From positions 1 to 64,000 of IMG/VR virus record IMGVR_UViG_3300009502_002976: DNA of 64,000 bases, one strand, 5' to 3'. Of this stretch, positions 1 through 64,000 are shown one piece after another. Numbering within the stretch: position 1 is the stretch's first letter; each line of letters starts with the position of its first letter. A program made the position numbers and the translations under genes. This stretch comes from a virus. The notes below the pieces were generated by a model. That model was not told the origin of the DNA, made no database searches, and saw only the letters and a program-made list of their open reading frames with translations.

Positions 1-1932
1 ATGAGCTACGAGCGGGATATTATTGCACTCACGGAAGACATTGAGAACGCTGTCTTCAAGGCCGCTAACGCTGACCAGATCACTAAGCGCCGTGAGGCGG
101 GGTTGGTTGAGCTTCAGAACAAGTTTAAGCCTGGCACTAAGGTCATCAAGCACAGTGAGAGTATATGGAATGGAAAGCGTGTTAAGACTTCAGCCAGGGG
201 CGAGGTTATTCAGGTCCATAAGCAGCACACACCAGATGGGTCGCCGCTGATCTCTGTTCTGTTTGGATATGGAAGAGGTCTTGTATGGCCTGAAGATCTA
301 GAGATCGTCAACGAGGCTGGACCAGTGTTTAAGGCCGCGTCATCAGAAGAAGCTGAGAAGCGCAAAGAAGCACACACTAGGAAGCTCACTGACGATACGG
401 TTATTTCAATTTATGTGACCATGGAGCTAGGGGGAAACGTTATATTTAAAGAGGCTCTTGGCGTAACAGACTACAACAAGTACAAACAGCACTTTAACAA
501 CGATGACGTGTACAAGTCCGCGAAGGTTCTGGAATATGTAAAAGCTAGGGCTGTTAAAGAGTGTCAGCTGTATAAAGCGAATGTAGAAGTTCAGAGGGTA
601 GCATTTAATGAATCCTATAGCTACTCGTCTGTGTCATGCAACGTATGGTTCTCTATAAGGCTCCGAGGGCCAGTTGGCGAGCTTAAGAAGGTTGCTGGTG
701 AAGACAAGGATCTACAGCTTGATTGGAGATACATCGAGGATCATATTCTAGAGTCTAACGTATTCAAGGCAGCAAGTCGCGAGGATGCTAGGAAGAGAAG
801 CAACACGGAGTATGAGAAGATCGTAGCTAAGTTCAAGCCGGGGACGAAGGTTGAGTACAACGACTATTACGGTTCGAATCCTGATAGATATAGAGTTCTA
901 ACTGGAATAGTTGATAGGGTTCGTAATATGCGCCCGCCGCTTCCGAATCTTACAGGGTTTGACGCGATCGTGGACGTGTACTTCGCAAACATTAAGAGAA
1001 TGTACAACTTGCCACCTGAGCATTTAACGATTGTTGAGTCAGTGCGCGAGGCTAAGCCAGTCTTCAGAGCTGCTAGTCCGGAAGAAGTGATGGCCCGTAA
1101 GCCACAGCCGAAGATGGTGAAGTACCAGATACCTCTCTACACGTTTGACCAGCTCGATGGCAAGGCGAAGGATGCTGCTAGGAACTGGATGTATGAGCGT
1201 GGGTACTCAGATGTCGACTGGGATATGACTAAAGATGATGCTAAGCAGGTGGGGGTGGATCTTCACGGAAGAGATAGTGATAGAAGTCCCATGAAGGGTG
1301 AGTTTATGTGGGAGCCAGACGAAGTTGCTAAAAAGATTCTTGTAAACCATGGTAAGGACTGTGGCACCTACAAAGCGGCTAAGGAGTTCATCGCCGACGC
1401 TAGAAAAGCTCGTGGTGACGAAGATATGTTTGAAGAGATCACTCGTGTGTTTCTAGAGAAAGTCCTTGAGGACTACAGGAGATTACTCATAGAAGACGAA
1501 ACGTACCACGCAAGTGATGAGCATCTTGAAGAGATGGCTGAAGCAAATCACTTACTATTCACAGAGAGTGGTAAGGCTTTCAGGCCGGACTCCGGCTGGA
1601 CTATGATCGAGCGGAAGCTTAAGGAAGCCGGTGAGCCCGTGTTCAGGGCAGCGAGCCGAGAAGACGTTAAGGCTCGCAGGAGATCCGCGGCGCCTGTGTA
1701 TGTGGTGTTTGACGTTAACATGGTTCCGATAATATTCGACAACGAGACTGAGGCGCTTGAGTGTGCGAAGTCTCTCAAGCCGCGTTCAACACCAGGTGGA
1801 ATGAGGGTAGAAGTCTGTGCTTATGAAGTACTTCCAGGACCTAAGATTGGCCAGAAGGTTAGACAGATCTATGGGCCACCTAACCAGCTAAGACTGTCAT
1901 TCATTAAGCAAGCAGCGAGCGGACACTACTAA
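1..1932 (+). CDS. Five-linker modular protein with capsid-targeting-like leader (putative internal-head polyprotein)
   Basis: 643 residues. The start is taken at base 1 because MSYERDI matches the N-termini of many genes downstream. VFKAA-type linkers begin at about residues 18, 109, 254, 354 and 547, and the last four are preceded by V-N-E, I-L-E, V-R-E and L-K-E. They separate unrelated modules. The first (about 35-100) and third (about 275-345) look like paralogues: both begin KFKPGTKV and end in a P-E-x-L-x-I-V segment, like a small SH3-type barrel. The fourth (about 370-540) opens with YQIPLYTFDQLDGKAKDAAR, resembling a helical family common in phage hypothetical proteins. No enzyme motif was recognised. 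The inferred role is a precursor that is packaged and cut into separate internal proteins. The next gene starts immediately after the stop codon. Confidence 0.85.
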   Translation: MSYERDIIALTEDIENAVFKAANADQITKRREAGLVELQNKFKPGTKVIKHSESIWNGKRVKTSARGEVIQVHKQHTPDGSPLISVLFGYGRGLVWPEDLEIVNEAGPVFKAASSEEAEKRKEAHTRKLTDDTVISIYVTMELGGNVIFKEALGVTDYNKYKQHFNNDDVYKSAKVLEYVKARAVKECQLYKANVEVQRVAFNESYSYSSVSCNVWFSIRLRGPVGELKKVAGEDKDLQLDWRYIEDHILESNVFKAASREDARKRSNTEYEKIVAKFKPGTKVEYNDYYGSNPDRYRVLTGIVDRVRNMRPPLPNLTGFDAIVDVYFANIKRMYNLPPEHLTIVESVREAKPVFRAASPEEVMARKPQPKMVKYQIPLYTFDQLDGKAKDAARNWMYERGYSDVDWDMTKDDAKQVGVDLHGRDSDRSPMKGEFMWEPDEVAKKILVNHGKDCGTYKAAKEFIADARKARGDEDMFEEITRVFLEKVLEDYRRLLIEDETYHASDEHLEEMAEANHLLFTESGKAFRPDSGWTMIERKLKEAGEPVFRAASREDVKARRRSAAPVYVVFDVNMVPIIFDNETEALECAKSLKPRSTPGGMRVEVCAYEVLPGPKIGQKVRQIYGPPNQLRLSFIKQAASGHY

Positions 1933-2430
1933 ATGAGCTTAGAAAACGACATCACAACCGTAAAGATGATGGTTGAGACTAATGATGCTTTTATGGATCA
2001 CCCAGATCCTAGTGGACTTGGGCATGCGGCAAATGATCCTAGAAACTGTAAGCTTGTTTGGTGGTATGACCCAAGGTCTGCTGAGTTTGTAAAATCGCGA
2101 GATCCTAAGCATCTTCATGTACTTGATGTTAGCCGTAACGTTATAAAAGACTATCAGCATTGGGTTCGGGGGCGTGTGTTTCAGTATCAAGGTAAAGGAT
2201 ATCTGGTTGTTTATTTTCCTGAGAAGAAGCACTTATTAAGTCATCAACTGGTAGATATTTTGGATAAGGCAATGAATAGCGTCGATATTCAAATAGATAA
2301 AGTCATTGATGATAATGGTCGTGATTTGCATGATATGCTCGAGTCTCTAAACGTTTATACGCTAGAGCACTCTTCTCTTGGAGCATGGAAGATAAATGCG
2401 AGTGGATCTGTCATAGAGGTAGCTGTTTAA
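1933..2430 (+). CDS. Leader-bearing hypothetical protein
   Basis: 165 residues. The N-terminus MSLENDITTVKMMVE matches the shared leader and ends in M-V-E at residue 15, but the VFKAA linker is missing. The rest is unrecognised: an N-terminal part rich in D, P, W and R, then a mixed alpha/beta stretch with GRVFQYQGKGYLVVYFP that looks like one small folded domain. The stop codon overlaps the next start (TAATG). It could be a single-module member of the internal-protein family. The function is unknown. Confidence 0.8.
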   Translation: MSLENDITTVKMMVETNDAFMDHPDPSGLGHAANDPRNCKLVWWYDPRSAEFVKSRDPKHLHVLDVSRNVIKDYQHWVRGRVFQYQGKGYLVVYFPEKKHLLSHQLVDILDKAMNSVDIQIDKVIDDNGRDLHDMLESLNVYTLEHSSLGAWKINASGSVIEVAV

Positions 2431-5246
2431 TGAGCCTAGAAAACGACATCACCAATCTGAAAAAGATAATGGACCAGCGGGGCCCTGGTGTCCGCTCGAC
2501 TCAGCGTGTCTTAGGTGAGAAGAAGCTAAACGAGCTCGCGTGCGTCAAGTGTGGCAAGCATAACGTAGACATCATGGGTAAGAAGTATAAGGACGAGGAG
2601 CTTTGTCCGGACTGTGCAGCTTTGAATAGGACGATGGCAGAGCCTAAGGTTGAGGAAGCTGAGCATGTCTTTAAGGCTGCGTCCCCCGAAGATGTAGACA
2701 GGCGTCGTGCTCCGCGTCAGCTTAAGATCAGAGCTCGTAGAGCCAAAGACACTGTGGAAGACAGAGTGCTTGGGATGGAGCCGGAAGACATTGATCCGCT
2801 ACTTTCTATGTGGTTTGACGAGTGGGGTATGGACGTAGAGGGCGAGAACGGGGAAGAAGTAGATGAGGAGAGCCCGGCCGCTAGGAACAAGTATGTATTC
2901 CTACCGTTCATCAGGGACGCCAAGACAGTGCTGAAGATAGACCTTACTCCTCTAGTGAAGAGGTACCTGTCTCTTGATGAGAAGGACAGGGCTGAAGTTA
3001 TGTTCTGTCAATCGGCAGCTGCCAGGATCGCTAAGGCTGGGTTCTACGTGTACGACAGCGACTCTCGCTTTGAGGTGTATGCACCAGAAGATATGGTGGA
3101 CGTTGACTACGACGAAGACGAGCTTGACGAAGCCCAAAAGCCAGTGTTCAAGGCCGCGGGCAGGCAGGAACTTAAACGTCGCGAGAAGCTCCAGGGCCCC
3201 ATGAAGACTATTAAGGCGCCTATTGTTAAGAATGAAGAAGGTGACTTCCCCGAAGAAGAGCTTGTTAGCATTGAGTGCCCGCACTGTGGGAGCCTGGAAG
3301 ATCATCCGGCTGAAGAGCGGAGATGGCTTACGCAGCACTTCGACTTTTTAAATGTTGAGCAGGGTCGCGACGGTCACGAGTACACGTATTACAGGTGTCA
3401 GGACTGCGGTAAAGACTTCAGGATTAAAGACATGTTTGAGTCTAAGATAAACGAAGCCGAACCCATATTTAAAGCCGCGAGTCAGGATCAGATTGCGAAG
3501 AGACTCCAGATAAGTCCAGAACGAACTAGAGTACTTCAGCAGTATGTTGCTGCAAGATTTCCTAATTCCGGTCCTTACTACCAAGGTGATTGGGCTGCAA
3601 GGTTTAAGGAGGGTATGGAGTGGCAGATGTCGGACAACGACGGGAGAGCTCTTCTTCAGAAGCTTGGTCCGAACATTTACCCTAAGGACATTGACGCGTT
3701 CTTTACAGTTAACGAAGCCGGGCAGGTGTTCAAAGCTGCCGGCCCGGAAGAGATTGCTAAGAGGCCGCATAAGACTTTTAAGGTTATTTACAAGGGGGAC
3801 CGGGAGAACCCTGATGACTACGACAACTTTACGTTAGACAAGACTTATGATGCCTTCGAATGCCATGAGGCGGATTTGAGCCTTGATCCTGTTTACAAAG
3901 GTGATGATCCAGATGCATTCATTAAGCTGAAGAACGACTTGGGCCAGATGGTCATTAACCCGAGCATTGACTTTGATTTTCCTGTGGAAGAGAACCGTCA
4001 CTGCAAAGCCTGTGATAAAGATGTGCTTTCGGAAAACTATCTTCCTGACTGGCGCACTGTAGGGGTTTGCAAGTCCTGTGCTGAGACGATTGAGGAAGCT
4101 GAGAAAGAGATACGTGAAGAGCGCCGCATATTCCAGGCGGCATCTCCGCAGGATGTCAAGGCAAGGTTGAATACTGAGCCATGTGGAGTGTGTGGCGTGA
4201 AGTTGATAATAGACAAGAGCACGATATGCTCCGACTGTGGGGCATATATTTGTGATGAGTGCACAGCATGGAAAGATAGTGACACTCCTATTTGTAATAT
4301 GCACGTTGGGGATGACATTGATGCAGCTCAGTACCGTATGGGTGAGGCAGTTAACGAGGCCGGTAATCCAGTGTTCAAGGCTGCCAGCAAGGACGATGTT
4401 GCCAAGCGACGCGGCCAGAAGCCACTTCCTGCGGGAACTCCCGACTACAAGTTCTTGGAGTTCATTGTGGATCCGGACCCGGCGCTAAGCACATGGAAGA
4501 TGACAGGTATTGGCGGGTACATTGATGAGGAGCATAGCGACATTTATTTTGGTAAGGATGGAGAGCCCGAGTTCTGCTTCAACATGAAGACTCAGGATAT
4601 GATCGATGACAAGCTCGAGAAGGATGACGAGCTCACTGAAGAGTGCTGTAAGTTCTTTGAAGATGAGGGGCATGGGAGCTTTGCTGACAAGAACGAAGCG
4701 TGGGTTGAGTCGAAGAAGTGGACTCCTAGGGGTACTGAGAACACAGCTAACTGGGACAGCACATACTACTGGGGTGAGATCCTTCAGTATACAAGGTTCG
4801 AGACTGATGACGGCCGGGATGGCGTAATCATAATGATGCATATGGGTGGAGACTACCGCGGAAACTACGCTTATCCGGTTGTGTACTTTGGGGACTTTGA
4901 TGAAGTTATAAGTGCGTCTAACCCGGGTGACCCGAGGGAAGAGCCGGCGTATCTCCTAGGGTATGATGGGGACATGGACAAGCTAGTGGAAGACATGAAG
5001 AACTTCAGGAACCCACAAGCAGAGGAAGATGAGGAAGGTATTGAGGGGGCGTACAGGCCGCAGAAGGACGTCAAGAACCGCGGGCAGATGAAGTGGACAT
5101 TTAACCCAGAGAATCCAGCAGAAACACAAGTTGAATCGAGGGTGCAGGAATGGAAGACGGATGGAAGTGTCACAAGCTCGGAAACACGGACCTCTATACC
5201 GACACCCAAGGGGTTGTCAGAGAAGTCCGAAGAGACGGGAAACTAG
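2430..5246 (+). CDS. Seven-module zinc-ribbon polyprotein with VFKAA linkers
   Basis: 938 residues. The start is placed at the ATG overlapping the previous stop (TAATG), because MSLENDITNLKKIM is the family leader. An ATG 45 bases upstream would bury that leader. Linkers begin at residues 80, 239, 346, 433, 567 and 648. Each is preceded by a protease-like triplet: V-E-E, L-D-E, I-N-E, V-N-E, I-R-E and V-N-E. At least four modules carry zinc-ribbon cysteine pairs (CVKCG/CPDC; CPHCG/CQDCG; CKACD/CKSC; CGVCG/CSDCG/CDEC). The final module (about 665-938) is acidic and unrecognised. The leader has I-M-D where relatives have [ILM]-x-E, but L-G-E and L-N-E follow within 35 residues. This is the clearest polyprotein-like gene in the window. 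Confidence 0.88.
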   Translation: MSLENDITNLKKIMDQRGPGVRSTQRVLGEKKLNELACVKCGKHNVDIMGKKYKDEELCPDCAALNRTMAEPKVEEAEHVFKAASPEDVDRRRAPRQLKIRARRAKDTVEDRVLGMEPEDIDPLLSMWFDEWGMDVEGENGEEVDEESPAARNKYVFLPFIRDAKTVLKIDLTPLVKRYLSLDEKDRAEVMFCQSAAARIAKAGFYVYDSDSRFEVYAPEDMVDVDYDEDELDEAQKPVFKAAGRQELKRREKLQGPMKTIKAPIVKNEEGDFPEEELVSIECPHCGSLEDHPAEERRWLTQHFDFLNVEQGRDGHEYTYYRCQDCGKDFRIKDMFESKINEAEPIFKAASQDQIAKRLQISPERTRVLQQYVAARFPNSGPYYQGDWAARFKEGMEWQMSDNDGRALLQKLGPNIYPKDIDAFFTVNEAGQVFKAAGPEEIAKRPHKTFKVIYKGDRENPDDYDNFTLDKTYDAFECHEADLSLDPVYKGDDPDAFIKLKNDLGQMVINPSIDFDFPVEENRHCKACDKDVLSENYLPDWRTVGVCKSCAETIEEAEKEIREERRIFQAASPQDVKARLNTEPCGVCGVKLIIDKSTICSDCGAYICDECTAWKDSDTPICNMHVGDDIDAAQYRMGEAVNEAGNPVFKAASKDDVAKRRGQKPLPAGTPDYKFLEFIVDPDPALSTWKMTGIGGYIDEEHSDIYFGKDGEPEFCFNMKTQDMIDDKLEKDDELTEECCKFFEDEGHGSFADKNEAWVESKKWTPRGTENTANWDSTYYWGEILQYTRFETDDGRDGVIIMMHMGGDYRGNYAYPVVYFGDFDEVISASNPGDPREEPAYLLGYDGDMDKLVEDMKNFRNPQAEEDEEGIEGAYRPQKDVKNRGQMKWTFNPENPAETQVESRVQEWKTDGSVTSSETRTSIPTPKGLSEKSEETGN

Positions 5247-5317
5247 TGAACGACTTTGACTCGGCAACTGTTCGAATTATTCGTAAGGTCGAAGCGGAAG
5301 AGCGCGGAGGGTTCTAA
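5246..5317 (+). CDS. Very small coupled ORF (23 aa)
   Basis: The GTG start overlaps the last base of the preceding TAG, and the product is MNDFDSATVRIIRKVEAEER plus GGF. Its stop overlaps the next ATG (TAATG). This stop/start chain is typical of real genes here. It resembles a leader-like helix that ends soon after an acidic V-E-A-E stretch, so it may be a truncated leader-type gene. No function can be assigned. Confidence 0.4.
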   Translation: MNDFDSATVRIIRKVEAEERGGF

Positions 5318-5442
5318 TGGACTCATCAGTGAGAGCTGGCGATGAAATAGTGGGGCATGGGGTAGTGGCTGAGACCGCTGAGATTTTGTATGCACCACTA
5401 CCGGCTCAATTGTTTTTGCATTCATACAAAGAGGTCTTTTAG
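5317..5442 (+). CDS. Small hypothetical protein (41 aa)
   Basis: It begins MDSSVRAGDEIVGHGVVAET. A strong GGAGG lies about 8 bases before the ATG, and the start overlaps the upstream stop. The next gene begins two bases after its stop. The spacing and ribosome-binding site support translation. The sequence is not recognised. Confidence 0.5.
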   Translation: MDSSVRAGDEIVGHGVVAETAEILYAPLPAQLFLHSYKEVF

Positions 5443-5444
5443 CC

Positions 5445-5780
5445 ATGGTAATCCCGTTATATGACTATGGGTACAACCCAGTAAAGCACTACATGAATGA
5501 GGTTGGCACACAGATTATTGTCGACTGCGGGCAGGACATCTCTGCTGCTTCAACTTACAAGTTGAGCGTCAGGAAGCCGGATGGGACTGTTTTTACATGG
5601 AACCCAACGATCGTTACTATTGAGAGTAACCCTAACTACCTGCTATACCTGACAAGGGTAGGAGACTTCGATCAGATAGGTGTTTACTCCATTCAGCCAT
5701 ATCTTGTGCTCCCTACGTGGACCGGTCGCGGTGAGACCGTAACTTTTGAAGTGTTTGGCAACTTTGACATGGGGTACTAG
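5445..5780 (+). CDS. Small beta-sandwich-like phage protein
   Basis: 111 residues without leader or linker. Alternating beta-strand-like segments (GTQIIVDCGQDISAAS, YKLSVRKPDGTVFTW, YSIQPYLVLP, GETVTFEVFG) resemble the Ig-like or BppU-N-like domains often found in phage baseplate and accessory virion proteins. That resemblance is by eye only. It lies between small internal-protein candidates and may be a virion component. Confidence 0.6.
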   Translation: MVIPLYDYGYNPVKHYMNEVGTQIIVDCGQDISAASTYKLSVRKPDGTVFTWNPTIVTIESNPNYLLYLTRVGDFDQIGVYSIQPYLVLPTWTGRGETVTFEVFGNFDMGY

Positions 5781-5782
5781 AG

Positions 5783-6163
5783 ATGAGTTTTGAGAAGGAC
5801 ATATCCGCTATCAAGAAGCTTATGGAATCCGAGCCTGTGTTTAAGGCCGCCGGGCCTGAGGATCTCAATAAGCGTAAGGCAGCCGAGGATAGAGCTCGTG
5901 AGGCTCGGGAAGCTGCACGTAAGGCTGAAGGTATAGTAGATTTTTGTCCACACTGCAAGGCTGACTTACGGGACCAGAATATCGGAGCGTACGCTACCGG
6001 AAAAGAGTACTTCACGGAAGGGCTTTTTTGGGACAGTGAGCTTGAGAGCTGGAACTACGGTGAAAGAGATACTAACGACTCTTCTGTTGACGGCTACCTC
6101 TGCGGAAAATGTAACAAGGTATTGCACATAGGAACTGACTTTGATCCTGAGAGAACACTATGA
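5783..6163 (+). CDS. Single-module leader/VFKAA protein with zinc ribbon
   Basis: 126 residues in canonical arrangement. The leader MSFEKDISAIKKLME ends with L-M-E at residue 15, then comes PVFKAAGPEDLNKR, a short Ala/Arg/Glu helix, and a zinc ribbon with FCPHCKADL and LCGKCNKVL. It is the simplest view of the family layout: leader, cleavage-like triplet, linker, cargo. It overlaps the next gene by 4 bases. The inferred role is a small internal-head protein; the cargo function is unknown. Confidence 0.85.
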   Translation: MSFEKDISAIKKLMESEPVFKAAGPEDLNKRKAAEDRAREAREAARKAEGIVDFCPHCKADLRDQNIGAYATGKEYFTEGLFWDSELESWNYGERDTNDSSVDGYLCGKCNKVLHIGTDFDPERTL

Positions 6164-6492
6164 GCTTAGAGCAAGATGTCGCATACATTCAGAGAATGAT
6201 GAAGCTCTATGAAGCTGAGCCTGTGTTTAAGGCCGCCGGACGAGAGGATGTAAATCAGAGAAGGAACGCTGCTGCAAGAGCACGTCAAGCTGAGCTTGCT
6301 GACAAGCTGGCAGATCCAGTGTGGTCTTTCTGCTATGACCATTACTATGCAGATCCAGACAGCGACGGTGTGCGTGAGAAGCGGTTGCCTTTCGATAGCT
6401 GGGACGATGATGACATCGAGGACCAAGTTGACACCGACGCTGAGGCTCTTAGACGGTTTATGGCGGGAACATATAGGAAGGCTGCACAATGA
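6160..6492 (+). CDS. Single-module leader/VFKAA protein
   Basis: 110 residues. The leader MSLEQDVAYIQRMMKLYE is three residues longer than usual and ends in L-Y-E before AEPVFKAAGREDVNQR. The cargo is acidic (DDDDIEDQVDTD) with an aromatic stretch WSFCYDHYYADP and is not recognised. It overlaps both neighbours by 4 bases, so it is probably translated with them. Confidence 0.82.
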   Translation: MSLEQDVAYIQRMMKLYEAEPVFKAAGREDVNQRRNAAARARQAELADKLADPVWSFCYDHYYADPDSDGVREKRLPFDSWDDDDIEDQVDTDAEALRRFMAGTYRKAAQ

Positions 6493-7100
6493 GCTTCGAA
6501 AAAGATATCACAGAAATCAAGAAGATGGTTGAGGCGGAAGAGCCGGTGTTCAAGGCTGCTAGCCCTGAGCAGGTTGCCAAGAGGGTGGATGATATAGTGG
6601 CACAGCAGGCGCAGCAGCTGTACGCAAAGGCCGAGGAGGCTCGGCCTGGTATAATCGCGGAGCTTAGAGCAAAGCTTGGTAATAGTGAGGCACTCGTTCA
6701 GACGGCGATCGCTTACGCGGACACACAGCACATTGATACACTTCTTGGTATTGAGCCGGAAGAGATTCGAATGGCTGATCTTACGTCGTGGAATGACAGT
6801 CTTGGCGCCAAGATCCGGGATCTTGATTGGCCTGGAGTATGGACGGATAAAAACACGTTCTTGAAGCAGGCTGAGATGGTTGGTGGATACAACGTATTTG
6901 ATGAAGATATCGCTAAGGGTCTCGTTCAGGATTTTGGAGACAGGCAGTATCGATTGGCCCGTGAAGGCTCTGTAGCAGTTTACATCAGGCCAGTTAAGAA
7001 AGTAGAGATGGGGTTGTTGAAAGGTTCAGAAGGACCCAATGCATTCGGGGAAGATGAGCACGATTTAGATGGAAATGAATTAAGACTTTGGTGGGACTAG
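6489..7100 (+). CDS. Leader/VFKAA protein, paralogous to the C-terminus of the giant protein at 17743-21453
   Basis: 203 residues. The textbook leader MSFEKDITEIKKMVE is followed by AEEPVFKAASPEQVAKR. The cargo (about 60-165) has segments TAIAYADTQ, GVWTDKNTFLKQAEMVGGY and DFGDRQYRLARE. These align with TALAYADSM, GIWSDAETLKKQAKIVGDY and RFGNTAKYKLARD at the C-terminus of the 1236-residue protein. The same domain therefore occurs once as a single-module gene and once inside a long chain, which supports module shuffling. Function unknown. Confidence 0.85.
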   Translation: MSFEKDITEIKKMVEAEEPVFKAASPEQVAKRVDDIVAQQAQQLYAKAEEARPGIIAELRAKLGNSEALVQTAIAYADTQHIDTLLGIEPEEIRMADLTSWNDSLGAKIRDLDWPGVWTDKNTFLKQAEMVGGYNVFDEDIAKGLVQDFGDRQYRLAREGSVAVYIRPVKKVEMGLLKGSEGPNAFGEDEHDLDGNELRLWWD

Positions 7101-7108
7101 GGGGCTGT

Positions 7109-7759
7109 ATGGCTGGTGGTGTTTACAAGCGAACTAAGGCACACGGTAGGGCAATTTCAAAAGCTAGGCAGGGGTCTATCAATTGGAGTCGTGGGCTTAC
7201 AAAGGAGATTGATACCCGTGTTGCTAACAACGCTAAGTCAATACAAAAATCAATAAAGGAGCTTTGGAAAGACCCTGCTTACGTAGCTAAGAGGAACGCA
7301 GGTTACGCTAAGTTTAGGAAAGAGCGCGGAGCAGAGGTTGCGGCTAAGATTTCCAGAACGTTGACAGGGAGAAAGACAGGACCACAGTCTAAAGAGCTAA
7401 TTGAGAAGCGTATGCGTGGAGTATTAAAAGCTCTTTGCAAGCATCCGAATAAGTTTGAAGCAAACTCAATGAACTACGTAAATACTATATACGGCGGTAA
7501 CGTTAGATTTACAGGGGACGGTTCGTTGATCATAAACGGCAAATCAGCAGACGCCGTGTTGGACGGAACAAACATAGTGTTTCTTTTTAACGGTGTTTAC
7601 TGGCACTTAGAGCGATTTGGGTATGCAGTAACTGAAGAAGCTAAGCGTATTGTGGAAGCCAAAGAGTCAACGCCGTTTCTGCAAGCCGGATACAAAGTTA
7701 TTTTCGTCTGGGAAGACGAGTTGAATAGGGTAATTAAAAAGTGTAACAAAAAAGTGTAG
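7109..7759 (+). CDS. Homing endonuclease, NUMOD3 repeats plus Vsr/EDxHD-like nuclease domain
   Basis: 216 residues from the ATG at 7109. An upstream TTG is possible, but GGGGG precedes this ATG. The N-terminal region has NUMOD3-like segments (NWSRGLTKEID, LTGRKTGPQSKELIEKRMRG) as in phage homing nucleases. The C-terminal half (INGKSADAVLDG, GVYWHLERFGY, GYKVIFVWEDEL) fits the Vsr-like/EDxHD nuclease fold. It sits directly upstream of an intron-split gene. It is probably a free-standing mobile gene with no role in phage morphogenesis. Confidence 0.8.
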   Translation: MAGGVYKRTKAHGRAISKARQGSINWSRGLTKEIDTRVANNAKSIQKSIKELWKDPAYVAKRNAGYAKFRKERGAEVAAKISRTLTGRKTGPQSKELIEKRMRGVLKALCKHPNKFEANSMNYVNTIYGGNVRFTGDGSLIINGKSADAVLDGTNIVFLFNGVYWHLERFGYAVTEEAKRIVEAKESTPFLQAGYKVIFVWEDELNRVIKKCNKKV

Positions 7760-7817
7760 AAACTGGAATAGTTCCAAGTTTCACAGTGAGCAACACAATC
7801 AAAAGGAGAAACAAATA

Positions 7818-8684
7818 ATGGCAAGAGGCAAGGTTAAGTGGTCCGAATAGAGCCACGTACTTCGCTATATGCTGGAATAACTTCAAAAGATAGGAGTCCT
7901 AATATGGAAAAATCTTCTATACACGGAGTCAATCAGCAGGCAAAGGCAGTAGACTTGGCTTGGTTAGCGGGTCTGGTAGATGGGGAAGGTACTATAGGCT
8001 TGTATAAGTATATGTGTGGGAAGAGCTTAGTATGTAAGCCCAGATTCCAGATTTGCACAACCAGTCCAAGATTGGTTAAACGTGTATTAGAAATCTTAGA
8101 ACCGCTTGGTTTTAAGTTATACGTCAACCAGGCCGAACAACGGCCACAGTGGAAAGAGCGTTATACAATCGTAGCTTGTAAGCACGAAACGTGCGAACAA
8201 ATTATACTAATGCTCTATGACTATCTTGTGGAAAAGAAACCACAAGCAGATTTGTTGCTTGGATATCTTAGGTCAAGACATGGTAAGCTTGGCAATGGAA
8301 AAGGGTATTCAGAAAAAGAATTAGCAACAGTCGAAGCTCTAAAAGAAACTAACTTTAGAGGTGTCAATTTTCCACGACTGCCAGAGTCCTCAGAGACTAC
8401 ACGCGAAGAGCTGTTATGAGCAGCCAAGATATAGTCCGATCTGCATAGCGATATGCAGCTAACAAAATGTCAGCGGTCCCAAGGGTTACGGATTCATCAC
8501 GGGTAACGACGGTAAAGATGTTTTTTGCCACTTTAGCAGCATTTTGCAAGATAAGGGATACAAGACACTTGACGAAGGTCAAGAGGTTGAGTTTGACATC
8601 GTTGCTGGAGAGAAGGGGGACCAGTCCGCGAACGTTCGTAAGATTGTTCCGCTTAATGAAGTAAAAGCTGTGGATAGTAAGTAA
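7818..8684 (+). CDS. Cold-shock domain protein, split by a group I intron (exons 7818-7842 and 8470-8684)
   Basis: Joining exon 1 (25 nt) to exon 2 (215 nt) gives a 79-residue protein reading [20 protein letters not shown] and continuing [13 protein letters not shown]. This is the classic cold-shock domain with both RNP motifs (KGYGFI and VFCHF). AAAAGGAG precedes the ATG. The splice points were chosen because they restore the cold-shock frame and also satisfy group I rules: U ends exon 1 and G ends the intron. Cold-shock proteins bind single-stranded nucleic acid. A phage copy could assist translation or mRNA stability. Unspliced, the product would end after [10 protein letters not shown]. 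Confidence 0.9.
7843..8469 (+). ncRNA. Group I self-splicing intron carrying a LAGLIDADG endonuclease gene
   Basis: 627 nt. The exon end GUGGU pairs with GCCAC at 7851-7855, forming P1 with the required U-G wobble at the 5' splice site. Near the 3' end the P7 strand GACTA (8395-8399) pairs with TAGTC (8432-8436) inside the conserved AAGATATAGTCC. P8 is GCTG/CAGC (8410-8413 with 8421-8424), and P9 is a 7-bp hairpin with a GCGA tetraloop (8441-8458). The last intron base is G. The 3' end of the nuclease gene overlaps the P7/P8 core. P3-P6 were not traced base by base. Confidence 0.9.
7904..8419 (+). CDS. LAGLIDADG homing endonuclease (intron-encoded)
   Basis: 171 residues from the ATG at 7904, which has AGGAG seven bases upstream. 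The hallmark helix is [16 protein letters not shown] near residue 20, a single LAGLIDADG motif followed by a DNA-binding saddle-like alpha/beta region. One motif at this length suggests a homodimer. The enzyme would cut an intronless cold-shock allele and promote intron homing. Reading through from the upstream GTG would start inside exon 1 and is unlikely. Confidence 0.88.
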   Translation: MEKSSIHGVNQQAKAVDLAWLAGLVDGEGTIGLYKYMCGKSLVCKPRFQICTTSPRLVKRVLEILEPLGFKLYVNQAEQRPQWKERYTIVACKHETCEQIILMLYDYLVEKKPQADLLLGYLRSRHGKLGNGKGYSEKELATVEALKETNFRGVNFPRLPESSETTREELL

Positions 8685-8691
8685 CGTATTA

Positions 8692-8745
8692 CGGGGCGAT
8701 AAGAGCTGATCACTCTTCTGGTGCCTAGTTCATCAGATAGCCCCG
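8692..8745 (+). other. Structured intergenic element downstream of the cold-shock gene
   Basis: CGGGGC (8692-8697) can pair with GCCCCG (8740-8745), enclosing smaller pairings such as AAGAG/CTCTT and CTGAT/ATCAG. Several folds compete. It follows the cold-shock stop by a few bases and precedes the ribosome-binding site of the next gene. It may be a transcript-end or mRNA-stability structure. It is too short for a tRNA. Confidence 0.35.
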
Positions 8746-8768
8746 CTTTACCTAACTAGGAGGATGGT

Positions 8769-9323
8769 ATGAATACAAAAGTTTGTACTGTTTGCGGCAC
8801 TGAAAAGAAAACGTCTTATTTTTACCCAAAGAAAACTGGAAAGTTTAAAGTGTCGGCAGCATGCAAGGAATGTGATCTGTTAGCGCACAAAAAGTATTAC
8901 AAGGATAACCGTGACATGGTGCTGAGCAAGGTCAGGGAGCGCAGCAGAGGCAGCAAAAAGGAAAAGGCAGTTTACGACCGTAATTACAATGTCGTAAATA
9001 ACACAAGGCTTTTGCGACAGAAGGAAAACACAAGGCTTAAAAGAAGTTACAAAATAACGCTTGAGCAATATTTTGACATGTTATTTAAGCAAAGCTTTCG
9101 ATGCCTTGGGTGTGGTAAGCACCAGTCTGATATTGAGTGGGCGCTATGCATAGACCATGATCATAAGTGCTGTTCCGGTGAAAGATCATGTGGTAAGTGC
9201 ATACGAGGACTGTTATGCATTCATTGTAACCACGCAATAGGAAGTGCGTACGATGACGTTGGAACGCTAAAAAACTTGGTTTTATATCTAGAGTCGTTCG
9301 AACAACAAGGTAAACCAGCTTAG
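8769..9323 (+). CDS. Recombination endonuclease VII-like nuclease
   Basis: 184 residues, start supported by AGGAGG eight bases upstream. An N-terminal zinc finger (CTVCGTEKKTSYF, CKECD) leads to a helical region and the endonuclease VII signature: CLGCGKHQ, LCIDHDHKCC and CIRGLLCIHCNHAIG (about 110-160). These are the zinc-binding cysteines and the catalytic DHDH/N region of this His-Me finger family. T4 endonuclease VII resolves branched DNA. In such contexts these genes are often free-standing homing nucleases, which is likely here beside two other homing nucleases. Confidence 0.85.
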   Translation: MNTKVCTVCGTEKKTSYFYPKKTGKFKVSAACKECDLLAHKKYYKDNRDMVLSKVRERSRGSKKEKAVYDRNYNVVNNTRLLRQKENTRLKRSYKITLEQYFDMLFKQSFRCLGCGKHQSDIEWALCIDHDHKCCSGERSCGKCIRGLLCIHCNHAIGSAYDDVGTLKNLVLYLESFEQQGKPA

Positions 9324-9340
9324 GAAGTGGCCAAAGAAGT

Positions 9341-9359
9341 GGCCAAAATGGCCGTTTTT
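9341..9359 (+). terminator. Rho-independent terminator candidate
   Basis: GGCCA-AAA-TGGCC stem-loop followed by GTTTTT, 17 bases after the endonuclease VII stop. A further TGGCCA copy lies just upstream, so alternative hairpins can form. The T-run makes it the most terminator-like site in the first 20 kb. Confidence 0.6.
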
Positions 9360-9404
9360 AGGGCCTAGGAGCAACTTTCTAGGTAATAAGGAGTAATGAG
9401 GTCT

Positions 9405-9713
9405 ATGGAAACAATAACCTGTCCCAAGTGCAACAAAACGCTGGTTCCTATGAATGACAAGCATTATGCCTACTGTCCCAAGAAGGACTTGGTCGTAAAG
9501 TTTGGGGAGTCTTACAACAGGAAGTGCAAGATCCAACCGGACCCAAACTCTGGTTGCGGCACGCTGTTTGAGGTCCCTCTTAGTGAGCGCGACGAACTGG
9601 CCGAACTTGAACGCAGGTATAGGCCCAGAACACATAAGGCTGAGCACAGTGGAAGTCAGAAATCCCACGTTCGCGCACATTCCGATGGCAAGTCCATCAA
9701 ACAGGAACGTTAA
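9405..9713 (+). CDS. Small zinc-finger protein
   Basis: 102 residues from the ATG at 9405. An ATG nine bases earlier sits only two bases from AAGGAG, too close for good initiation. Cysteine pairs ITCPKCNKTL, YAYCPKK, RKCKI and GCGTLF suggest a zinc ribbon, and the C-terminus is basic. No leader or linker. Function unknown. Confidence 0.65.
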   Translation: METITCPKCNKTLVPMNDKHYAYCPKKDLVVKFGESYNRKCKIQPDPNSGCGTLFEVPLSERDELAELERRYRPRTHKAEHSGSQKSHVRAHSDGKSIKQER

Positions 9714-9761
9714 TGAGGATTCTCTCCACTGTGCAAAGCTTTATAACAGGGGGTAATTGAA

Positions 9762-10124
9762 ATGGAAGAAAAGTTAAAGACTTTCGGAGAATTACTAAAA
9801 GAGACGCTCGGTGAGCGCACGGCGGAATTGCCGGCTGTGGCAGAGGAATCGTCAGCTACACTTACTGACTCGGAGCGAGGCGCGATTCTCGAGAAACTTT
9901 CGAAAACGAAGCGCGAAACTACCGCCCAACCCCCTTCGGCGGCAGACAGTCACGGGGAAGACCTTTCGACTGCCTCCTTCGGGTCCTTACTTGAACAAAC
10001 TGTAAAGCTTCAGGAGGAGATGAGGAACGAGGATCACTCGAAAGATGACGAGATTCGGGAGAAGGTCATTAAGAGCTCGAAGATGGAGCTGGCTGAAGAG
10101 ATGATCAAGAGGTTTATGAGATAA
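9762..10124 (+). CDS. Charged helical protein with leader-like N-terminus
   Basis: 120 residues. The N-terminus MEEKLKTFGELLKETLGE is an amphipathic helix ending in L-G-E at residue 18, similar in form to the leaders nearby but with different sequence. The middle is low-complexity (Ser, Thr, Glu) and the C-terminus is a charged helix. The stop overlaps the next leader gene's start. It could be a small scaffold-like or internal protein. Confidence 0.65.
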   Translation: MEEKLKTFGELLKETLGERTAELPAVAEESSATLTDSERGAILEKLSKTKRETTAQPPSAADSHGEDLSTASFGSLLEQTVKLQEEMRNEDHSKDDEIREKVIKSSKMELAEEMIKRFMR

Positions 10125-10384
10125 TGAGCTTTGAGACGGATATCACTCAGATCAAGAAGATGGTCGAGGCTGATGAGAAGCCAGTGTTCAGGGCTGCTAG
10201 TCAGGAAGAGATCGCCAACCGTCCGGATCCTACTAAAGAGATCAAGACAAAGCTCACGATTTACATGCCTTTGTACAAGGCTGACGGAACGAAGACGACA
10301 AAGGATGAAGCGTACAACACGATCATGGAGCTTGTGATCAACGCTGGTCTAGAGTGTCAGATCTATGAGCAGGAGATCGAATGA
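10124..10384 (+). CDS. Single-module leader/VFRAA protein
   Basis: 86 residues. The leader MSFETDITQIKKMVE (M-V-E at 15) is followed by KPVFRAASQEEIANR. The roughly 50-residue cargo (TKLTIYMPLYKADGTKTTKD, then an ELVINAGLECQIYEQ strand) looks like a compact alpha/beta fold. It overlaps the next gene by 4 bases. Function unknown. Confidence 0.8.
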   Translation: MSFETDITQIKKMVEADEKPVFRAASQEEIANRPDPTKEIKTKLTIYMPLYKADGTKTTKDEAYNTIMELVINAGLECQIYEQEIE

Positions 10385-11166
10385 GCTTAGAACGTGATAT
10401 CACGGCCATCAAGACTCTTCTAGAGGCCACACCTGTTTTCAAAGCAGCTGGCCCGGAAGATATGGATAGGCGTGCTGGCGTGACTAGAGCCGCCGAAGAT
10501 AAAGCTCGCCAAGAGCGCATTGCCATAGCTGGCCCACAGCTTAGAAAACTCATGGAGCTAGCAAGACTAGCAAGAGCCGCGGATGACGAATACATCAGAG
10601 CTAGCGAGAACGATTTTATAGGGAACTACGGTAAGCAGAACGACGAGCAACATCCGATCAAGGTGTCCTTCAGCATAAAGGTTTACAACTGGCGCATGCC
10701 GGAAGGCGTTGAGGACAAGCTCCGCGATGCCGGGTATCTCGATTCAGCATACGAGACAACGAACGAGGACATGGCAGGTGCACTGACAGACTTTGTTGAA
10801 GATCTCCAAGCTAAGTATAAGTTCATAAATGGCTGGAGCCAGGAAGGACGGTCAGGGGGGTGGCTAGTTCTCGACATAGATGATGTTGACAACTCCTACG
10901 ATGCGTCAAGGTTGACCGGGGACTTTGAGAGCATGGAGTACGCGTTAGATGAGACAGAGGGGTGGTTGCCGCAGGATTTTAAGTACGCCGAGCAGACTTT
11001 TATAGACTACAGGAAGGCGCTAGCTACAAGGCTTCACTGCTTGACTGCTATTGAAGCATCAATTGAAAAAGGGAAGAGAGATTTAGAGAAGTGGTTCTCA
11101 TCAACGGACTACTGGGATTCATACTTTGAAAGAAACGAGATAGCAGACAAAAGGAGTGAGGTCTAA
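10381..11166 (+). CDS. Single-module leader/VFKAA protein
   Basis: 261 residues. The leader MSLERDITAIKTLLE (L-L-E at 15) is followed by PVFKAAGPEDMDRR. The cargo is long for a single module: a helical part (about 40-75), a middle part with KVSFSIKVYNWRMPEGVEDK and GGWLVLDIDDVDNSYD, and a C-terminal charged helix with WFSSTDYWDSYFER. No family recognised. Confidence 0.82.
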   Translation: MSLERDITAIKTLLEATPVFKAAGPEDMDRRAGVTRAAEDKARQERIAIAGPQLRKLMELARLARAADDEYIRASENDFIGNYGKQNDEQHPIKVSFSIKVYNWRMPEGVEDKLRDAGYLDSAYETTNEDMAGALTDFVEDLQAKYKFINGWSQEGRSGGWLVLDIDDVDNSYDASRLTGDFESMEYALDETEGWLPQDFKYAEQTFIDYRKALATRLHCLTAIEASIEKGKRDLEKWFSSTDYWDSYFERNEIADKRSEV

Positions 11167-11167
11167 C

Positions 11168-11395
11168 ATGAGTTTTGAGAATGATATTACGCACATCAAG
11201 AAGATGATCGAGAAGCTTCAGGCTGAGACTGAAACGATGCCTACAGAAGCCCCGGTAATTACCCCGGAAGCTCCTACGCAGCGCCCGGATAAGCCAAGCA
11301 CTCCTATTCGCAAGATGCCGGGGATTTCCCCAAAGCCGAAGGCTCTTAATAGGGATACGGAATTATTTTTAGCTAAGCGAGGTATAACTAGGTAA
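11168..11395 (+). CDS. Short leader-only protein with proline-rich tail
   Basis: 75 residues from the ATG at 11168, one base after the upstream stop. Leader MSFENDITHIKKMIE (M-I-E at 15), then a Pro/Thr-rich tail without a recognisable domain. It may have lost its cargo. The GIY-YIG nuclease gene starts at its stop codon (TAATG), so the nuclease may have displaced the original 3' part. Confidence 0.7.
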   Translation: MSFENDITHIKKMIEKLQAETETMPTEAPVITPEAPTQRPDKPSTPIRKMPGISPKPKALNRDTELFLAKRGITR

Positions 11396-12108
11396 TGAGT
11401 TACGGTTATGTTTACAAGACCACCAACTTACTTAACGACAGAGTGTATATAGGACAGAAGAAAGGTCAATTTGACTCTAACTACTTCGGTAGTGGGTTAA
11501 TTATTAGGAGTGCTTTGAGTAAGGAAGGGTCTAGTAACTTTAGCTTAGAAGTGTTGGCTTATGGGATGACACGTGACCAGCTCAACGAGCTTGAGATGAA
11601 GTTTATAGCTGACTACAGGGAGATGTTAGGTCGGGACACACTATATAACATAACTGATGGCGGTGTTGGCGTACGCCGACCGTGTCCTGATTTGGTTAGG
11701 CAGAAAATACGAGCTAAGGTACATGCACCAGACTGCACCTGTATGAGTTGCAAGAACACAAGAAAAGAAAAGCATGGAGCTGACTGTTGTTGTGTTGGGT
11801 GTAGGAGTAGCCGCGGAGACAGTTTGAATCACAGAGAAGATTGTAAATGTATTGCGTGTGCACCTATTTACACTAAGAGAGAAGTAAGGACCTGCGTTTG
11901 TGGTTGCGGGGGAACGTTTGAGTGCAAGGTATCCTCTAGCAAGAGGTACATTTTTAACCACCACAAGAGGGGCAGCACTTCTTGGAACAAGGGTAGAACA
12001 GGTCTTCAGACATGCTGGAATAAGGGGCTGACCAAATATACGGATGGCAGAGTTCTCAAAATGTCTAATAGTCTGACCGGGAAGAAGTATAAAAAGAGGG
12101 ACTTATAA
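11395..12108 (+). CDS. GIY-YIG homing endonuclease with cysteine-rich repeats
   Basis: 237 residues. N-terminal GIY-YIG domain: GYVYKTTNLLNDRVYIGQKK, the catalytic-region segment SALSKEGSSNFSLEVL, and ELEMKFI with the metal-binding Glu. Three short repeats of the form H-x-x-D-C-x-C-x-x-C follow (about residues 115-160). Then comes CVCGCGGTFECKVSSSKRYI, also present in the nuclease at 40671-41492, and a NUMOD3-like end (WNKGRTGLQTCWNKGLTK). It starts on the stop codon of a leader gene, a typical placement for a free-standing mobile nuclease. Confidence 0.88.
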   Translation: MSYGYVYKTTNLLNDRVYIGQKKGQFDSNYFGSGLIIRSALSKEGSSNFSLEVLAYGMTRDQLNELEMKFIADYREMLGRDTLYNITDGGVGVRRPCPDLVRQKIRAKVHAPDCTCMSCKNTRKEKHGADCCCVGCRSSRGDSLNHREDCKCIACAPIYTKREVRTCVCGCGGTFECKVSSSKRYIFNHHKRGSTSWNKGRTGLQTCWNKGLTKYTDGRVLKMSNSLTGKKYKKRDL

Positions 12109-12109
12109 A

Positions 12110-13285
12110 ATGAGCCTAGAGCAGGACATTACAGAGGTAAGGAAGAAAGTCACAGAAGCAACGCCAGGTAAGAACTACGACATCAGTGTGGTCCCGCAGG
12201 ACAAGCAGCAGTGGATCTCAGCAGGTGATGATGTCATCAACCAGATCCTTCCTGGCCTTCCTCCGGAGCAGCAGGAATACTTGATCAAGATCAACAGCGA
12301 TAGCTACACAGAGCTTGTTGACAGAGTCGAGGCCCTTACGGGCATTACAGTCACTCCCCGTAATGTTCCAAGACTTATTGGTCTTGTAATGCAGTCGATC
12401 GCCGAAGTTAAGAGTATCGAGAGTAAGAACAAGAATCGCTTAGAAGAGATGGCTATAGAGCTTGTGTTCAGCGTTCCTGAGTTCAAGGTGGTTGAGCAGG
12501 CATACCTAAATGACGAGATCTCGATTGACGCGAAGCTTGGTCCCGCGGAGCTAAGTAAGCTTACACAGCAGGAGCAGCCCGAAGACCAGGAAGAGATGCA
12601 GGATGGTCTTACAACAGACGAAGAGGCTAACCTTGAAGTAGCTCAGTACCTGGAGAAGGCTACAGATGAGGACATTAAGCGCAGGTTCGCTAACCTGATG
12701 ACTTCAGGCGGCGCAGTAGGGAAGCTTTATCTATACAACTTGGCAGCCGATAAGCTTGCCAGGTTCAACCCGAAACTGCCGGCTCTGTATGGTATCCTAT
12801 CCTCGATTGTCCACCTAGGCTACTGGATAGCTCCTACAGGTATAGAGAAGATGGCCGCTCAGAGAGAAGACACAAGCATGGGCTCTGAGGAAGTGGTTTC
12901 TGATGGAGACAAGTACGTCATCAAGGCTCGTGCGGTCACATTCCCGTATCTAGTTCACGAGCTTGTTAAGGGCATTTACGAGTACCTCGCCTTAGATCCT
13001 AACCAGCAGAATGCTATGAAGAAAGATAACGTCGAAGCTGAGACGCGTGACTTCATGGCAGGCCCCGGAATCCACAAGACCGTTTTATCCTACATACCGG
13101 ATGACAAGCAGGAGTTGATCCCTATGGTTCAAAGTAAGCTAACAGCCATGGCTCCTGCGGATATCAAGGATGTGCTCGCTAAGAACTTTAACGGCAAGAA
13201 GATCATGGCGGACCTCATGAAGCAGGCTGAAGAAGAGTGGTCTGGTTATAAACAGAAGAAAGATAACTACAAGGAGTCCTTCTAG
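12110..13285 (+). CDS. Leader-bearing protein of unknown function, 391 aa
   Basis: The leader-like start MSLEQDITEVRKKVTE ends in V-T-E at residue 16, with no VFKAA linker. The rest is one long mostly helical protein with an acidic linker (about 155-180) and a globular C-terminal half containing FANLMTSGGAVGKLYLYNLA and LVHELVKGIYEYLAL. It looks like a full-size structural or internal protein rather than a short module. The next gene starts with GTG overlapping its TAG. Confidence 0.78.
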   Translation: MSLEQDITEVRKKVTEATPGKNYDISVVPQDKQQWISAGDDVINQILPGLPPEQQEYLIKINSDSYTELVDRVEALTGITVTPRNVPRLIGLVMQSIAEVKSIESKNKNRLEEMAIELVFSVPEFKVVEQAYLNDEISIDAKLGPAELSKLTQQEQPEDQEEMQDGLTTDEEANLEVAQYLEKATDEDIKRRFANLMTSGGAVGKLYLYNLAADKLARFNPKLPALYGILSSIVHLGYWIAPTGIEKMAAQREDTSMGSEEVVSDGDKYVIKARAVTFPYLVHELVKGIYEYLALDPNQQNAMKKDNVEAETRDFMAGPGIHKTVLSYIPDDKQELIPMVQSKLTAMAPADIKDVLAKNFNGKKIMADLMKQAEEEWSGYKQKKDNYKESF

Positions 13286-13665
13286 TGAACCAAAAGAACA
13301 GCGCCAGCTACTCAAGGAAGATCTTAGAACTCTGCAGAAGGAAGTCTACTGAAGATGAAAGTAAGTTGATTGAAGAGGCTTCAGAGGCGTACATCAGGGG
13401 TGACTACGATATGATCGATGAGGTCATCCAGAAACTTAGCGGGGACTTTAAGCTCCTTGAGATGCTTATTACAAAGCTAAAGGGCAAGTCTGTTTATACT
13501 GGCCTCAAGAACCTCATGGAAGGCAAGGACCAGTCAAACGAGCAGGCAATCATCTCTACAGCGTCACTCATAAGCCACTGCGCGATCGAGGTGAAAGAGA
13601 ATAAAGAGTACCGGAAACTTCTCCCGGATCTCTACAGGAAGCTCGGAGTTCTTATCAATGGCTAG
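13285..13665 (+). CDS. Helical hypothetical protein
   Basis: 126 residues starting with GTG overlapping the upstream TAG. Entirely charged helices (KLIEEASEAYIRGDYDMIDE, KLLPDLYRKLGVLING). No leader, linker or cysteine motif. It overlaps the next gene by 8 bases, so it is probably co-translated. Function unknown. Confidence 0.7.
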   Translation: MNQKNSASYSRKILELCRRKSTEDESKLIEEASEAYIRGDYDMIDEVIQKLSGDFKLLEMLITKLKGKSVYTGLKNLMEGKDQSNEQAIISTASLISHCAIEVKENKEYRKLLPDLYRKLGVLING

Positions 13666-13840
13666 TGGAACTGACATTTCTAACTGCATACGTTGCGGAA
13701 GTGACAAGCTTGAGAAGGTTGTGTGGCAGTCACCGTACGTTGTTGGATCCAGGGATACCAATAAAGTTTTGAGGAAGTGGGGACTCAACTGCATCAGGGA
13801 CTACACCTGTAACAATTGCGGGGTTACGTGGAGGGACTAG
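13658..13840 (+). CDS. Small zinc-ribbon protein
   Basis: 60 residues with CIRCGSDKLEKVVWQ and YTCNNCGVTWRD, two cysteine pairs forming a complete zinc ribbon. Its start is inside the end of the preceding gene. Such mini-ribbons often bind nucleic acid or protein. The specific role is unknown. Confidence 0.7.
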   Translation: MASGTDISNCIRCGSDKLEKVVWQSPYVVGSRDTNKVLRKWGLNCIRDYTCNNCGVTWRD

Positions 13841-13842
13841 CG

Positions 13843-14676
13843 ATGGGAATAATTTCATTTTTAAAGGGGCTTCTTCCGAAGAAGGTTGTCATCCGGAAGT
13901 ACGGGTACATTCGCGATCGTAAGGACTCACGTGACAAGATGTATAAAGATTTTATGGCGGATGAGGTTGGAATAACTGCAAATCTACCACAAACTGTTGA
14001 TCTCACAAGTAAGCTTCCTCCTTGCTACGACCAGGGACAGCTTGGCTCTTGCACGGCCAACGGTATTGCTGCTGCTATCGAGTTTATTCAGCCAGGGTTT
14101 ATGCCAAGCCGATTGTTCATTTACTATAACGAACGGGCTATGGAAGGCACTGTCTCACAGGACTCAGGTGCTCAGATCCGTGATGGCATTAAGGCTGTCG
14201 TAAGTGACGGAGTTTGTCCTGAGAGCATGTGGAAGTACAACCCGTCTATCTTCTGGGTCAAGCCATGGCCTTGCTGCTACGCGAAGGCGAAGAAAGATAA
14301 GGTCAATGCCTACCTACGCGTTACTGGTACTCAGGAACTTCAGAGCTGCTTGGCTGCTGGGTTCCCCGTAGTTATTGGTATTCAGGTGTATGAAAGCTTG
14401 GAGTCGCCGGCAGTTGCCAGGACAGGTATTGTTCCTATGCCGGGGGCCAACGAGCAGTGTGTCGGCGGGCATTGCGTCCTTGTTGTCGGGTATGACATTG
14501 GGAAACAAATGTTTCTTGTAAGAAACAGTTGGGGAACTGACTGGGGCATCAATGGGAACTTTTGGATACCGTTTGCATATCTGGCGGATCCCAAGCTTTG
14601 CTCGGATAACTGGACTATCCGCGGTGCTAACGTGCTTAAGCTAATTAAGAAATCAGCCGGTAAGAAGAAGTCATAA
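13843..14676 (+). CDS. Papain-like (C1A) cysteine peptidase
   Basis: 277 residues from the ATG at 13843. The catalytic signatures are all present: YDQGQLGSCTANG with Gln64 (oxyanion hole) and Cys70, GGHCVLVVGYD with His210, and VRNSWGTDWGINGNFW with Asn228. The N-terminal 45 residues are basic and may act as a short pro-region. There is no capsid-targeting leader. A C1 peptidase among virion genes is uncommon. It could mature structural proteins, act on host proteins, or be an alternative processor of the linker proteins, although the [ILV]-x-E junctions fit the gp21-type protease better. Confidence 0.88.
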   Translation: MGIISFLKGLLPKKVVIRKYGYIRDRKDSRDKMYKDFMADEVGITANLPQTVDLTSKLPPCYDQGQLGSCTANGIAAAIEFIQPGFMPSRLFIYYNERAMEGTVSQDSGAQIRDGIKAVVSDGVCPESMWKYNPSIFWVKPWPCCYAKAKKDKVNAYLRVTGTQELQSCLAAGFPVVIGIQVYESLESPAVARTGIVPMPGANEQCVGGHCVLVVGYDIGKQMFLVRNSWGTDWGINGNFWIPFAYLADPKLCSDNWTIRGANVLKLIKKSAGKKKS

Positions 14677-14689
14677 GGAGGGTGTCATC

Positions 14690-15850
14690 GTGAGTTTTGA
14701 GAATGATATTACAGAGATTTATAAGCTTGCTAAAGCGGGTGAGCCACTCCTAGAGGGGTTTGCTGAAGCCAGAAGGCGCTACGTTGAAACTCTTGATCCT
14801 GCGACACAACAACCGCTGATGCCTCTTGCAATGCTTAAGCGACTTGCTGCTAAGGATCCTACATACCCGGCTAAGGGAAAGTACGTTGAGTGGATCGCTA
14901 AACAGTACATGAACAGCCACAGTATGCGTGGGCTAGACGCGGTAAAGGAGTTCGACAAAATCCTTACCACTAAGCCGACGTACCTCGAGAAGAAGGACAT
15001 CAACCAGTACACCACGGTTGATGATCTCCATAACGCAGTTGACGCAGTACGGGCCAGGGTTTCCGCGGAACGTGAGCAGAAGAAGGATAGGATTGTCCGC
15101 GGACTTCTTGCGAAAGCCGGAGGGTCTGAGGACAAGGCTTTCAAGTGGGCTGCCGGGCAGGGTGCAGTTCGTAACGCCGCACACGATGCCGGTGAGCAGA
15201 TATCTGATGAAGAGGCAGCTAGAAGGGCCGCAGAGCTAGGAAGAGGCAGCCTTGTGAACGAGTATGGCATTACTCTTGAGTACGTTAAGAAGATCAAGAA
15301 AAAGATGCAGGCAGAAGGAGCAGGAGCTGCCTGGAGAGACTTTTCGATCGACACCGACATCTTTAACGAGATAGCGCGTGAGCCATATTCCATTGAGACT
15401 AAAGATTCTGATGGTAAAGTTACTACCGTACCCCTTCCGGCCGATCTCGTATTCGAGAACGACAAGGTAGCAATCGTATGTCCTCCTAACGAGGAGAAGA
15501 GCAGGCTGTATGGACGCGATCCTGACTATGATCCGAACGATCCACATCAGACCGGTTCTCCGTGGTGTACTTCATACGCCACTCGCAGCACCCAGTGGGG
15601 TACCTACTACGGGCGCCAGGGAGATACGTTCTATATCATTATGCCTAAGAGCATTGATATCGTTCCTGAAAAGAGGTTTAAGAAGATCAATGTTCAGGTA
15701 AAGGCAAAGCGTCATGGTGAGACTGATGACTCCCCCGTGCGTTTGACTGCATGGGACTGCAACGATACTCCTATCCCGAGACCTGAGTCCAGGAAGATAT
15801 TCAAGGCTTGGGGTATACCGCCACAGAAAACTGTGGATGACAACGATTAG
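14690..15850 (+). CDS. Leader-bearing protein with phage WCT-motif domain
   Basis: 386 residues from a GTG with GGAGGGTG upstream. The N-terminus MSFENDITEIYKLAK is the family leader but diverges after it (GEPLLE, a possible cut at residue 22). A long helical middle precedes a C-terminal domain (about 270-360) with GSPWCTSYATRSTQWGTYYG and GDTFYIIMPKS. That pattern recurs in phage hypothetical proteins. No catalytic assignment can be made. It probably belongs to the internal-protein set as a single large cargo. Confidence 0.78.
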   Translation: MSFENDITEIYKLAKAGEPLLEGFAEARRRYVETLDPATQQPLMPLAMLKRLAAKDPTYPAKGKYVEWIAKQYMNSHSMRGLDAVKEFDKILTTKPTYLEKKDINQYTTVDDLHNAVDAVRARVSAEREQKKDRIVRGLLAKAGGSEDKAFKWAAGQGAVRNAAHDAGEQISDEEAARRAAELGRGSLVNEYGITLEYVKKIKKKMQAEGAGAAWRDFSIDTDIFNEIAREPYSIETKDSDGKVTTVPLPADLVFENDKVAIVCPPNEEKSRLYGRDPDYDPNDPHQTGSPWCTSYATRSTQWGTYYGRQGDTFYIIMPKSIDIVPEKRFKKINVQVKAKRHGETDDSPVRLTAWDCNDTPIPRPESRKIFKAWGIPPQKTVDDND

Positions 15851-15851
15851 C

Positions 15852-16127
15852 ATGAGCTTGGAAAAAGACATATCCCAAATTAAGAAGCTTGTTGAAGACG
15901 ACAGTGTCTTTAAGGCTGCCGGTCCTGACGAAGTGTCCAAAAGACCAAAGCACTACGTTGACGCTCTTAAAGAGACTGTAGACACTCTTATTGGTAGGCT
16001 GAACTGGCTTAAGCACGACTTGGACAGGGGAGTCATTACGTTAGATGTTGATGTGCAGTCTGCTGCTAAGAAGGTTCATCTATATTTGAAATCTGCAGAA
16101 CATGAGCTCGATGAGAGTGGATTATGA
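15852..16127 (+). CDS. Single-module leader/VFKAA protein
   Basis: 91 residues from the ATG one base after the preceding stop. The leader MSLEKDISQIKKLVE (L-V-E at 15) is followed by SVFKAAGPDEVSKR. The cargo is about 55 residues of amphipathic helix (YVDALKETVDTLIGRLNWLK and a similar second helix), likely a helical hairpin. It overlaps the next leader gene by 4 bases. Confidence 0.82.
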   Translation: MSLEKDISQIKKLVEDDSVFKAAGPDEVSKRPKHYVDALKETVDTLIGRLNWLKHDLDRGVITLDVDVQSAAKKVHLYLKSAEHELDESGL

Positions 16128-17722
16128 GCCTGGAAAAAGACATCACATCACTCAAGAAGATCATGGAAGCTGACAACGTCTTCAAGGCTGCTGGGCCGGA
16201 TGAGCTTAAGAAGCGCGGGTGGCATAGGGATGTAGATTCTATGCTGAAGGTCAACACTATTCAGAACAGAGACTACAGCATCTCTGGGCCACATTGGATT
16301 GGACGTTCAGAGAACCACCATGACTCCTATGCTCGCAAGACAGAAGGGGCTCAGTGGGCTGTTTATATTATGCAGAGAGACCATGATTTTGATACTACTA
16401 TGAAGAACTTGGATCGTAGGCTCGCGGCCTGTGTGCGTAAGTATTTTAAGACAGAGGCTGAAGCCACTCAGTATATGAGCACAGACGCGTTTGAGAGAGA
16501 CCTACCTACGCTTGTTGAAGCCGAGCAGGTGTTTAAGGCAGCAGGACCAGATGAGCTGGCACAGCGCAGGGTTGAGTATCCGGAGACAACTCATTTTCAC
16601 GGTGGCAGAGTGTATGGCCCGGGGTCTAACCGTGGGTTTATAAGTAACTGGATTAATGGGGTACGTAATACAGCGCGTCCAAGAAACATGCGCAGTGAGG
16701 GAGATGTTCTCTACTCTTATGGAACTCCGATCGCCATTAAGAAGGAAGGGCTTATTTACTCTGTGGACAGGAGGTTTTCTGTAACGACGTCTAAGCAACA
16801 ATACTATGTCAGAACACAGGCCGGAGATAGGCTCAGGCTTGTGCCGCAGGATGAGTTTAAGGCTCTGGCACGCGAGGCTGGAGCGAACTACATGGGGTGG
16901 CTCGGAGAGTCTGTAAGCGAGGCTAAGCCAATATTCAGAGCAGCTGGGCCGGAAGACATCGCCAAGCGTAAGGAAGACAGGATCAAGGCTATTGGGGCTC
17001 ATGCTGATGCTAATAGTGGTGAGTGGTTTGAGATAGCAAGGGCCGAGCTCTCGAGGGAGCTTGCGGTAGCTATTGAGCTTGTTGATGACGGTGGTCTTTA
17101 CGGGCCGGCTACTATGCAGGCAGTGGATGGCGAGGGGAGCAACGGGGAGAGGGAGTGGGCCGTCTACAGGGATTCTGATAACGCTGAGCAGGCGGCTATC
17201 GCCAGAGTAACTGAGGACATGAATGATGATCCGCCCATGTTTACAGAGAGTTTCATTCAGCAATACATTTCTATTCGTCCAACGGATAGGCGGATGATCG
17301 CTCAGGAGGAGTCTGATAATTATGTGGATGAAGTGCTGCGGGACGCGGACGTTTTAGAAGAAGCTGGGGTGACTGACGAATACGAGGAGCTCCAGGCAAA
17401 GATAGACAGTACGCGCTCTGAGGCTAGGAAAATAGCGTTAGAGAAGACACAGGAAGACATGCTTGAGTCCGCTAAAGAGACAGTTCGCGAGAAGAAGTAT
17501 GACGAGATCCATGCCGCTCTTGAGGACCCGATTCAGTATTTTGTTCATGACCATGGTATTTATAGCATTCAAGACCTTATGAAAGCTAGCTTTATATACA
17601 TTGATACCGATGAAGCTGCCAAAGATGCAGTGGACACGGATGGAGTAGCGCACTTTCTTGACAACTACGATGGTAGCGAAGTCGATCTTCCGAGTGGCGC
17701 AGTAGCGTTTGGTACTAACTAA
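16124..17722 (+). CDS. Three-module VFKAA polyprotein
   Basis: 532 residues. The leader MSLEKDITSLKKIME (I-M-E at 15) is followed by linkers at about 19, 136 and 270. The last two are preceded by L-V-E and V-S-E and end in GPDELAQRR and GPEDIAKRK. Module 1 (about 35-130) has YSISGPHWIGRSENHH. Module 2 (about 150-265) is basic and beta-rich. Module 3 (about 285-532) is acidic and mostly helical. None is recognised. It is an intermediate between the single-module genes and the seven-module gene. Confidence 0.85.
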   Translation: MSLEKDITSLKKIMEADNVFKAAGPDELKKRGWHRDVDSMLKVNTIQNRDYSISGPHWIGRSENHHDSYARKTEGAQWAVYIMQRDHDFDTTMKNLDRRLAACVRKYFKTEAEATQYMSTDAFERDLPTLVEAEQVFKAAGPDELAQRRVEYPETTHFHGGRVYGPGSNRGFISNWINGVRNTARPRNMRSEGDVLYSYGTPIAIKKEGLIYSVDRRFSVTTSKQQYYVRTQAGDRLRLVPQDEFKALAREAGANYMGWLGESVSEAKPIFRAAGPEDIAKRKEDRIKAIGAHADANSGEWFEIARAELSRELAVAIELVDDGGLYGPATMQAVDGEGSNGEREWAVYRDSDNAEQAAIARVTEDMNDDPPMFTESFIQQYISIRPTDRRMIAQEESDNYVDEVLRDADVLEEAGVTDEYEELQAKIDSTRSEARKIALEKTQEDMLESAKETVREKKYDEIHAALEDPIQYFVHDHGIYSIQDLMKASFIYIDTDEAAKDAVDTDGVAHFLDNYDGSEVDLPSGAVAFGTN

Positions 17723-17742
17723 TTTATCAAGGAGAAAATTAA

Positions 17743-20700
17743 ATGAGTGCTGATAAAACAATTTTTGAAAAAATGTTTAACCACGTTAATCCAAACGTAG
17801 GATCTACTGCTGAAAACGTTGCTAAGAAAGAGGAGGCTGCTAAGACTCTTGGTCAGAGCATTCAGGAGAACGTGAAGATGGACGCTGCTATGAGGCCGGA
17901 AGTTGTTAAGGAGTCAGAGGAAGTTGAGATGCTTAACAACATGCACCGTAAGGACTTCGGGGATGTTGAGGATATTGAGTCGGAATCTGAAGACAGCGCT
18001 TCTCCGGACTTTCGCTTGCTACTTAAAGGGGTGCAGAAGGATGTGTCCACTAAGTACGCGGATACTTGTGGGATCTGCCCTGACGTAGACGGTGACATTA
18101 TTCCTATTGGAAGCGAGACTGCAAAGTCTTCTGCCAGGCACGATGAGGTTGAGCAGCACATGAAGGATCTCGCCAAGGAAGTTGGACAGAACACCGTTCA
18201 GCAGCAGGTAACTGCCCACCAAACTGAGGCCGATGAGCTCCCAAAACAGGAGCCCGAGGTTCATACTGCTATAATGTCGGAAGAGCCCAAGGAAGAGATT
18301 GTTTGTGAAGAGCCAGCGGGCGAGATATCGACGGAAGATGAAGTAGAAGGTGAAGAAGTGTTTAAGGTGAATGTTCCCGCGAAGCTGTCGAAGGTTGCTG
18401 AAGAACGTGACCCGTGGCTTCCGCATGTTGCTGGGCAGTGCATGGTTTGCAAGAAGCCCGCTACTATCAAGGATGCTAAGGGTGGAGAGTATTGCTCACC
18501 GGAGTGCCAGAAGTCCCCGGCGCCTAAGTCTAAGATGAGGACGTTCTCGTACCCCACTGAGTTAGGCGTTGTTGGGCGCCCGGCAGCTTTAGAATCCAAG
18601 AAGCTTAAAGAGACGTCTGGTGAGGCTGACCATTATCAGGTTATTGGGATAAGCAAGCCTAAGGACATCAAAGAGACCACCGTTGATATATGCTGGAAGT
18701 ATGCCGGAAAATCCGGTGTTGTTGGAGGACAGTTTGAGTCAGTTGAGGACTTCCTACGCAAGAGCAGCGACAGGAGTCTCGAGTGGTACCAGGTTGACGG
18801 GCAGGACAAGGTTTCAATGATTGAAGCCAAGATCAAGCCGCTTAGCGAAGCTGGTAAGAAGGTATTTAAAGCTGCATCGCCTGATGATATTTCTAAGCGT
18901 CCTAACTCTGCAAAATACTCCGAGTGTGACATCTGCAAGCAGCCAATGAACCCACATAACGAAGGCTGCTGGTCCCATATGATCGATTCCAAGGGTGAGT
19001 GGGTTGAGCGTATTCCTTATGGCGGCGAAGGTGAAGATACGTCGATGCCTTGCGGCGACTGCAACGTTAAGTCGTTTGGTTATCACCATGACGGCTGCGA
19101 CAGCGAGCACTGCCCGCGTTGCGGCGGCCAGATGCTTGGCTGTGAGTGCGACTGGACGAGCATTGGTAAGCGCAAAGCTAAGTCTCCTAGGGCTGTTGAG
19201 TCTAAGAAGCACGAGTTTGGTGATTCAACTGTATCTGACTTCCGCGGCATCTTTGAAGGAGCCAAGAAGATTAAAGAAGCTTCCACTCTTGAGCCGGGCG
19301 ACGACGACCTAAGTCCGACTGAGGAAGACTGGAAGAGCGAGGAGACGTTCCCCATCCTTAGGCCAACTACCCCGGAGCGCAAGCCGACTGACGAAGGCGC
19401 TTTCGAGGACTATCTGTGGAAGATGGATGTGAAGGAGCTTCGCGAGCTTCTATCAAGCGACCGTACCAAGGGTGATGCTGACAGGCTTAGCCGCAGAGAG
19501 CTTCAGATCGTCAATACTGTTATCAGGCGCAAGGAGCTTGGCGAGCGGAAGGTAAGCGAAGCTGGTGAAAATAATCCAGGATATTGGACGAGGACCAAAA
19601 AAGGAAAGCGCAAATGGAACTCAACTAAGGCGTACACGCAGACTCCAGGAACTAAGCCCTGCAAGAGCTGCGGCAAAGACATGGCCGAGGAAGGCGCGGA
19701 TGAGTGTAACGACTGCTTTCTAGATCACAACAGTCCAGTAGAAGAAGCTAAGAAAGTCAATGAAGACGGCATGGCGCCTGGCGGCGGAAGCGGAACTGTA
19801 GCCGCTATGGCAAGTGCAATTCCTCCTACTAAGGTTGACAGAAACAAGATGCCAGATTCAGTCCCGGCGCAGAACCCGGAGACACATGACAATACAGAGA
19901 AGCAGCCTGAGGCTAATGAACAAGGTGACAAAGAGTACTTTGGCAAGCAGGGAGATGATAACTACTACTATCTCCTGTCAGTGCCAGCCGAGGATGAGGG
20001 ATCACAGGGCGGTATTTCGAGTGAGGAAAAGCCGGACGTGACTCCTAATGTTGCCCAGGCCGAGGAAGCTCCTGCTGAAGAGAAGACTCCTGAGTCGATG
20101 GTTGCAGGGTTTAAGGAATCTGTTGATCCAGCAAATGACTTTCACTTTATCAAGGAACAGCTTTCTGAGCTCTTGAAGAGCTGGGAGAGCATTGCTTCAC
20201 GTCAGGATTCTATGGGTAATGTTAAGGGTCGTCTCGAAGCACTCGTTAACGCGATGAACGAAGCTAAGATAAACGAAGAAGACACGCTTGCTGGAACCCA
20301 GAACTTTGCGAGCCTTCAGATCATCGATGCAAGCGGAAAGGTAGTTAAGGATGACAAGAGTGCCGAGAAGAGCACCGACAACATTAAGAACTTCCTCTTG
20401 CAGGCGATGGATGAGCTTGAGCTTACTGAGTTAGCTCCGGACATCGTTAAGAAATACTTGCTCGCGGATGAAGTAAGCACTGAGGATGACGAGATGACTA
20501 AGACCCCGTCAGAAGATGAGACAAATAAGGTTCAGGGCGAACCGCCGACGAAGACCGAGAAGCCTAAGCCAGGTCAGAACATGGCGAGTGAGTCCATAGA
20601 TAAGTTGATGGAGAAGTTTAATTTGAGTGAAAAGAAAGAGGACACGGATATGAATGAGTTTAACATCAATATTATGCTAGATAAGTTTGGGCTAGGCGAG

Positions 20701-21453
20701 CCAACAGTAGTTGAATCGCTACTAGAGAAGTACAAGCTTAACGAAGCCCCGGAAGTCTTTAAAGCCAAGCAAGCTAAGGGAGCCCCTGAAGAAAAGCCTA
20801 GGGACAGGGATTTGACTGGCGAGCCTATGGTTCCAAAGGATTTGCCGGCCGGAGAAGCTCCTATCGCAGATCCGTCAGCCCCAGGAGAAACTATTCCTGG
20901 AACACCGAACAACCTCGCCGGCGAACCTACAGAAGACCCCGCTGTCGGTCAGGTTGATCCGGGTGTGACAGCTCCTGTAGGTGGTGGAGTTCCAGGAGGT
21001 CTTGCTGAGCCACTTGCTCCAACAGCTGCTCAGGACATGAGCTCCCCGGAATCGTCCAAGGCATATATCCAGAGTGAGTACCCGGAAGAGCCGTTTACAT
21101 CAACGGCGCTTGCTTACGCGGACTCTATGATTGCTGATCCTAATGTTTACGGAAAGGTTCGTAACATGCAATGGGGCGGCATTTGGAGTGACGCTGAGAC
21201 ACTAAAGAAGCAGGCTAAGATCGTTGGTGACTACGGTAATTTCTCTCCAGACACGGTTGAGGCTATTACAGACAGGTTTGGCAACACAGCCAAGTATAAG
21301 CTTGCTAGAGACGTTCGCCCGGTTATTTTTATTACGGTACGCGACGTTGGCGACGGCGTTGAGCCGATCTCCCTAAGCGAGCTTAAGGGTCTTTCTGGAG
21401 CGCGTGAAGTACAGGCCACAGAGAACCCTGGTGAATGTAAGGTTGTGTACTAG
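17743..21453 (+). CDS. Giant acidic multi-domain protein with zinc fingers, linker motifs and repeated L-x-E helices
   Basis: 1236 residues, AAGGAG before the ATG. An acidic disordered region (1-215) is followed by zinc fingers at about 232-256 (CMVCKK/CSPEC), 395-470 (CDICKQ, CGDC, CPRCGG) and 640-660 (CKSCGK/CNDC). A full L-S-E-A..VFKAASPDDISKR linker starts near residue 370, and a degenerate one (L-N-E-APEVFKAK) near 1002. Just before the latter are three similar helices ending in L-S-E, L-G-E and L-N-E (about 945-1000). The C-terminal domain (about 1115-1236) is paralogous to the cargo of 6489-7100. It lies upstream of protease/scaffold and capsid genes, so it may be a prohead core component cut into many pieces. 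Confidence 0.82.
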   Translation: MSADKTIFEKMFNHVNPNVGSTAENVAKKEEAAKTLGQSIQENVKMDAAMRPEVVKESEEVEMLNNMHRKDFGDVEDIESESEDSASPDFRLLLKGVQKDVSTKYADTCGICPDVDGDIIPIGSETAKSSARHDEVEQHMKDLAKEVGQNTVQQQVTAHQTEADELPKQEPEVHTAIMSEEPKEEIVCEEPAGEISTEDEVEGEEVFKVNVPAKLSKVAEERDPWLPHVAGQCMVCKKPATIKDAKGGEYCSPECQKSPAPKSKMRTFSYPTELGVVGRPAALESKKLKETSGEADHYQVIGISKPKDIKETTVDICWKYAGKSGVVGGQFESVEDFLRKSSDRSLEWYQVDGQDKVSMIEAKIKPLSEAGKKVFKAASPDDISKRPNSAKYSECDICKQPMNPHNEGCWSHMIDSKGEWVERIPYGGEGEDTSMPCGDCNVKSFGYHHDGCDSEHCPRCGGQMLGCECDWTSIGKRKAKSPRAVESKKHEFGDSTVSDFRGIFEGAKKIKEASTLEPGDDDLSPTEEDWKSEETFPILRPTTPERKPTDEGAFEDYLWKMDVKELRELLSSDRTKGDADRLSRRELQIVNTVIRRKELGERKVSEAGENNPGYWTRTKKGKRKWNSTKAYTQTPGTKPCKSCGKDMAEEGADECNDCFLDHNSPVEEAKKVNEDGMAPGGGSGTVAAMASAIPPTKVDRNKMPDSVPAQNPETHDNTEKQPEANEQGDKEYFGKQGDDNYYYLLSVPAEDEGSQGGISSEEKPDVTPNVAQAEEAPAEEKTPESMVAGFKESVDPANDFHFIKEQLSELLKSWESIASRQDSMGNVKGRLEALVNAMNEAKINEEDTLAGTQNFASLQIIDASGKVVKDDKSAEKSTDNIKNFLLQAMDELELTELAPDIVKKYLLADEVSTEDDEMTKTPSEDETNKVQGEPPTKTEKPKPGQNMASESIDKLMEKFNLSEKKEDTDMNEFNINIMLDKFGLGEPTVVESLLEKYKLNEAPEVFKAKQAKGAPEEKPRDRDLTGEPMVPKDLPAGEAPIADPSAPGETIPGTPNNLAGEPTEDPAVGQVDPGVTAPVGGGVPGGLAEPLAPTAAQDMSSPESSKAYIQSEYPEEPFTSTALAYADSMIADPNVYGKVRNMQWGGIWSDAETLKKQAKIVGDYGNFSPDTVEAITDRFGNTAKYKLARDVRPVIFITVRDVGDGVEPISLSELKGLSGAREVQATENPGECKVVY

Positions 21454-21455
21454 AT

Positions 21456-21890
21456 ATGGGCTGCGAATTTCCGAAGATAGATTACAACATCCTTGCTGTG
21501 GATTTCGATGGGACGATCGTGTCAAACGAGTTCCCTCTCATCGGAGTCCCCAACATGGTTGTTATAGATAAAGTTAAGGAGTTTGTAGCATCCGGTGGTA
21601 AATGGATCCTCTACACCTGCAGAAATGCAGATGAGCTAAAAGCCGCTGTTCAGTTCTGTGAGGAGCAGGGGATCACACCGGACGCTGTGAATGATGATGT
21701 TCCGGACATCAAGAACTCAGCATTTGGGCGCAGTAAGAGTATCAAGCCCTACTTCAACTGTTGTGTGGATGACAAAAACAGCACTATAGAAACATTTTCA
21801 ATCGCGGATCTTTCCAAAGACTCATCTGTTTTAGAACCAGATGAGTTAGCTCAGAAAAGAATGTCCGGAATAATCAACTTTATAAAGTAA
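21456..21890 (+). CDS. HAD-like phosphatase domain protein with degenerate linker at C-terminus
   Basis: 144 residues. The HAD motif I is NILAVDFDGTIVSN, with WILYTCRNADELKAAV matching motif II surroundings and CCVDDKN resembling the late acidic motif. This suits a small hydrolase related to phage-encoded HAD proteins. The C-terminus VLEPDELAQKRMSG resembles the family linker (as in AAGPDELAQRR) and is preceded by V-L-E, as if it once joined another module. The substrate is not deducible. Confidence 0.8.
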   Translation: MGCEFPKIDYNILAVDFDGTIVSNEFPLIGVPNMVVIDKVKEFVASGGKWILYTCRNADELKAAVQFCEEQGITPDAVNDDVPDIKNSAFGRSKSIKPYFNCCVDDKNSTIETFSIADLSKDSSVLEPDELAQKRMSGIINFIK

Positions 21891-21904
21891 ACGAGGAGAT
21901 AAAA

Positions 21905-22561
21905 ATGCCTACGTATTTGAACGCAAATTTAATTATTACAAGTTTGACCTATGCATCGGTACAGCCGGCGCAGAACGCTGTTTATAAGGATACTGGCGGT
22001 ATCTCATATACGATCATAGCTGTTCAGGGGGCCGGAGCGTCAGCTCAGTACGCGGTTACCACGCTTGGATACAACAACCTAGACCCTAAGCTTGGTACGC
22101 TTACGAAGGTGTCTGGAACAGGGGATGCTACTGTAACTCTAAAGGCGTACGTGCAGAACGCAGTATCCATAATAGGATTTACGAGGATCGAGCCGGGGCA
22201 GACTGTTGCTACGGGTGAGTATTTGCTTAACCTTCCTTGGGATGTTGTCCAGACCTCGGCATCTCCGTACATGGACACCATGATTTATTCGGCAAAACTC
22301 ACGGGTACTACAACAGTTAACATTCCTACGACTGTTGTAGATAGTTCGTCTGGGCTAACCATACCCCTTCTTACAAACTACAAGTTCAGGGCGTATGTAG
22401 GCCTTGGTGAATGTTCGATACAGCTTAATAACGTTGCTGCAGTATCAAGGTACGTAGGTTTGTATGACACCTATGAGATCTTTTGTAGCACCAGGATGGT
22501 TAATTCTGTGATTCTGACGATTTCAAGCGGAACAGTCTACGTTTCGATAGAAAAGCTGTAG
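21905..22561 (+). CDS. Beta-rich putative virion protein
   Basis: 218 residues, AGGAG before the ATG. Strand-rich Thr/Val/Gly composition with a C-terminal domain containing YKFRAYVGLGECSIQLNNVA and ending in SSGTVYVSIEKL. Its position immediately upstream of the prohead protease/scaffold gene suggests a head or decoration protein. No family recognised. Confidence 0.65.
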   Translation: MPTYLNANLIITSLTYASVQPAQNAVYKDTGGISYTIIAVQGAGASAQYAVTTLGYNNLDPKLGTLTKVSGTGDATVTLKAYVQNAVSIIGFTRIEPGQTVATGEYLLNLPWDVVQTSASPYMDTMIYSAKLTGTTTVNIPTTVVDSSSGLTIPLLTNYKFRAYVGLGECSIQLNNVAAVSRYVGLYDTYEIFCSTRMVNSVILTISSGTVYVSIEKL

Positions 22562-22580
22562 AGATTATAGGAGCTTAGAG

Positions 22581-24695
22581 ATGGCTAACTTAAATGAGCA
22601 GATCGAAAATGAAAGTGTGATCCTGGAGAGAGACTCATCCAAGCTTCCTAAAGGAGTGTTGGCTAGGGTTTCCAGGATCGTGTGTTGGCTCGATGAGCGT
22701 AACGCCAACAACAGGAAGTACGGTAAGGACGTTTGGGAAACAACGTTTAACAGGGACGACTTCAAGAGAAAGATGGATAACCGCACCATTCTTGGGGAGT
22801 ACGAGCATCCAGAGTCTTCTGCTCTTAAGCTGGACAAGGACCGCACAAGTCACATCGTTAGTAAAATGTATGTGGGTCAGCCCGTACTGCACGAAGGCAG
22901 GATGCGTACTCCTGTTAAAGCTGAATTTGATCTTCTTCCAACAGACGCCGGTAAGTTTATCTTAATTCTTCACGAAGCGGGTGTCAAGGTTGGTGCGAGC
23001 ACACGTGCTGACGGATCTTTGATGGAAGAGATTGATGAGGATGGGTCCAAGTATATGCGCGTCGATCCTAAGGACTATAAGTTCGTAACAATCGACCATA
23101 CAGGCGATCCTAGCTGCCAGAACACGGAGCCGGAGTCGATCATAAATGCCGTCCAGAGTAACTACGAGAACCATACGATCAATAAGAACGTTGCGATCGC
23201 TCTTCTTGAGAGTGTTCAGGGAGAAGCTGCTAAGGCCCTTGAGAAGCTTATCAAGGACGATAAGCAGCACGCCGGATGCAAGTGCAAACTTTCAGAGAAG
23301 GGATGCGCCGGTGGCTGTGGTATGGCTAAGAAGGCTAATGAGAGCGTTAACGACAAGTACGCGGCTGCTAAGGAAAAGATTAAGGAGTTAAGCTCCAAGA
23401 TAGTTGCCGAGAAGGACGAAGCAAAGAAGCGTGCTCTCGAGAAGGAACGCGAGACACAGTACGACATTAAAGATGAGTACGAAGAGAAGTGGAAAGAACT
23501 TGGTGGTGCTCATGAGTCAAAGGCGAACGAAGAGTACACAACAAGTTCTGATACGTCCGGTCAGCCGGCCAATCTCGCGGCGGCAAAAGAAGATATGATG
23601 AAGTCCAAGGCCAGGACTGAAGAAACAGACAAGAAAATGCAGAGCGTTGCTGATAGGCCAGTTGAATCCGTTACTGCTAAAGACTCAGATAAGGAGACCG
23701 AGGCTACTATGAAAGAATCAAAGAAAGTAAATGAAGAGAGCGTTCCTAAGGGATTTTTAGAGCCACGGCCGCAGCCGACTGTCTCTGCCAACATTGGGGA
23801 CAAGGTTAAGGAGTTTCTAGGAGATAACTGGAACAGATTTATGAACGACAGCGAGATGGCTAGCGGAGGAAGTGCCCAGTCTAGGGATCTTGACGCTATA
23901 GCTAATGTTGTGAAGGTGTTTAAGGTTCCTGAGGAGCAGGCTAAGCAATACGTGGGTCAGCTTCACCCAGCTCATCAGAACGAAAGTATTGAAACAGAGG
24001 ATCCTCTCGCGTCTGTCAAAGAGAGCTACGTTAGCGATGTTATTCGCTACGCTGGCGAGCTTGCAGCTATTCGTGAGGAGAAGGATGCGCTTGTGCGGAA
24101 CTACTCAAATGATTCCGTTCACTTTGCGAACGCTCGTATGGAGCTTGAGAGACAACTATCAGAGAAGATTTCTGAGAATAGCAAGCTTCAGGAAGCCATT
24201 ACAGTTAAGCAGGCCGACCACTTGTCGGAGAAGGCAGCCCTGGACGAGCAGGTTGCCAAGCTTACTGAAGAGAAAAATAAGCTCGCAGGAGAACTTAATG
24301 AAAAGATTGATAAGTTGGGTAAAGAACTTGCTTCAAAAGAAACAGCCATCAAAGAGTCAGAAAAGAAGCAAAAGCTGCTGCAAGAAGCACACGACAAAAA
24401 GGTGAAAGACCTCAACGAGGCTCACCAGTCAGAAATCATAAACTTATATGTCGATAGCAGGGTTAAAGGGATGGGCTTACGGTTGCACGAGAAAGTCTTA
24501 ACACTTTTAAGACAGTCCAAGAGCACCAAAGAAGTCGATTCCCTTATTCGCGAGACTCAGGACGCACTCAGAGAAGGGCTTACACAATCTGTTGGCAGGA
24601 TATCTGAAGTGACCGTTGCCCGTCCAGTGGATAAGAACCAGGCAGACATAAACGCTAAAGTTGGCATAGCCCTCAAACACTTTGGCGGACTTTAA
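22581..24695 (+). CDS. Prohead protease (gp21-like) fused to scaffold-like core domain
   Basis: 704 residues. The N-terminal part (about 20-200) matches the T4 gp21 serine protease family: ILGEYEHPESS with catalytic His76, and VKVGASTRADGSL with catalytic Ser140. From about 250 onward the protein is highly charged helix and coiled coil (about 480-650), as in prohead core scaffolds such as gp22. A cysteine cluster CKCKLSEKGCAGGCG lies near residue 235 between the two parts. The family cleaves head precursors after (L/I)-x-E. The scaffold part has V-N-E sites that could allow self-destruction. The major capsid gene follows. Confidence 0.9.
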   Translation: MANLNEQIENESVILERDSSKLPKGVLARVSRIVCWLDERNANNRKYGKDVWETTFNRDDFKRKMDNRTILGEYEHPESSALKLDKDRTSHIVSKMYVGQPVLHEGRMRTPVKAEFDLLPTDAGKFILILHEAGVKVGASTRADGSLMEEIDEDGSKYMRVDPKDYKFVTIDHTGDPSCQNTEPESIINAVQSNYENHTINKNVAIALLESVQGEAAKALEKLIKDDKQHAGCKCKLSEKGCAGGCGMAKKANESVNDKYAAAKEKIKELSSKIVAEKDEAKKRALEKERETQYDIKDEYEEKWKELGGAHESKANEEYTTSSDTSGQPANLAAAKEDMMKSKARTEETDKKMQSVADRPVESVTAKDSDKETEATMKESKKVNEESVPKGFLEPRPQPTVSANIGDKVKEFLGDNWNRFMNDSEMASGGSAQSRDLDAIANVVKVFKVPEEQAKQYVGQLHPAHQNESIETEDPLASVKESYVSDVIRYAGELAAIREEKDALVRNYSNDSVHFANARMELERQLSEKISENSKLQEAITVKQADHLSEKAALDEQVAKLTEEKNKLAGELNEKIDKLGKELASKETAIKESEKKQKLLQEAHDKKVKDLNEAHQSEIINLYVDSRVKGMGLRLHEKVLTLLRQSKSTKEVDSLIRETQDALREGLTQSVGRISEVTVARPVDKNQADINAKVGIALKHFGGL

Positions 24696-24716
24696 AAGGG
24701 CATAAGGAGCATTAAA

Positions 24717-26192
24717 ATGAGTAAAGAACTTAATAGCCTAGTCGAGTCGAGACTGGCTGCAATCCACTCTGAGCGCGACAGGCTTGCTAAGTCTTGGAGC
24801 CCCTACATTGGTTCCGTTAGGAACTACATGGGCAAACAAGGCAAGACCCTGACCGAGAACGACGAGCGCAACATTGCTCGTTGCTTAGAGAACGCTCTGT
24901 TGGAAAGCGGCGTACGCTCGAAGTCCTCGATCTTTGAAACAACGGATTCATCTGCCATCAGCTTCCTCGGCATTCAGCTTCCTGTCATTTCCGCCCTGCT
25001 TCCCAGCCTCGTGCTGAACAAGCTTGCGGTTACTCAGGCGTTGGATCGTCGTTCTGGTGCAGTGTTTTTCATGGACGTGAAGTATGGTTCCACGAAGGGT
25101 TCTATCACGTCTGGTCAGACGATGATGAGCTCTCTCACGGGTCACAACGCTTCTGTTGCTGGCCGTCAGTTCGCCTCTGTGAGAGTGTACTCTGAATCCT
25201 TCAGCGGCTCAACGTACCAGACTGTTTACACTCCGATCCAGCTCGGAACCGTGGTTATCACCAACGCAGCCGGTACTGAAACTCTTACCGACTATGCAAC
25301 CCCGGGCGTGCTGGTTGCTACATCATCCCTCACGGGCGTGGTGTCAGGAACTGTAACGGCTGCTGGTGCTGTGTCGCTGTCCGGAGCAATGCCTGGTGGT
25401 GGTACGAACACGATCACGTACAACTACAACTGGCAGACTTTCAGCGGTTCGGCAACGAACACTGAGTCAGTTCCGGAAGTTAACATCGCAGTATCTTCTT
25501 CGACTATCACGGCCGAAGACTTCCCGCTCCGTGCATATTTCACTCTTGGTGCAGCTATTGACCTTGAGAAAGCACATGGGCTGAACCTGGAAGATGAACT
25601 TGTGAAGTACCTCGGTGGCGAAGTGAAGTTCACGATGGACCATCTTGGTATTGATCTAATGCTCCAGGCTGCACAGAACACCCTCCCGGGTCAGCTCGCC
25701 GCGGCCGCAACGACGGTTGGTGCTTATACCGCCGCTCCGACCACCGGTGAAACTTGGGTGTGGAAGAAGTACCAGTTCATCGACTTCGTGGAAAAAGCGA
25801 ACGTTGCCATTATCAACCAGACGTTGCGTGCTATTTGCAACTTCATGGTTGTTGGTAGCAACAGCGCACGTCTGATCCGTCAGCTTGAGCCGCATTTTAA
25901 GCCGGCTGCTGGGTTGGATTCGCTCGTTCCGACAGGTCCGTATGAACTCGGCACGCTGGATGGACGCCTTGTTATCCATGATCCGCTCTTGGGAGTGAAC
26001 CAGATCCTGTTCGGATTCAAGGGTGACAACTACTTGTTCGCCGGCTTGCTTTTTGCGCCGTACATTCCTTTGTTTGCGACACCGACACTGGTGACCGCCG
26101 ACTTGAAGGCGCAGAAGGGCTTCTTGAGTTCAGCGGGTTACAAGGTTGTAAATCCTGGTATGTTCTGCTACGGCACGATCAGCATCACATAG
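24717..26192 (+). CDS. Major capsid protein (gp23-like)
   Basis: 491 residues, AAGGAG before the ATG. The N-terminal about 74 residues form a charged helix ending in SIFE-TTDSS, a good I-x-E cleavage site, comparable to the 65-residue propeptide of T4 gp23. Then ISFLGIQLPVISALLPSLVL and AVFFMDVKYGSTKGS match the start of the HK97-type fold in gp23 relatives. Position directly after protease/scaffold is canonical. A strong hairpin follows at 26241. Base composition is slightly more regular than in neighbours, as expected for a highly expressed gene. Confidence 0.93.
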   Translation: MSKELNSLVESRLAAIHSERDRLAKSWSPYIGSVRNYMGKQGKTLTENDERNIARCLENALLESGVRSKSSIFETTDSSAISFLGIQLPVISALLPSLVLNKLAVTQALDRRSGAVFFMDVKYGSTKGSITSGQTMMSSLTGHNASVAGRQFASVRVYSESFSGSTYQTVYTPIQLGTVVITNAAGTETLTDYATPGVLVATSSLTGVVSGTVTAAGAVSLSGAMPGGGTNTITYNYNWQTFSGSATNTESVPEVNIAVSSSTITAEDFPLRAYFTLGAAIDLEKAHGLNLEDELVKYLGGEVKFTMDHLGIDLMLQAAQNTLPGQLAAAATTVGAYTAAPTTGETWVWKKYQFIDFVEKANVAIINQTLRAICNFMVVGSNSARLIRQLEPHFKPAAGLDSLVPTGPYELGTLDGRLVIHDPLLGVNQILFGFKGDNYLFAGLLFAPYIPLFATPTLVTADLKAQKGFLSSAGYKVVNPGMFCYGTISIT

Positions 26193-26240
26193 TAGCTTAA
26201 CAGAACTGGATTCACGCTTTATTGCACTAGAATCACGAGT

Positions 26241-26268
26241 CTTGGGGGGAGGTAAAACTCCCCCCAGG
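26241..26268 (+). terminator. Strong hairpin after the major capsid gene
   Basis: CTTGGGGGGAG pairs with CTCCCCCCAGG around a 6-base GTAAAA loop (11 bp including one G-T). No T-run follows, so it could stabilise the 3' end of capsid mRNA or act as a partial terminator. Confidence 0.65.
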
Positions 26269-26290
26269 ATTCAACTAAAGGACAGTGATG

Positions 26291-27049
26291 ATGAGTTTTG
26301 AAATGGATGTGACAGTAGTAAAAGAGTTGATGGAGAAGAACACAGACACTAGAAATTGTATTGTGTGCGGTAAGTCGTTTGAGTGTCCTACTTGGAGTAA
26401 AAAGAAAAGTTGCAGTATTCAATGTCACAATAATAGAAAAGACACACGTCATGTGTACAGGAAGGCATGGAACAAGGGACTAGATAAGAGTGATCCTCGT
26501 GTTGCTAAGTATGCCGCATCACAGACTGGTAAAGTCCCATCAGAGGCAACACGGAAGATTTGGAGTGAGCAGAGGACTGGTAGACCAGCTTGGAATAAAG
26601 ACAAGCCTCTTTCAGATAAACATTGTTTGGGGTTATCAAAAGCAGCATGTAAAAGAGTAGAAGCGGGTGGTGGAGTTTCCTACGGACGAAATGGATTTGT
26701 TGAGTTGCCTAGACTTGGAAGATTTCATTACAGATCATCGTGGGAGATGGACGCTTTAATGAATTTGGACAGGAACGAAGACGTTCTTAAGGTTGTAAAG
26801 GACTCTATTCGAATACCATATGTGTTTAACGGTCGCAATCATCACTATGTATTAGATCTACAAATCTATATGAAGAGTGGTTTAGTTGTGTTAGCTGAGA
26901 TAAAGCCAGATTTTAAGTTACTTGATTTAGAAACTAAGGCAAAGCTTGAGGCTGGACGCGAGTACGCTAAGACTGTTGGGTGCCCATTTCAAATTTGGAA
27001 TAAAGATATTTGTTGCAACTATAACAGACAAGCAGAGGTATTAAAATGA
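26291..27049 (+). CDS. Homing endonuclease (PD-(D/E)xK, TnsA-like) fused to an internal-protein leader
   Basis: 252 residues from the third of three possible starts, chosen because MSFEMDVTVVKELME is the family leader (L-M-E at 15). After it come a zinc finger (CIVCGKSFECP and CSIQCHNN), NUMOD3-like repeats (WNKGLDKSDPRV, RTGRPAWNKDKPLS) and a nuclease domain with FHYRSSWEMDALMNL, HHYVLDLQIY and VVLAEIKPDF, the E...D...ExK layout. It lies between capsid and neck genes and overlaps the next by 4 bases. The leader was probably captured when the nuclease inserted behind it. Confidence 0.85.
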   Translation: MSFEMDVTVVKELMEKNTDTRNCIVCGKSFECPTWSKKKSCSIQCHNNRKDTRHVYRKAWNKGLDKSDPRVAKYAASQTGKVPSEATRKIWSEQRTGRPAWNKDKPLSDKHCLGLSKAACKRVEAGGGVSYGRNGFVELPRLGRFHYRSSWEMDALMNLDRNEDVLKVVKDSIRIPYVFNGRNHHYVLDLQIYMKSGLVVLAEIKPDFKLLDLETKAKLEAGREYAKTVGCPFQIWNKDICCNYNRQAEVLK

Positions 27050-27963
27050 CAATAAATGATATTCTTGAGTGGGTGCGTCAAGAGTTCCAGCCAGTGTCTC
27101 TTGCTACTTCAGATGCGACTATTTTGCAAATGATTTCAAACGCAATTCGTTACTGGAATACCCATTCAAGTTTCCCGATCGCGAAGATGTTCCCGGCAGG
27201 TACCGGGACACGTAGTGTTCAGATGACCCCGGACTACAAGAACGTTATCCAAGTGTACCCGGCAACTACCCCTGACTGGATCCTTCAAAACTACCCACTC
27301 TGGTCGTTGCTTGGCATCACGGTTATTGACAACTTGACATCCGATTTGATCATGATCTCAGAAGCCTTTCGCAACTACCGTTACTATATGGGTACGGACT
27401 TCAAGTTTACCTACCAGAAGTCAGACAATTCATCCGTAGGCGGAGTGCTATACCTATCAAACCTTCCAGGTCCGACATCCTCTATTTGCGTTATCGGAAC
27501 AAAGCGGATTGTATCACATGATGTGTCCGTGCAGATTACTGGGTATAAAGGAACATTCCAGTTCGTTCCAGTAACTCCCTCTACACTTACGATGACGGAT
27601 GGAACGCACACATACACAGACGACGGTCTCGGGCATCTTATATCGTCCCAGTCCGGCGGAAGCGGAACAGTCAATTACGCAACAGGCGCGTGGACTACAA
27701 CAACGATGTTTCAGGGTTTCACGGCGGCTGCTACATACGAGTTTAATGAAGACATCAAGAGCGAGTACATGCTGGCGTGGCTTCTGTACTACGTTAAGGC
27801 ACTCGTTAAACAGTGTGAGGGTAATGTGTTACGTAAGGTTGACGCTATTGATATTAAGAACGACGGCGCCATTCTTTACAACGAAGGCAAGGAAGAAAAG
27901 GCTGATCTTGAGAAGAAGCTTAACGTTGAAGGACGCTGGCTAAGTTTCATAAAGAGGTTCTAG
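27046..27963 (+). CDS. Putative neck / head-tail connector protein with inserted beta domain
   Basis: 305 residues. The N-terminal helical part (MTINDILEWVRQEFQPVS, ISNAIRYWNTHSSFP) and the C-terminal helices (SEYMLAWLLYYVKALVKQ) resemble neck or connector proteins downstream of capsid genes in large myoviruses. Between them (about 170-235) is a beta domain with YTDDGLGHLISS and GTVNYATGAWT, the same type that occurs three times in the fibre protein at 57498-62960. A 38-bp tract inside it is identical to one copy there. The neck assignment rests on position and architecture. Confidence 0.65.
   Translation: MTINDILEWVRQEFQPVSLATSDATILQMISNAIRYWNTHSSFPIAKMFPAGTGTRSVQMTPDYKNVIQVYPATTPDWILQNYPLWSLLGITVIDNLTSDLIMISEAFRNYRYYMGTDFKFTYQKSDNSSVGGVLYLSNLPGPTSSICVIGTKRIVSHDVSVQITGYKGTFQFVPVTPSTLTMTDGTHTYTDDGLGHLISSQSGGSGTVNYATGAWTTTTMFQGFTAAATYEFNEDIKSEYMLAWLLYYVKALVKQCEGNVLRKVDAIDIKNDGAILYNEGKEEKADLEKKLNVEGRWLSFIKRF
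27610..27647 (+). repeat. 38-bp dispersed identical repeat, copy 1
   Basis: The tract beginning ACATACACAGACGACGGTCT is identical to 57927-57964, 30 kb away. It encodes TYTDDGLGHLIS in both genes. Confidence 0.9.
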
Positions 27964-28124
27964 TGGACTACTACGAGATGTTTGAGAATCTCCCTAAGGG
28001 AGCAAACGTTTTCAGTCTAGGTCTAAAAGAACGCGTTAAGAACGTTGAGCAGCTTATTGAGAAGCTAAAGAAGGTAAAGAAAGAAGAGGACGATGGATTA
28101 CTACGGCATTCTTCAGGAACTTAA
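27963..28124 (+). CDS. Small helical protein (53 aa)
   Basis: The GTG start overlaps the previous TAG, and the product opens MDYYEMFENLPKGANVFSLG and continues into a lysine-rich helix (LIEKLKKVKKEEDD). It overlaps the next gene by 32 bases in another frame. Without it there would be a 129-base gap, unusual in this region. Its N-terminus MDYYEMF resembles that of the next gene (MDYYGIL). Confidence 0.5.
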   Translation: MDYYEMFENLPKGANVFSLGLKERVKNVEQLIEKLKKVKKEEDDGLLRHSSGT

Positions 28125-29115
28125 CTACAACGGTATCATGAGGAAGCAGGCGAGTATTAACAAGCTGTTCCCTACGTTCGGCCAGCGTGTTGATGCACTC
28201 GCGTCTTTGGGAGGGGTCACACTCGTAGAGAAGATGCCTGAGACTTGGCACTTCAAGGTTCCGTCGTCTAAGGGAGATGGTGTTAAGTACGACATATACG
28301 TTCGGTTTGTTAACATCGAAGAGACCATTAAGAAGTATGCCTCAGATCGCCGGCTGTGGAATAAGGCTGAAACGCGTGTGAACCTGAACTTGCTAGCTCA
28401 AGAGGTGCTTAATAACGTCGATATTGAAACAGACTGCGCATGCCCGGCCGACTTGTATTGGGGTGGTGAGTACATCAAGACACAGAGAAGTGCTCAGTAT
28501 GACCATCCAGAAAACAGACGTCCGAAGAAGAGAAATCCAAAGGAATACGGCATGCTGTGCAAGCACGCGGAGCTCGTGTTCGAGGTGCTCCCGATGTTTG
28601 TAGGAACATTTGCTAATTTCCTAAAGCTTTATTGGATTGACATCATTGATAACTCTGTTGAAGCAGCATCAAAGGACATGACTGGATACCGTGCCGCGGC
28701 CGAGGAGCTCGGAAGACGCGAGAAAGAGCAGATGCTAGCTAAGAAGACTAAGGGTAAAGGGCCTCGTGGAGAGCCTACCAAAGATAAGGGGGGTCCGTCC
28801 AAAAAAGAGGTGCCTACTGCCGAGCCTGTCGATGGGGGTGAGGAAGGTGAAGAAATACCAACTGCTGAGCCACTAAGTGGAGGAGAACCGGTGAAACAAG
28901 GAGCCGATCAGCCATTAAGAAAACATTCGAAGCTCCCTGAGCCGAAGCATGGAAAAGAAGCACCTCCAAGCAGGTACTCTAAGCTTCCTGAGCCAGGAGC
29001 CAGTAAGGAAGCCCCTCTAAGAACACATTCCAAGTTACCGACTTCGTCAACAAAGCCTGGGACAAAGCCCATAGCTAAGTCGAACATACTCGCTACTAAA
29101 AGGGGAACTAAATGA
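28093..29115 (+). CDS. Conserved structural-type protein with SWIM-like CxC...CxH motif and proline repeats
   Basis: 340 residues. The globular part (1-215) contains CAC followed 38 residues later by CKH in GMLCKHAELVFEVLP. This spacing is longer than usual for a SWIM zinc finger but has the same CxC...CxH pattern. The tail (about 240-340) is disordered with three repeats of HSKLPEP/YSKLPEP/HSKLPTS linked by KEAP. Its position in the neck region suggests a head-completion or DNA-associated virion protein. It overlaps the next gene by 4 bases. Confidence 0.7.
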   Translation: MDYYGILQELNYNGIMRKQASINKLFPTFGQRVDALASLGGVTLVEKMPETWHFKVPSSKGDGVKYDIYVRFVNIEETIKKYASDRRLWNKAETRVNLNLLAQEVLNNVDIETDCACPADLYWGGEYIKTQRSAQYDHPENRRPKKRNPKEYGMLCKHAELVFEVLPMFVGTFANFLKLYWIDIIDNSVEAASKDMTGYRAAAEELGRREKEQMLAKKTKGKGPRGEPTKDKGGPSKKEVPTAEPVDGGEEGEEIPTAEPLSGGEPVKQGADQPLRKHSKLPEPKHGKEAPPSRYSKLPEPGASKEAPLRTHSKLPTSSTKPGTKPIAKSNILATKRGTK

Positions 29116-29954
29116 GCAAATACAGCGATATTATCGAACAGATAAAGCGTTCAGTAAGAGAAGACGGCGGGGCTGCGGCAGGCGGCGGAACCACATCTGG
29201 AGCCATGAGCACAGGGGCAATCGGACCGACAACTGCACAAGACGGAAACACTTCGATTTCGTACATTCCGGGTGGCCTATCCAGGAAGAAGAAAGCACGT
29301 CTTGGTGGGGTGAAGAAGGTTGAGGACTGTGTTAATCCGGAAATGCTAAACGAGCAGAGATCGGAGATGATTCATAACATCTACAACAAGCTTATGCGCG
29401 TAATGACAGTGGACCTTAGGGACAATAAGCAGATTAAGAAGACGATCGTCCTACTGAACTACTGGCTGTCTCTTTTCCCGAACTCAAGGTACCTTCCGAT
29501 CTCTCTTCCGATTGCAGTGAATCTTGGTAGCTACGATAGGAGCATCAGGGACCTCATCAGTAGGATCAAGAACATCTATTCAGATGATATCGGTAACCTT
29601 CAGATGCTCATGAATACGATCCAGAATGACATGCCACTTAATGCGTTTGAGCCGTTTGCAGAGTTTGAGTACGTTGTTGGAGTTCGCGTGCACACTGAGT
29701 ATGAGGGTATCGTAATGATCCCCGAGCTTACGGTTAATCTGGCTATGATCCCTACGCAGACTATTTACGTTGAATCGTCTGACGTTATCGACGAGCTAAG
29801 CGCCTACAGGACTGTAAAAATACTTAAAGACATGGTGTTCCCTGTTGGGCAGATGTTTGCGCCGTCAGTCTTCCACAACATTAAAGACATCATTGACAAC
29901 ATGCCTGAGCAGAGCGATAAGCGCGTTCAAGCACCAAGAGGGAAGCGTAAGTGA
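29112..29954 (+). CDS. Putative virion protein with leader-like N-terminus
   Basis: 280 residues. MSKYSDIIEQIKRSVRE is a variant leader ending in V-R-E at residue 17, followed by a Gly/Ala/Thr-rich linker. The globular remainder includes TIVLLNYWLSLFPNSRYLPI and EFEYVVGVRVHTEYEGIVMI. It probably belongs to the head or neck. The leader suggests it is also processed. Confidence 0.7.
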   Translation: MSKYSDIIEQIKRSVREDGGAAAGGGTTSGAMSTGAIGPTTAQDGNTSISYIPGGLSRKKKARLGGVKKVEDCVNPEMLNEQRSEMIHNIYNKLMRVMTVDLRDNKQIKKTIVLLNYWLSLFPNSRYLPISLPIAVNLGSYDRSIRDLISRIKNIYSDDIGNLQMLMNTIQNDMPLNAFEPFAEFEYVVGVRVHTEYEGIVMIPELTVNLAMIPTQTIYVESSDVIDELSAYRTVKILKDMVFPVGQMFAPSVFHNIKDIIDNMPEQSDKRVQAPRGKRK

Positions 29955-30544
29955 GTTCATTCTACGAGTTAGTTGGGTCGATAAAGGGAGTTGTTGAGGC
30001 CGGGCCAGTGTTCAAGGCTGCTTGGCCGGAAGAGGTAGCTACAAGACCTGGACACGTAGAAGAGCTTCTGTGCCCGCATTGCAACGAGCCTGTTTGGGAT
30101 CGCGCCAAGTGGAATCAGTTGAACAAGTGCTGGGGATGTGGTTTAGCGTTTGACGTGGGGGTAGATGAAGCACAGAGCCCTGTCTTTAAAGCAGCAGGGC
30201 CGGAAGAGCTTGATAGGAGAGCAGGTCCGGAAGACCGTCGTATTAGCGCTATTTTAAGAGCTTCAGCACAAGTAAACACGAACGGTGTTGCGGTTGACGT
30301 TATTAGCGGTGCCACGTTTGATGACTTCGTAACAAAGGGTAAGGAAGATCTAGAAGAAGGATGTACACCATTTTGGACACAGATCTGCCCGAAGCATGCA
30401 TGGCACTACAAAATGAATGACATGAACGGCTTGGACAGGGATATTGGTTCTGGAATTTGTGGTGTGCAAGGCTGCAATCGTGAAGCAGTTCACTATTATG
30501 ACTTCAACACTAGAGAGACGCTAAAGGCAGGGGAGACAGCATGA
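29951..30544 (+). CDS. Two-module leader/VFKAA protein with zinc ribbon
   Basis: 197 residues, GTG start inside the previous stop. The leader MSSFYELVGSIKGVVE (V-V-E at 16) is a divergent version, followed by GPVFKAAWPEEVATR at residue 20. Module 1 is a short zinc ribbon (LCPHCNEPV, KCWGCGLAF). V-D-E then precedes the second linker PVFKAAGPEELDRR at 78. Module 2 has ICPKHAWHY and ICGVQGCNREAVHYYD, another possible metal site. It shows the linker system reappearing 12 kb downstream of the main cluster. Confidence 0.83.
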   Translation: MSSFYELVGSIKGVVEAGPVFKAAWPEEVATRPGHVEELLCPHCNEPVWDRAKWNQLNKCWGCGLAFDVGVDEAQSPVFKAAGPEELDRRAGPEDRRISAILRASAQVNTNGVAVDVISGATFDDFVTKGKEDLEEGCTPFWTQICPKHAWHYKMNDMNGLDRDIGSGICGVQGCNREAVHYYDFNTRETLKAGETA

Positions 30545-31116
30545 GTTCTTTTGAAGAGATGATTGAGGATATTAAGAGAGCAATCGAAGCCAAAGAACGG
30601 GCCGCTGCTCCTGCTCCTAAGCCGGCTTCAGGAGCGTTAAATGAGGCTATTGAGACGCAGGTATTTGAGATTGACCAGGATAAGCTTGAGGCTAAAAAAT
30701 ATTTCAAGCTTCCCGGGATGAAGTTTGCCGTTATTGAGGGCCAGACAGGCTGGATCCTTTTGAACAACGAAGCGGTGCATTGGACAGCCGGTCTTAACGA
30801 GCCAATTAAGATCCATGTGTATGCTCCGGATAGGGAAGTTGACCCTACAGAGGAAGAGAAGAAGCAGGGAACTCTTAGAAAGCATATGGTTTCAATAATG
30901 CCTGAGCCTGGGGATGTTGAGTTGTACCTAACTGAGCTTGAAGAGTTTGCAGTCCCACAGACAGATATCTCTTCTCCATCAGCGATCGATTGGACTGAGT
31001 GGATTCATTACTTCGGTGTGAAGGACAGGATTTATCACAACTACAGGTTGCTTGAGGGAACAATTAAGAAGATCGGCGCCAACGTGAACATGCCTGAATG
31101 GGATTGGAAGAGGTAG
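30541..31116 (+). CDS. Leader-bearing hypothetical protein
   Basis: 191 residues. The leader MSSFEEMIEDIKRAIE (A-I-E at 16) is followed by a Pro/Ala stretch and a second candidate site L-N-E-A at about 36, then ETQVFEID. The cargo (about 50-191) has mixed strands (MKFAVIEGQTGWILLNNEAV) and a C-terminal helical end (WIHYFGVKDRIYHNYRLLEG). No family recognised. It overlaps its upstream neighbour by 4 bases. Confidence 0.75.
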   Translation: MSSFEEMIEDIKRAIEAKERAAAPAPKPASGALNEAIETQVFEIDQDKLEAKKYFKLPGMKFAVIEGQTGWILLNNEAVHWTAGLNEPIKIHVYAPDREVDPTEEEKKQGTLRKHMVSIMPEPGDVELYLTELEEFAVPQTDISSPSAIDWTEWIHYFGVKDRIYHNYRLLEGTIKKIGANVNMPEWDWKR

Positions 31117-31119
31117 ACG

Positions 31120-32934
31120 ATGCGGATAAATGAGCTGTTTGACGAGCTGAAGAAGATCAACTTAGCGGAGAGTGAAGCTAACGACCGCGGGCAGGGACTT
31201 GAGCCGTTGCTTCAGGAGTTTGTCTACGAGGTTAGCGGTCTTCCTGAAGAAGCAAGGGTTAGAAGGACACGCTTGATATCTGATTACTACAACACAATCT
31301 ATAACCGTAGCCATAGACGTGTGCCTGTCGCTTACAGCCAGACTCGTAAGTGGGCTATGAAGACGTTCGTTCAGCACTGGATTGATAAGACTGTGGATAG
31401 CAAAGACCCACAAGTGGATTTGTTTAATGAGAGCGTTGACACGGCTGTCGACGAGAAAGAGAAGCATTTCGAGGAGCGCACCAGGATGCACATTGGCCTA
31501 GTGCAGAAGTCATCGAAGAAGATTGCTGAGAAGTACCCTGAGTTTGTGAAGCTTCCGGAAATTGCTGAAGAGCACGATGCGAGTAAGTTTGAGGATCCGG
31601 AGCACGCACCATATGTATCTCTTACTTGGAAGATGAGGCAGGGCCATAAGAACAAGACACCCGGAGAGATTGGTGTGGAGGACGAGAATGAAGCAACTAT
31701 GCACCACATCAAGAACAACGCACATCACCCAGAATACTGGCTGGAGGACAAGGGCGAAGCTAATATTGACCCCGAGGACCGAAGCAAGTCTAAGAAGTGC
31801 GTTGACGCGTCCGAGATGCCCGACATTGCAGTAGCTGAGATGGTGTCTGACTGGCAGGCGATGTCTGAGGAGCTGAAGAAGAACACCGCTCGCGAGTGGT
31901 TCGAGAAGCAGAAGGATGTCCGGTGGCACTTCAGTAAGCACCAGGTAGAGCTTATTGATAAGCTGCTTAAGGTGTTTGAAGACGAGAAGGTTTCTGAGTC
32001 AGCGATTGACTTCCCTAAAGACGAGCTTCCGTCCGACATTTGGGCCAAGAAGGACGAAAAGTACTTCCTTAAGCCTGGCATTAAGGAAAAGGTTTTAAAG
32101 TACATTAAGTCGTACCCAGGAAAGGACTTAACGTCGATTGCAAAAGAGATTCACGTGTGTGGAAGCCTTGCAACGAACTTGTATACGCAATACTCAGACT
32201 TTGATGTTCACATTGTCCTTGACCAGAAGAAGGTTACAGGCAAGCAGAAGCAAGAGGAGCTTGTTAAGGAGGTTGGTGACTGGAGTGAGGAGAACCCGGA
32301 TGAGATTGCCGGGCACCCATGCCAGATTTATATCCAGTTGAATCAGGCTCAGGACTATGTTGGCGACTCTGCGTGGCACCTGATTGATGAGTTCTGGGTA
32401 AAGGGTCCTAAGGTTACTAAGCTAAACTTTAACCCGTACACTTACTACAAAGACATCTTGGATGAGGTTGCAAAGAAGTCCAAGGACTGTGACGTTAAGC
32501 TCGGTGAGCTCAGTCGAAGCGTCATTGACTACGCGTCTATCAAGTCAGCCTTCAAGAGCATCCCGAAGAGTGGTAAGGAATCGCTCAGGAAGCTTATGAA
32601 GACTAAGTTAAGGGATATCGAAGGTGATATCGAGTCCTTAACTAAATACAAGAAGGAGTGGGTAAAGAAGCGCAGGAGCGTAAGCCAGCCAAAGACAATT
32701 CAGCAGGCTGTGACAGACAAGAGGATGCAGGAGGAGTGGGAGAGGGCAAACGCTGTGTTTAAGTTCTTGGCGAAGTACGACTACCTCCTAACGATTAAGG
32801 CTTTAGAGGATATTTTAGAAGACGACGACGTTCTGGATGACGAGGACGTGCACGCGATCGCAAAAGTTTTAGATGTCCATAATGATTTTGACAAGGTCTC
32901 TCCCGACCTAACTAACAAGGAGAAAATTAAGTAA
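31120..32934 (+). CDS. Nucleotidyltransferase-fold protein with DUF5662-like domain and leader-like start
   Basis: 604 residues. MRINELFDELKKINLAE (L-A-E at 17) is leader-like. About 125-215 has HIGLVQKSS, EEHDASKFEDPEH and HHIKNNAHHPEYW, the histidine-rich pattern of DUF5662-type HD-like proteins. About 345-400 has CGSLATNLYTQYSDFDVHIV: Gly348-Ser349 and Asp360-x-Asp362 of the nucleotidyltransferase fold. The usual third carboxylate is not obvious (CQIYIQLN). The C-terminus is charged helix. Possible roles are a packaged nucleotide-transferring effector or an RNA-modifying enzyme; neither is proven. A broken endonuclease follows. Confidence 0.75.
   Translation: MRINELFDELKKINLAESEANDRGQGLEPLLQEFVYEVSGLPEEARVRRTRLISDYYNTIYNRSHRRVPVAYSQTRKWAMKTFVQHWIDKTVDSKDPQVDLFNESVDTAVDEKEKHFEERTRMHIGLVQKSSKKIAEKYPEFVKLPEIAEEHDASKFEDPEHAPYVSLTWKMRQGHKNKTPGEIGVEDENEATMHHIKNNAHHPEYWLEDKGEANIDPEDRSKSKKCVDASEMPDIAVAEMVSDWQAMSEELKKNTAREWFEKQKDVRWHFSKHQVELIDKLLKVFEDEKVSESAIDFPKDELPSDIWAKKDEKYFLKPGIKEKVLKYIKSYPGKDLTSIAKEIHVCGSLATNLYTQYSDFDVHIVLDQKKVTGKQKQEELVKEVGDWSEENPDEIAGHPCQIYIQLNQAQDYVGDSAWHLIDEFWVKGPKVTKLNFNPYTYYKDILDEVAKKSKDCDVKLGELSRSVIDYASIKSAFKSIPKSGKESLRKLMKTKLRDIEGDIESLTKYKKEWVKKRRSVSQPKTIQQAVTDKRMQEEWERANAVFKFLAKYDYLLTIKALEDILEDDDVLDDEDVHAIAKVLDVHNDFDKVSPDLTNKEKIK
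32888..32907 (+). repeat. 20-nt element, direct copy 1
   Basis: TTGACAAGGTCTCTCCCGAC at the end of the nucleotidyltransferase gene, 27 bases before the next ATG. One base differs from copy 2, and it is complementary to copy 3. Confidence 0.85.
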
Positions 32935-33115
32935 TGCCTAGAGGAGTGTATGCCAGGAAGCCACTGAAACTAATCACTATTGCCTGTGCAAACTGTGGTA
33001 AGGAGTTTGATGTGCCACATTACGACGCTCATAGAGCTTTGGAACCTTATCACACTGTGTTCGTGGTGTAACTTAAAAGCGAATGTTAATAGGCAGAAGT
33101 GGCAAAAGTTTTTTG
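32934..33115 (+). pseudogene. Degenerate homing-endonuclease fragment
   Basis: An intact 45-codon reading frame (32934-33071) begins MPRGVYARK and contains CANCGKEFDVPHY, the first half of a nuclease-associated zinc finger. A second frame continues with LCSWCNLKANVNRQKWQKFF, the usual second half with the following helix. A frameshift separates the two halves and no nuclease core remains. The fragment lies between two direct copies of a 20-nt element. Confidence 0.6.
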
Positions 33116-33120
33116 GAACT

Positions 33121-33140
33121 TTGACAGGGTCTCTCCCGAC
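33121..33140 (+). repeat. 20-nt element, direct copy 2
   Basis: TTGACAGGGTCTCTCCCGAC, 21 bases before the ATG at 33162. As RNA it can pair along all 20 positions with copy 3, using two G-U pairs. Confidence 0.85.
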
Positions 33141-33161
33141 CCAAAAACAGGAGATACTATA

Positions 33162-33761
33162 ATGACGAACAAGGAAATTGTAAAAGCAGCGTTTGCATCC
33201 GCTGAAAAAGAGGCAAGAGAGAAGCAAGTAAACGAGGTAAAGAAAATAGTAACGCGGACTCTGGAGAAACTCGATGCTGTTAAGAAGGAGATCAAGGCGA
33301 AGCAGGAAGAAGAGCGAATCCTTAAGATGGACATCGACGATTTGAAGGAAGGCCGTCTTGACCGAATCGCTGAACGGCAGGAGAAGGATCCAGAGGCCAA
33401 GAAAGTATCAGTGGTGCTGATTATCAAGGAGAAGGAAGTTGTTCATGTTCCGTCTCCGTGGTACTCGCCCTATACGGTAGTCTGGCAATATTATACCCCG
33501 ACATTTTCGCCATCAACCGTGATGTATTCGGGTACCGGTGGGAGTGTGGGAATAGCAACAGGTGGTAGCTATACAACTTCTAGCTGCAGCGGGTTTAATG
33601 GTGTTTCAATGTCGAACTCTATAGGCAGCAAGAGCTGTAATCTATCGGACGGATCAAACTTTGTTGCGACAGTCACACCCACTTGTATCACGGGTTCGGT
33701 TGCCAAGTTTGCTACTGTGGGTAGCTATGACGTAAATGGTCACATTATTAATCTGCGGTAA
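33162..33761 (+). CDS. Coiled-coil protein with Ser/Gly/Thr-rich C-terminus
   Basis: 199 residues from the ATG at 33162, with CAGGAG eight bases upstream. An upstream in-frame ATG at 33099 would translate the repeat element, so I prefer the later start. N-terminal coiled coil (about 1-85; ETLKKI-like heptads such as LEKLDAVKKEIKAKQEEE), a short beta segment VSVVLIIKEKEVVHV, then low-complexity Gly/Ser/Thr sequence. It is bracketed by complementary copies of the 20-nt element. Function unknown. Confidence 0.65.
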   Translation: MTNKEIVKAAFASAEKEAREKQVNEVKKIVTRTLEKLDAVKKEIKAKQEEERILKMDIDDLKEGRLDRIAERQEKDPEAKKVSVVLIIKEKEVVHVPSPWYSPYTVVWQYYTPTFSPSTVMYSGTGGSVGIATGGSYTTSSCSGFNGVSMSNSIGSKSCNLSDGSNFVATVTPTCITGSVAKFATVGSYDVNGHIINLR

Positions 33762-33774
33762 ACATAAATAATAA

Positions 33775-33794
33775 GTCGGGAGAGACTTTGTCAA
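33775..33794 (+). repeat. 20-nt element, inverted copy 3
   Basis: GTCGGGAGAGACTTTGTCAA, the reverse complement of copies 1 and 2 apart from wobble-compatible changes. It lies 28 bases before the ATG at 33822. Confidence 0.85.
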
Positions 33795-33821
33795 GTTTAA
33801 CAATAACAAGGAGGAAACAAA

Positions 33822-35312
33822 ATGGGTAAGGATTTAGTCAACGAGTTGTTCAAGTTCATAAATAGCGACGAGAGCGTGACGATGAAGAAGCTCCAGGAAG
33901 CTTCTGATGCGGCATACGCCGGTGTTGGTAAGGAAAACGCGGACATGCTGAAAGAGCACAACGTGTTTATAAAGAAGATGGGTCTTACAGCTGGAATGCC
34001 GAAAGCTGACGAAGGCGTAGTTGTATCCAACCCAGCTAACATTGACAAGCCAGAAGAAGTGATCCAGACGCTAGCCGAGGAGAAGAAGAGCACCAAAGCA
34101 CCAAAGGCGGCTAAGACTGATGTTAAGTCTGCTGACCGTGGTATTGTCGCTGATCCAGAGAAGGGACCTCTTCAGAAGTCTATGGATAAGGCAACTCCGG
34201 ATGTTGATAAGAAGTCCGACTTCCAAGTTGCGGCTAAGGTCAGTAAGGCCAAAGTTTTGCAGCCTGAGCCTATCACTGGGGTTACAACTCCTAAGGGCGT
34301 TAAGGTTGGATACGAGGAAGAAGGATCATCGGCAGAGCTTGAGGAAGGCACTGTTGTAGCCAACCCGGCTAATATCGACAAGCCAGAAGAAGTGATCCAG
34401 ACGCTAGCCGAGGAAAGAGCGCTTGTAGCTGTGTCGGATCAGAACATCGCTAATGACATCAAGTCCAAGTATCCAGGCTCACGCATTGTTCAGGATGCAG
34501 ACAAGAAACAGTGGATAGTAATGGTGCAGGAAAAAGCCGCTGTTCAGGAAGAGAAGACTTCATCTCCTACTGAGTCCGAGATCAAGGCTGCTAGTATTCC
34601 GGAAGTTGACGCTGTTGAGAGGAACAAGCTTACCAATATTTCTAAGGCTGATCCCAAGGAGCCGGCTATTAAAGCGGCAGTTGCCAACGTCAGCAAGTCT
34701 GACATGGGTGACAAAGCTGTTGGAGATAAGGGCGCATCGACCGCTAAGCAGCATAAGGAAGAAAAGAAGCCTAGTGCCGACACTGGAAAGGCCGACCAGA
34801 ACGCATCAAGTGCACGTCACGATGCTACTCAGAAGCCGCTTCAGACTAAGACTGGCCCGGATATTGTTGCTAAGCCAGAGATCAAAGATGTGAACACAGT
34901 AGCTGGTACAAGCGCGGCGAAGCAGGACAAGCTTACGACTGAGGCAAAGGTTCAGGAAGACGCTGAAGTCACTGTGACCGCCGATGATAAAACTGCAACT
35001 ATTTCAATGACTGCTGATGGGGTTAACGTTTCAACCTCCGGTGCTACAGCAGAGCCGTCCGTTGTTGAGCCGGCTGAAGGTGAGATAGAGCCAGAAGCTG
35101 ATCAGGACATGGAGGATGCAGAAGCTGATGAAATGGCTGAGCGTATCTTTGTTAGCGACTACCTTGCAACGCTTGAGGAAGCGAAGCTGACCGAGAAGCA
35201 GAAGGCGTTTATCGCTGAAGTTAAGGCAAAGAAACTGTCGAAAAAGAACGCCGACAAGGTCGGAAAAAAGGTAAAGGTTCTTAAGGATAAAGCAGATAAA
35301 AAGTGTTGCTAA
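33822..35312 (+). CDS. Acidic Ala/Lys/Glu-rich protein with an internal duplication (scaffold- or core-like)
   Basis: 496 residues, AGGAGG before the ATG. Most of the protein is low-complexity and charged, typical of core or scaffold proteins. NPANIDKPEEVIQTLAEE occurs twice (about residues 70 and 181). An L-Q-E-A site at residue 26 follows a short N-terminal helix. The C-terminus is a basic helical segment (KLTEKQKAFIAEVKAKKLS) and ends in KKCC. It is probably an internal or core protein, inferred from composition and context. Confidence 0.65.
   Translation: MGKDLVNELFKFINSDESVTMKKLQEASDAAYAGVGKENADMLKEHNVFIKKMGLTAGMPKADEGVVVSNPANIDKPEEVIQTLAEEKKSTKAPKAAKTDVKSADRGIVADPEKGPLQKSMDKATPDVDKKSDFQVAAKVSKAKVLQPEPITGVTTPKGVKVGYEEEGSSAELEEGTVVANPANIDKPEEVIQTLAEERALVAVSDQNIANDIKSKYPGSRIVQDADKKQWIVMVQEKAAVQEEKTSSPTESEIKAASIPEVDAVERNKLTNISKADPKEPAIKAAVANVSKSDMGDKAVGDKGASTAKQHKEEKKPSADTGKADQNASSARHDATQKPLQTKTGPDIVAKPEIKDVNTVAGTSAAKQDKLTTEAKVQEDAEVTVTADDKTATISMTADGVNVSTSGATAEPSVVEPAEGEIEPEADQDMEDAEADEMAERIFVSDYLATLEEAKLTEKQKAFIAEVKAKKLSKKNADKVGKKVKVLKDKADKKCC
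34044..34081 (+). repeat. 38-bp intragenic direct repeat, copy 1
   Basis: Identical to 34377-34414 within the same gene. Both encode DKPEEVIQTLAEE in frame; the flanking bases are similar but diverged. Confidence 0.9.
34377..34414 (+). repeat. 38-bp intragenic direct repeat, copy 2
   Basis: Identical to 34044-34081. The identity at DNA level indicates a recent duplication or gene conversion. Confidence 0.9.
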
Positions 35313-35341
35313 CGTACCGCATACGACAAGGAGAATAAAAC

Positions 35342-35956
35342 ATGGATTTGCACAAGTTCATAGGTGAAACACTTAAGATCAACGAAGGGTATCGCGACAC
35401 GGAAGAGCCTGTTGAGGAACCTGTTGAGGCTCCTGTAGAAGCGCCTGTGGAAGACGCAGGTGTTGCACAGGCTCCTGAAATCAATGACGAGCTCATTGCA
35501 AGCCTTGAAAATGATCTACCTGGTCTCAAGGATGTCGACCAGGAAGAGCTTAAGAAGGGTCTTGCTGACGAGATGGAGCACTTCAATACGGTTGGCGGCG
35601 ACGTTGCTGTTATTGCCAAGATAACACTCGACCATTTGAACGAGTTCCCTGGTCAGAAGTACTACACGGCTCTTGAGCAGCTTGAGTCTGAGCTGAGCAA
35701 GGCGGCTGAGCAAGATGTTGCTCCGGCTCCGGAAGCTGAGCCTGTTGCACAAGAACCTGCTCCTGAAGCTCCGGTTGAAGAGCCGGTTGCTATGGAAGCA
35801 AAGGTTTCAGAAGAAACTGTTGCCGGTGGTCTTAAGACAGTAGCGATAGACCGGGAAATGATGAAGAAAGAAACAGCCGAGATGCACACTAATCAGGACA
35901 GGCTCAAGAAAGAAGAGAAGAAAACGTTAGCTGCAAACAAATCTAGCGGAGTTTAG
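35342..35956 (+). CDS. Leader-bearing protein with DUF5661-like helical domain
   Basis: 204 residues. MDLHKFIGETLKINE (I-N-E at 15) closely resembles the form of T4 capsid-targeting sequences such as MKTYQEFIAE. A Pro/Val/Glu repeat stretch (EEPVEEPVEAPVEAPVE) precedes a helical domain (about 50-115) with EMEHFNTVGGDVAVIAKITL and HLNEFPGQKYYTALEQLE, like DUF5661-type domains. The C-terminal half is Ala/Pro/Glu-rich then charged. It is a probable internal-head protein. Confidence 0.72.
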   Translation: MDLHKFIGETLKINEGYRDTEEPVEEPVEAPVEAPVEDAGVAQAPEINDELIASLENDLPGLKDVDQEELKKGLADEMEHFNTVGGDVAVIAKITLDHLNEFPGQKYYTALEQLESELSKAAEQDVAPAPEAEPVAQEPAPEAPVEEPVAMEAKVSEETVAGGLKTVAIDREMMKKETAEMHTNQDRLKKEEKKTLAANKSSGV

Positions 35957-35976
35957 GGAGAGTACCCACTAAACAC

Positions 35977-35999
35977 CCCTATTTTGGGGCCTAATAGGG
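35977..35999 (+). promoter_or_regulatory. Intergenic hairpin before the wall-hydrolase gene
   Basis: CCCTATT and AATAGGG form a 7-bp stem. An alternative CCCC/GGGG stem can form within it. It ends 16 bases before the ATG at 36016 and just before the GGAG ribosome-binding site, so it could act on translation or as a weak terminator. No T-run. Confidence 0.4.
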
Positions 36000-36015
36000 C
36001 ATAGGAGTGACCATA

Positions 36016-36546
36016 ATGCGTGATTTGATAGATCATATCCAACGTGACAATAGGCCATTAAACGAGGTTTCTTGGGGTCAAGTGGCTGGTGGGGCGGCTT
36101 TGATCGGCGCCCTGGCTACAGCCAGCCCGGGACCCGCCTTAGCTCAGCAACAGCATCATGCACCTAAACATCACCATGTTGCGGCTAAGCACTATACGGA
36201 AAACGACTATGTGGATGCCATAGTTGGAGAGGCCTCGTCTAAGGGGTATTCGGGGATGCTTGACATTGCATGTGCTATACGCAACAGAATAAAGAGTCCC
36301 AAGCACGCTAAGCGCCCACTAAAGCAAGTGTACGGATACAAGGCAAATCACAACAAGTCTGAGCCTCAAGAAGTGTGGGATGCAGCTAGAAAAGCTTGGG
36401 CAGACTCAGCTAAACAAGACACGGTTAACGGAGCTACTCTTTGGGGTAACGCTAAGGACGTTGAGAAGTTTAACACGACTTGGGATATGTCAAGAGTAGA
36501 TCAAACGGTATCAAGACATGGGCACACCTTCTTCGCAGAAAAATAA
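36016..36546 (+). CDS. SleB-like cell wall hydrolase with leader and signal-peptide-like segment
   Basis: 176 residues from the ATG at 36016; a GTG nine bases upstream is less likely. The leader MRDLIDHIQRDNRPLNE ends in L-N-E at 17. Then comes a hydrophobic stretch VAGGAALIGALATASPGPAL followed by A-L-A-Q (residues 41-44), like a signal peptidase site. The catalytic domain begins DYVDAIVGEASSKGYSG with presumed catalytic Glu72 and CAIRNRI, the Hydrolase_2/SleB pattern. The two-part N-terminus suggests a protein packaged in the head, trimmed, then exported into the host envelope. It could alternatively be a lysis enzyme. Confidence 0.75.
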   Translation: MRDLIDHIQRDNRPLNEVSWGQVAGGAALIGALATASPGPALAQQQHHAPKHHHVAAKHYTENDYVDAIVGEASSKGYSGMLDIACAIRNRIKSPKHAKRPLKQVYGYKANHNKSEPQEVWDAARKAWADSAKQDTVNGATLWGNAKDVEKFNTTWDMSRVDQTVSRHGHTFFAEK

Positions 36547-36565
36547 TGTTCCAAGAGAGGATGTT

Positions 36566-37045
36566 ATGAAGCACATGACTGGCACGTGGTTAGAAGAAGA
36601 GAGTAGTGAGGTGGTTACGCTGCTTTCGAAGATCACGAAAAACTTTAATACAATTTCTGATCTTTTGTCCCGTAAAACCATTGTAACTGACACAAGAGAG
36701 GCGTGTAAAAAGTGGTTGCTCAAGCCTCTCTTTGACAATGACACGTGTTCTGTTGGTATCGTTCTTATTAAGAGCAAAGATTCTGGTCCGTGTGAGGAGC
36801 ACGTTCACCACAGAGCTGTTGAGTACCTCATTGTCACGAGTGGCAGCCTGATGCTAAACATGAACGGAGAGAACATACGAGTTCTGAAACCAGGAGATTG
36901 CGCGGCTATACCGGCAGATGTCCCACATTTTAGTACGCCTCTTGAAGATAACACAGAGCATATTTATGTGACCGTACCTAGAGATAATGACATACCGTCA
37001 TTTAAAAACATTGACGTTGTGGAATACTTAGACAAGGGAGTCTAG
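36566..37045 (+). CDS. Cupin-domain protein
   Basis: 159 residues from the ATG at 36566, with AGAGAGG upstream; an earlier ATG overlapping the hydrolase gene is less likely. The cupin motif 1 is EEHVHHRAVEYLIVTSG and motif 2 is LKPGDCAAIPADVPHFSTP, giving the His/His/Glu/His metal site of the cupin-2 family. The N-terminal 60 residues are helical. Such small cupins bind metal and a small ligand or act as isomerases. The ligand is unknown and a structural role is possible. Confidence 0.8.
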   Translation: MKHMTGTWLEEESSEVVTLLSKITKNFNTISDLLSRKTIVTDTREACKKWLLKPLFDNDTCSVGIVLIKSKDSGPCEEHVHHRAVEYLIVTSGSLMLNMNGENIRVLKPGDCAAIPADVPHFSTPLEDNTEHIYVTVPRDNDIPSFKNIDVVEYLDKGV

Positions 37046-37046
37046 C

Positions 37047-37622
37047 ATGCCTGGTGATGCACTTACAAAAGAAGAGTTTAAAGCGGCTCTCGAGGTTCAG
37101 GCCAAAGCTACTGAGCAGATGGTCCTGATAGCTACGTCTTTGAGGGAGATTACCGTTGAACTAAAAGAAGTGCACTCGCGTTTGTCAAACGGAGCTATAA
37201 AAGATATCGTCCAGGGTGTTACTGAAAACTACAGCGGCATTCACAAGGAAACAGTGTCATGTTTGCTTCGGATAGAAGAGTATCAGAAGGATACCCAGGA
37301 CATGCTTACATCAGATGTGCTGGTAAAGAAAATATCTGACACGATCTCTACCGGAACGTTGAGTCGAATCGAAGACGCTATTATTACGAAGCTTCCAGTA
37401 ACTATTATTGAAAGGTTCAACAATAGCGGAATGGCAAAGGATCTGGACAGGGCTAAGTGGTTTATCGGTATTGTCGGAATTGCCATTGTTGTTGCTACAG
37501 TAGTCATTCGCGGTATCGATACTAGATTTGTTGCGGGGAACCAGGACAAAGAGATCCAGCGTGTCGAGAAGGTTCTTGCGGATCACTTAGAGCCACCGAC
37601 AGCAGCGTCAGGAGCAAGGTGA
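37047..37622 (+). CDS. Membrane-anchored coiled-coil protein
   Basis: 191 residues. Helical coiled-coil region (about 5-125), then one transmembrane segment WFIGIVGIAIVVATVVI (about 142-160), and a short charged tail. The layout resembles phage membrane proteins such as lysis accessory proteins. It follows a wall hydrolase and a cupin, so a role at the host membrane is possible, but no specific family is recognised. Confidence 0.65.
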   Translation: MPGDALTKEEFKAALEVQAKATEQMVLIATSLREITVELKEVHSRLSNGAIKDIVQGVTENYSGIHKETVSCLLRIEEYQKDTQDMLTSDVLVKKISDTISTGTLSRIEDAIITKLPVTIIERFNNSGMAKDLDRAKWFIGIVGIAIVVATVVIRGIDTRFVAGNQDKEIQRVEKVLADHLEPPTAASGAR

Positions 37623-37626
37623 CGGA

Positions 37627-38085
37627 ATGAGCGGAATAATCCCTAGGGAAACGGCGAATGTGTTCAGGGATTTCAACGATGTCGGAGTTGACATCTTCGG
37701 AATCGATTGCGACCTGTACATACCAATAAACAAGACATCCATAGAGCACAGTGACGCGTATGAGAGTCCTATCGATGTCATTTTCAAGAAGTACCCACAA
37801 AATAAGGTGTGGGTGCACTGGTCTGTTAAGGACCTACGCAGGCTCCGCAAGATGGGAGTGTTTGCTGAAAACGAGACACCCATTATCGCGTATTTTAAGA
37901 ACTTTCCTGAAGTAACCATCAACAGCTACATTAAGGTGGAAGTTCGGTATATACCCAACAACTTTGACACTGACGAGTTTGAGGTTGTCGATATATTGAT
38001 GAAGGGCACCTACGACAGTGAGATTCTAAGGCCTTACAAGCTGGCACCAAGACGTGCACGTAGCCCACGGGTAGGTCTCGTATGA
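37627..38085 (+). CDS. Putative head-tail joining protein
   Basis: 152 residues. Segments DIFGIDCDLYIPINKTS, VWVHWSVKDLRRLRKMGVF and EVRYIPNNFDTDEFEVVDIL suggest a compact beta-rich fold. Size and location just upstream of tail-terminator and sheath genes are typical of head-tail joining or neck proteins. The assignment is by position only. Confidence 0.55.
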   Translation: MSGIIPRETANVFRDFNDVGVDIFGIDCDLYIPINKTSIEHSDAYESPIDVIFKKYPQNKVWVHWSVKDLRRLRKMGVFAENETPIIAYFKNFPEVTINSYIKVEVRYIPNNFDTDEFEVVDILMKGTYDSEILRPYKLAPRRARSPRVGLV

Positions 38086-38306
38086 AGTTTAACGCCAAAG
38101 CCGCGGCGTGTGTGCTCCTAGCCAACAAGCTCTACATAGACTACTTAGGTTCCGTAAAAGAGCTACATGGGGTCGAGGTAGAGCACTTCGCCGAGCAGTG
38201 GCTGGACAATACGCTATATGGGGATTACAAGACGATGAGAGAGTCTGTGTGGAAGCATTTTATAGCACGTCTAGTGGAACGTCGAAAGGACGAAGCCAAT
38301 GACTAA
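38082..38306 (+). CDS. Small helical protein
   Basis: 74 residues overlapping both neighbours (4 and 8 bases). Predicted helices throughout (AKAAACVLLANKLYIDYLG, TMRESVWKHFIARLVERRK). It could be a small connector or chaperone. Not recognised. Confidence 0.65.
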   Translation: MKFNAKAAACVLLANKLYIDYLGSVKELHGVEVEHFAEQWLDNTLYGDYKTMRESVWKHFIARLVERRKDEAND

Positions 38307-38967
38307 GATACCGTCTTTTATCCACATTATCGATGATGCGATGAAAGCGGCTGTCTTCCAGAGATTTGGAGACTTTTTCGGACTGACAGACAGAAGCAAG
38401 GATCTGGTATTTCAACCGAAGTCAATCTCTCAGCGTAAGATTGCTGAGAAGAGGGGGGAGGCTAGCGTAGAGTTCATTAGCCTTTGGAGAAATAAGATCT
38501 CTCCTGATTGGACCAGGCAGCGTACTTCAGTGGCCAGGGATGGTATCAACCTTAAGTACACGGATAGCGGTAAATCAACACTTGTTAACATAAAGGCTGT
38601 TCCTGTTCAGATGGACTACGAGCTTAGGTTCTGGAGCCGCGACTTTAACTCTATAACGTATGCTGCTGAGTCTTACTTGAAGTGGTTTCAAGACTTCCCA
38701 AACCTTGTTGTTAACTACAACGGTTTGTACGAGATGGATATGTATATGAAGTTCGGTTCATGGACGGACGAGACAGATTACAACATCTATGAGAAAGGAC
38801 TGTATTATGTAGCTGAAATGCCAATAACTTTGGACGGCTGGGTTATGACCACAATTAACACACCGACGATCCTGAAGATCATTGTGGATTTGTACCTGAG
38901 GAATTATGTAGGTAATCAGACTCAGGATCTGTTCATTGATGAGTATGTAATTACTGCCACGCCATGA
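38299..38967 (+). CDS. Putative tail terminator / tail completion protein
   Basis: 222 residues. The first part is helical (SFIHIIDDAMKAAVFQRFGD). The second is beta-rich with VPVQMDYELRFWSRDFNSI and a C-terminal DEYVITATP. Its position immediately upstream of the sheath gene matches tail-completion proteins such as T4 gp3/gp15, and the beta-rich core suits a tube- or sheath-capping ring. No signature motif was seen. Confidence 0.6.
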   Translation: MTKIPSFIHIIDDAMKAAVFQRFGDFFGLTDRSKDLVFQPKSISQRKIAEKRGEASVEFISLWRNKISPDWTRQRTSVARDGINLKYTDSGKSTLVNIKAVPVQMDYELRFWSRDFNSITYAAESYLKWFQDFPNLVVNYNGLYEMDMYMKFGSWTDETDYNIYEKGLYYVAEMPITLDGWVMTTINTPTILKIIVDLYLRNYVGNQTQDLFIDEYVITATP

Positions 38968-39016
38968 GTGAACTACTAATGTGTGATATGGAAACAATAA
39001 TAAAGGAGGAAACAGA

Positions 39017-40669
39017 ATGAGCGTATTTTATGTGTCACCTGGAGTTTATACGGTTGAAAAGAATTTGAGTCAGTTGGTTCCGACTATTGCGACGACTTCC
39101 GCGGGTATTGCTTTCTATTCGACGAAGGGAAACACGAACGCTGTTACGCTGATGTCGAGCTCCCAGCAGTTCATTGCCGAATACGGAGAACCGACTCTTG
39201 GAAATCCCGGGCACTACTCTGCTTTGGCATACTTGCAGAACGGAAACCAGCTCTACTGCTACAGGGTTCAGAGCGGGGCGCTTTACGGCGGAGTAAACAT
39301 TAAGTCATCAACAAGCATTCAATCGAACGCAGCAATATCCACTGGAGCGTCAACGACAGACTTTGTTGTGACGTCAGGTCAGGACAACTTATTCCAGATC
39401 TATGGCGTTAATCCTGGATCCTGGAATAACAATCTCAGCATCGGCATTGCTAATGTTAATGTCGGTCCGAACTTAAGCTCTAATGCGTTTGACATCCTTG
39501 TGTTCAACCTGATCAACGGCAGCTACGTGCAAGTTGAGAAGTGGACAGTTTCAAGGAAGCAGCAGCTAGACGGGTATGGAAGACAGCAGTACCTAGAGAC
39601 GGCTATTAACGGCTACAGCCAGTACATTATGGTTGCCGATAGCTCTCTTGCAGACAGCGTCCTTCCTAAGGCTCAGACGTACGGGTACAACACAGGTGTT
39701 TGGACGGGTCTTAACATGGCGAGAGGAAGCAACGGAACGGATCTTATTGCCAACTACTCTTCAGGCCCTTACCAGCTTGGTTGGGATAAGTTTGCTAACC
39801 CAGACGACATTGACATCCGTGTGTTGATTGGTGCTGGCCAGACGGCTACAGCGATTCAGGCGTACATTACAAATATCTGCGAGACGCGTAAGGATTGTAT
39901 CGCGATATTGGACATCCCGGACACGATGACAACGTCAGTTACCTCGATGGTCAACTGGAGGACGGGTACACAGAACATCAACTCGTCATACGCGGCTCTA
40001 TACGCTCCGATGGTCAAGGACTATGACTCGTTTAACGATACGATCGTATTTCTTCCAGGTTCGGGGTACGTGGCGTCACAGTTCGCCTACAACGACTATG
40101 TGTCGGACGTGTGGTATGCGCCGGCCGGTCTTAACAGAGGCGTGCTGAACGTTCTTAGCGTGTGTAACAAGAACGGTGACAGGATGGTGTTCTCTCAGGG
40201 AGACAGGGACGCGCTGTATGCGGCCCAGATCAACCCGCTTCAGGTGTTCAGCGGTTCTGGAAACGTTATTTGGGGCCAGAAGACACTGACATCGCTGCCG
40301 TCGGCTCTTGACAGGGTTAATGTGAGAAGGCTTCTCATTATTCTTGAAAAGACTATGTCTGTTTCGCTTAAGCAGTTCGTATTCGAGCCAAACAACGACA
40401 CAACGCGTTTCAGAATTACCGCAATGCTTGAGACGTTCCTTGACCTGCTCTCCGCAAAGGGAGCTTTCCAGACTGAGCTAGGAGATAAGGGATACATGGT
40501 TGTATGTAACGCTACAAACAATACCCCGGCTATCATCGATCGTAATGAGCTTGTCGTAGACGTGTTTGTGAAGCCTTCTCGTGCAGCTGAGTTCCTCCAG
40601 CTGAATGTGATCGTGACACCTACTGGGACTTCATTCAATGAGTTGATTGCGCAAGGTACTATCCTGTAA
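39017..40669 (+). CDS. Contractile tail sheath protein
   Basis: 550 residues, AAGGAGG before the ATG. The N-terminus VSPGVYTVEKNLSQLVPTIA is the classic sheath start. The C-terminal region VNVRRLLIILEKTMSVSLKQ and the following FEPNND segment is the conserved sheath core, and the end TPTGTSFNELIAQGTIL suits the inter-subunit arm. It forms the contracting outer tube. The tube gene is separated from it only by a homing endonuclease. Confidence 0.95.
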   Translation: MSVFYVSPGVYTVEKNLSQLVPTIATTSAGIAFYSTKGNTNAVTLMSSSQQFIAEYGEPTLGNPGHYSALAYLQNGNQLYCYRVQSGALYGGVNIKSSTSIQSNAAISTGASTTDFVVTSGQDNLFQIYGVNPGSWNNNLSIGIANVNVGPNLSSNAFDILVFNLINGSYVQVEKWTVSRKQQLDGYGRQQYLETAINGYSQYIMVADSSLADSVLPKAQTYGYNTGVWTGLNMARGSNGTDLIANYSSGPYQLGWDKFANPDDIDIRVLIGAGQTATAIQAYITNICETRKDCIAILDIPDTMTTSVTSMVNWRTGTQNINSSYAALYAPMVKDYDSFNDTIVFLPGSGYVASQFAYNDYVSDVWYAPAGLNRGVLNVLSVCNKNGDRMVFSQGDRDALYAAQINPLQVFSGSGNVIWGQKTLTSLPSALDRVNVRRLLIILEKTMSVSLKQFVFEPNNDTTRFRITAMLETFLDLLSAKGAFQTELGDKGYMVVCNATNNTPAIIDRNELVVDVFVKPSRAAEFLQLNVIVTPTGTSFNELIAQGTIL

Positions 40670-40670
40670 A

Positions 40671-41492
40671 ATGAAAAAAATACACGGAAACACTGGACGA
40701 AGGCCTAGTAACTATGTGCCTCGAGAAACACGACTTTGTATGTGTGGTTGTAATGGTTATTTTGTTTGTAAAGTAAACTCCAAACAACGTTACATTCGTG
40801 ACCACCATACAAAGTCGGTGGAGTTTCGAGAGGCGCAGAGTAAAAGGTACACGGGAAGGAAGCTACCGCAAGAGACTAAGGATAAGATTAGTCTTTGGAA
40901 TGTAGGTAAGAAAATGCTTCCGGAACAGGTTGAGAAGAGTGTGAATAGTAGATTGAGAAACTCTAAGCTGCGTGGTCATTACTTTTCTCCTAAGACTATA
41001 GAGTGTATGAAAATAGCGGCGATGAGCCCCGCTGTTCAGAAAAATAAGAGAGATGGGCTTAGGAAGTACTTATCTAATGATAGTAACTTGCGGAGAAAGT
41101 CTAGGACATCTCGTAATCTGTGGATGGATCCAGTGTATCGAAAGAAGTGTATAAATGGTGCTATTGAAAGCCCAAATAATGCTGAACGATACTTGGAAAC
41201 TTTGTTAGGTGAGCTTTTTCCAGATGAGTATAAGTTTGTTGGTGATGATAGTTTCAGAATTGAATCGTATAACCCAGACTATGTGAACATAAACGGACAG
41301 AAGAAAATTATAGAGTTGTTCGGAGAACGTTGGCATAGGGGGGCTGAGAAAGAGAAGCAGGATGCACGAAAACTTAAAACATACAAAAAGTATGGCTATT
41401 CTGCCCTAGTTGTCTGGGGAAGTGAGCTAAAAAATAAAACCACATTGGTTGAAAAACTAAACATGTTTCATTACGGAGGTAAAAATGAGTAA
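40671..41492 (+). CDS. Homing endonuclease between sheath and tube genes
   Basis: 273 residues from the ATG one base after the sheath stop. It begins with a cysteine motif CMCGCNGYFVCKVNSKQRYI shared with the GIY-YIG nuclease at 11395, then a NUMOD3-like segment YTGRKLPQETKDKISLWNVG. The C-terminal nuclease domain has INGQKKIIELFGERWHRG and YGYSALVVWGSEL, like Vsr/EDxHD homing nucleases. Its last bases contain the GGAGG used by the tube gene, so insertion has been accommodated without harming tube translation. Confidence 0.85.
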   Translation: MKKIHGNTGRRPSNYVPRETRLCMCGCNGYFVCKVNSKQRYIRDHHTKSVEFREAQSKRYTGRKLPQETKDKISLWNVGKKMLPEQVEKSVNSRLRNSKLRGHYFSPKTIECMKIAAMSPAVQKNKRDGLRKYLSNDSNLRRKSRTSRNLWMDPVYRKKCINGAIESPNNAERYLETLLGELFPDEYKFVGDDSFRIESYNPDYVNINGQKKIIELFGERWHRGAEKEKQDARKLKTYKKYGYSALVVWGSELKNKTTLVEKLNMFHYGGKNE

Positions 41493-42003
41493 TAACATTG
41501 GTATAGATTCATTAAAAGGAAATCTTACAAACCCGGCTAGAACATTTATGTGGGACGTGCTGATCCCTGTTCCGGTTGGATCTGGTTCCTCAACAACGTA
41601 TCAAATCAGGGCGCAGTCTTCAAGCATTCCTGGTCGTTCTAATGCGGCAATTGCGATCCCTTACAAGCAGACCGCCGGTGTCATGGTCGCTGGTAAGTTG
41701 GAATTCCCGCATACATGGCAGTGTACGTTCATCGAGGGTGAGGATAAAAAGGTGTTTGATGCCATTCACTCTTGGCAACAGAATATCGTTAACGATGCGT
41801 TCGGAGTTGGTACTGGAGATCCGTTCTACAAGACGGACGTCTACATCTCGCTTCTTACAACAACGGGCGATACGTTCATGAAGATCAAAATCAAAGGTGC
41901 ATGGGTTCAACAGATTCAGGATCTTGCTCTTGCATATTCTGATAATGAAACTGTTAAATACACTGTCACGTTTGAGTATGACAGTTGGGAAGACGCGTCG
42001 TAA
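41485..42003 (+). CDS. Tail tube protein (gp19-like)
   Basis: 172 residues, GGAGG before the ATG. ARTFMWDVLIPVP, SSSIPGRSNAAIAIPYKQTA and KLEFPHTWQCTFIEGEDKKV are typical of the T4-type tube protein (RAHSTSIPGR-like region). It assembles the inner tube within the sheath. It overlaps the end of the homing-nuclease gene by 8 bases. Confidence 0.9.
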   Translation: MSNNIGIDSLKGNLTNPARTFMWDVLIPVPVGSGSSTTYQIRAQSSSIPGRSNAAIAIPYKQTAGVMVAGKLEFPHTWQCTFIEGEDKKVFDAIHSWQQNIVNDAFGVGTGDPFYKTDVYISLLTTTGDTFMKIKIKGAWVQQIQDLALAYSDNETVKYTVTFEYDSWEDAS

Positions 42004-42554
42004 TGGCTGATCTCGGTGTTATTGGGCAGTTCGTCACCAATCCTACTGATTTCCTTCTAAGGTATGCACGTCTCCAGAGGAACTACCTCTGGGACGTGCT
42101 GTTACCTGATGTCGGGATCAATATGCTTGGACTAGGCGGCTTGGCGATAGGGCAGCTTGTCCAATCCGTGCAGTTTGGTGACTACAGCATGGATGACATC
42201 AAGACTATGCGTGTAGGTCCATATACCGCTAATTTTGCCGGCATGCTGAGTGTTCAGAAAATACAGATGTCATTTTTAAAGATACAGCCGGATATAGTGT
42301 CAATGTACTTTAACGCGTGGAAGAAGCTTATTGTTGATGAAAACACAGGTTTGTTTTCCACAAAGTCAAAGTACCAGAAAACGATCTTCGTTAGGTTTAT
42401 TGATCAGTCTGGAATAGCCTTTGGCAGGTATAAACTTATTGGATGTTTTCCGACGTCATTTCCATCGTATCGTGACTTGAACTATGAGTCGAATACTGTG
42501 ACTAAGCTGCAGATAGAGTTTTCAGTCGACAAGCTGGAGTACGAAATTCTATGA
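42003..42554 (+). CDS. Second tail-tube-like protein
   Basis: 183 residues starting at TAATG. NYLWDVLLPDVGINMLGLGG, a central VQSVQFGDYSMDDIKTMRVG and FVRFIDQSGIAFGRYKLIGC match a tube-fold paralogue of the upstream gene. Possible roles are a tube initiator, a baseplate tube component (T4 gp48/gp54 position) or a minor tube subunit. Confidence 0.75.
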   Translation: MADLGVIGQFVTNPTDFLLRYARLQRNYLWDVLLPDVGINMLGLGGLAIGQLVQSVQFGDYSMDDIKTMRVGPYTANFAGMLSVQKIQMSFLKIQPDIVSMYFNAWKKLIVDENTGLFSTKSKYQKTIFVRFIDQSGIAFGRYKLIGCFPTSFPSYRDLNYESNTVTKLQIEFSVDKLEYEIL

Positions 42555-42820
42555 CGACATCGTTTGAGGGTTTTATTGACTATATTAAAAATAACCATGT
42601 TTCAGAGAACGTTAACGCGCACACTGAGGAGATTAAGAACTACCGCGGAAAAATCATAGCCGTCATTGACTACAAGCCGAACGGAGACCAGGAGATCAAG
42701 AACTACCGCGGAATGATCCTCGGGGTATACAGCTCATCACAAAACGTAACTAAGGACTACAGGGGGAAGATATTGAGCACAGGCAACACTCTTACAATGC
42801 TCCTAAAGGATACCAAATGA
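42551..42820 (+). CDS. Small leader-bearing protein with YRGKI repeats (4-fold beta-flower-like)
   Basis: 89 residues. MTTSFEGFIDYIKNNHVSE is leader-like (V-S-E at 19). Three repeats follow: EIKNYRGKIIAVIDY, EIKNYRGMILGVYSS and VTKDYRGKILSTGN. This K-x-Y/F-x-G-K-I-x-G repeat resembles the small beta-flower family found in phages. It may be an internal protein encoded among tail genes. Confidence 0.7.
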   Translation: MTTSFEGFIDYIKNNHVSENVNAHTEEIKNYRGKIIAVIDYKPNGDQEIKNYRGMILGVYSSSQNVTKDYRGKILSTGNTLTMLLKDTK

Positions 42821-43072
42821 GTAGTTTGTATGAGTTTATAACCGACAAAGGGGGTATACCTAGAAGCACACCATGCTCCGAAATTGTTTTCATGGTTATT
42901 GGCCGAGTTTTTGAAACAGCATTCAGACCTATCACCTATAGACAACAAGGAAGAGCTAGTTACATTGGCCAGGAAGCACAGCCCATTTTGGGATGTTAAC
43001 AATGGGAAGACCTTATGTACTAAATGTCATACAGCTTTTCATAGGAAACACGGTTACAAATTAATTGATTAA
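42817..43072 (+). pseudogene. Gene start disrupted by an HNH homing-endonuclease fragment
   Basis: The first frame begins MSSLYEFITDKGG, a leader-like start. A second, overlapping frame carries EAHHAPKLFSWLLAEFLKQ and FWDVNNGKTLCTKCHTAFH, the middle and C-terminal halves of an HNH nuclease with its CxxC zinc pair. The nuclease N-terminus and start codon are missing and the two frames are not joined, so the locus is best read as a degenerate nuclease inserted behind a leader-type gene start. Confidence 0.6.
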
Positions 43073-43118
43073 CTGAACAAAACTTTTCTCACAAAAAGAA
43101 AAAGAAAAGGAAAATTAA

Positions 43119-43880
43119 ATGAGTGACTACACTTTCTTCAATATCACACTTCCATCAAAGTGCCTTGTCTATCAAGGCATAGACCCCACCCAGATCCAGA
43201 TCAGAACTCTTAAGGGCGAAGACGAAAAGCTCATCGCTGAGATCAGTTCTGACAACTTCGATAAGAAATACAATATGGTTTTAACCAGAGTCCTCAAAGG
43301 GATTGATCCGCTTAGACTCACCCTTGGAGATAGGTTCTACATCGTTCTCTGGGAGACCATCAACTCTTACTCGAAGGACTTCCCTATTGAGCACACTTGC
43401 TCAAGTTGCTCGCAGAAATCTAACTATAACGTTGATCTGTCACAACTTGAGACTATGGAGCTTCCGGATGGGTACACAGAGCCGTGTGAACTTACACTAC
43501 CGAAGTCTGGAACAAAGATCAAGCTTCGGTTGCTTACGGTTAAGGATCTTATTGAGATTGATAGTATCGACAAGCTTGGTCAGAACACGTGGCTCTACAG
43601 GCCGGCGATAAGTATTGTTGATAATAGGTCATTGGCAGACAAGCTAGACTATTTGAGTAAGATCGATACACAAGACCTGGAGTACATCCGGGCTTTTCAA
43701 GAAGCTTTCGAGCATGGTGTGAAGATGCAGACAAATTACACCTGTCCAAAGTGTGGAGGGAACGGCGTAATGCCGGTGCCCTTTCGATTTGAGATGCTTC
43801 TTTCGTATGGCGAGACCCTTAAGCGACGTGTTGGAGATGCAATTCGCGCTTCAATACTATCTTCATATGTCAATAAGTGA
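43119..43880 (+). CDS. Baseplate hub-type protein with zinc ribbon; likely continued by +1 frameshift
   Basis: 253 residues. FFNITLPSKCLVYQGIDPTQ and LKGEDEKLIAEISS, with a zinc ribbon CSSCSQKSNY/CPKCGGNG, match the T4 gp26/gp51-type baseplate hub assembly family in contractile phages. The usual C-terminal Y-x-L-H segment is missing here but present in the +1 frame that overlaps the last 90 bases (see next feature). Confidence 0.75.
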   Translation: MSDYTFFNITLPSKCLVYQGIDPTQIQIRTLKGEDEKLIAEISSDNFDKKYNMVLTRVLKGIDPLRLTLGDRFYIVLWETINSYSKDFPIEHTCSSCSQKSNYNVDLSQLETMELPDGYTEPCELTLPKSGTKIKLRLLTVKDLIEIDSIDKLGQNTWLYRPAISIVDNRSLADKLDYLSKIDTQDLEYIRAFQEAFEHGVKMQTNYTCPKCGGNGVMPVPFRFEMLLSYGETLKRRVGDAIRASILSSYVNK

Positions 43881-43974
43881 CTTTAATCATAACGATATGA
43901 AAGATAACGAGTGGCTATATGGGCGCCTCTGTGAGAAGAAGAAGCAAGAGATAGAATCCAATAAGAGGTCATAA
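43789..43974 (+). CDS. C-terminal extension or small overlapping gene of the baseplate hub protein
   Basis: The +1 frame relative to the preceding gene reads FALQYYLHMSISDFNHND and continues with NEWLYGRL and a charged helix, ending at 43974. A +1 shift around GCA-A-TTC (near 43840) would give one continuous protein of about 284 residues. Alternatively, it is translated separately from the ATG at 43867 as a 35-residue peptide, or the frame break is a sequence error. Confidence 0.55.
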   Translation: MRCFFRMARPLSDVLEMQFALQYYLHMSISDFNHNDMKDNEWLYGRLCEKKKQEIESNKRS

Positions 43975-43975
43975 G

Positions 43976-45502
43976 ATGGATCCCAAAATGAATGCACCGA
44001 TGGACGAAGCAGCATTATCAAAAAAAATCCTTGAGAAGATGTATGAGCAGGTCCAAAAGAGCAAGGGCTTTTCTGGGGTTCAGAAGTATGCCAGGGACGT
44101 GCGTGACATAGCTCCAAGATCTGAATCCGGTGAAGCTATCGGAGCACTTCTTGACATTGCGAGGCAGCTGAAGAACAGATTTTCACCTGCTAAAGCCGCG
44201 AAGCTAGAGACTGTTCCTACCCCAGGAACAGCTCCAGCTTCACAAACGTCTTCTACAAAGGCAAGTCCAACAATTGGCGAAGAAGCTACCAAAGATCGCA
44301 CTGAAGAGGTTAGGGATAGGGCCCATAAGATTTGGGAACATCAGGGTAAGCCTGAAGGAAAAGCTGAAGAACACTGGAGCGCGGCTGAGAGGCATCAGGA
44401 CGCCGTGGAGTCCATTCAAGAGGGTGTTCACAAGTTCTTCTCGATGGATGCGTATAAAGCTAAATGGACTAAAGACCTTCTTGAGGCAGTTCAGGGCGGA
44501 GGTCCTAAAGAGGGGGATGCTGCTCCTAAGAAAGACGTAAAGGATACGCTTGAGGAGTTGGCAAAGATGGGCGGTATTGCGTCAACACTGGCTGTTCTTA
44601 TCGGTGACGCTGTTCCTATCTTTATGGCCGGAGCGGCCGGCGCTGCACTTGGCTCATGGATTAGCGGGTGGGTAAAGAACCACGGTGACTTTTTAAGTGG
44701 TAAAAACGGGATATTTACAAAAGCATTCGAGCTCGGTGACAAGCTAAAGTCCAGTATGACTATGGCTGGTCCTATGGGGCTACTTTCTGGTTTAGGAAAG
44801 ATGCTCGGACATAAGGCGACAGAAAACAAGAATGAAAAGCTTGTTGACCGCACAACTGAACTTACGGAAAAAGGAATGAAGCCGGATGCTGCAGCACGCA
44901 GGGCGCAAGCTGAACTAAAGCAGACGACTTCCGATAAAGACGTTAACAAAACGCAGCTAAAAGATGTTGCGATGAGTGGTCCTATGGGTCTAGCCGCATC
45001 TTTAAAAGGTGCCCGTAGTGAGGTTAAAAAGACGTCGGTTCAGGAGAAGGCTAGGTTGGCCGGAACTGTAAATCATACTGACTTCAAAATGGATAAGTCT
45101 CAAAAAGCTGAGTATGACAAGGAAATGAAGGGTCGGTTTAAAGGAGTAGCTAACAATACCAGTGATGAGTTTGAACGCAAGAACGAAGTCAGCGATATGC
45201 GTAAGAGTGAAATGCAAACTATGATCTCCGCTGCCAAGTCAGGCAGTGTTGATGAGACGGGCACCAGTCAGCGGATACTTAAGGAAGTTCCTTTAAATAA
45301 AGAGGAAGCTGCTCTGCAAAAGGAGTTAAAGGAAGCCATAGACAAGTTACATCAAGAGATGGCTGCGACGCATCAAACTATAAAAGATGGCGCTAAGAAT
45401 GGATCCACAAAAACCCCAAGCGGGTATGACGCCAACAATACGCGAAACCCGTTTCTTTCCGGAATGGCTGCCGGTGTAGTTGGGTTGACTAGAAGAGGGT
45501 AA
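43976..45502 (+). CDS. Putative tape measure protein with DUF2934 domain
   Basis: 508 residues. After a helical N-terminus, about 110-140 has VRDRAHKIWEHQGKPEGKAE, a clear DUF2934 motif. A hydrophobic, Gly/Ala-rich segment (about 200-235; IASTLAVLIGDAVPIFMAGA) suggests a membrane-active part. The rest is long charged helix. Length and location between hub and baseplate genes fit a short tape measure comparable to the 590-residue T4 gp29. The role is inferred from position. Confidence 0.6.
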   Translation: MDPKMNAPMDEAALSKKILEKMYEQVQKSKGFSGVQKYARDVRDIAPRSESGEAIGALLDIARQLKNRFSPAKAAKLETVPTPGTAPASQTSSTKASPTIGEEATKDRTEEVRDRAHKIWEHQGKPEGKAEEHWSAAERHQDAVESIQEGVHKFFSMDAYKAKWTKDLLEAVQGGGPKEGDAAPKKDVKDTLEELAKMGGIASTLAVLIGDAVPIFMAGAAGAALGSWISGWVKNHGDFLSGKNGIFTKAFELGDKLKSSMTMAGPMGLLSGLGKMLGHKATENKNEKLVDRTTELTEKGMKPDAAARRAQAELKQTTSDKDVNKTQLKDVAMSGPMGLAASLKGARSEVKKTSVQEKARLAGTVNHTDFKMDKSQKAEYDKEMKGRFKGVANNTSDEFERKNEVSDMRKSEMQTMISAAKSGSVDETGTSQRILKEVPLNKEEAALQKELKEAIDKLHQEMAATHQTIKDGAKNGSTKTPSGYDANNTRNPFLSGMAAGVVGLTRRG

Positions 45503-45504
45503 TT

Positions 45505-46350
45505 ATGGGATTACTAAGCATAGACTTTGGTAAAGCATTAGGTCAGGTACTTCCAACAGTATGTGGTATTCCGGACAGTGTTCTTAGCGGCATAAGTGCT
45601 AGGTACATAGTAAAGATAACAGCAAATTATGGGCAGTCCCTCGCCACACAAGGTCTGGGACAACTGGATAAGAGTATGGCGCCACAACAACAGGAGTTTG
45701 TTGTAAATGGTTACCTTCAAGACAAGATCGCCATGACAGCGTCTTCGAAGTGGGAGGGCCTAACACAAGCTATACCAGGAATGCAGTTTATTGAGGGGGC
45801 GTTAGACACAGCTTCTCAAGCTCTTTCAGGCACGTCAACACGCACACCGCTTACAACGAGAAGAAAATGGGCCGGGTCTGATCCGATAGGTATGAGTATG
45901 AAGTTGAAGTTTGAAGCATTTGAGGATGCCTATAGTGAAGTGATTATGCCGTGTATTGGTTTGCAAGGTTTGACACTACCACGTGGCGGCGTTGGAAATA
46001 CATTCTTTCTAACGCCTCCGGGACCGAACCCGTTCAATATCAAGCTAAAGAGTGGCGTTGAACTCGAGCGTAATGAGTCTATTACCATAGATATTGGGGG
46101 AGGGTTTTTAAAGTTTGATAGTGTCATCATTAAAAGTGTGAAGGTTGTATTTGAGAATAGAATGACTGAGCGGGGACCGGTTGGAGCCGAAGCTGATATT
46201 GATTTTGAGACTTACCAGATGCTTACACGTGAAGACTTGATGAAGATCGTTAACAACAACAGAATCCCCGAGATGACCGGGACTTTAGGAACACCAGCAC
46301 AGTCTGCCACGCCCGTAAAGATGTCGGGTGGGGCAAGTGGAGGGTGGTAG
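45505..46350 (+). CDS. Baseplate/tail tube-associated protein
   Basis: 281 residues. The C-terminal half has FEAFEDAYSEVIMPCIGLQG, TFFLTPPGPNPFN and VKVVFENRMTERGPVGAEAD, a pattern seen in tube-like baseplate proteins that link hub and tube in contractile phages. It may correspond to the T4 gp48/gp54 position. It lies directly before the gp53-like gene. Confidence 0.65.
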   Translation: MGLLSIDFGKALGQVLPTVCGIPDSVLSGISARYIVKITANYGQSLATQGLGQLDKSMAPQQQEFVVNGYLQDKIAMTASSKWEGLTQAIPGMQFIEGALDTASQALSGTSTRTPLTTRRKWAGSDPIGMSMKLKFEAFEDAYSEVIMPCIGLQGLTLPRGGVGNTFFLTPPGPNPFNIKLKSGVELERNESITIDIGGGFLKFDSVIIKSVKVVFENRMTERGPVGAEADIDFETYQMLTREDLMKIVNNNRIPEMTGTLGTPAQSATPVKMSGGASGGW

Positions 46351-46351
46351 T

Positions 46352-46657
46352 ATGGACCGCACAAGCTTCTTCAACATGGTTACAAATGACAACAACAAAG
46401 AGTATGACTTTTTATACAACAATTTATCTCGGTTCGCCATGCGCTACACAGTAAGTTACTACCAAGTCATATCCTCAGACGTAATGCGTCCGGATCTAAT
46501 TAGCTACAAGCTGTATGGGACTGTTGACTATTGGTGGATCCTCCTTTACGTAAACAAGATTGACAACCCATTAACGGATATCGAAGTTGGTAAGGTTCTT
46601 ACTGTTCCTAACGTTTTAGATATTTATCAGTTCTACAAACAGTATGCACTAAGGTAG
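46352..46657 (+). CDS. Baseplate wedge protein gp53-like
   Basis: 101 residues from the ATG at 46352. PDLISYKLYGTVDYWWILLY, followed by NKIDNP and VGKVLTVPNVLDIYQFYKQY, is the gp53/LysM-like signature of the wedge component that connects wedge arms to the hub. The start upstream would be an in-frame GTG in the previous gene and is not needed. Confidence 0.85.
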   Translation: MDRTSFFNMVTNDNNKEYDFLYNNLSRFAMRYTVSYYQVISSDVMRPDLISYKLYGTVDYWWILLYVNKIDNPLTDIEVGKVLTVPNVLDIYQFYKQYALR

Positions 46658-46661
46658 ACGA

Positions 46662-47846
46662 ATGCTCGGAAATTACTATGTACTCCTAAAATTTGGCGAG
46701 ACGGTGATCCCGCTGAGCACTTCCATCATCCGGGAACTAACAATCGCACAAGACTACAACAAGTTTCTTCCTGAGATCAGGTTGCGACTGGATGATGCTA
46801 CCGGGGCGATGACACATACCGCTCCGTTTGATAGGGGTATGAGTAGTATTTACATTGAGTTTGCTCAGAGCCAGGATGCTGTGGACAAAAATGCCATGAG
46901 CTTTCAGGTGTACACGAGGGAGCCTAAAAGCAATCAGAGTACTCCGGCATCTGAGTATGATGCTACAGGTCTTTTAGATGTTACAAAGATGTTTAATCCA
47001 GATTATACCCGCGGGTTTTCTGGCAGCATCAAGGAGTCTTTGGAAGGCATAGCAAAGAAGGAGATTGGGGTAGCACAGACCAGTGTAAGCGGATCTCTTG
47101 ACTACAAACTAAACCTTCTTCAGCCAAACTGGACGAACGCTCAGTTTTTTAACCATCTAAAAGATAACCTTATAGGTAAGGATGGCGAGTACGGATTCAA
47201 AAGTTTTGTAACAACGCATAACGGAAAGAACACGTTCGTGTTCAGAGCTATTTCCGAAATGATTGATGATCCTGTTACATATAAGTTTATGTTAAGCGAC
47301 ACTCAATATGAAGACCAGAACCCAGTTTTTCAGTACTTCATTTATGACAACTATAAAATGTACGGCGCATTTGGAGCAAAGGCACAGGGGTACACCTACT
47401 ATGACTACACAAAAGGGGTAGTCGTAAATGCGACTGAGACGGCTCAGACGTACACGTCACTGTCCGACTACTTTATGATCGATGAGAGTGACACAATGGA
47501 TAGCAACACACTCAATGCAACAGGAAGATCTAATGACTTTACAGCTAACTTCTCTGGCCTGGTAAAGTCAAGCTACGGAAATAGGCTCGTTGGTTTAGCG
47601 AAGATGTGGATTACTACAATGGGCCTTCCTAACATTTCACCTGGGAATGTAGTACAGATATTTTTCCCACACGGATCTCCTGGATCGGAGCTGTATTCTT
47701 ACCAATACTCCGGATATTGGCTGGTTGAGCGTGTTGTTCATAACATGGGGGATGCGTTCTTAACTAAGCTTATGCTTACACGGCACGGCGTGGACACTGA
47801 CAAAGACACTTCTCTTATGCAAGCAGCTATTTCAAAGGCGTCTTAA
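46662..47846 (+). CDS. Baseplate hub protein (gp27-like)
   Basis: 394 residues. It has two tube-like domains (FGETVIPLSTSIIRELTIAQ in the first) and a C-terminal GNRLVGLAKMWITTMGLPNI plus WLVERVVHNMGDAFLTKLML, typical of gp27 / late-control-D hub proteins. It forms the base for the spike encoded next and adapts 3-fold to 6-fold symmetry. Confidence 0.8.
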   Translation: MLGNYYVLLKFGETVIPLSTSIIRELTIAQDYNKFLPEIRLRLDDATGAMTHTAPFDRGMSSIYIEFAQSQDAVDKNAMSFQVYTREPKSNQSTPASEYDATGLLDVTKMFNPDYTRGFSGSIKESLEGIAKKEIGVAQTSVSGSLDYKLNLLQPNWTNAQFFNHLKDNLIGKDGEYGFKSFVTTHNGKNTFVFRAISEMIDDPVTYKFMLSDTQYEDQNPVFQYFIYDNYKMYGAFGAKAQGYTYYDYTKGVVVNATETAQTYTSLSDYFMIDESDTMDSNTLNATGRSNDFTANFSGLVKSSYGNRLVGLAKMWITTMGLPNISPGNVVQIFFPHGSPGSELYSYQYSGYWLVERVVHNMGDAFLTKLMLTRHGVDTDKDTSLMQAAISKAS

Positions 47847-47847
47847 T

Positions 47848-48723
47848 ATGGCAACTGACCTCGGGGCTACAGGACTTAGCGTAAATGATGATAAGTTCTA
47901 CGGAACTTATCGCGGTATCGTTGTAGACAATAGTGACCCATTGCATCTAGGTAGGATAAAAGTTCAAGTCATCCCGTACTTCGTTGGAATAGATAAAGAC
48001 ATTTTACCGTGGGCTACTCCTAAGAACCCGTTAGTCGAGGGGTCTTGCGGGGGCGCTAGTGGTTACGGAGGATTAGCCGGCTCAGCGGCGTCAGGATACA
48101 GTGGGTACGGAACGTTCGCAGTTCCTCAGGTTAACTCCCAAGTGTGGGTGTTCTTTGAGGCCGGTGACTTGTACCAACCTGTGTATGACGGCGAAGCACA
48201 GGACGCAATGCGTGGAGTTCCGATCGACGCGAACACCAATTACCCGAACCGCAAGGTTACAAAGACTGTTTGCGGAATAACGACCATCATCGACAACGTA
48301 GACAAACAGGCGATCATATACACGGCCTATGGTATCAACGGAACGATCGATGACAAGAACAAGACTGTCACGATCAGCACTCCTGGCGGGATCATTGGGA
48401 AGATAGATGACGCGAATAGCACCATAACCATCACGCATCCATCGGGGTCGTTCATAGAGTTCTTTCCAGATGGGAACATTCAAGTTATGGCGGTAAAAGA
48501 CGATGCAAATATATACATGAAGGTTGGCAAGGGCAACATCAACCTTGAGGCTACAAATAATGAGATCAATCTAGTGGCAGGGGGGTCTGTGAACATACAG
48601 GCGCCAGAGACAGTTGTGGACGGAAACCTGCGTGTCGGGACCGGGGACACGGGGACATTTGTCACCGGGACAGGGGATACAGTCACGGTGGATAACGGGA
48701 TTATTACTGGGGGGCTAATGTAA
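47848..48723 (+). CDS. Central spike protein (gp5/VgrG-like OB domain with beta-helix)
   Basis: 291 residues. The OB-fold segment YGTYRGIVVDNSDPLHLGRI and KVQVIPYFVG matches the gp5/VgrG N-terminus. A short Gly/Ser loop follows, then VPQVNSQVWVFFEAGDLYQP. The rest has regular beta-helix repeats (TIDDKNKTVTISTPGG, KIDDANSTITITHPSG). There is no lysozyme domain between them, unlike T4 gp5. It pierces the outer membrane or envelope during contraction. Confidence 0.85.
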   Translation: MATDLGATGLSVNDDKFYGTYRGIVVDNSDPLHLGRIKVQVIPYFVGIDKDILPWATPKNPLVEGSCGGASGYGGLAGSAASGYSGYGTFAVPQVNSQVWVFFEAGDLYQPVYDGEAQDAMRGVPIDANTNYPNRKVTKTVCGITTIIDNVDKQAIIYTAYGINGTIDDKNKTVTISTPGGIIGKIDDANSTITITHPSGSFIEFFPDGNIQVMAVKDDANIYMKVGKGNINLEATNNEINLVAGGSVNIQAPETVVDGNLRVGTGDTGTFVTGTGDTVTVDNGIITGGLM

Positions 48724-49256
48724 TGGATATGACGCTTAATACAATTCAGTGGTACTTGGGGTCGTCTGGTGTTCCGCTGGACACATCTAAGATCACTGTA
48801 GTAGCTGGTGCTATCACAAAGTGGACTGAGACGCAGGTTCCGGAGCCAACGGTCGCTGAGCTGGCGACGATCAAGACGAACTATGAGGCAGCGTATTCCA
48901 CTGCTATCACGGACTTCAGCGAGTATTCTGATTTTTATGACAACATGATCGATAAGATCAATGGTATCCCGAATTGCAAAGAGCTTGAGGCGTACGCGCA
49001 GAAGCTTGTTACGGAGTACTTTACCAACATGATGAAGGATCAGCTAAAGAAGATATCAACTTTGGCGTCGCTTGGTGGTAATGGTAGCTTGAGCCTTTCA
49101 AACCTCGGGTCTGTGATTTCCTGGATCACAAAGTTTGTGAACTCAAACCTGGTCGGGCCATACGCTAAGATGATGGCTCTTTACACGATTACGATCACGA
49201 AGCAGGCGCAGGTTGTTGAAGCGGTTGCAAACAAAATGTCGGAGCTTGAGTGCTAA
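48723..49256 (+). CDS. Small baseplate-region protein
   Basis: 177 residues. The first 50 contain ITKWTETQVPEPTVAELATI, similar in style to small baseplate proteins adjacent to the spike. The remainder is helical. No family assigned. It starts on the spike gene's TAATG. Confidence 0.55.
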   Translation: MDMTLNTIQWYLGSSGVPLDTSKITVVAGAITKWTETQVPEPTVAELATIKTNYEAAYSTAITDFSEYSDFYDNMIDKINGIPNCKELEAYAQKLVTEYFTNMMKDQLKKISTLASLGGNGSLSLSNLGSVISWITKFVNSNLVGPYAKMMALYTITITKQAQVVEAVANKMSELEC

Positions 49257-49257
49257 T

Positions 49258-52200
49258 ATGAGTTCTCCCTGGTCGCAAAATCTACTTGCAAATCCTAGCT
49301 TTGAGACAGAGTCTAGTCTTCTGACTAATCCAAGTTTTGAGACTTGGACTGGTTTTACTGACTTACTCGTTGATGGGGGATTTAGTTATTGGACTTCTGC
49401 GACTACGATGAATTTTTGGGGTCTGTCTGGAGGCGGAACAGGTACTCTTTCTCAAGAGACAGTCATCGTTAAAACAGGTACATACTCCATAAAGTTGACT
49501 CCAGGTACTTTGGCATGTTGGGCGGGATCTACAACGAATTTAGATGCAACACTTTATAGAGGTCAGACGATTGTTTACTCAGTATGGATGAAATCTGATA
49601 ATACTGTTTCAAACGCTGTTGTTTGCTACATTACAACAGATGGCGCATCTCCTCTTGTAGTTGGTGGAACCTACCAAAACTCTGGGGAGTGGGAGTTTGT
49701 CACCTGTTCTGGTATTGTTCCGAATGATGCAACAATGATCGGGTTTCAGGCCGGAAGAGTAGAGTCTACTGCCAATGCCCCCGCATACTTTAATTCTGCT
49801 GTTTGTTATGTGATGCAATGCCCAACGAGCTGGAGTTTTGGTGGTGAGACCGGCCAGTCTGTTGCTAGGGAAGAGGGAATGATTCACAACGGTTCTTATT
49901 CAGTAAGGCTTGCCAACACGAATGGGTACTACTCCTCGTTTCACAGCTTTGTAACTCCGTATGCATCATATTTAAATCAAACTGTGGTCTTTGGTGCATG
50001 GGTGTGGGCGTCCGTTCCAAACATTGCATTCATCGATATTTATGATGGAATTGCAGTGACGCGTGCTTACCATCCCGGAGATTCCGAGTGGCATTTTATT
50101 TCGTGTACTCAAACAATATCGAATAGTGCAAATCAATTGCGTGCGGAAGTTGGTATTGGAACTACCGCATCTGTATGTTTTGTAGATAAGATAGCGATGT
50201 ATGTAATGACGGCTCCGACAGGGTGGACTAACAACGCGTCAACTTTTTGGAGAGAGGAAAGCATCGTAGAGACAGGTTCTTATTCTCTTGGAATGAAGTG
50301 GGTGACCAATGGTTACATGGGCCAGAACATAGTCAGTACAACCTACCCACTTTCATATTGGAAATTAAGAACTATAACCGCAAGTGTTTGGTGCTATGCC
50401 ACAGATGTCGGAAAAGCATTGATCAGCATAAATGACGGTTTTGGATTCACAAATACGTATCACCCTGGCGGAGGATGGAAACTATTAACTGTTACTAGAA
50501 CCATAAGCAGTTCCGCTGTCGCTGTTACAATTTATCTCGGCATAGAGGCAACTTCTACAACTTTAGCTTACTTTTCCGGAACTACAGTAACAGATAGTGT
50601 GACCGGGGATGTAACGATTATAAACCCGAACTTTGATCGGTGGCCGGGGTTGGTTCCAGCCAGCTGGACGTTGGCCGGTACTAACGCCGGAGTATCAATG
50701 TCCACGCAGTACGTTCAAGATGGAGTTTCATCTTGCAGGCTGCTGCGTTCTGGAACAGATTGCAGCTTCTACCAGATTGTGCCGGCGAATGTGTACAAAG
50801 GAAAAGGGTTGTATTTAGGAGCTTGGGTGTGGGCGTCCGTTCCGGGTGTTGCTAGGATCAGTATAAGTAGTGATCAGGACGGATTGACTACTAGCGATTT
50901 TCACTCCGGAAGTTCTAAGTGGGAATGGCTTAGTGTTGAAAAATTAGTTAGTTCCGCGGCTACTTCTATTATCGAGTACCTCGAGATAGTTGGAGTAGAT
51001 ACACCCGTATTTTTCGACGGTGCTATCTCATTTATAAGCAGTACGTCCACTACAGCAGTGTCCGATCGTCCTGCGGATAAGCAAGTTGCGTCAGATGGTC
51101 ATGTTGAATCTGTGGTTATAGTGAACGGTGGGACTGGGTATAGTGCATCGACTCAGGTAACGATAGGATGCCCTCCGGGAGGGCTGGTTGCTTATGAGAA
51201 CGAGTACACGACCAGGACATTCACTGCTGATGACGTGTTTACCCCTACTGCGTCTGGAACTATGGAAGTGTACGCGTGGGGCGGAGGAGGCGGAGGCGGT
51301 ACAGTTGGTGGATGGGTGTATGGATCTCAAGGTGGTGCTGGCGGATTTGCCTACGGTATGGTGTCAGTGACGGCCGGAACAAGATATAAAGTAGTTGTTG
51401 GGTCTGGAGGTCTTGCTAATGCTATTGGATGCGCTCATGGGGGAGGCAGCCCAGCTACAAACAACAACGTAGACAACAGATATTGTGGCGGCGGTGGCGG
51501 GTTATCAGGGCTGTTTTTGAATCTGTACACACAATCAAACGCTATTTTGATTGCTGGAGGCGGAGGCGGAGGCGGGTCAGCACGAAGTGGAACTGGGAAT
51601 GCTGGAGGAGGCGGAGGTGGTACTAGTGGGCAGATGGGGTTTGCCCCATACCCAGTAACTACAGATCCTCTTCCTACTGGTGGAACTATTACTACAGATG
51701 GTCTTTATACTGTTCATACATTTACGAGCAGTGGAACGTTTCAGCCAATGGTTGCCGGAACAGTTAAAGTTCTTGTGGTTGGCGGCGGTGGTGGCGGTGC
51801 TAGTGGTCAGAGCGGAGTGAATGCGGGTGCCGGAGGCGGGGGAGGAATAGTTGTTTATAATGCTGCATACTCTGTAACTACGTCTCCTATTACAGTAACA
51901 GTCGGTAATGGAGGTGCTGGAGGTACAGGAAACGGTTCTGGAGGACATAATGGAACTAACTCTGTCTTTGGAAGTATCACTGCTACTCCTGGGTATGGTC
52001 CTAGTGCGTCTTCAAGGACAGGAGGAGGAAACGCCTCTTATGCTGGTGGAACAAACAATGTGTATCCGAACAGCGGAGGAGGAGCAGGAGCTACTTCAGT
52101 AGGATATGGAAGCAACGGTGGAGTTGGATATACATCTGACATTCGTGTTGCCTTGACTCCAGTTCAGTACGGAGGTGGTGGAGGCGGATCAAATAGTGGA

Positions 52201-54336
52201 ACAGCAACTGGGGGTGGAGGTACTCCAAATCAAAGCGCAACTGCTAACACCGGAGGCGGTGGTGGCGGCGGAACTGATCCTGGTGGAAATGCACATGGTG
52301 GTACTGGGGGAACCGGTGTCGTTATAGTTAGGTATCTCACGTCTTCTCAACACACTTCGGGTTCCTATGGTGGAAACCCTGGAACGCAGGTTGGTGCAGG
52401 TGCTGATGCAACACGCACTGGTCCTTACACTGCGTCAGGTCTTCAGGGTGCACTGCAAGGTGGGCAAGTACGGATTAATAGCTACGGTGGTGGCGGTGGC
52501 GGCGGGTATTATGGCGGATCTGCGGGCGGATATGGGGAAACTAGTACTATGGGCGGTGGTGGAGGTGGATCTGCATATTACAATGGATCTTATGTAACGC
52601 TTCCAACATTGATATCGGCTAATGGCACGATTCCAGGTTCCGTGTCTAACAAGTATAGGGGGTTGGCGGGGTCTGCTGGGTCAATAGCAGGACCGGGGGC
52701 TCGTGGAAAAGTTGTCATTAAGTATGTAACCGCTTTAATGGATGTCACCACAGAGACTCCATATAGTACTTCCACTCGTGCAACTGCTCTTCCTACGATT
52801 TCTGCTGGAGTCATTACCGCAATTACTGTTATAGACGGTGGTTCTGGGTATTATCCTGATTTTAATGCAGATACTTTTAACCCGTATCCTCCGGTTACAA
52901 TTTATGATCCGATCGGAACTGGAGCTGGGGCAAACGCGGTTTGCTATGTTCCTGAGGGGCTTCCGCAGACTCCGTCAGGGGATGTCAGGCATCATCATTT
53001 CACGATTATGCATAGTAAGACTGTGAAGTCGTGGGGGTATCCTGAGAATTATGACTTGGTGCAGGGGGATGCGAATGTTTCGTCGTATTTGCCAAATAAT
53101 ACTGGGTTCGTTAATTCAAGTCCATTGGCAGTAATCCCAATTCATGTAGCATCTGGTCAGAATAGTTCTTATGTCCTTGATTCTTTGGGGAGGGTGTGGG
53201 TTGGTGGTTTTAATACTAGCTATGAATTGGGTCTTGGAGACACGACAAATCGATCTGTTTATACCATGATTCCTACTGCATATTTCGGAAATGTTCCTGT
53301 TGTTAAAGTTAAGGCATTTTGGAACAGTACGATGTATGCATATGCCATAACCGCAGATGGAAATGTTTATAGATGGGGGTACAACAACCAAGGACAACTT
53401 GGTACTGGAAATTCAAATAACGTTGCAACACCAACTATATTGTCATCGCCATTTGGTATTCTAGATATATCGTATATGGGGGCTAGCGGTTATTCTGGAA
53501 CAATGTTGCTTGATTCCTGGGGGCAGGTGTGGGTGTGCGGGTATAACGGATATGCTAATTTATCAGACGGAACTACAACGCAGCGAAGTACCTTCCAACT
53601 CTATAACACAGCTGCAGGTACACCGTTGACTGGGGCATGCAGAGTCTGGGGTGGTGGTGCGGATGGATCATACATAGATTCATATGTACGGTGTTATGAT
53701 GGTCGCCTGTATGCTGCCGGATATAACGCAAATTGCCAACTAGGAAATGGAACTACTACAAGTACACAGTCGGCAACAGGATACTGTTCTCGCGTTTTAA
53801 AGAGTGACTCCTCAAACTTTACGTGTGATAAGTGGTGGATTCAACCGGGGTCTACTGGTGGGAGCACGTGCAGCTCATATGTTAGGGAAACTGGAACTGA
53901 GCTTATTTATGGTTTTGGATACAATGGTCAGGGGGAGCTCGGACTTGGAGATACTTCGAGTCATTCTACTGCAACCGTAATTTCACAACTCACTGGTCTT
54001 CGTGGTACTGCTCGTGTACTTGATATAGCAGTTGGTCACGGAAGTGATAACTCATATACAGCATGTCTTTTTTCTGATGGAAGAGTGGTGAGTGCCGGAT
54101 ATAATGGTAACGGACAATTGGGTGACGGTACTACAACTAATAGAAGTAGCTGGGTTACTACACCTTGCGCACGAAGAGATGTAATCAAGGTGCGTATGGC
54201 GCAAGTTTCCTCATATGGATGGATACAGGTTTTGTGTGCTAATGGTACTTTATATACGGCCGGATACAATGGCAATGGGGAGCTTGGAGATGGTCAGACA
54301 AATAATCGCTATACACTTGGCGAAGTACTTTTCTAA
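49258..54336 (+). CDS. Giant fibre/adhesin: CBM-like repeats, Gly-rich region, RCC1 repeats
   Basis: 1692 residues from the ATG at 49258. About 1-620: four beta-sandwich modules with NPSFETWTGF-like starts and YRGQTIVYSVWMKS/AYFDKA-like segments, the same modules as in the 57498 fibre. About 670-1160: very Gly-rich (runs of GGGGG). About 1290-1692: seven RCC1-type repeats such as YRWGYNNQGQLGTGNSNN, YAAGYNANCQLGNGTTT and VSAGYNGNGQLGDGTTTNRS, predicting a beta-propeller tip. It likely recognises the host surface. Confidence 0.85.
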   Translation: MSSPWSQNLLANPSFETESSLLTNPSFETWTGFTDLLVDGGFSYWTSATTMNFWGLSGGGTGTLSQETVIVKTGTYSIKLTPGTLACWAGSTTNLDATLYRGQTIVYSVWMKSDNTVSNAVVCYITTDGASPLVVGGTYQNSGEWEFVTCSGIVPNDATMIGFQAGRVESTANAPAYFNSAVCYVMQCPTSWSFGGETGQSVAREEGMIHNGSYSVRLANTNGYYSSFHSFVTPYASYLNQTVVFGAWVWASVPNIAFIDIYDGIAVTRAYHPGDSEWHFISCTQTISNSANQLRAEVGIGTTASVCFVDKIAMYVMTAPTGWTNNASTFWREESIVETGSYSLGMKWVTNGYMGQNIVSTTYPLSYWKLRTITASVWCYATDVGKALISINDGFGFTNTYHPGGGWKLLTVTRTISSSAVAVTIYLGIEATSTTLAYFSGTTVTDSVTGDVTIINPNFDRWPGLVPASWTLAGTNAGVSMSTQYVQDGVSSCRLLRSGTDCSFYQIVPANVYKGKGLYLGAWVWASVPGVARISISSDQDGLTTSDFHSGSSKWEWLSVEKLVSSAATSIIEYLEIVGVDTPVFFDGAISFISSTSTTAVSDRPADKQVASDGHVESVVIVNGGTGYSASTQVTIGCPPGGLVAYENEYTTRTFTADDVFTPTASGTMEVYAWGGGGGGGTVGGWVYGSQGGAGGFAYGMVSVTAGTRYKVVVGSGGLANAIGCAHGGGSPATNNNVDNRYCGGGGGLSGLFLNLYTQSNAILIAGGGGGGGSARSGTGNAGGGGGGTSGQMGFAPYPVTTDPLPTGGTITTDGLYTVHTFTSSGTFQPMVAGTVKVLVVGGGGGGASGQSGVNAGAGGGGGIVVYNAAYSVTTSPITVTVGNGGAGGTGNGSGGHNGTNSVFGSITATPGYGPSASSRTGGGNASYAGGTNNVYPNSGGGAGATSVGYGSNGGVGYTSDIRVALTPVQYGGGGGGSNSGTATGGGGTPNQSATANTGGGGGGGTDPGGNAHGGTGGTGVVIVRYLTSSQHTSGSYGGNPGTQVGAGADATRTGPYTASGLQGALQGGQVRINSYGGGGGGGYYGGSAGGYGETSTMGGGGGGSAYYNGSYVTLPTLISANGTIPGSVSNKYRGLAGSAGSIAGPGARGKVVIKYVTALMDVTTETPYSTSTRATALPTISAGVITAITVIDGGSGYYPDFNADTFNPYPPVTIYDPIGTGAGANAVCYVPEGLPQTPSGDVRHHHFTIMHSKTVKSWGYPENYDLVQGDANVSSYLPNNTGFVNSSPLAVIPIHVASGQNSSYVLDSLGRVWVGGFNTSYELGLGDTTNRSVYTMIPTAYFGNVPVVKVKAFWNSTMYAYAITADGNVYRWGYNNQGQLGTGNSNNVATPTILSSPFGILDISYMGASGYSGTMLLDSWGQVWVCGYNGYANLSDGTTTQRSTFQLYNTAAGTPLTGACRVWGGGADGSYIDSYVRCYDGRLYAAGYNANCQLGNGTTTSTQSATGYCSRVLKSDSSNFTCDKWWIQPGSTGGSTCSSYVRETGTELIYGFGYNGQGELGLGDTSSHSTATVISQLTGLRGTARVLDIAVGHGSDNSYTACLFSDGRVVSAGYNGNGQLGDGTTTNRSSWVTTPCARRDVIKVRMAQVSSYGWIQVLCANGTLYTAGYNGNGELGDGQTNNRYTLGEVLF

Positions 54337-54354
54337 AGAATAGAGGATAACACT

Positions 54355-54747
54355 ATGGCAATCACACGAGTGGCACCGATCATATGGTCAGACCTGGATC
54401 CAGCGTTAGCACCTGACTTGCATGGCGGGCTTAAGCTCGATATTAATGCAGCCGCAGTAGCCGGATCGATCGACAACATCATAAGGACAAGCCCGGGAGA
54501 GCGTGTGTTCCTTCCGCAGTTTGCGCTTGGGATGCGTAACTTTGTGTTTGAGCCTGTTAACTCGAACATTTTAAATAGATTTGCAAGCCAGATAAAGACT
54601 AACGTCGAGACGTGGGATCCACGGGTCGAGGTGGCTGGGGTAGACTTCAAGACGGATCCGGACAACAACCTCGTGTCGCTTACAGTGCGGTTTAATATAG
54701 CTGGGTACACGCAGACATTCTCGACTACATCACCGGTCACTAGATAG
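54355..54747 (+). CDS. Baseplate wedge protein gp25-like
   Basis: 130 residues. INAAAVAGSIDNIIRTSPGE followed by RVFLPQFALGMRNFVFEPVN is the GPW/gp25 signature (GERVF.P.FG..L..FEP). It is a wedge and sheath-initiator component. It precedes the gp6-like gene, the usual pair order. Confidence 0.93.
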   Translation: MAITRVAPIIWSDLDPALAPDLHGGLKLDINAAAVAGSIDNIIRTSPGERVFLPQFALGMRNFVFEPVNSNILNRFASQIKTNVETWDPRVEVAGVDFKTDPDNNLVSLTVRFNIAGYTQTFSTTSPVTR

Positions 54748-54755
54748 GAGCTAAA

Positions 54756-56918
54756 ATGGCCACAAACACTACACCCCCAATATCATATGTGAATTATGAC
54801 TTCGATAACCTCGTTACAGAGCTGCAGCAGCTCTTGTCGGCTCAGTCCGCGTGGAAGGACATGTACCGAAGCTCCACCGGTCAGACCCTTCTTGAGCTGT
54901 TTGCCGCGGTAGGAAACTTGGTTCTGTACTACGTCGAGAGGCGTGCGGAGGAGTCCTACATATCCACAGCAAAGAACTACTCTTCTGTGGTTAACCTTGC
55001 GAGGCTTTTGAACTACACCCCTACAAGGAACATATCAGCAATCGGTCCTCTTGCGTTTACCGTAGATGCGCCGGCGCCATCTTTGATAACCATACCGCAG
55101 TGGACGTCTGTGTCATCTAACGCTGGGGTCAACTTTCTGGTGCTTGATACTAACGCGAGCATACCCGCTTTAGGAACGACCGCGACTGTTAGCGGCATAC
55201 AGGGGACTCTAATAACAAAATCATTTGTCTCAAACGGCGCCTCCAACCAGGCGTATAACATCGATGACACTCAGATAGAAAACTCTGTAAATATTATGCT
55301 TTTGGCCTCAGTGGCGTCTCTTGAAGTGGCGCAGGCTATTCAGCAGCAGACAGTGTCGCAAAGCAGCTACACTGTTGTAAACGACGACGGAACATACTCT
55401 GTCTACGCGCTGAGCAACCCTCAAAGGCCGCAGACGCTGTCAGTTAACGTCACAGGATCGAGCGGAACAGCCACGTGGAATCAGCAGTCATCATTTATTA
55501 ACTCAACAAACACTTCTAGAGACTACGTCATTCGTCCGGAGCTTGACGGGACTCTGACAGTGGTGTTTGGAAACGGCGTTTTCGGGGCGTTCCCTCAGCT
55601 CGGTCAGACAGTTGTTGTGACATACGTTCAGTCTGTAGGTGTTGCTGGTAACGTGTTCTCGCCAAACCTCATCACAACAATCAATTCACCGATTTTCTAC
55701 GCCGGAACAACGACAATGGTTCCGAACATATCAGTGACCAACACTGATACCTTTTTAGGAGGTTCGGACGCCGAGACAACAGCGGAGATCAAGGAAAACG
55801 CCCCACAGGTGTTTTCCACAGGAGATAGGGCTGTAACGAAAGCGGACTTCTCAGCCATCATACAGAACTACTCTCCTGGGTGTAACGTCGTTGTGTATGG
55901 AGAAAACGACATCAACCCACCTAACTACAACATGTACAACGAAGTGTTGATCTCGATGATCCTTTCTACAGCCACTACAACACCTACTATGTTGACTCCT
56001 CCTCCTAACATTCATGATTGGGCAATCCCTGGTACTACATTTCAGTCAAACCTTGCAGCATACCTATACAGCAAGTCGATGATGACCGTTAGATACTCGT
56101 TCGTTGATCCTACGATTGTATATGTAGTGCCACACCTAACTGTGCGTGTTGATTCGTCCGCATCTATCACTACAGTAGAGAATTTTGTTGAGTCGGCAGT
56201 TCAGGGGCAGTTTGTGCTAAATTCAACAACGTCACTTGGTCAATCTATCTATCAGTCTGACATCATAGACGCAATAGAGGACGTAGCCGGAGTAAAGCAT
56301 TGCCACGTTACTTTAAAAGTGCAGAAGGACATGGCACATAACCTCTTTTCAGCGTATTCGTGGTCCACATACGCGGACCTTCTTCCCGTTCTTAAGGGGA
56401 GTGTCGAGCTGTGGGTTGGGACGCATAAGATCGCGTACGACGACGGAGCCGGCGGTTGGTCCAACGTTGGCGGAAGCGGATACGTTGTGTCTGGTCTGGT
56501 TGAATACGCCTCTGTAAACACTACATCAGCAACAAGTCTTACAGTTGGAACGGGTGCTCAGACTCTCACCGTAGCTACAGGTCTTAAGATTGCTACTGGA
56601 ACAGCGATTACGATAACTCACAACAACAGCAACCTTATGGGTGGCATTGTGACATCGTATACGTCAGGATCCGGGGTGTTAGTTGTTAACGTTACGTCAA
56701 TAGTTGGGGCAGGGACGTACACAAGCTGGACTGTCGTAGACAATATTGCTCTAATAGGAGCAAACATCTCTGGAGCGCTGCCACCTGGGATCGTTCCTTT
56801 CATTAAATACCAGCAAGACAATTCCGCTATAGCAATATATTCCATTGGGGATTTGATAGTTGGTCAAACGCAAATATGCCAGTGGAAAAACGACGTATAC
56901 GATTACATCGGATACTAA
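54756..56918 (+). CDS. Baseplate wedge protein gp6 / baseplate J-like
   Basis: 720 residues. The N-terminal region TGQTLLELFAAVGNLVLYYV and EESYISTAKNYSSVVNLARL, middle FGNGVFGAFPQLGQTVVVTY and ENAPQVFSTGDRAVTKADFS are typical of T4 gp6/Mu gp47-type wedge proteins that form the iris ring. The C-terminal about 190 residues are an extra beta-rich part (TVGTGAQTLTVATG) not seen in minimal homologues. Confidence 0.9.
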   Translation: MATNTTPPISYVNYDFDNLVTELQQLLSAQSAWKDMYRSSTGQTLLELFAAVGNLVLYYVERRAEESYISTAKNYSSVVNLARLLNYTPTRNISAIGPLAFTVDAPAPSLITIPQWTSVSSNAGVNFLVLDTNASIPALGTTATVSGIQGTLITKSFVSNGASNQAYNIDDTQIENSVNIMLLASVASLEVAQAIQQQTVSQSSYTVVNDDGTYSVYALSNPQRPQTLSVNVTGSSGTATWNQQSSFINSTNTSRDYVIRPELDGTLTVVFGNGVFGAFPQLGQTVVVTYVQSVGVAGNVFSPNLITTINSPIFYAGTTTMVPNISVTNTDTFLGGSDAETTAEIKENAPQVFSTGDRAVTKADFSAIIQNYSPGCNVVVYGENDINPPNYNMYNEVLISMILSTATTTPTMLTPPPNIHDWAIPGTTFQSNLAAYLYSKSMMTVRYSFVDPTIVYVVPHLTVRVDSSASITTVENFVESAVQGQFVLNSTTSLGQSIYQSDIIDAIEDVAGVKHCHVTLKVQKDMAHNLFSAYSWSTYADLLPVLKGSVELWVGTHKIAYDDGAGGWSNVGGSGYVVSGLVEYASVNTTSATSLTVGTGAQTLTVATGLKIATGTAITITHNNSNLMGGIVTSYTSGSGVLVVNVTSIVGAGTYTSWTVVDNIALIGANISGALPPGIVPFIKYQQDNSAIAIYSIGDLIVGQTQICQWKNDVYDYIGY

Positions 56919-56928
56919 GGAGGAGTAA

Positions 56929-57483
56929 ATGATCAATCAATATTGGGATGTAAAACATATTCGTAATGGTGAGGTTATATGGGAAGAGAAGTACAAGCAC
57001 AACTCGTTAGCCAACCAAGGTGCATCTGCTATTTTGCAGGTGTTCTACCAGAAGGCGTCCTCAGTCGTTATCGGCGGAAACACATACGCTGCTCCGACTA
57101 ACTTCTATGTGCGGCTTTGCAACTATACTCCCGTAGTCTCTGACACGCTGATTACTATTCAAAACGAGCCCAGGTCTAACTTTTACGGAGCTCAGGCTGT
57201 TCCGGCGTCTACAGCGGGATTTCCTACGATAGACTCTGCTCCTGATGGCAACCCGAGGCTTACTAGTATCGTGTCAACGTTTACCGCGTCAGGCGGGAAC
57301 ATAGGTCCAGTAACTACTGCATACCTAGCTACGACAGGCGGTACGACGAATCTAAGCACGGGAGTGTTCACTCCGGACAACACAGGTCTTCTTATCGGGT
57401 TTCTCCCGTTGAGCATACAGAGAACCATTATAAATGGTGACTCGATGACCTATCAGTTTTACGTCGAGGAAGGTAATTCCTAA
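56929..57483 (+). CDS. Tail-end protein between gp6 and fibre
   Basis: 184 residues, AAGGAGG before the ATG. The start VKHIRNGEVIWEEKYKHNSL and ANQGASAILQVFYQ resembles a small phage protein family with an HNxLxNxG..xIL.xFF motif found near fibre genes. The remainder is beta-rich. It may be a fibre attachment or baseplate peripheral protein. Confidence 0.65.
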   Translation: MINQYWDVKHIRNGEVIWEEKYKHNSLANQGASAILQVFYQKASSVVIGGNTYAAPTNFYVRLCNYTPVVSDTLITIQNEPRSNFYGAQAVPASTAGFPTIDSAPDGNPRLTSIVSTFTASGGNIGPVTTAYLATTGGTTNLSTGVFTPDNTGLLIGFLPLSIQRTIINGDSMTYQFYVEEGNS

Positions 57484-57497
57484 AGAGGGACAAACGT

Positions 57498-60400
57498 ATG
57501 GGCCAGGTTTGGAGTGCAAATAATCTATATTACGATGAGAAGCTGCGCGGGATAGGCGCGGGAGTATTCTACGACTGTACCTCAATACAGAACGAGACAG
57601 TTCTTGGAAACGGCGGTATCTTAGCTAGTTCCCCTGTTATTCCCGGATCTCTCATATTGTCTAGTGCTGCCGAAACATACATAGACGATGGCAACGGAAA
57701 TTTAGTTTCGTCCGTTTCAACCCACGACAACGGAACTGTTAACTATAGAACCGGTTCGTGGGTGGTCCCGGCTTGGCACGGCGTTGGCGCCAGGTTTGCT
57801 TCATATGTCGCGGCGACAACTCCGTCCACATTCGCAATACCGAGTGAAACAGTTTCAGGAACTAGCGGAAGCTTGGTGTACTCGCCCATCATTCCTGGGT
57901 CAGCAGTACTGTTCAACTCCACAGAGACATACACAGACGACGGTCTCGGGCATCTTATATCGTCAGTGTCGTCTCACGATAACGGTGTTATCAACTACAC
58001 AAGTGGTGTATGGTCTGTCACCACGTGGCATGGCTCGGCCACGCGATACGTGTCTTATGTAGCGTCGGCAACTCCGTCCACAGTCAACATGCACTGGGAC
58101 GCCATCCTAAACCCTACCATCATTGGGAAAGAGAAGTTCTCTGCCAAGACAAGCAAATACTTCATGGCAGAGGTGGGGACTCTTAGGGATATAAGTAAGC
58201 TTACCGGAATTGAGGAGTATTCAAAGTACGTTGATCTCATGCAGCTTATTCCGGAGAAGTTTAGAAGCTCTGCCGCACTTCAGCAGCTTGTGTATGTTCT
58301 CGGTTTAAACGTCGGTACGTGGATAGGGAGCATAAATGACCTTCAGTCCATCATAGATAAGTACAGTGTCGGGGATGATTACATTCAATACCTTGCCGAT
58401 CTTGTCGGGATGAAATTCATCATCGCGTCGAACACTACTTTGGAGGACAAGAGACGGCAGCTACTGCAAGTTGTGGACTGGTACAAGATGAAGGGGACTT
58501 ACCAGGCGCTTAAGGTTGTAGGGTACTCTGTAGGGCTCAATCTCGATTTCTATGATATGTACACGAAGGACTATATAAACTTTACGAGGACTCCATGGTA
58601 CGCCGGTACTAGGGGAACAAACCCAACCGGGCTGTCGCTTGACTACTACAAATCCCCGCATATCGGTATTGAGCTGAGCCTAGATACGATCCAGGGTACT
58701 GCTCCTAACTACCACTTGTTTGAAGGGTCTTCAACTTTCACGACACTGTCTCAGTATGTTGAGCTTGTGAGACCTATAAATGTTGTTCCGGAGTACTCCG
58801 TTCTGCTGAACCCAGTGACAACAAGGTCTGCTGGCGTGTGTGGAGACCAGTGCACTGTCTCTCTAGGGAACTTGGCGACTAACCCATCTTTTGAATCATT
58901 TACGGCGTGGTCGAGCCCACAAGCGGGTCCATGCACTCTTCTTCTGCACATGGACGGAGTGGACAACGGAACGAGCTTTCCTGACGCGTCTCCTAGGAAC
59001 AACACTGTTTCTAACCCAGGAAACAACACCCTGACTAAGACAGCGACTAAGAAATTTGGGACATCGTCGGCGTATTTTAATGGTACTAATTCATCTCTTA
59101 CTGTTCCTAGCGATCAGCAGCTCGTAAATGGAAGTTTTGAGACATGGACCGGTTTGACTGATCTGTTAACCAATGACTCATTTGAGACATGGACAGGGCT
59201 CGCTGACCTTACTACAAATGGCACCATGGAAACGTGGACTGGCTTGACGGATTTATTGACTGATGGTGAACTTGATGTATGGACTAGTCCAACTGTTTTA
59301 ACTAATTGGACGGTATTTCATGACGCAGGCATAGATCCCACTCTCAATCGAGAAGCTACTACAATTAAAAGTGGAACATATTCTGCAAAATTGTCTTATG
59401 CTTCTGGAGCCAATCAGGGCGGTATATTTCAGTCTACTGGTACTACTGCTGATAGAAATAAATACATGGTGGTAGGTGCTTGGGTAAAGTGTTCTGTCAT
59501 AGGCGCTGCTCGTGTTGCATTTGTACACAATGGAACTGGCTCTGCTTTTAGTTCTACTGCCAACTTGACTACTGACTGGGAATATCTCAGTGTAGTTGGA
59601 TTGGTACCTAATGACGCCATAACGAGACAGCCAAGACTGTATTTTGCTAATACTGGTGCTATTACTTGCTACTTCGATAAAGCAATCTGTTATGTACAGC
59701 TTGCGCCTACTGGTTGGGCGTGCGTTGGGCAAGCAGTAACCCCATGCTATTACTGGAGAGAAGAGGGTATTGTAAAGCAAGGTACCTACTCTGTCGGTGT
59801 AGCCGGATTCGGTGGAAACCAGGCAGACTTCTATTACAACATTGCAAGTCCGGCTACCTATAACGGGAACACTATAGTGTTCTCTATGTGGGTGTGGGCA
59901 TCTGCTGCAAACCATATTAGACTTCAGATCTACTCAAATGGAAGCGGCAGCGGAGTGCAAAATACGTTTAGCTCATTCCATCCGGGCGACAGCGCGTGGC
60001 ACTTCCTAACAGTAACTCAGGTTCTCGGAACAGGGCTGACAACGCTTCAGTTCTATGGAACTGTGGATAGCGGGTACACCGGATATTTCGACAAAGCAGT
60101 CGGGTACGTTATGCATTCTCCTGACGCCGGAGGTCATGAGTGGGTTCTTTCAGGAACAGCCCCTATTGTTACGCGTGAAGAGGAGACTATTAAGGTTGGG
60201 ACGTACTCCGCAAAGCTAGTTTCTACCGGCGGAGGATCCATCTTGTCCCAGGGTGTTCCTTACCCGACAGCCTACCGCGGCCAGATACTAACGTTCGGGT
60301 GCTGGGTTTACAAGATAGGTACTACCGGGAGCACTCAGGTATATCTTCAGGACGACCAGGGACTTAACGTCGCGAGCTCAAATCACCCTGGAACTGGGTG

Positions 60401-62960
60401 GGCCTACCTTACTGCAACTGGCACAATAAATGTTGGTGCTGGGACTATTTTAATGCTCTGCTACACGGACTCAGGATCCACTGCTTACTTTGACAAGGCA
60501 ATTGGGTATGTCCAACTTGCCTCCACAGGCTGGACTCTCACAGGAACAGGAGCCACGGTTGCAAGGGAAGAAGGAACGGTCAAGGTCGGCACTTACTCTG
60601 CGAAGCTGACGAGGAATGGGACGGATGTTCAGTTATTTGAAGATATTTCTCCAACTCTTGGTGTTTCTTATTGGAGAGGTAGAACTGTAACTTTCGGATG
60701 TTGGGTTTGGGCTTCTGTAGCAAATAGAGCGAGGATTACTATAGGAAACGGGCTTGGGACTCAAAATGCACTGTCTTCTTTCCACTCTGGTGGGTCTTCT
60801 TGGGAGTATCTTTCTGTGACGACGATTATGACAAACGATTCTGTCGCAGTAAAACCGACTTGTTATATCGTTACTGGAGACACCGCCTACTTCGACGGAG
60901 CGTTCGTCACAGACGATGCCGTCGCAAACTTCAACTTCGGGAGCAATGGAACCATAGACGCTTGGGTTAATTTCTCTGACCTTCCGACAGATGGAACTGC
61001 GAGGACTATTTGTGGGCAATGTGAGACATCAAATCATTATTGGGATTTCTCTCTATGGAATTTCACAGGAAACTATTATCTTTTGCTGAGAAGCGTTCAG
61101 TCGGGGACAAATTTGAATGTTTCGTCAGCGATAATAACAGCACCCACCCTGAACACTCAATATCACATTGAACTTGATTTGAGTGCTGGATACGCAACTA
61201 TCAGGCTAAACGGTGTCGCTGTCAGCGCAGCAACGGCCTTCTCATTTCAGAAATTCGACTCTTTATTTTACATTGGGTGCAACGCAGGGGGACAATTTCT
61301 AAAAGGATATGTAGATGAGTTTAATACACGCAAGGGTGTGTCTAGGCATACTTCTGATTTTACTCCAATGACGATGGCTTACGGAAATCAACCAACTGGG
61401 TGGACGCTTTCAGGCACTGGTGGTGAAGTAGACATAACTTCTTCTCCTATATACGTTGGATCTTACGCAGCAATGCTTACTAGGTACGGATCTGCGTACG
61501 CCGTTCTATACCAGGACTTCACGAATGCCGGAGGGCACAACTTAGCTTACTGGATAGGTAGAAATGCTACCTTCGGGTGCTGGGTATGGGCATCAACAGC
61601 AAACAGAGCGAGACTTGAGCTCTATGATGGAGTAACGGCCACGTACTCGTCATACCACCCCGGTGACTTCGCGTGGCACTTCTTAACAGTAACCACTCAA
61701 ATCTCGCAGACGGCGTCTAACATAGCTTGTTTTGCAAGAGTAGACACGGGGGATGCTGTTGCCTATTTTGATAAAGCGTCAGTTGTTGAGGGCGTTACTG
61801 CTGCAACAACGATTGCAATACCTAGCCAGTCCGCATGCCCTACAAATGTCACATTCGCAGCTCCTCCAGGTCTTACGTTCATTTACGGCCAGAACATGTC
61901 GATCATTTATGACAGCACACACAAAATGATGGGAGTTGTTTCGTCCTACAACACTATCACAGGTCAACTTGTGGTTACCGTGACATACGTTGTTGGGTCC
62001 GGGACGTACGATGCATGGCAGATCATAGAAAATATACGCACAACTACCATAGGACCGTGGGTAACGACAAACGTGACATATGACAGCTCGTACTCGACAG
62101 GAACTGTAAGCATAGACCACAACAGCACGGCCCTTGTTGGGTATGGAACCGGGTGGTCTACGAACCTATCTACTGGAGCCCAGATAGGATTCGGAAGCAC
62201 AAGCCCGGCAGCTATAACAACGTGGTACGACATAGGGTCAGTTAACACAGATACGTCAATAACTCTATCGTCTGGTCTTGTGCAAGATGAAGCTACAACC
62301 GGACTGTCTGGAACACTTGCGCACTACCCGATCATAGGAGGAACGCTAGTTCTTTCAAACGGGACTGAGACGTTCGTCGACAACGGAAGCAATGTTCTCG
62401 TGTCAGAGATGTCGATCGGCCATACCGGAACCATTAACTACACGTCTGGAGCCTGGACAGTTACAGGCTGGTCTGGTGGAACATCCAAAAAGTCGACATA
62501 TCGAGTTCCGGCTTACGTAGGAACAACAATATCGGCCGGATCACCGAGTGTCTACGTCAGCGCTCCTTACTACGACGCATCAAAGTCTACTTCTTACGAT
62601 CTGACATACGACATGTCATTAACGTCGTTTTACACAAACATAAACGTTTGGCAGCTTGGTACCGGGAATGTTGACGTAATTCCTACAACGAGCATGACTC
62701 ATCTAGAGAGCCCTGTTCTAACAAATACGGCTGGGTGGGGGTCTAGCTACACGGTAGTGTCCTCCCCGATCACGGTAAACATTCAAAATACATACGTTGA
62801 GTTTAGTTTCCAGCTACCACCCACAGTGGCACAAAGCTCATTAACAGAGCTTGGTCTTTTCACGAGCACTGGAGATCTGCGAGTTATGTGCACATTTCCG
62901 GCAGTTACACTTACCCCAGGGCTTTTCTTACGCGTAGTCGTAAGGGTAAATTATCAATAA
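57498..62960 (+). CDS. P2-I-type tail protein fused to large fibre with CBM-like and LamG-like domains
   Basis: 1820 residues. About 30-195: two copies of the TDDGxGxLxSS/GTxNYxTGxW beta domain. About 225-445: YSKYVDLMQLIPEKFRSSAA, YLADLVGMKFIIASNTTLED and WYKMKGTYQALKVVGYSVGL match tail protein I, which attaches fibres to the baseplate. About 540-600: four near-20-residue SFETWTGLTDLLT tandem repeats. About 600-1140 and 1290-1420: beta-sandwich binding modules. About 1150-1275: a LamG/ConA-like domain (GTIDAWVNFSD, FYIGCNAGG). A third DDG-type copy lies near 1610-1670. Confidence 0.85.
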   Translation: MGQVWSANNLYYDEKLRGIGAGVFYDCTSIQNETVLGNGGILASSPVIPGSLILSSAAETYIDDGNGNLVSSVSTHDNGTVNYRTGSWVVPAWHGVGARFASYVAATTPSTFAIPSETVSGTSGSLVYSPIIPGSAVLFNSTETYTDDGLGHLISSVSSHDNGVINYTSGVWSVTTWHGSATRYVSYVASATPSTVNMHWDAILNPTIIGKEKFSAKTSKYFMAEVGTLRDISKLTGIEEYSKYVDLMQLIPEKFRSSAALQQLVYVLGLNVGTWIGSINDLQSIIDKYSVGDDYIQYLADLVGMKFIIASNTTLEDKRRQLLQVVDWYKMKGTYQALKVVGYSVGLNLDFYDMYTKDYINFTRTPWYAGTRGTNPTGLSLDYYKSPHIGIELSLDTIQGTAPNYHLFEGSSTFTTLSQYVELVRPINVVPEYSVLLNPVTTRSAGVCGDQCTVSLGNLATNPSFESFTAWSSPQAGPCTLLLHMDGVDNGTSFPDASPRNNTVSNPGNNTLTKTATKKFGTSSAYFNGTNSSLTVPSDQQLVNGSFETWTGLTDLLTNDSFETWTGLADLTTNGTMETWTGLTDLLTDGELDVWTSPTVLTNWTVFHDAGIDPTLNREATTIKSGTYSAKLSYASGANQGGIFQSTGTTADRNKYMVVGAWVKCSVIGAARVAFVHNGTGSAFSSTANLTTDWEYLSVVGLVPNDAITRQPRLYFANTGAITCYFDKAICYVQLAPTGWACVGQAVTPCYYWREEGIVKQGTYSVGVAGFGGNQADFYYNIASPATYNGNTIVFSMWVWASAANHIRLQIYSNGSGSGVQNTFSSFHPGDSAWHFLTVTQVLGTGLTTLQFYGTVDSGYTGYFDKAVGYVMHSPDAGGHEWVLSGTAPIVTREEETIKVGTYSAKLVSTGGGSILSQGVPYPTAYRGQILTFGCWVYKIGTTGSTQVYLQDDQGLNVASSNHPGTGWAYLTATGTINVGAGTILMLCYTDSGSTAYFDKAIGYVQLASTGWTLTGTGATVAREEGTVKVGTYSAKLTRNGTDVQLFEDISPTLGVSYWRGRTVTFGCWVWASVANRARITIGNGLGTQNALSSFHSGGSSWEYLSVTTIMTNDSVAVKPTCYIVTGDTAYFDGAFVTDDAVANFNFGSNGTIDAWVNFSDLPTDGTARTICGQCETSNHYWDFSLWNFTGNYYLLLRSVQSGTNLNVSSAIITAPTLNTQYHIELDLSAGYATIRLNGVAVSAATAFSFQKFDSLFYIGCNAGGQFLKGYVDEFNTRKGVSRHTSDFTPMTMAYGNQPTGWTLSGTGGEVDITSSPIYVGSYAAMLTRYGSAYAVLYQDFTNAGGHNLAYWIGRNATFGCWVWASTANRARLELYDGVTATYSSYHPGDFAWHFLTVTTQISQTASNIACFARVDTGDAVAYFDKASVVEGVTAATTIAIPSQSACPTNVTFAAPPGLTFIYGQNMSIIYDSTHKMMGVVSSYNTITGQLVVTVTYVVGSGTYDAWQIIENIRTTTIGPWVTTNVTYDSSYSTGTVSIDHNSTALVGYGTGWSTNLSTGAQIGFGSTSPAAITTWYDIGSVNTDTSITLSSGLVQDEATTGLSGTLAHYPIIGGTLVLSNGTETFVDNGSNVLVSEMSIGHTGTINYTSGAWTVTGWSGGTSKKSTYRVPAYVGTTISAGSPSVYVSAPYYDASKSTSYDLTYDMSLTSFYTNINVWQLGTGNVDVIPTTSMTHLESPVLTNTAGWGSSYTVVSSPITVNIQNTYVEFSFQLPPTVAQSSLTELGLFTSTGDLRVMCTFPAVTLTPGLFLRVVVRVNYQ
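57927..57964 (+). repeat. 38-bp dispersed identical repeat, copy 2
   Basis: Identical to 27610-27647 in the putative neck gene. Confidence 0.9.
59130..59300 (+). repeat. Tandem ~60-nt repeats encoding SFETWTGLTDLLT
   Basis: Four adjacent units translate as NGSFETWTGLTDLLT, NDSFETWTGLADLTT, NGTMETWTGLTDLLT and a degenerate DGELDVWTSPTVLTN. A similar unit opens the fibre gene at 49258. Confidence 0.8.
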
Positions 62961-62975
62961 TAAGGAGGAACCAAC

Positions 62976-64000
62976 ATGGCAGGCACATTAGTTACACAGC
63001 TTACATCAAGCAACTCTGCTATACACACGAACTACTTTGACGCTCTTATCAATCAGAACACAAATTTCATGGCCCTTGATCTAAGGAAGACCGGTATTTA
63101 TTCCGGAGGGTACCTCACAAGAACGAGTGACAGTAATTTCTCGCTGTCACCACTTACTTGCGAAATCCAGGACTCCAGTGGGTCTGGCAACCAGATAAGG
63201 CTCGTTCTTAGCTCAACTATCTCTTCGATCCCAGTTACAAACACAACTCCTCCGACACTCGTTGTGCTCAGGTGGACGTATACGACAAGTTCTTCCGCGA
63301 ACTACCCGAGCATTTACACCGTTCCTCAGGGTTCACAGAATGCCACAGATCTTATTATAGGCACTGCGATGTATACAGGATCAACCCTGAGTGCCGACTA
63401 TGGAGTTCAGTACCCGCTCTACATGAGGTCAGATCCGTCGAATATTTTGGATTTGGGGCTGAAGGTGGAGAACGTTTCAGCGATGCCTTACGCACTAACA
63501 AGCGGCATCCTAGTGCGTTACGGAAGAGTTAGCTATGGAGCCAACACAGTCTCCATTCCTACGCAGGTGCTTCAGTTTAGCACCTCACTAACTTCTGGGT
63601 ATTACCAGAGCGTTCCTATCCAGATAAACTCCAGCGGAGCACTCACGGCTCTTACAACTGGAACACAGTCTGTTAGTTCATCCCCGACACCTCCGGCGTA
63701 TGGAGGCCTCATTACTATCGCTGAAGTAACGGTTAATAATACAGGTGGGTCGTACTATGTGACCGCAATAAAGGACGTTCGTTGCTTTTCAAATGCCGGC
63801 GTTACTCTTAACGGTTTAATGCCGACTCAGACAGGATACTCTGGATACTTTCTTGAGACGAATGGAACAAACCCGTATTGGGCAGCTATAACAATAAACG
63901 GGCTTCTTCCATCTCAGACAGGAAACAACGGATACTTTCTTGCTACTACAGGGGCAAGCCCGTATTGGACCCCTGTAACTATTGATGGGATACTCCCGTC
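62976..64000 (+). CDS. Tail fibre protein, partial (runs off the window)
   Basis: AAGGAGG before the ATG; open reading frame to the window end, 341 codons visible. The N-terminal SNSAIHTNYFDALINQNTNF, the beta-rich middle and the repeated end (LPTQTGYSGYFLETNGTNPY and LPSQTGNNGYFLATTGASPY) fit a fibre shaft with repeating units. It probably forms a receptor-binding fibre with the preceding gene. Confidence 0.8.
   Translation, partial: MAGTLVTQLTSSNSAIHTNYFDALINQNTNFMALDLRKTGIYSGGYLTRTSDSNFSLSPLTCEIQDSSGSGNQIRLVLSSTISSIPVTNTTPPTLVVLRWTYTTSSSANYPSIYTVPQGSQNATDLIIGTAMYTGSTLSADYGVQYPLYMRSDPSNILDLGLKVENVSAMPYALTSGILVRYGRVSYGANTVSIPTQVLQFSTSLTSGYYQSVPIQINSSGALTALTTGTQSVSSSPTPPAYGGLITIAEVTVNNTGGSYYVTAIKDVRCFSNAGVTLNGLMPTQTGYSGYFLETNGTNPYWAAITINGLLPSQTGNNGYFLATTGASPYWTPVTIDGILP

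Follow-up and report, generated by a model that had tools for sequence, protein, structure and literature searches.

A candidate phage cargo polyprotein: predicted head-protease sites at the junctions of exchangeable modules

Introduction

Why should a single phage gene encode seven segments in a row, each joined to the next by a short linker that follows a Glu-terminated triplet? The question is raised by the gene at 2430..5246 (+ strand) of a 64,000-nucleotide stretch of DNA from an uncultured T4-like phage (positions 1 to 64,000 of IMG/VR record IMGVR_UViG_3300009502_002976, here called the window). Proteases of the gp21 type cleave after (L/I)-x-E, and the original prediction was that the gene product is delivered into the head as a precursor and then cut apart. 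We consider it probable (roughly 0.78) that the gene encodes a virion cargo precursor, which would carry one leader, be imported into the prohead and be cut by a gp21 homologue into cargo proteins. A constrained Glu site of gp21 type, a gp21 homologue and exchangeable modules favor this prediction, while its assumption of a repeated targeting part did not hold.

Layout of the 2430–5246 gene

The reading frame is open throughout its 938 aa and overlaps the stop of the preceding gene by one base. An alternative, longer start lies at 2385; the start at 2430 is preferred because the leader MSLENDITNLKK fits it. The precursor begins with the leader MSLENDITNLKKIMDQ and is divided by six linkers (at aa 80, 239, 346, 433, 567, and 648) into seven segments, with predicted products of aa 1-76, 77-234, 235-342, 343-429, 430-563, 564-643, and 644-938. 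VFKAA is the wording of four of the six linkers, IFKAA and IFQAA of the others, and the triplets upstream are VEE, LDE, INE, VNE, IRE, and VNE, exactly as originally described. With a slash marking the predicted cut, the P1 residues on the + strand would be Glu76 (VEE/A; 2655..2657), Glu234 (LDE/A; 3129..3131), Glu342 (INE/A; 3453..3455), Glu429 (VNE/A; 3714..3716), Glu563 (IRE/E; 4116..4118), and Glu643 (VNE/A; 4356..4358). The protein contains 18 [ILV]xE motifs, of which six are at junctions; since the motif is also present inside modules, it is not sufficient for cutting, and accessibility must decide. Several of the seven segments have zinc-ribbon-like cysteine clusters. Segment 4 is a homologue of a standalone 91-aa gene in phage G004, and segment 7 of a module in the polyprotein of a relative, L009.

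Leaders, tags and other precursors in the window

A leader resembling a capsid targeting sequence (CTS), MSLEKDITxIKKMxEA, is common to 13 window genes encoding otherwise unrelated proteins (consensus MS-[LF]-E-x-D-I-T-x-I-K-K-M-x-E; for example MSLEKDITSLKKIMEA). It occurs once per gene, at the N-terminus, and typically ends in an [LI]xE site, which is missing from the leaders of genes 1933, 2430, and 11156. The 2430 leader has IMDQ, compared with xMEA (IMEA) in single-module genes, a point against the cargo-precursor reading. At internal junctions nothing but the cut site and a retained [VI]FK tag (VFKAASPEDVAKR; consensus VFKAASPEDVxKR, 12–15 residues) recurs, and this VFKAA tag would remain on the new N-terminus after the predicted cut. 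Reading the junctions ruled out a full targeting sequence at each of them; of the repeated targeting and cleavage modules first proposed, the cleavage sites recur and the targeting leader does not. One possible exception is S_76851 of the sister phage G013, where the leader-like MTADLKSIFEADH lies within an open frame.

Four other genes of the window, all on the + strand, have VFKAA-type linkers: a five-segment precursor of 643 aa (1..1932; junctions VNE/A, ILE/S, VRE/A, LKE/A), a three-segment precursor of 532 aa (16124..17722; LVE/A, VSE/A) whose segment 2 is also present in the L009 polyprotein, a long precursor of 1236 aa (17743..21453; LSE/A ahead of VFKAAS, with further ES-x-x-E and LLEKYxLNEA-like sites), and a two-segment precursor of 197 aa (29951..30544; leader VVE/A, junction VDE/A). 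The C-terminal module of the long precursor is a homologue of the standalone gene 6489-7100 in the same genome, and this part could be core or scaffold instead of cargo. A three-module precursor without VFKAA (31120..32934, + strand) joins a small module, DUF5662, and a nucleotidyltransferase, with sites LAE/S (aa 17), VDE/K (aa 112), and VSE/S (aa 293); its AlphaFold model (pLDDT 54) is too low in confidence to delimit domains or exposed junctions.

Single modules with a CTS-like leader and VFKAA are encoded, again on the + strand, at 5783..6163, 6160..6492, 6489..7100 (MVE/A), 10381..11166 (LLE/A), and 15837..16127 (LVE/D), and one with VFRAA at 10124..10384 (MVE/A). Further proteins with CTS-like leaders are encoded at 11156..11395, 12110..13285 (MSLEQDITEVRKKVTEA), and 14690..15850 (LLE/G), all + strand.

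Site statistics at the linkers

The five multi-module genes with VFKAA-type linkers (starting at 1, 2430, 16124, 17743, and 29951) contain 14 internal linkers. All 14 have [ILV]xE within 8 aa upstream, against 1.14 expected from other positions in the same proteins; both the claim that every internal linker of these genes carries the site and the proposed comparison with background were thus borne out. Ala usually follows the junction Glu, as had been noted (P1' is Ala in 12, Ser in 1, and Glu in 1). When four linkers of L009 (IFKGAS/IFVGAS) and five of G013 were added (n = 23), [ILVM]xE was found at 21 (expected 1.96; nominal P 3e-21, a value that overstates independence because the linkers are paralogous). 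Two of the five G013 linkers lack a proper site (TNE, VNK), which also counts against the cargo-precursor reading.

These counts bear on an alternative that we regard as unlikely, namely that the chain is an uncut multidomain virion protein of the polyvalent type, with flexible spacers as junctions. Polyvalent proteins (2–15 domains) are common in phages, and N4 vRNAP is among those packaged unprocessed (PMC5512222). However, a spacer needs neither Glu at P1 nor a hydrophobic residue at P3, and control motifs at the same 23 linkers are near background ([ILVM]xD 0/23, [AST]xE 2/23, [ILVM]xK 2/23). Free variation of module order would suit an uncut protein, but standalone homologues of the modules carry the same site at the leader end.

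The same modules fused and split across phages

Searches with the 938-aa protein (tblastn against isolate phages, peptide patterns in IMG/VR) gave no match, and relatives were therefore reached via the capsid gene. A host search with the capsid alignment against 84,980 genomes found no relative. Comparison with these relatives supports the modules as exchangeable units, standing by themselves in one phage and fused in another, with the Glu site retained in both states, and is the strongest evidence for the junction-site reading; judged from the genes, the arrangement is not peculiar to the window phage. Polyproteins of relatives reach 2186 aa, with other linkers.

For the nucleotidyltransferase module, [ILVM]xE lies directly ahead of S-x-[IV]-[DNS]-[FYW] in 29 of 37 phages (background 1.8% per position), and all seven fused copies have the site at the module start. 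Most of the 30/37 modules that begin within 45 aa of the N-terminus stand behind short leaders such as MKRLLE/S, and the same head/tail genes are found at 38/38 nucleotidyltransferase loci. Among the 37, P1 is Asp in five and Cys in one, which counts against the reading; in T4 IPIII, an Asp at this place prevents processing but leaves targeting possible (PMC9026906). Phages L057 and L081 have two-module precursors (leader ISE/A or LDE/A, junction ESVDE/S), the one of L057 being 449 aa long. The 14690 family has [LIV]xE/[GS] at the same position whether standalone or fused (IQE/G standalone in G008, LHE/G in G013, IEE/G in the G005 fusion). In G005, L102, and L103, the 11156 family is joined to the next family (LGE, VNE, ITE), and the 12110 family, split in the window phage, is fused (VNE, ITE, LGE or VNE at the joint).

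The nature of the modules also bears on a second unlikely alternative, of about the same standing as the uncut protein: a core- or scaffold-like chain cut like T4 gp22, gp67, and gp68, the pieces of which leave the head. In T4, gp21 makes multiple fragments of the core proteins, which are mostly removed (PMC9026906), and in relatives the protease gene itself is fused with a scaffold-like coiled-coil stretch that has modules inserted in it. Against a scaffold, some of the modules are folded domains of enzyme-like type (His_Phos, 8.5e-16; WGR; NTP_transf_2; DUF5662), and the modules are non-repetitive and non-coiled-coil, turn over fast between phages, and also exist as single leader-bearing genes. 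The isolates SP-15 and LIS04 carry a protease-scaffold fusion as well; no modules of the window type were seen in the SP-15/LIS04 protein examined.

Protease and capsid genes

The gene at 22581..24695 (+ strand), originally proposed to encode a prohead protease, is confirmed by sequence and fold as a gp21 homologue, with a protease domain (phrog_207, 1.8e-15) and a scaffold-like C-terminal part. T4 gp21 (5JBL) is its best match in both respects (hmmsearch of protease alignment A4 against PDB, 5jbl E 5e-9; Foldseek, 5jbl E 1e-6, prob 1.0). Pfam PF03420 (Peptidase_S77) is above cut-off in the protease of relatives L012 and L013; the window protease does not reach it, and a Peptidase_S77 search of its own genome carries no weight, since the controls had no match either. 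EHP (H76) and STRA (S140) are invariant in 11 protease sequences, and by analogy His76 and Ser140 are the predicted catalytic residues. The protease gene is placed just upstream of a gp23-type major capsid gene (24717..26192, + strand; Pfam Gp23 PF07068, E 2.2e-30), whose product has a conserved propeptide-like site, LLE63/[SG].

A papain-like peptidase gene (13816-14676) within the module cluster suggests that another phage peptidase, or else a host protease, could be the cutter. We consider this very unlikely, as the site fits the specificity of the gp21 family, which cuts short motifs after Glu (ITE-6 and LTE-619 in T4 Alt; PMC5694885), and the same LLE/[SG] site occurs at capsid residue 63.

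Least probable of all is that the VFKAA junctions, which are all clearly related and located at fusion points, are functionless scars of repeat-mediated gene fusion, since the third codon positions of VFKAA have diverged almost to saturation (62% differ pairwise, compared with 6% at the first two positions) with amino acids kept, and the site pattern survives where VFKAA is replaced by IFKGA or IFKPM or is missing. The same codon analysis rules out a DNA-repeat origin and argues that VFKAA is held at the protein level and is no recent DNA repeat.

Proposed mechanism

In the cargo-precursor reading, the short N-terminal leader, functionally the counterpart of the capsid targeting sequence in T4, would bring the entire chain into the core of the prohead. 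As the head matures, the gp21-type protease of the phage would cleave after Glu at [ILVM]xE in exposed junctions, releasing seven small proteins from the 2430 precursor. In the VFKAA lineage every product but the first would retain the N-terminal tag (VFKAASPEDVxKR, 12–15 residues). Multi-module genes would arise when modules that form separate leader-bearing genes elsewhere are joined and shuffled, and the products would probably be ejected along with the DNA and act as early effectors, like T4 IPI and Alt. With somewhat less confidence, we also think it likely that true polyproteins serve as the head cargo of a clade of gp23-type phages. Their interchangeable effector modules, joined by head-protease sites, would share one leader and be released in situ, and the lineage-specific N-terminal tag of each product could be a second address, for the capsid, the DNA or ejection.

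If this is true, tailed phages could load many different early proteins in fixed proportion, in the style of RNA viruses, with the capsid-maturation protease as cutter. The virion-delivered protein set of a whole phage clade would become readable from sequence, and testable, and the junctions would mark cargo-protein borders in otherwise unannotatable genes. For loading phage heads with proteins, it would also offer a natural design in which one leader serves many products.

Comparison with known systems

The closest parallels are T4 IPI, IPII, IPIII, and Alt, which, like the window genes, are unrelated proteins with a short N-terminal leader ending in a gp21-type site. They belong to the same head programme, and the window phage has gp21 and gp23 homologues; the leaders are compared by functional analogy only, the window leader being too short for a homology test. 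T4 makes one mature protein per precursor (Alt is also C-terminally trimmed), whereas two to seven or more are predicted here, and because of these two to seven segments per gene the window genes are not filed as ordinary internal proteins. T4 gp22, gp67, and gp68 are likewise single chains cut by gp21 into several pieces, but these are scaffold peptides, mostly expelled, and form no set of separate folded modules. In phiKZ and SPN3US, the prohead protease gp245 matures ejection proteins by Glu-specific cleavage, with several cuts per propeptide; those cuts remove propeptides, and several mature products per chain are not reported there (PMC10052503).

Polyvalent proteins are, like the window chains, multi-domain, rapidly shuffled, and head-linked, and their analogy with RNA-virus polyproteins has already been drawn (Iyer et al. 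2017, PMC5512222). They are released by embedded peptidase domains, whereas the window chains have a separate head protease's sites at every junction; a domain search of the window chains detected no peptidase and no named polyvalent domain. In the window and its relatives, the chains have several distinct domains and are linked to phage structural genes. A 2039-aa Rctr197k protein was rejected as an example of the same system since it looks polyvalent by eye; it shares DUF5661 with the polyprotein of a relative. A literature search for phage polyproteins cut by a head protease, which covered few subscription papers, gave only the polyvalent-protein analogy, and we could not find an earlier description of a polyprotein strategy for tailed-phage cargo in the literature searched.

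VFKAA itself is restricted to one lineage, which counts against the cargo-precursor reading. In favor of that reading, sites of the ES-x-[ILVM]-x-E type are enriched in the long head-region proteins of relatives, with 10 in phage L014 against 0.6 expected.

Proposed Processing of a Multi-Module Chain

Upstream of the protease and capsid genes of the phage, a cluster of proteins shares the leader MS[LF]ExDITxIKKMxEA, followed in most by VFKAA[SG]PEDVxKR. One of these proteins, encoded at 2430-5246 (938 aa), is divided by six linkers into seven segments. The most economical reading of these sequences is that a single leader would take such a chain into the prohead, and that a gp21 homologue would then separate its modules. 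By analogy with IPI and Alt, the products would likely be ejected into the host.

A candidate enzyme is encoded at 22581-24695 (phrog_207, head maturation protease, 1.8e-15), directly upstream of the gp23-type capsid gene (24717-26192; Pfam Gp23, 2e-30), in the analyzed bases 1-64000 of a 66,762-base record of an uncultured virus. The closest solved relative of its protease domain by sequence, using an eleven-phage alignment, is T4 gp21 (5JBL, 5e-9), and a Foldseek comparison of the predicted fold also led to 5JBL (E 1e-6, probability 1.0). All aligned sequences retain the His of EHP and the Ser of STRA. The capsid protein has a conserved LLE63↓[SG] (arrow, predicted cut after Glu) at a propeptide-like position.

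The original prediction described six VFKAA linkers in the 2430-5246 protein; six are present, but four are VFKAA, one IFKAA, and one IFQAA. The triplets VEE, LDE, INE, VNE, IRE, and VNE do stand ahead of them, their Glu lying three or four residues from the linker. Across the multi-module genes starting at 1, 2430, 16124, 17743, and 29951, [ILV]xE lies no more than eight residues upstream of every internal linker (14 of 14; 1.14 expected in the same proteins), with Ala after the Glu site at 12, both as first described. When the relative L009 and the sister phage G013 are included, [ILVM]xE occurs at 21 of 23 linkers versus 1.96 expected, a difference whose P value is nominal because linkers are paralogues; [ILVM]xD occurs at none of the 23 and [AST]xE at two. 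Two G013 linkers misfit the pattern. Residues within the pattern differ between linkers while the pattern is kept, and the third codon position of VFKAA approaches saturation (pairwise difference of 62%, vs. 6% at positions 1 and 2). Since [ILV]xE is also frequent within modules, exposure must decide cutting.

Fused and Split Modules

Comparison of fused and split modules is, at the level of sequence, the strongest line of evidence. In the gene at 31120-32934, a small module is fused to DUF5662 and a nucleotidyltransferase; the three are separate genes or other combinations in six related genomes (G003, G011, G004, G005, G006, G008). The predicted structure of the 31120-32934 product was of poor quality, and conclusions were drawn without it. 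A nucleotidyltransferase search returned 38 loci, each accompanied by the same head and tail genes. Among 37 distinct nucleotidyltransferases, 29 have [ILVM]xE immediately before the conserved S-x-[IV]-[DNS]-[FYW] start (versus 1.8% per position across these proteins), and P1 is Asp in five and Cys in one. The module starts within 45 residues of the N-terminus in 30 (e.g., MKRLLE↓S, MKELLEKLVRRFSIKE↓S), and the site precedes it in all seven that start further in. Two related sequences, L057 (MRRLLEKILKISE↓A ... YESVDE↓SSIDFP) and L081 (MRDLLNNLLKLDE↓A ... RESVDE↓SSIDFP), are predicted minimal two-module precursors.

Other families behave similarly. The 14690 family has LLE↓G in this phage, LHE↓G directly after the G013 leader, IQE↓G as a standalone protein in G008, IEE↓G in a G005 fusion, and [LV]xE↓[GS] in L093, L094, and L099. 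Genes 11156 and 12110, separate in this phage, are a single gene in L102, L103, and G005, with joints VNE, ITE, and LGE. In G004, segment 4 of the 2430-5246 protein stands alone as a 91-aa gene, after MRQLFEILLE; segment 7 shares a single L009 chain with a module of 16124-17722. The genome that encodes 17743-21453 also carries its C-terminal module as a separate gene (6489-7100).

Leaders and Linkers

The proposal of repeated targeting and cleavage modules holds for the predicted cleavage site, which recurs with VFKAA at internal junctions, but not for targeting, as the targeting-like leader stands at N-termini only; a leader-like stretch, MTADLKSIFEADH, inside a G013 open frame is a possible exception. 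A cut after Glu would leave VFKAA on the product, outside the removed part, and VFKAA does not obviously belong to targeting. It is lineage-specific, reading IFKGAS in L009 and IFKPMG or IFKPMK in L101, and was not found in other relatives, while the Glu site persists.

In T4, a targeting sequence of 10-19 residues at the N-terminus serves to package internal proteins, and gp21 cleaves it off after Glu (PMC9026906). The 2430-5246 leader has Asp where other leaders carry Glu; in T4 IPIII, Asp at that place prevents processing but still permits targeting (PMC9026906), so the leader may remain on the first product.

Several observations concern neighboring genes. A papain-like peptidase (phrog_16701; 13816-14676) within the cluster is a possible second processing enzyme. 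Three cluster ORFs (7838-8419, 8769-9323, 11395-12108) resemble homing or HNH/GIY-YIG endonucleases by eye and could help module shuffling. Repeated LLEKYxLxEA/LMEKFxLxE stretches ahead of the C-terminal module in 17743-21453 and L009:5116-7314 resemble runs of internal leader-type sequences. A homing-endonuclease-like protein (26285-27049), whose gene separates the capsid gene from the head gene that follows, starts with the cluster's targeting-like leader (MSFEMDVTVVKELMEKN), without VFKAA or a clear site. A short beta-rich segment common to 27046-27963 (the gene after capsid), two places in the 1820-aa protein 57498-62960, and the L009 and L010 capsid proteins looks like a mobile surface domain.

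Known Systems and Long Chains in Relatives

CTS-led internal proteins, gp21, polyvalent proteins, and the likening of the latter to polyproteins (PMC5512222) are known. In T4 Alt, the cuts fall at ITE-6 and LTE-619 (PMC5694885), and giant-phage ejection proteins are cut at AxE, several times per propeptide (PMC10052503). The literature searched, whose coverage was incomplete, yielded no account of a cargo polyprotein in tailed phages with a head-protease site at each junction.

Nineteen related contigs, collected via the capsid protein, have genes for very long chains in their head regions (L011, 2186 aa; L019, 1412; L014, 921). Unlike modules in these chains are separated by ES-x-[ILVM]-x-E type sites, of which L014 has 10 versus 0.6 in shuffled sequence; a histidine phosphatase (8.5e-16), a WGR domain, and DUF5661 are among the modules. 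Several relatives have extra modules between the protease and the coiled coil of the protease gene (DUF7249 in L013). In L013:5359-9996, L014:3544-6609, and L024:6469-9975, the prohead protease-scaffold gene (1021-1545 aa) contains inserted modules with ES-x-[LV]-x-E flanks, and the protease may therefore itself be part of a cargo polyprotein. Of the 14 VFKAA linkers on the G013 contig (L117-L121; 83.6 kb), two, at 23.7 and 56.7 kb, are in isolated genes. None of the head or tail genes tested had a match on this contig, which may represent the complementary part of a genome that is similar but larger. A module and a head protease also share a chain in an unrelated case, Vibrio phage VPs20 (L049:4338-5606), where a DUF5661 module lies within a DUF2213 (head protease-type) protein.
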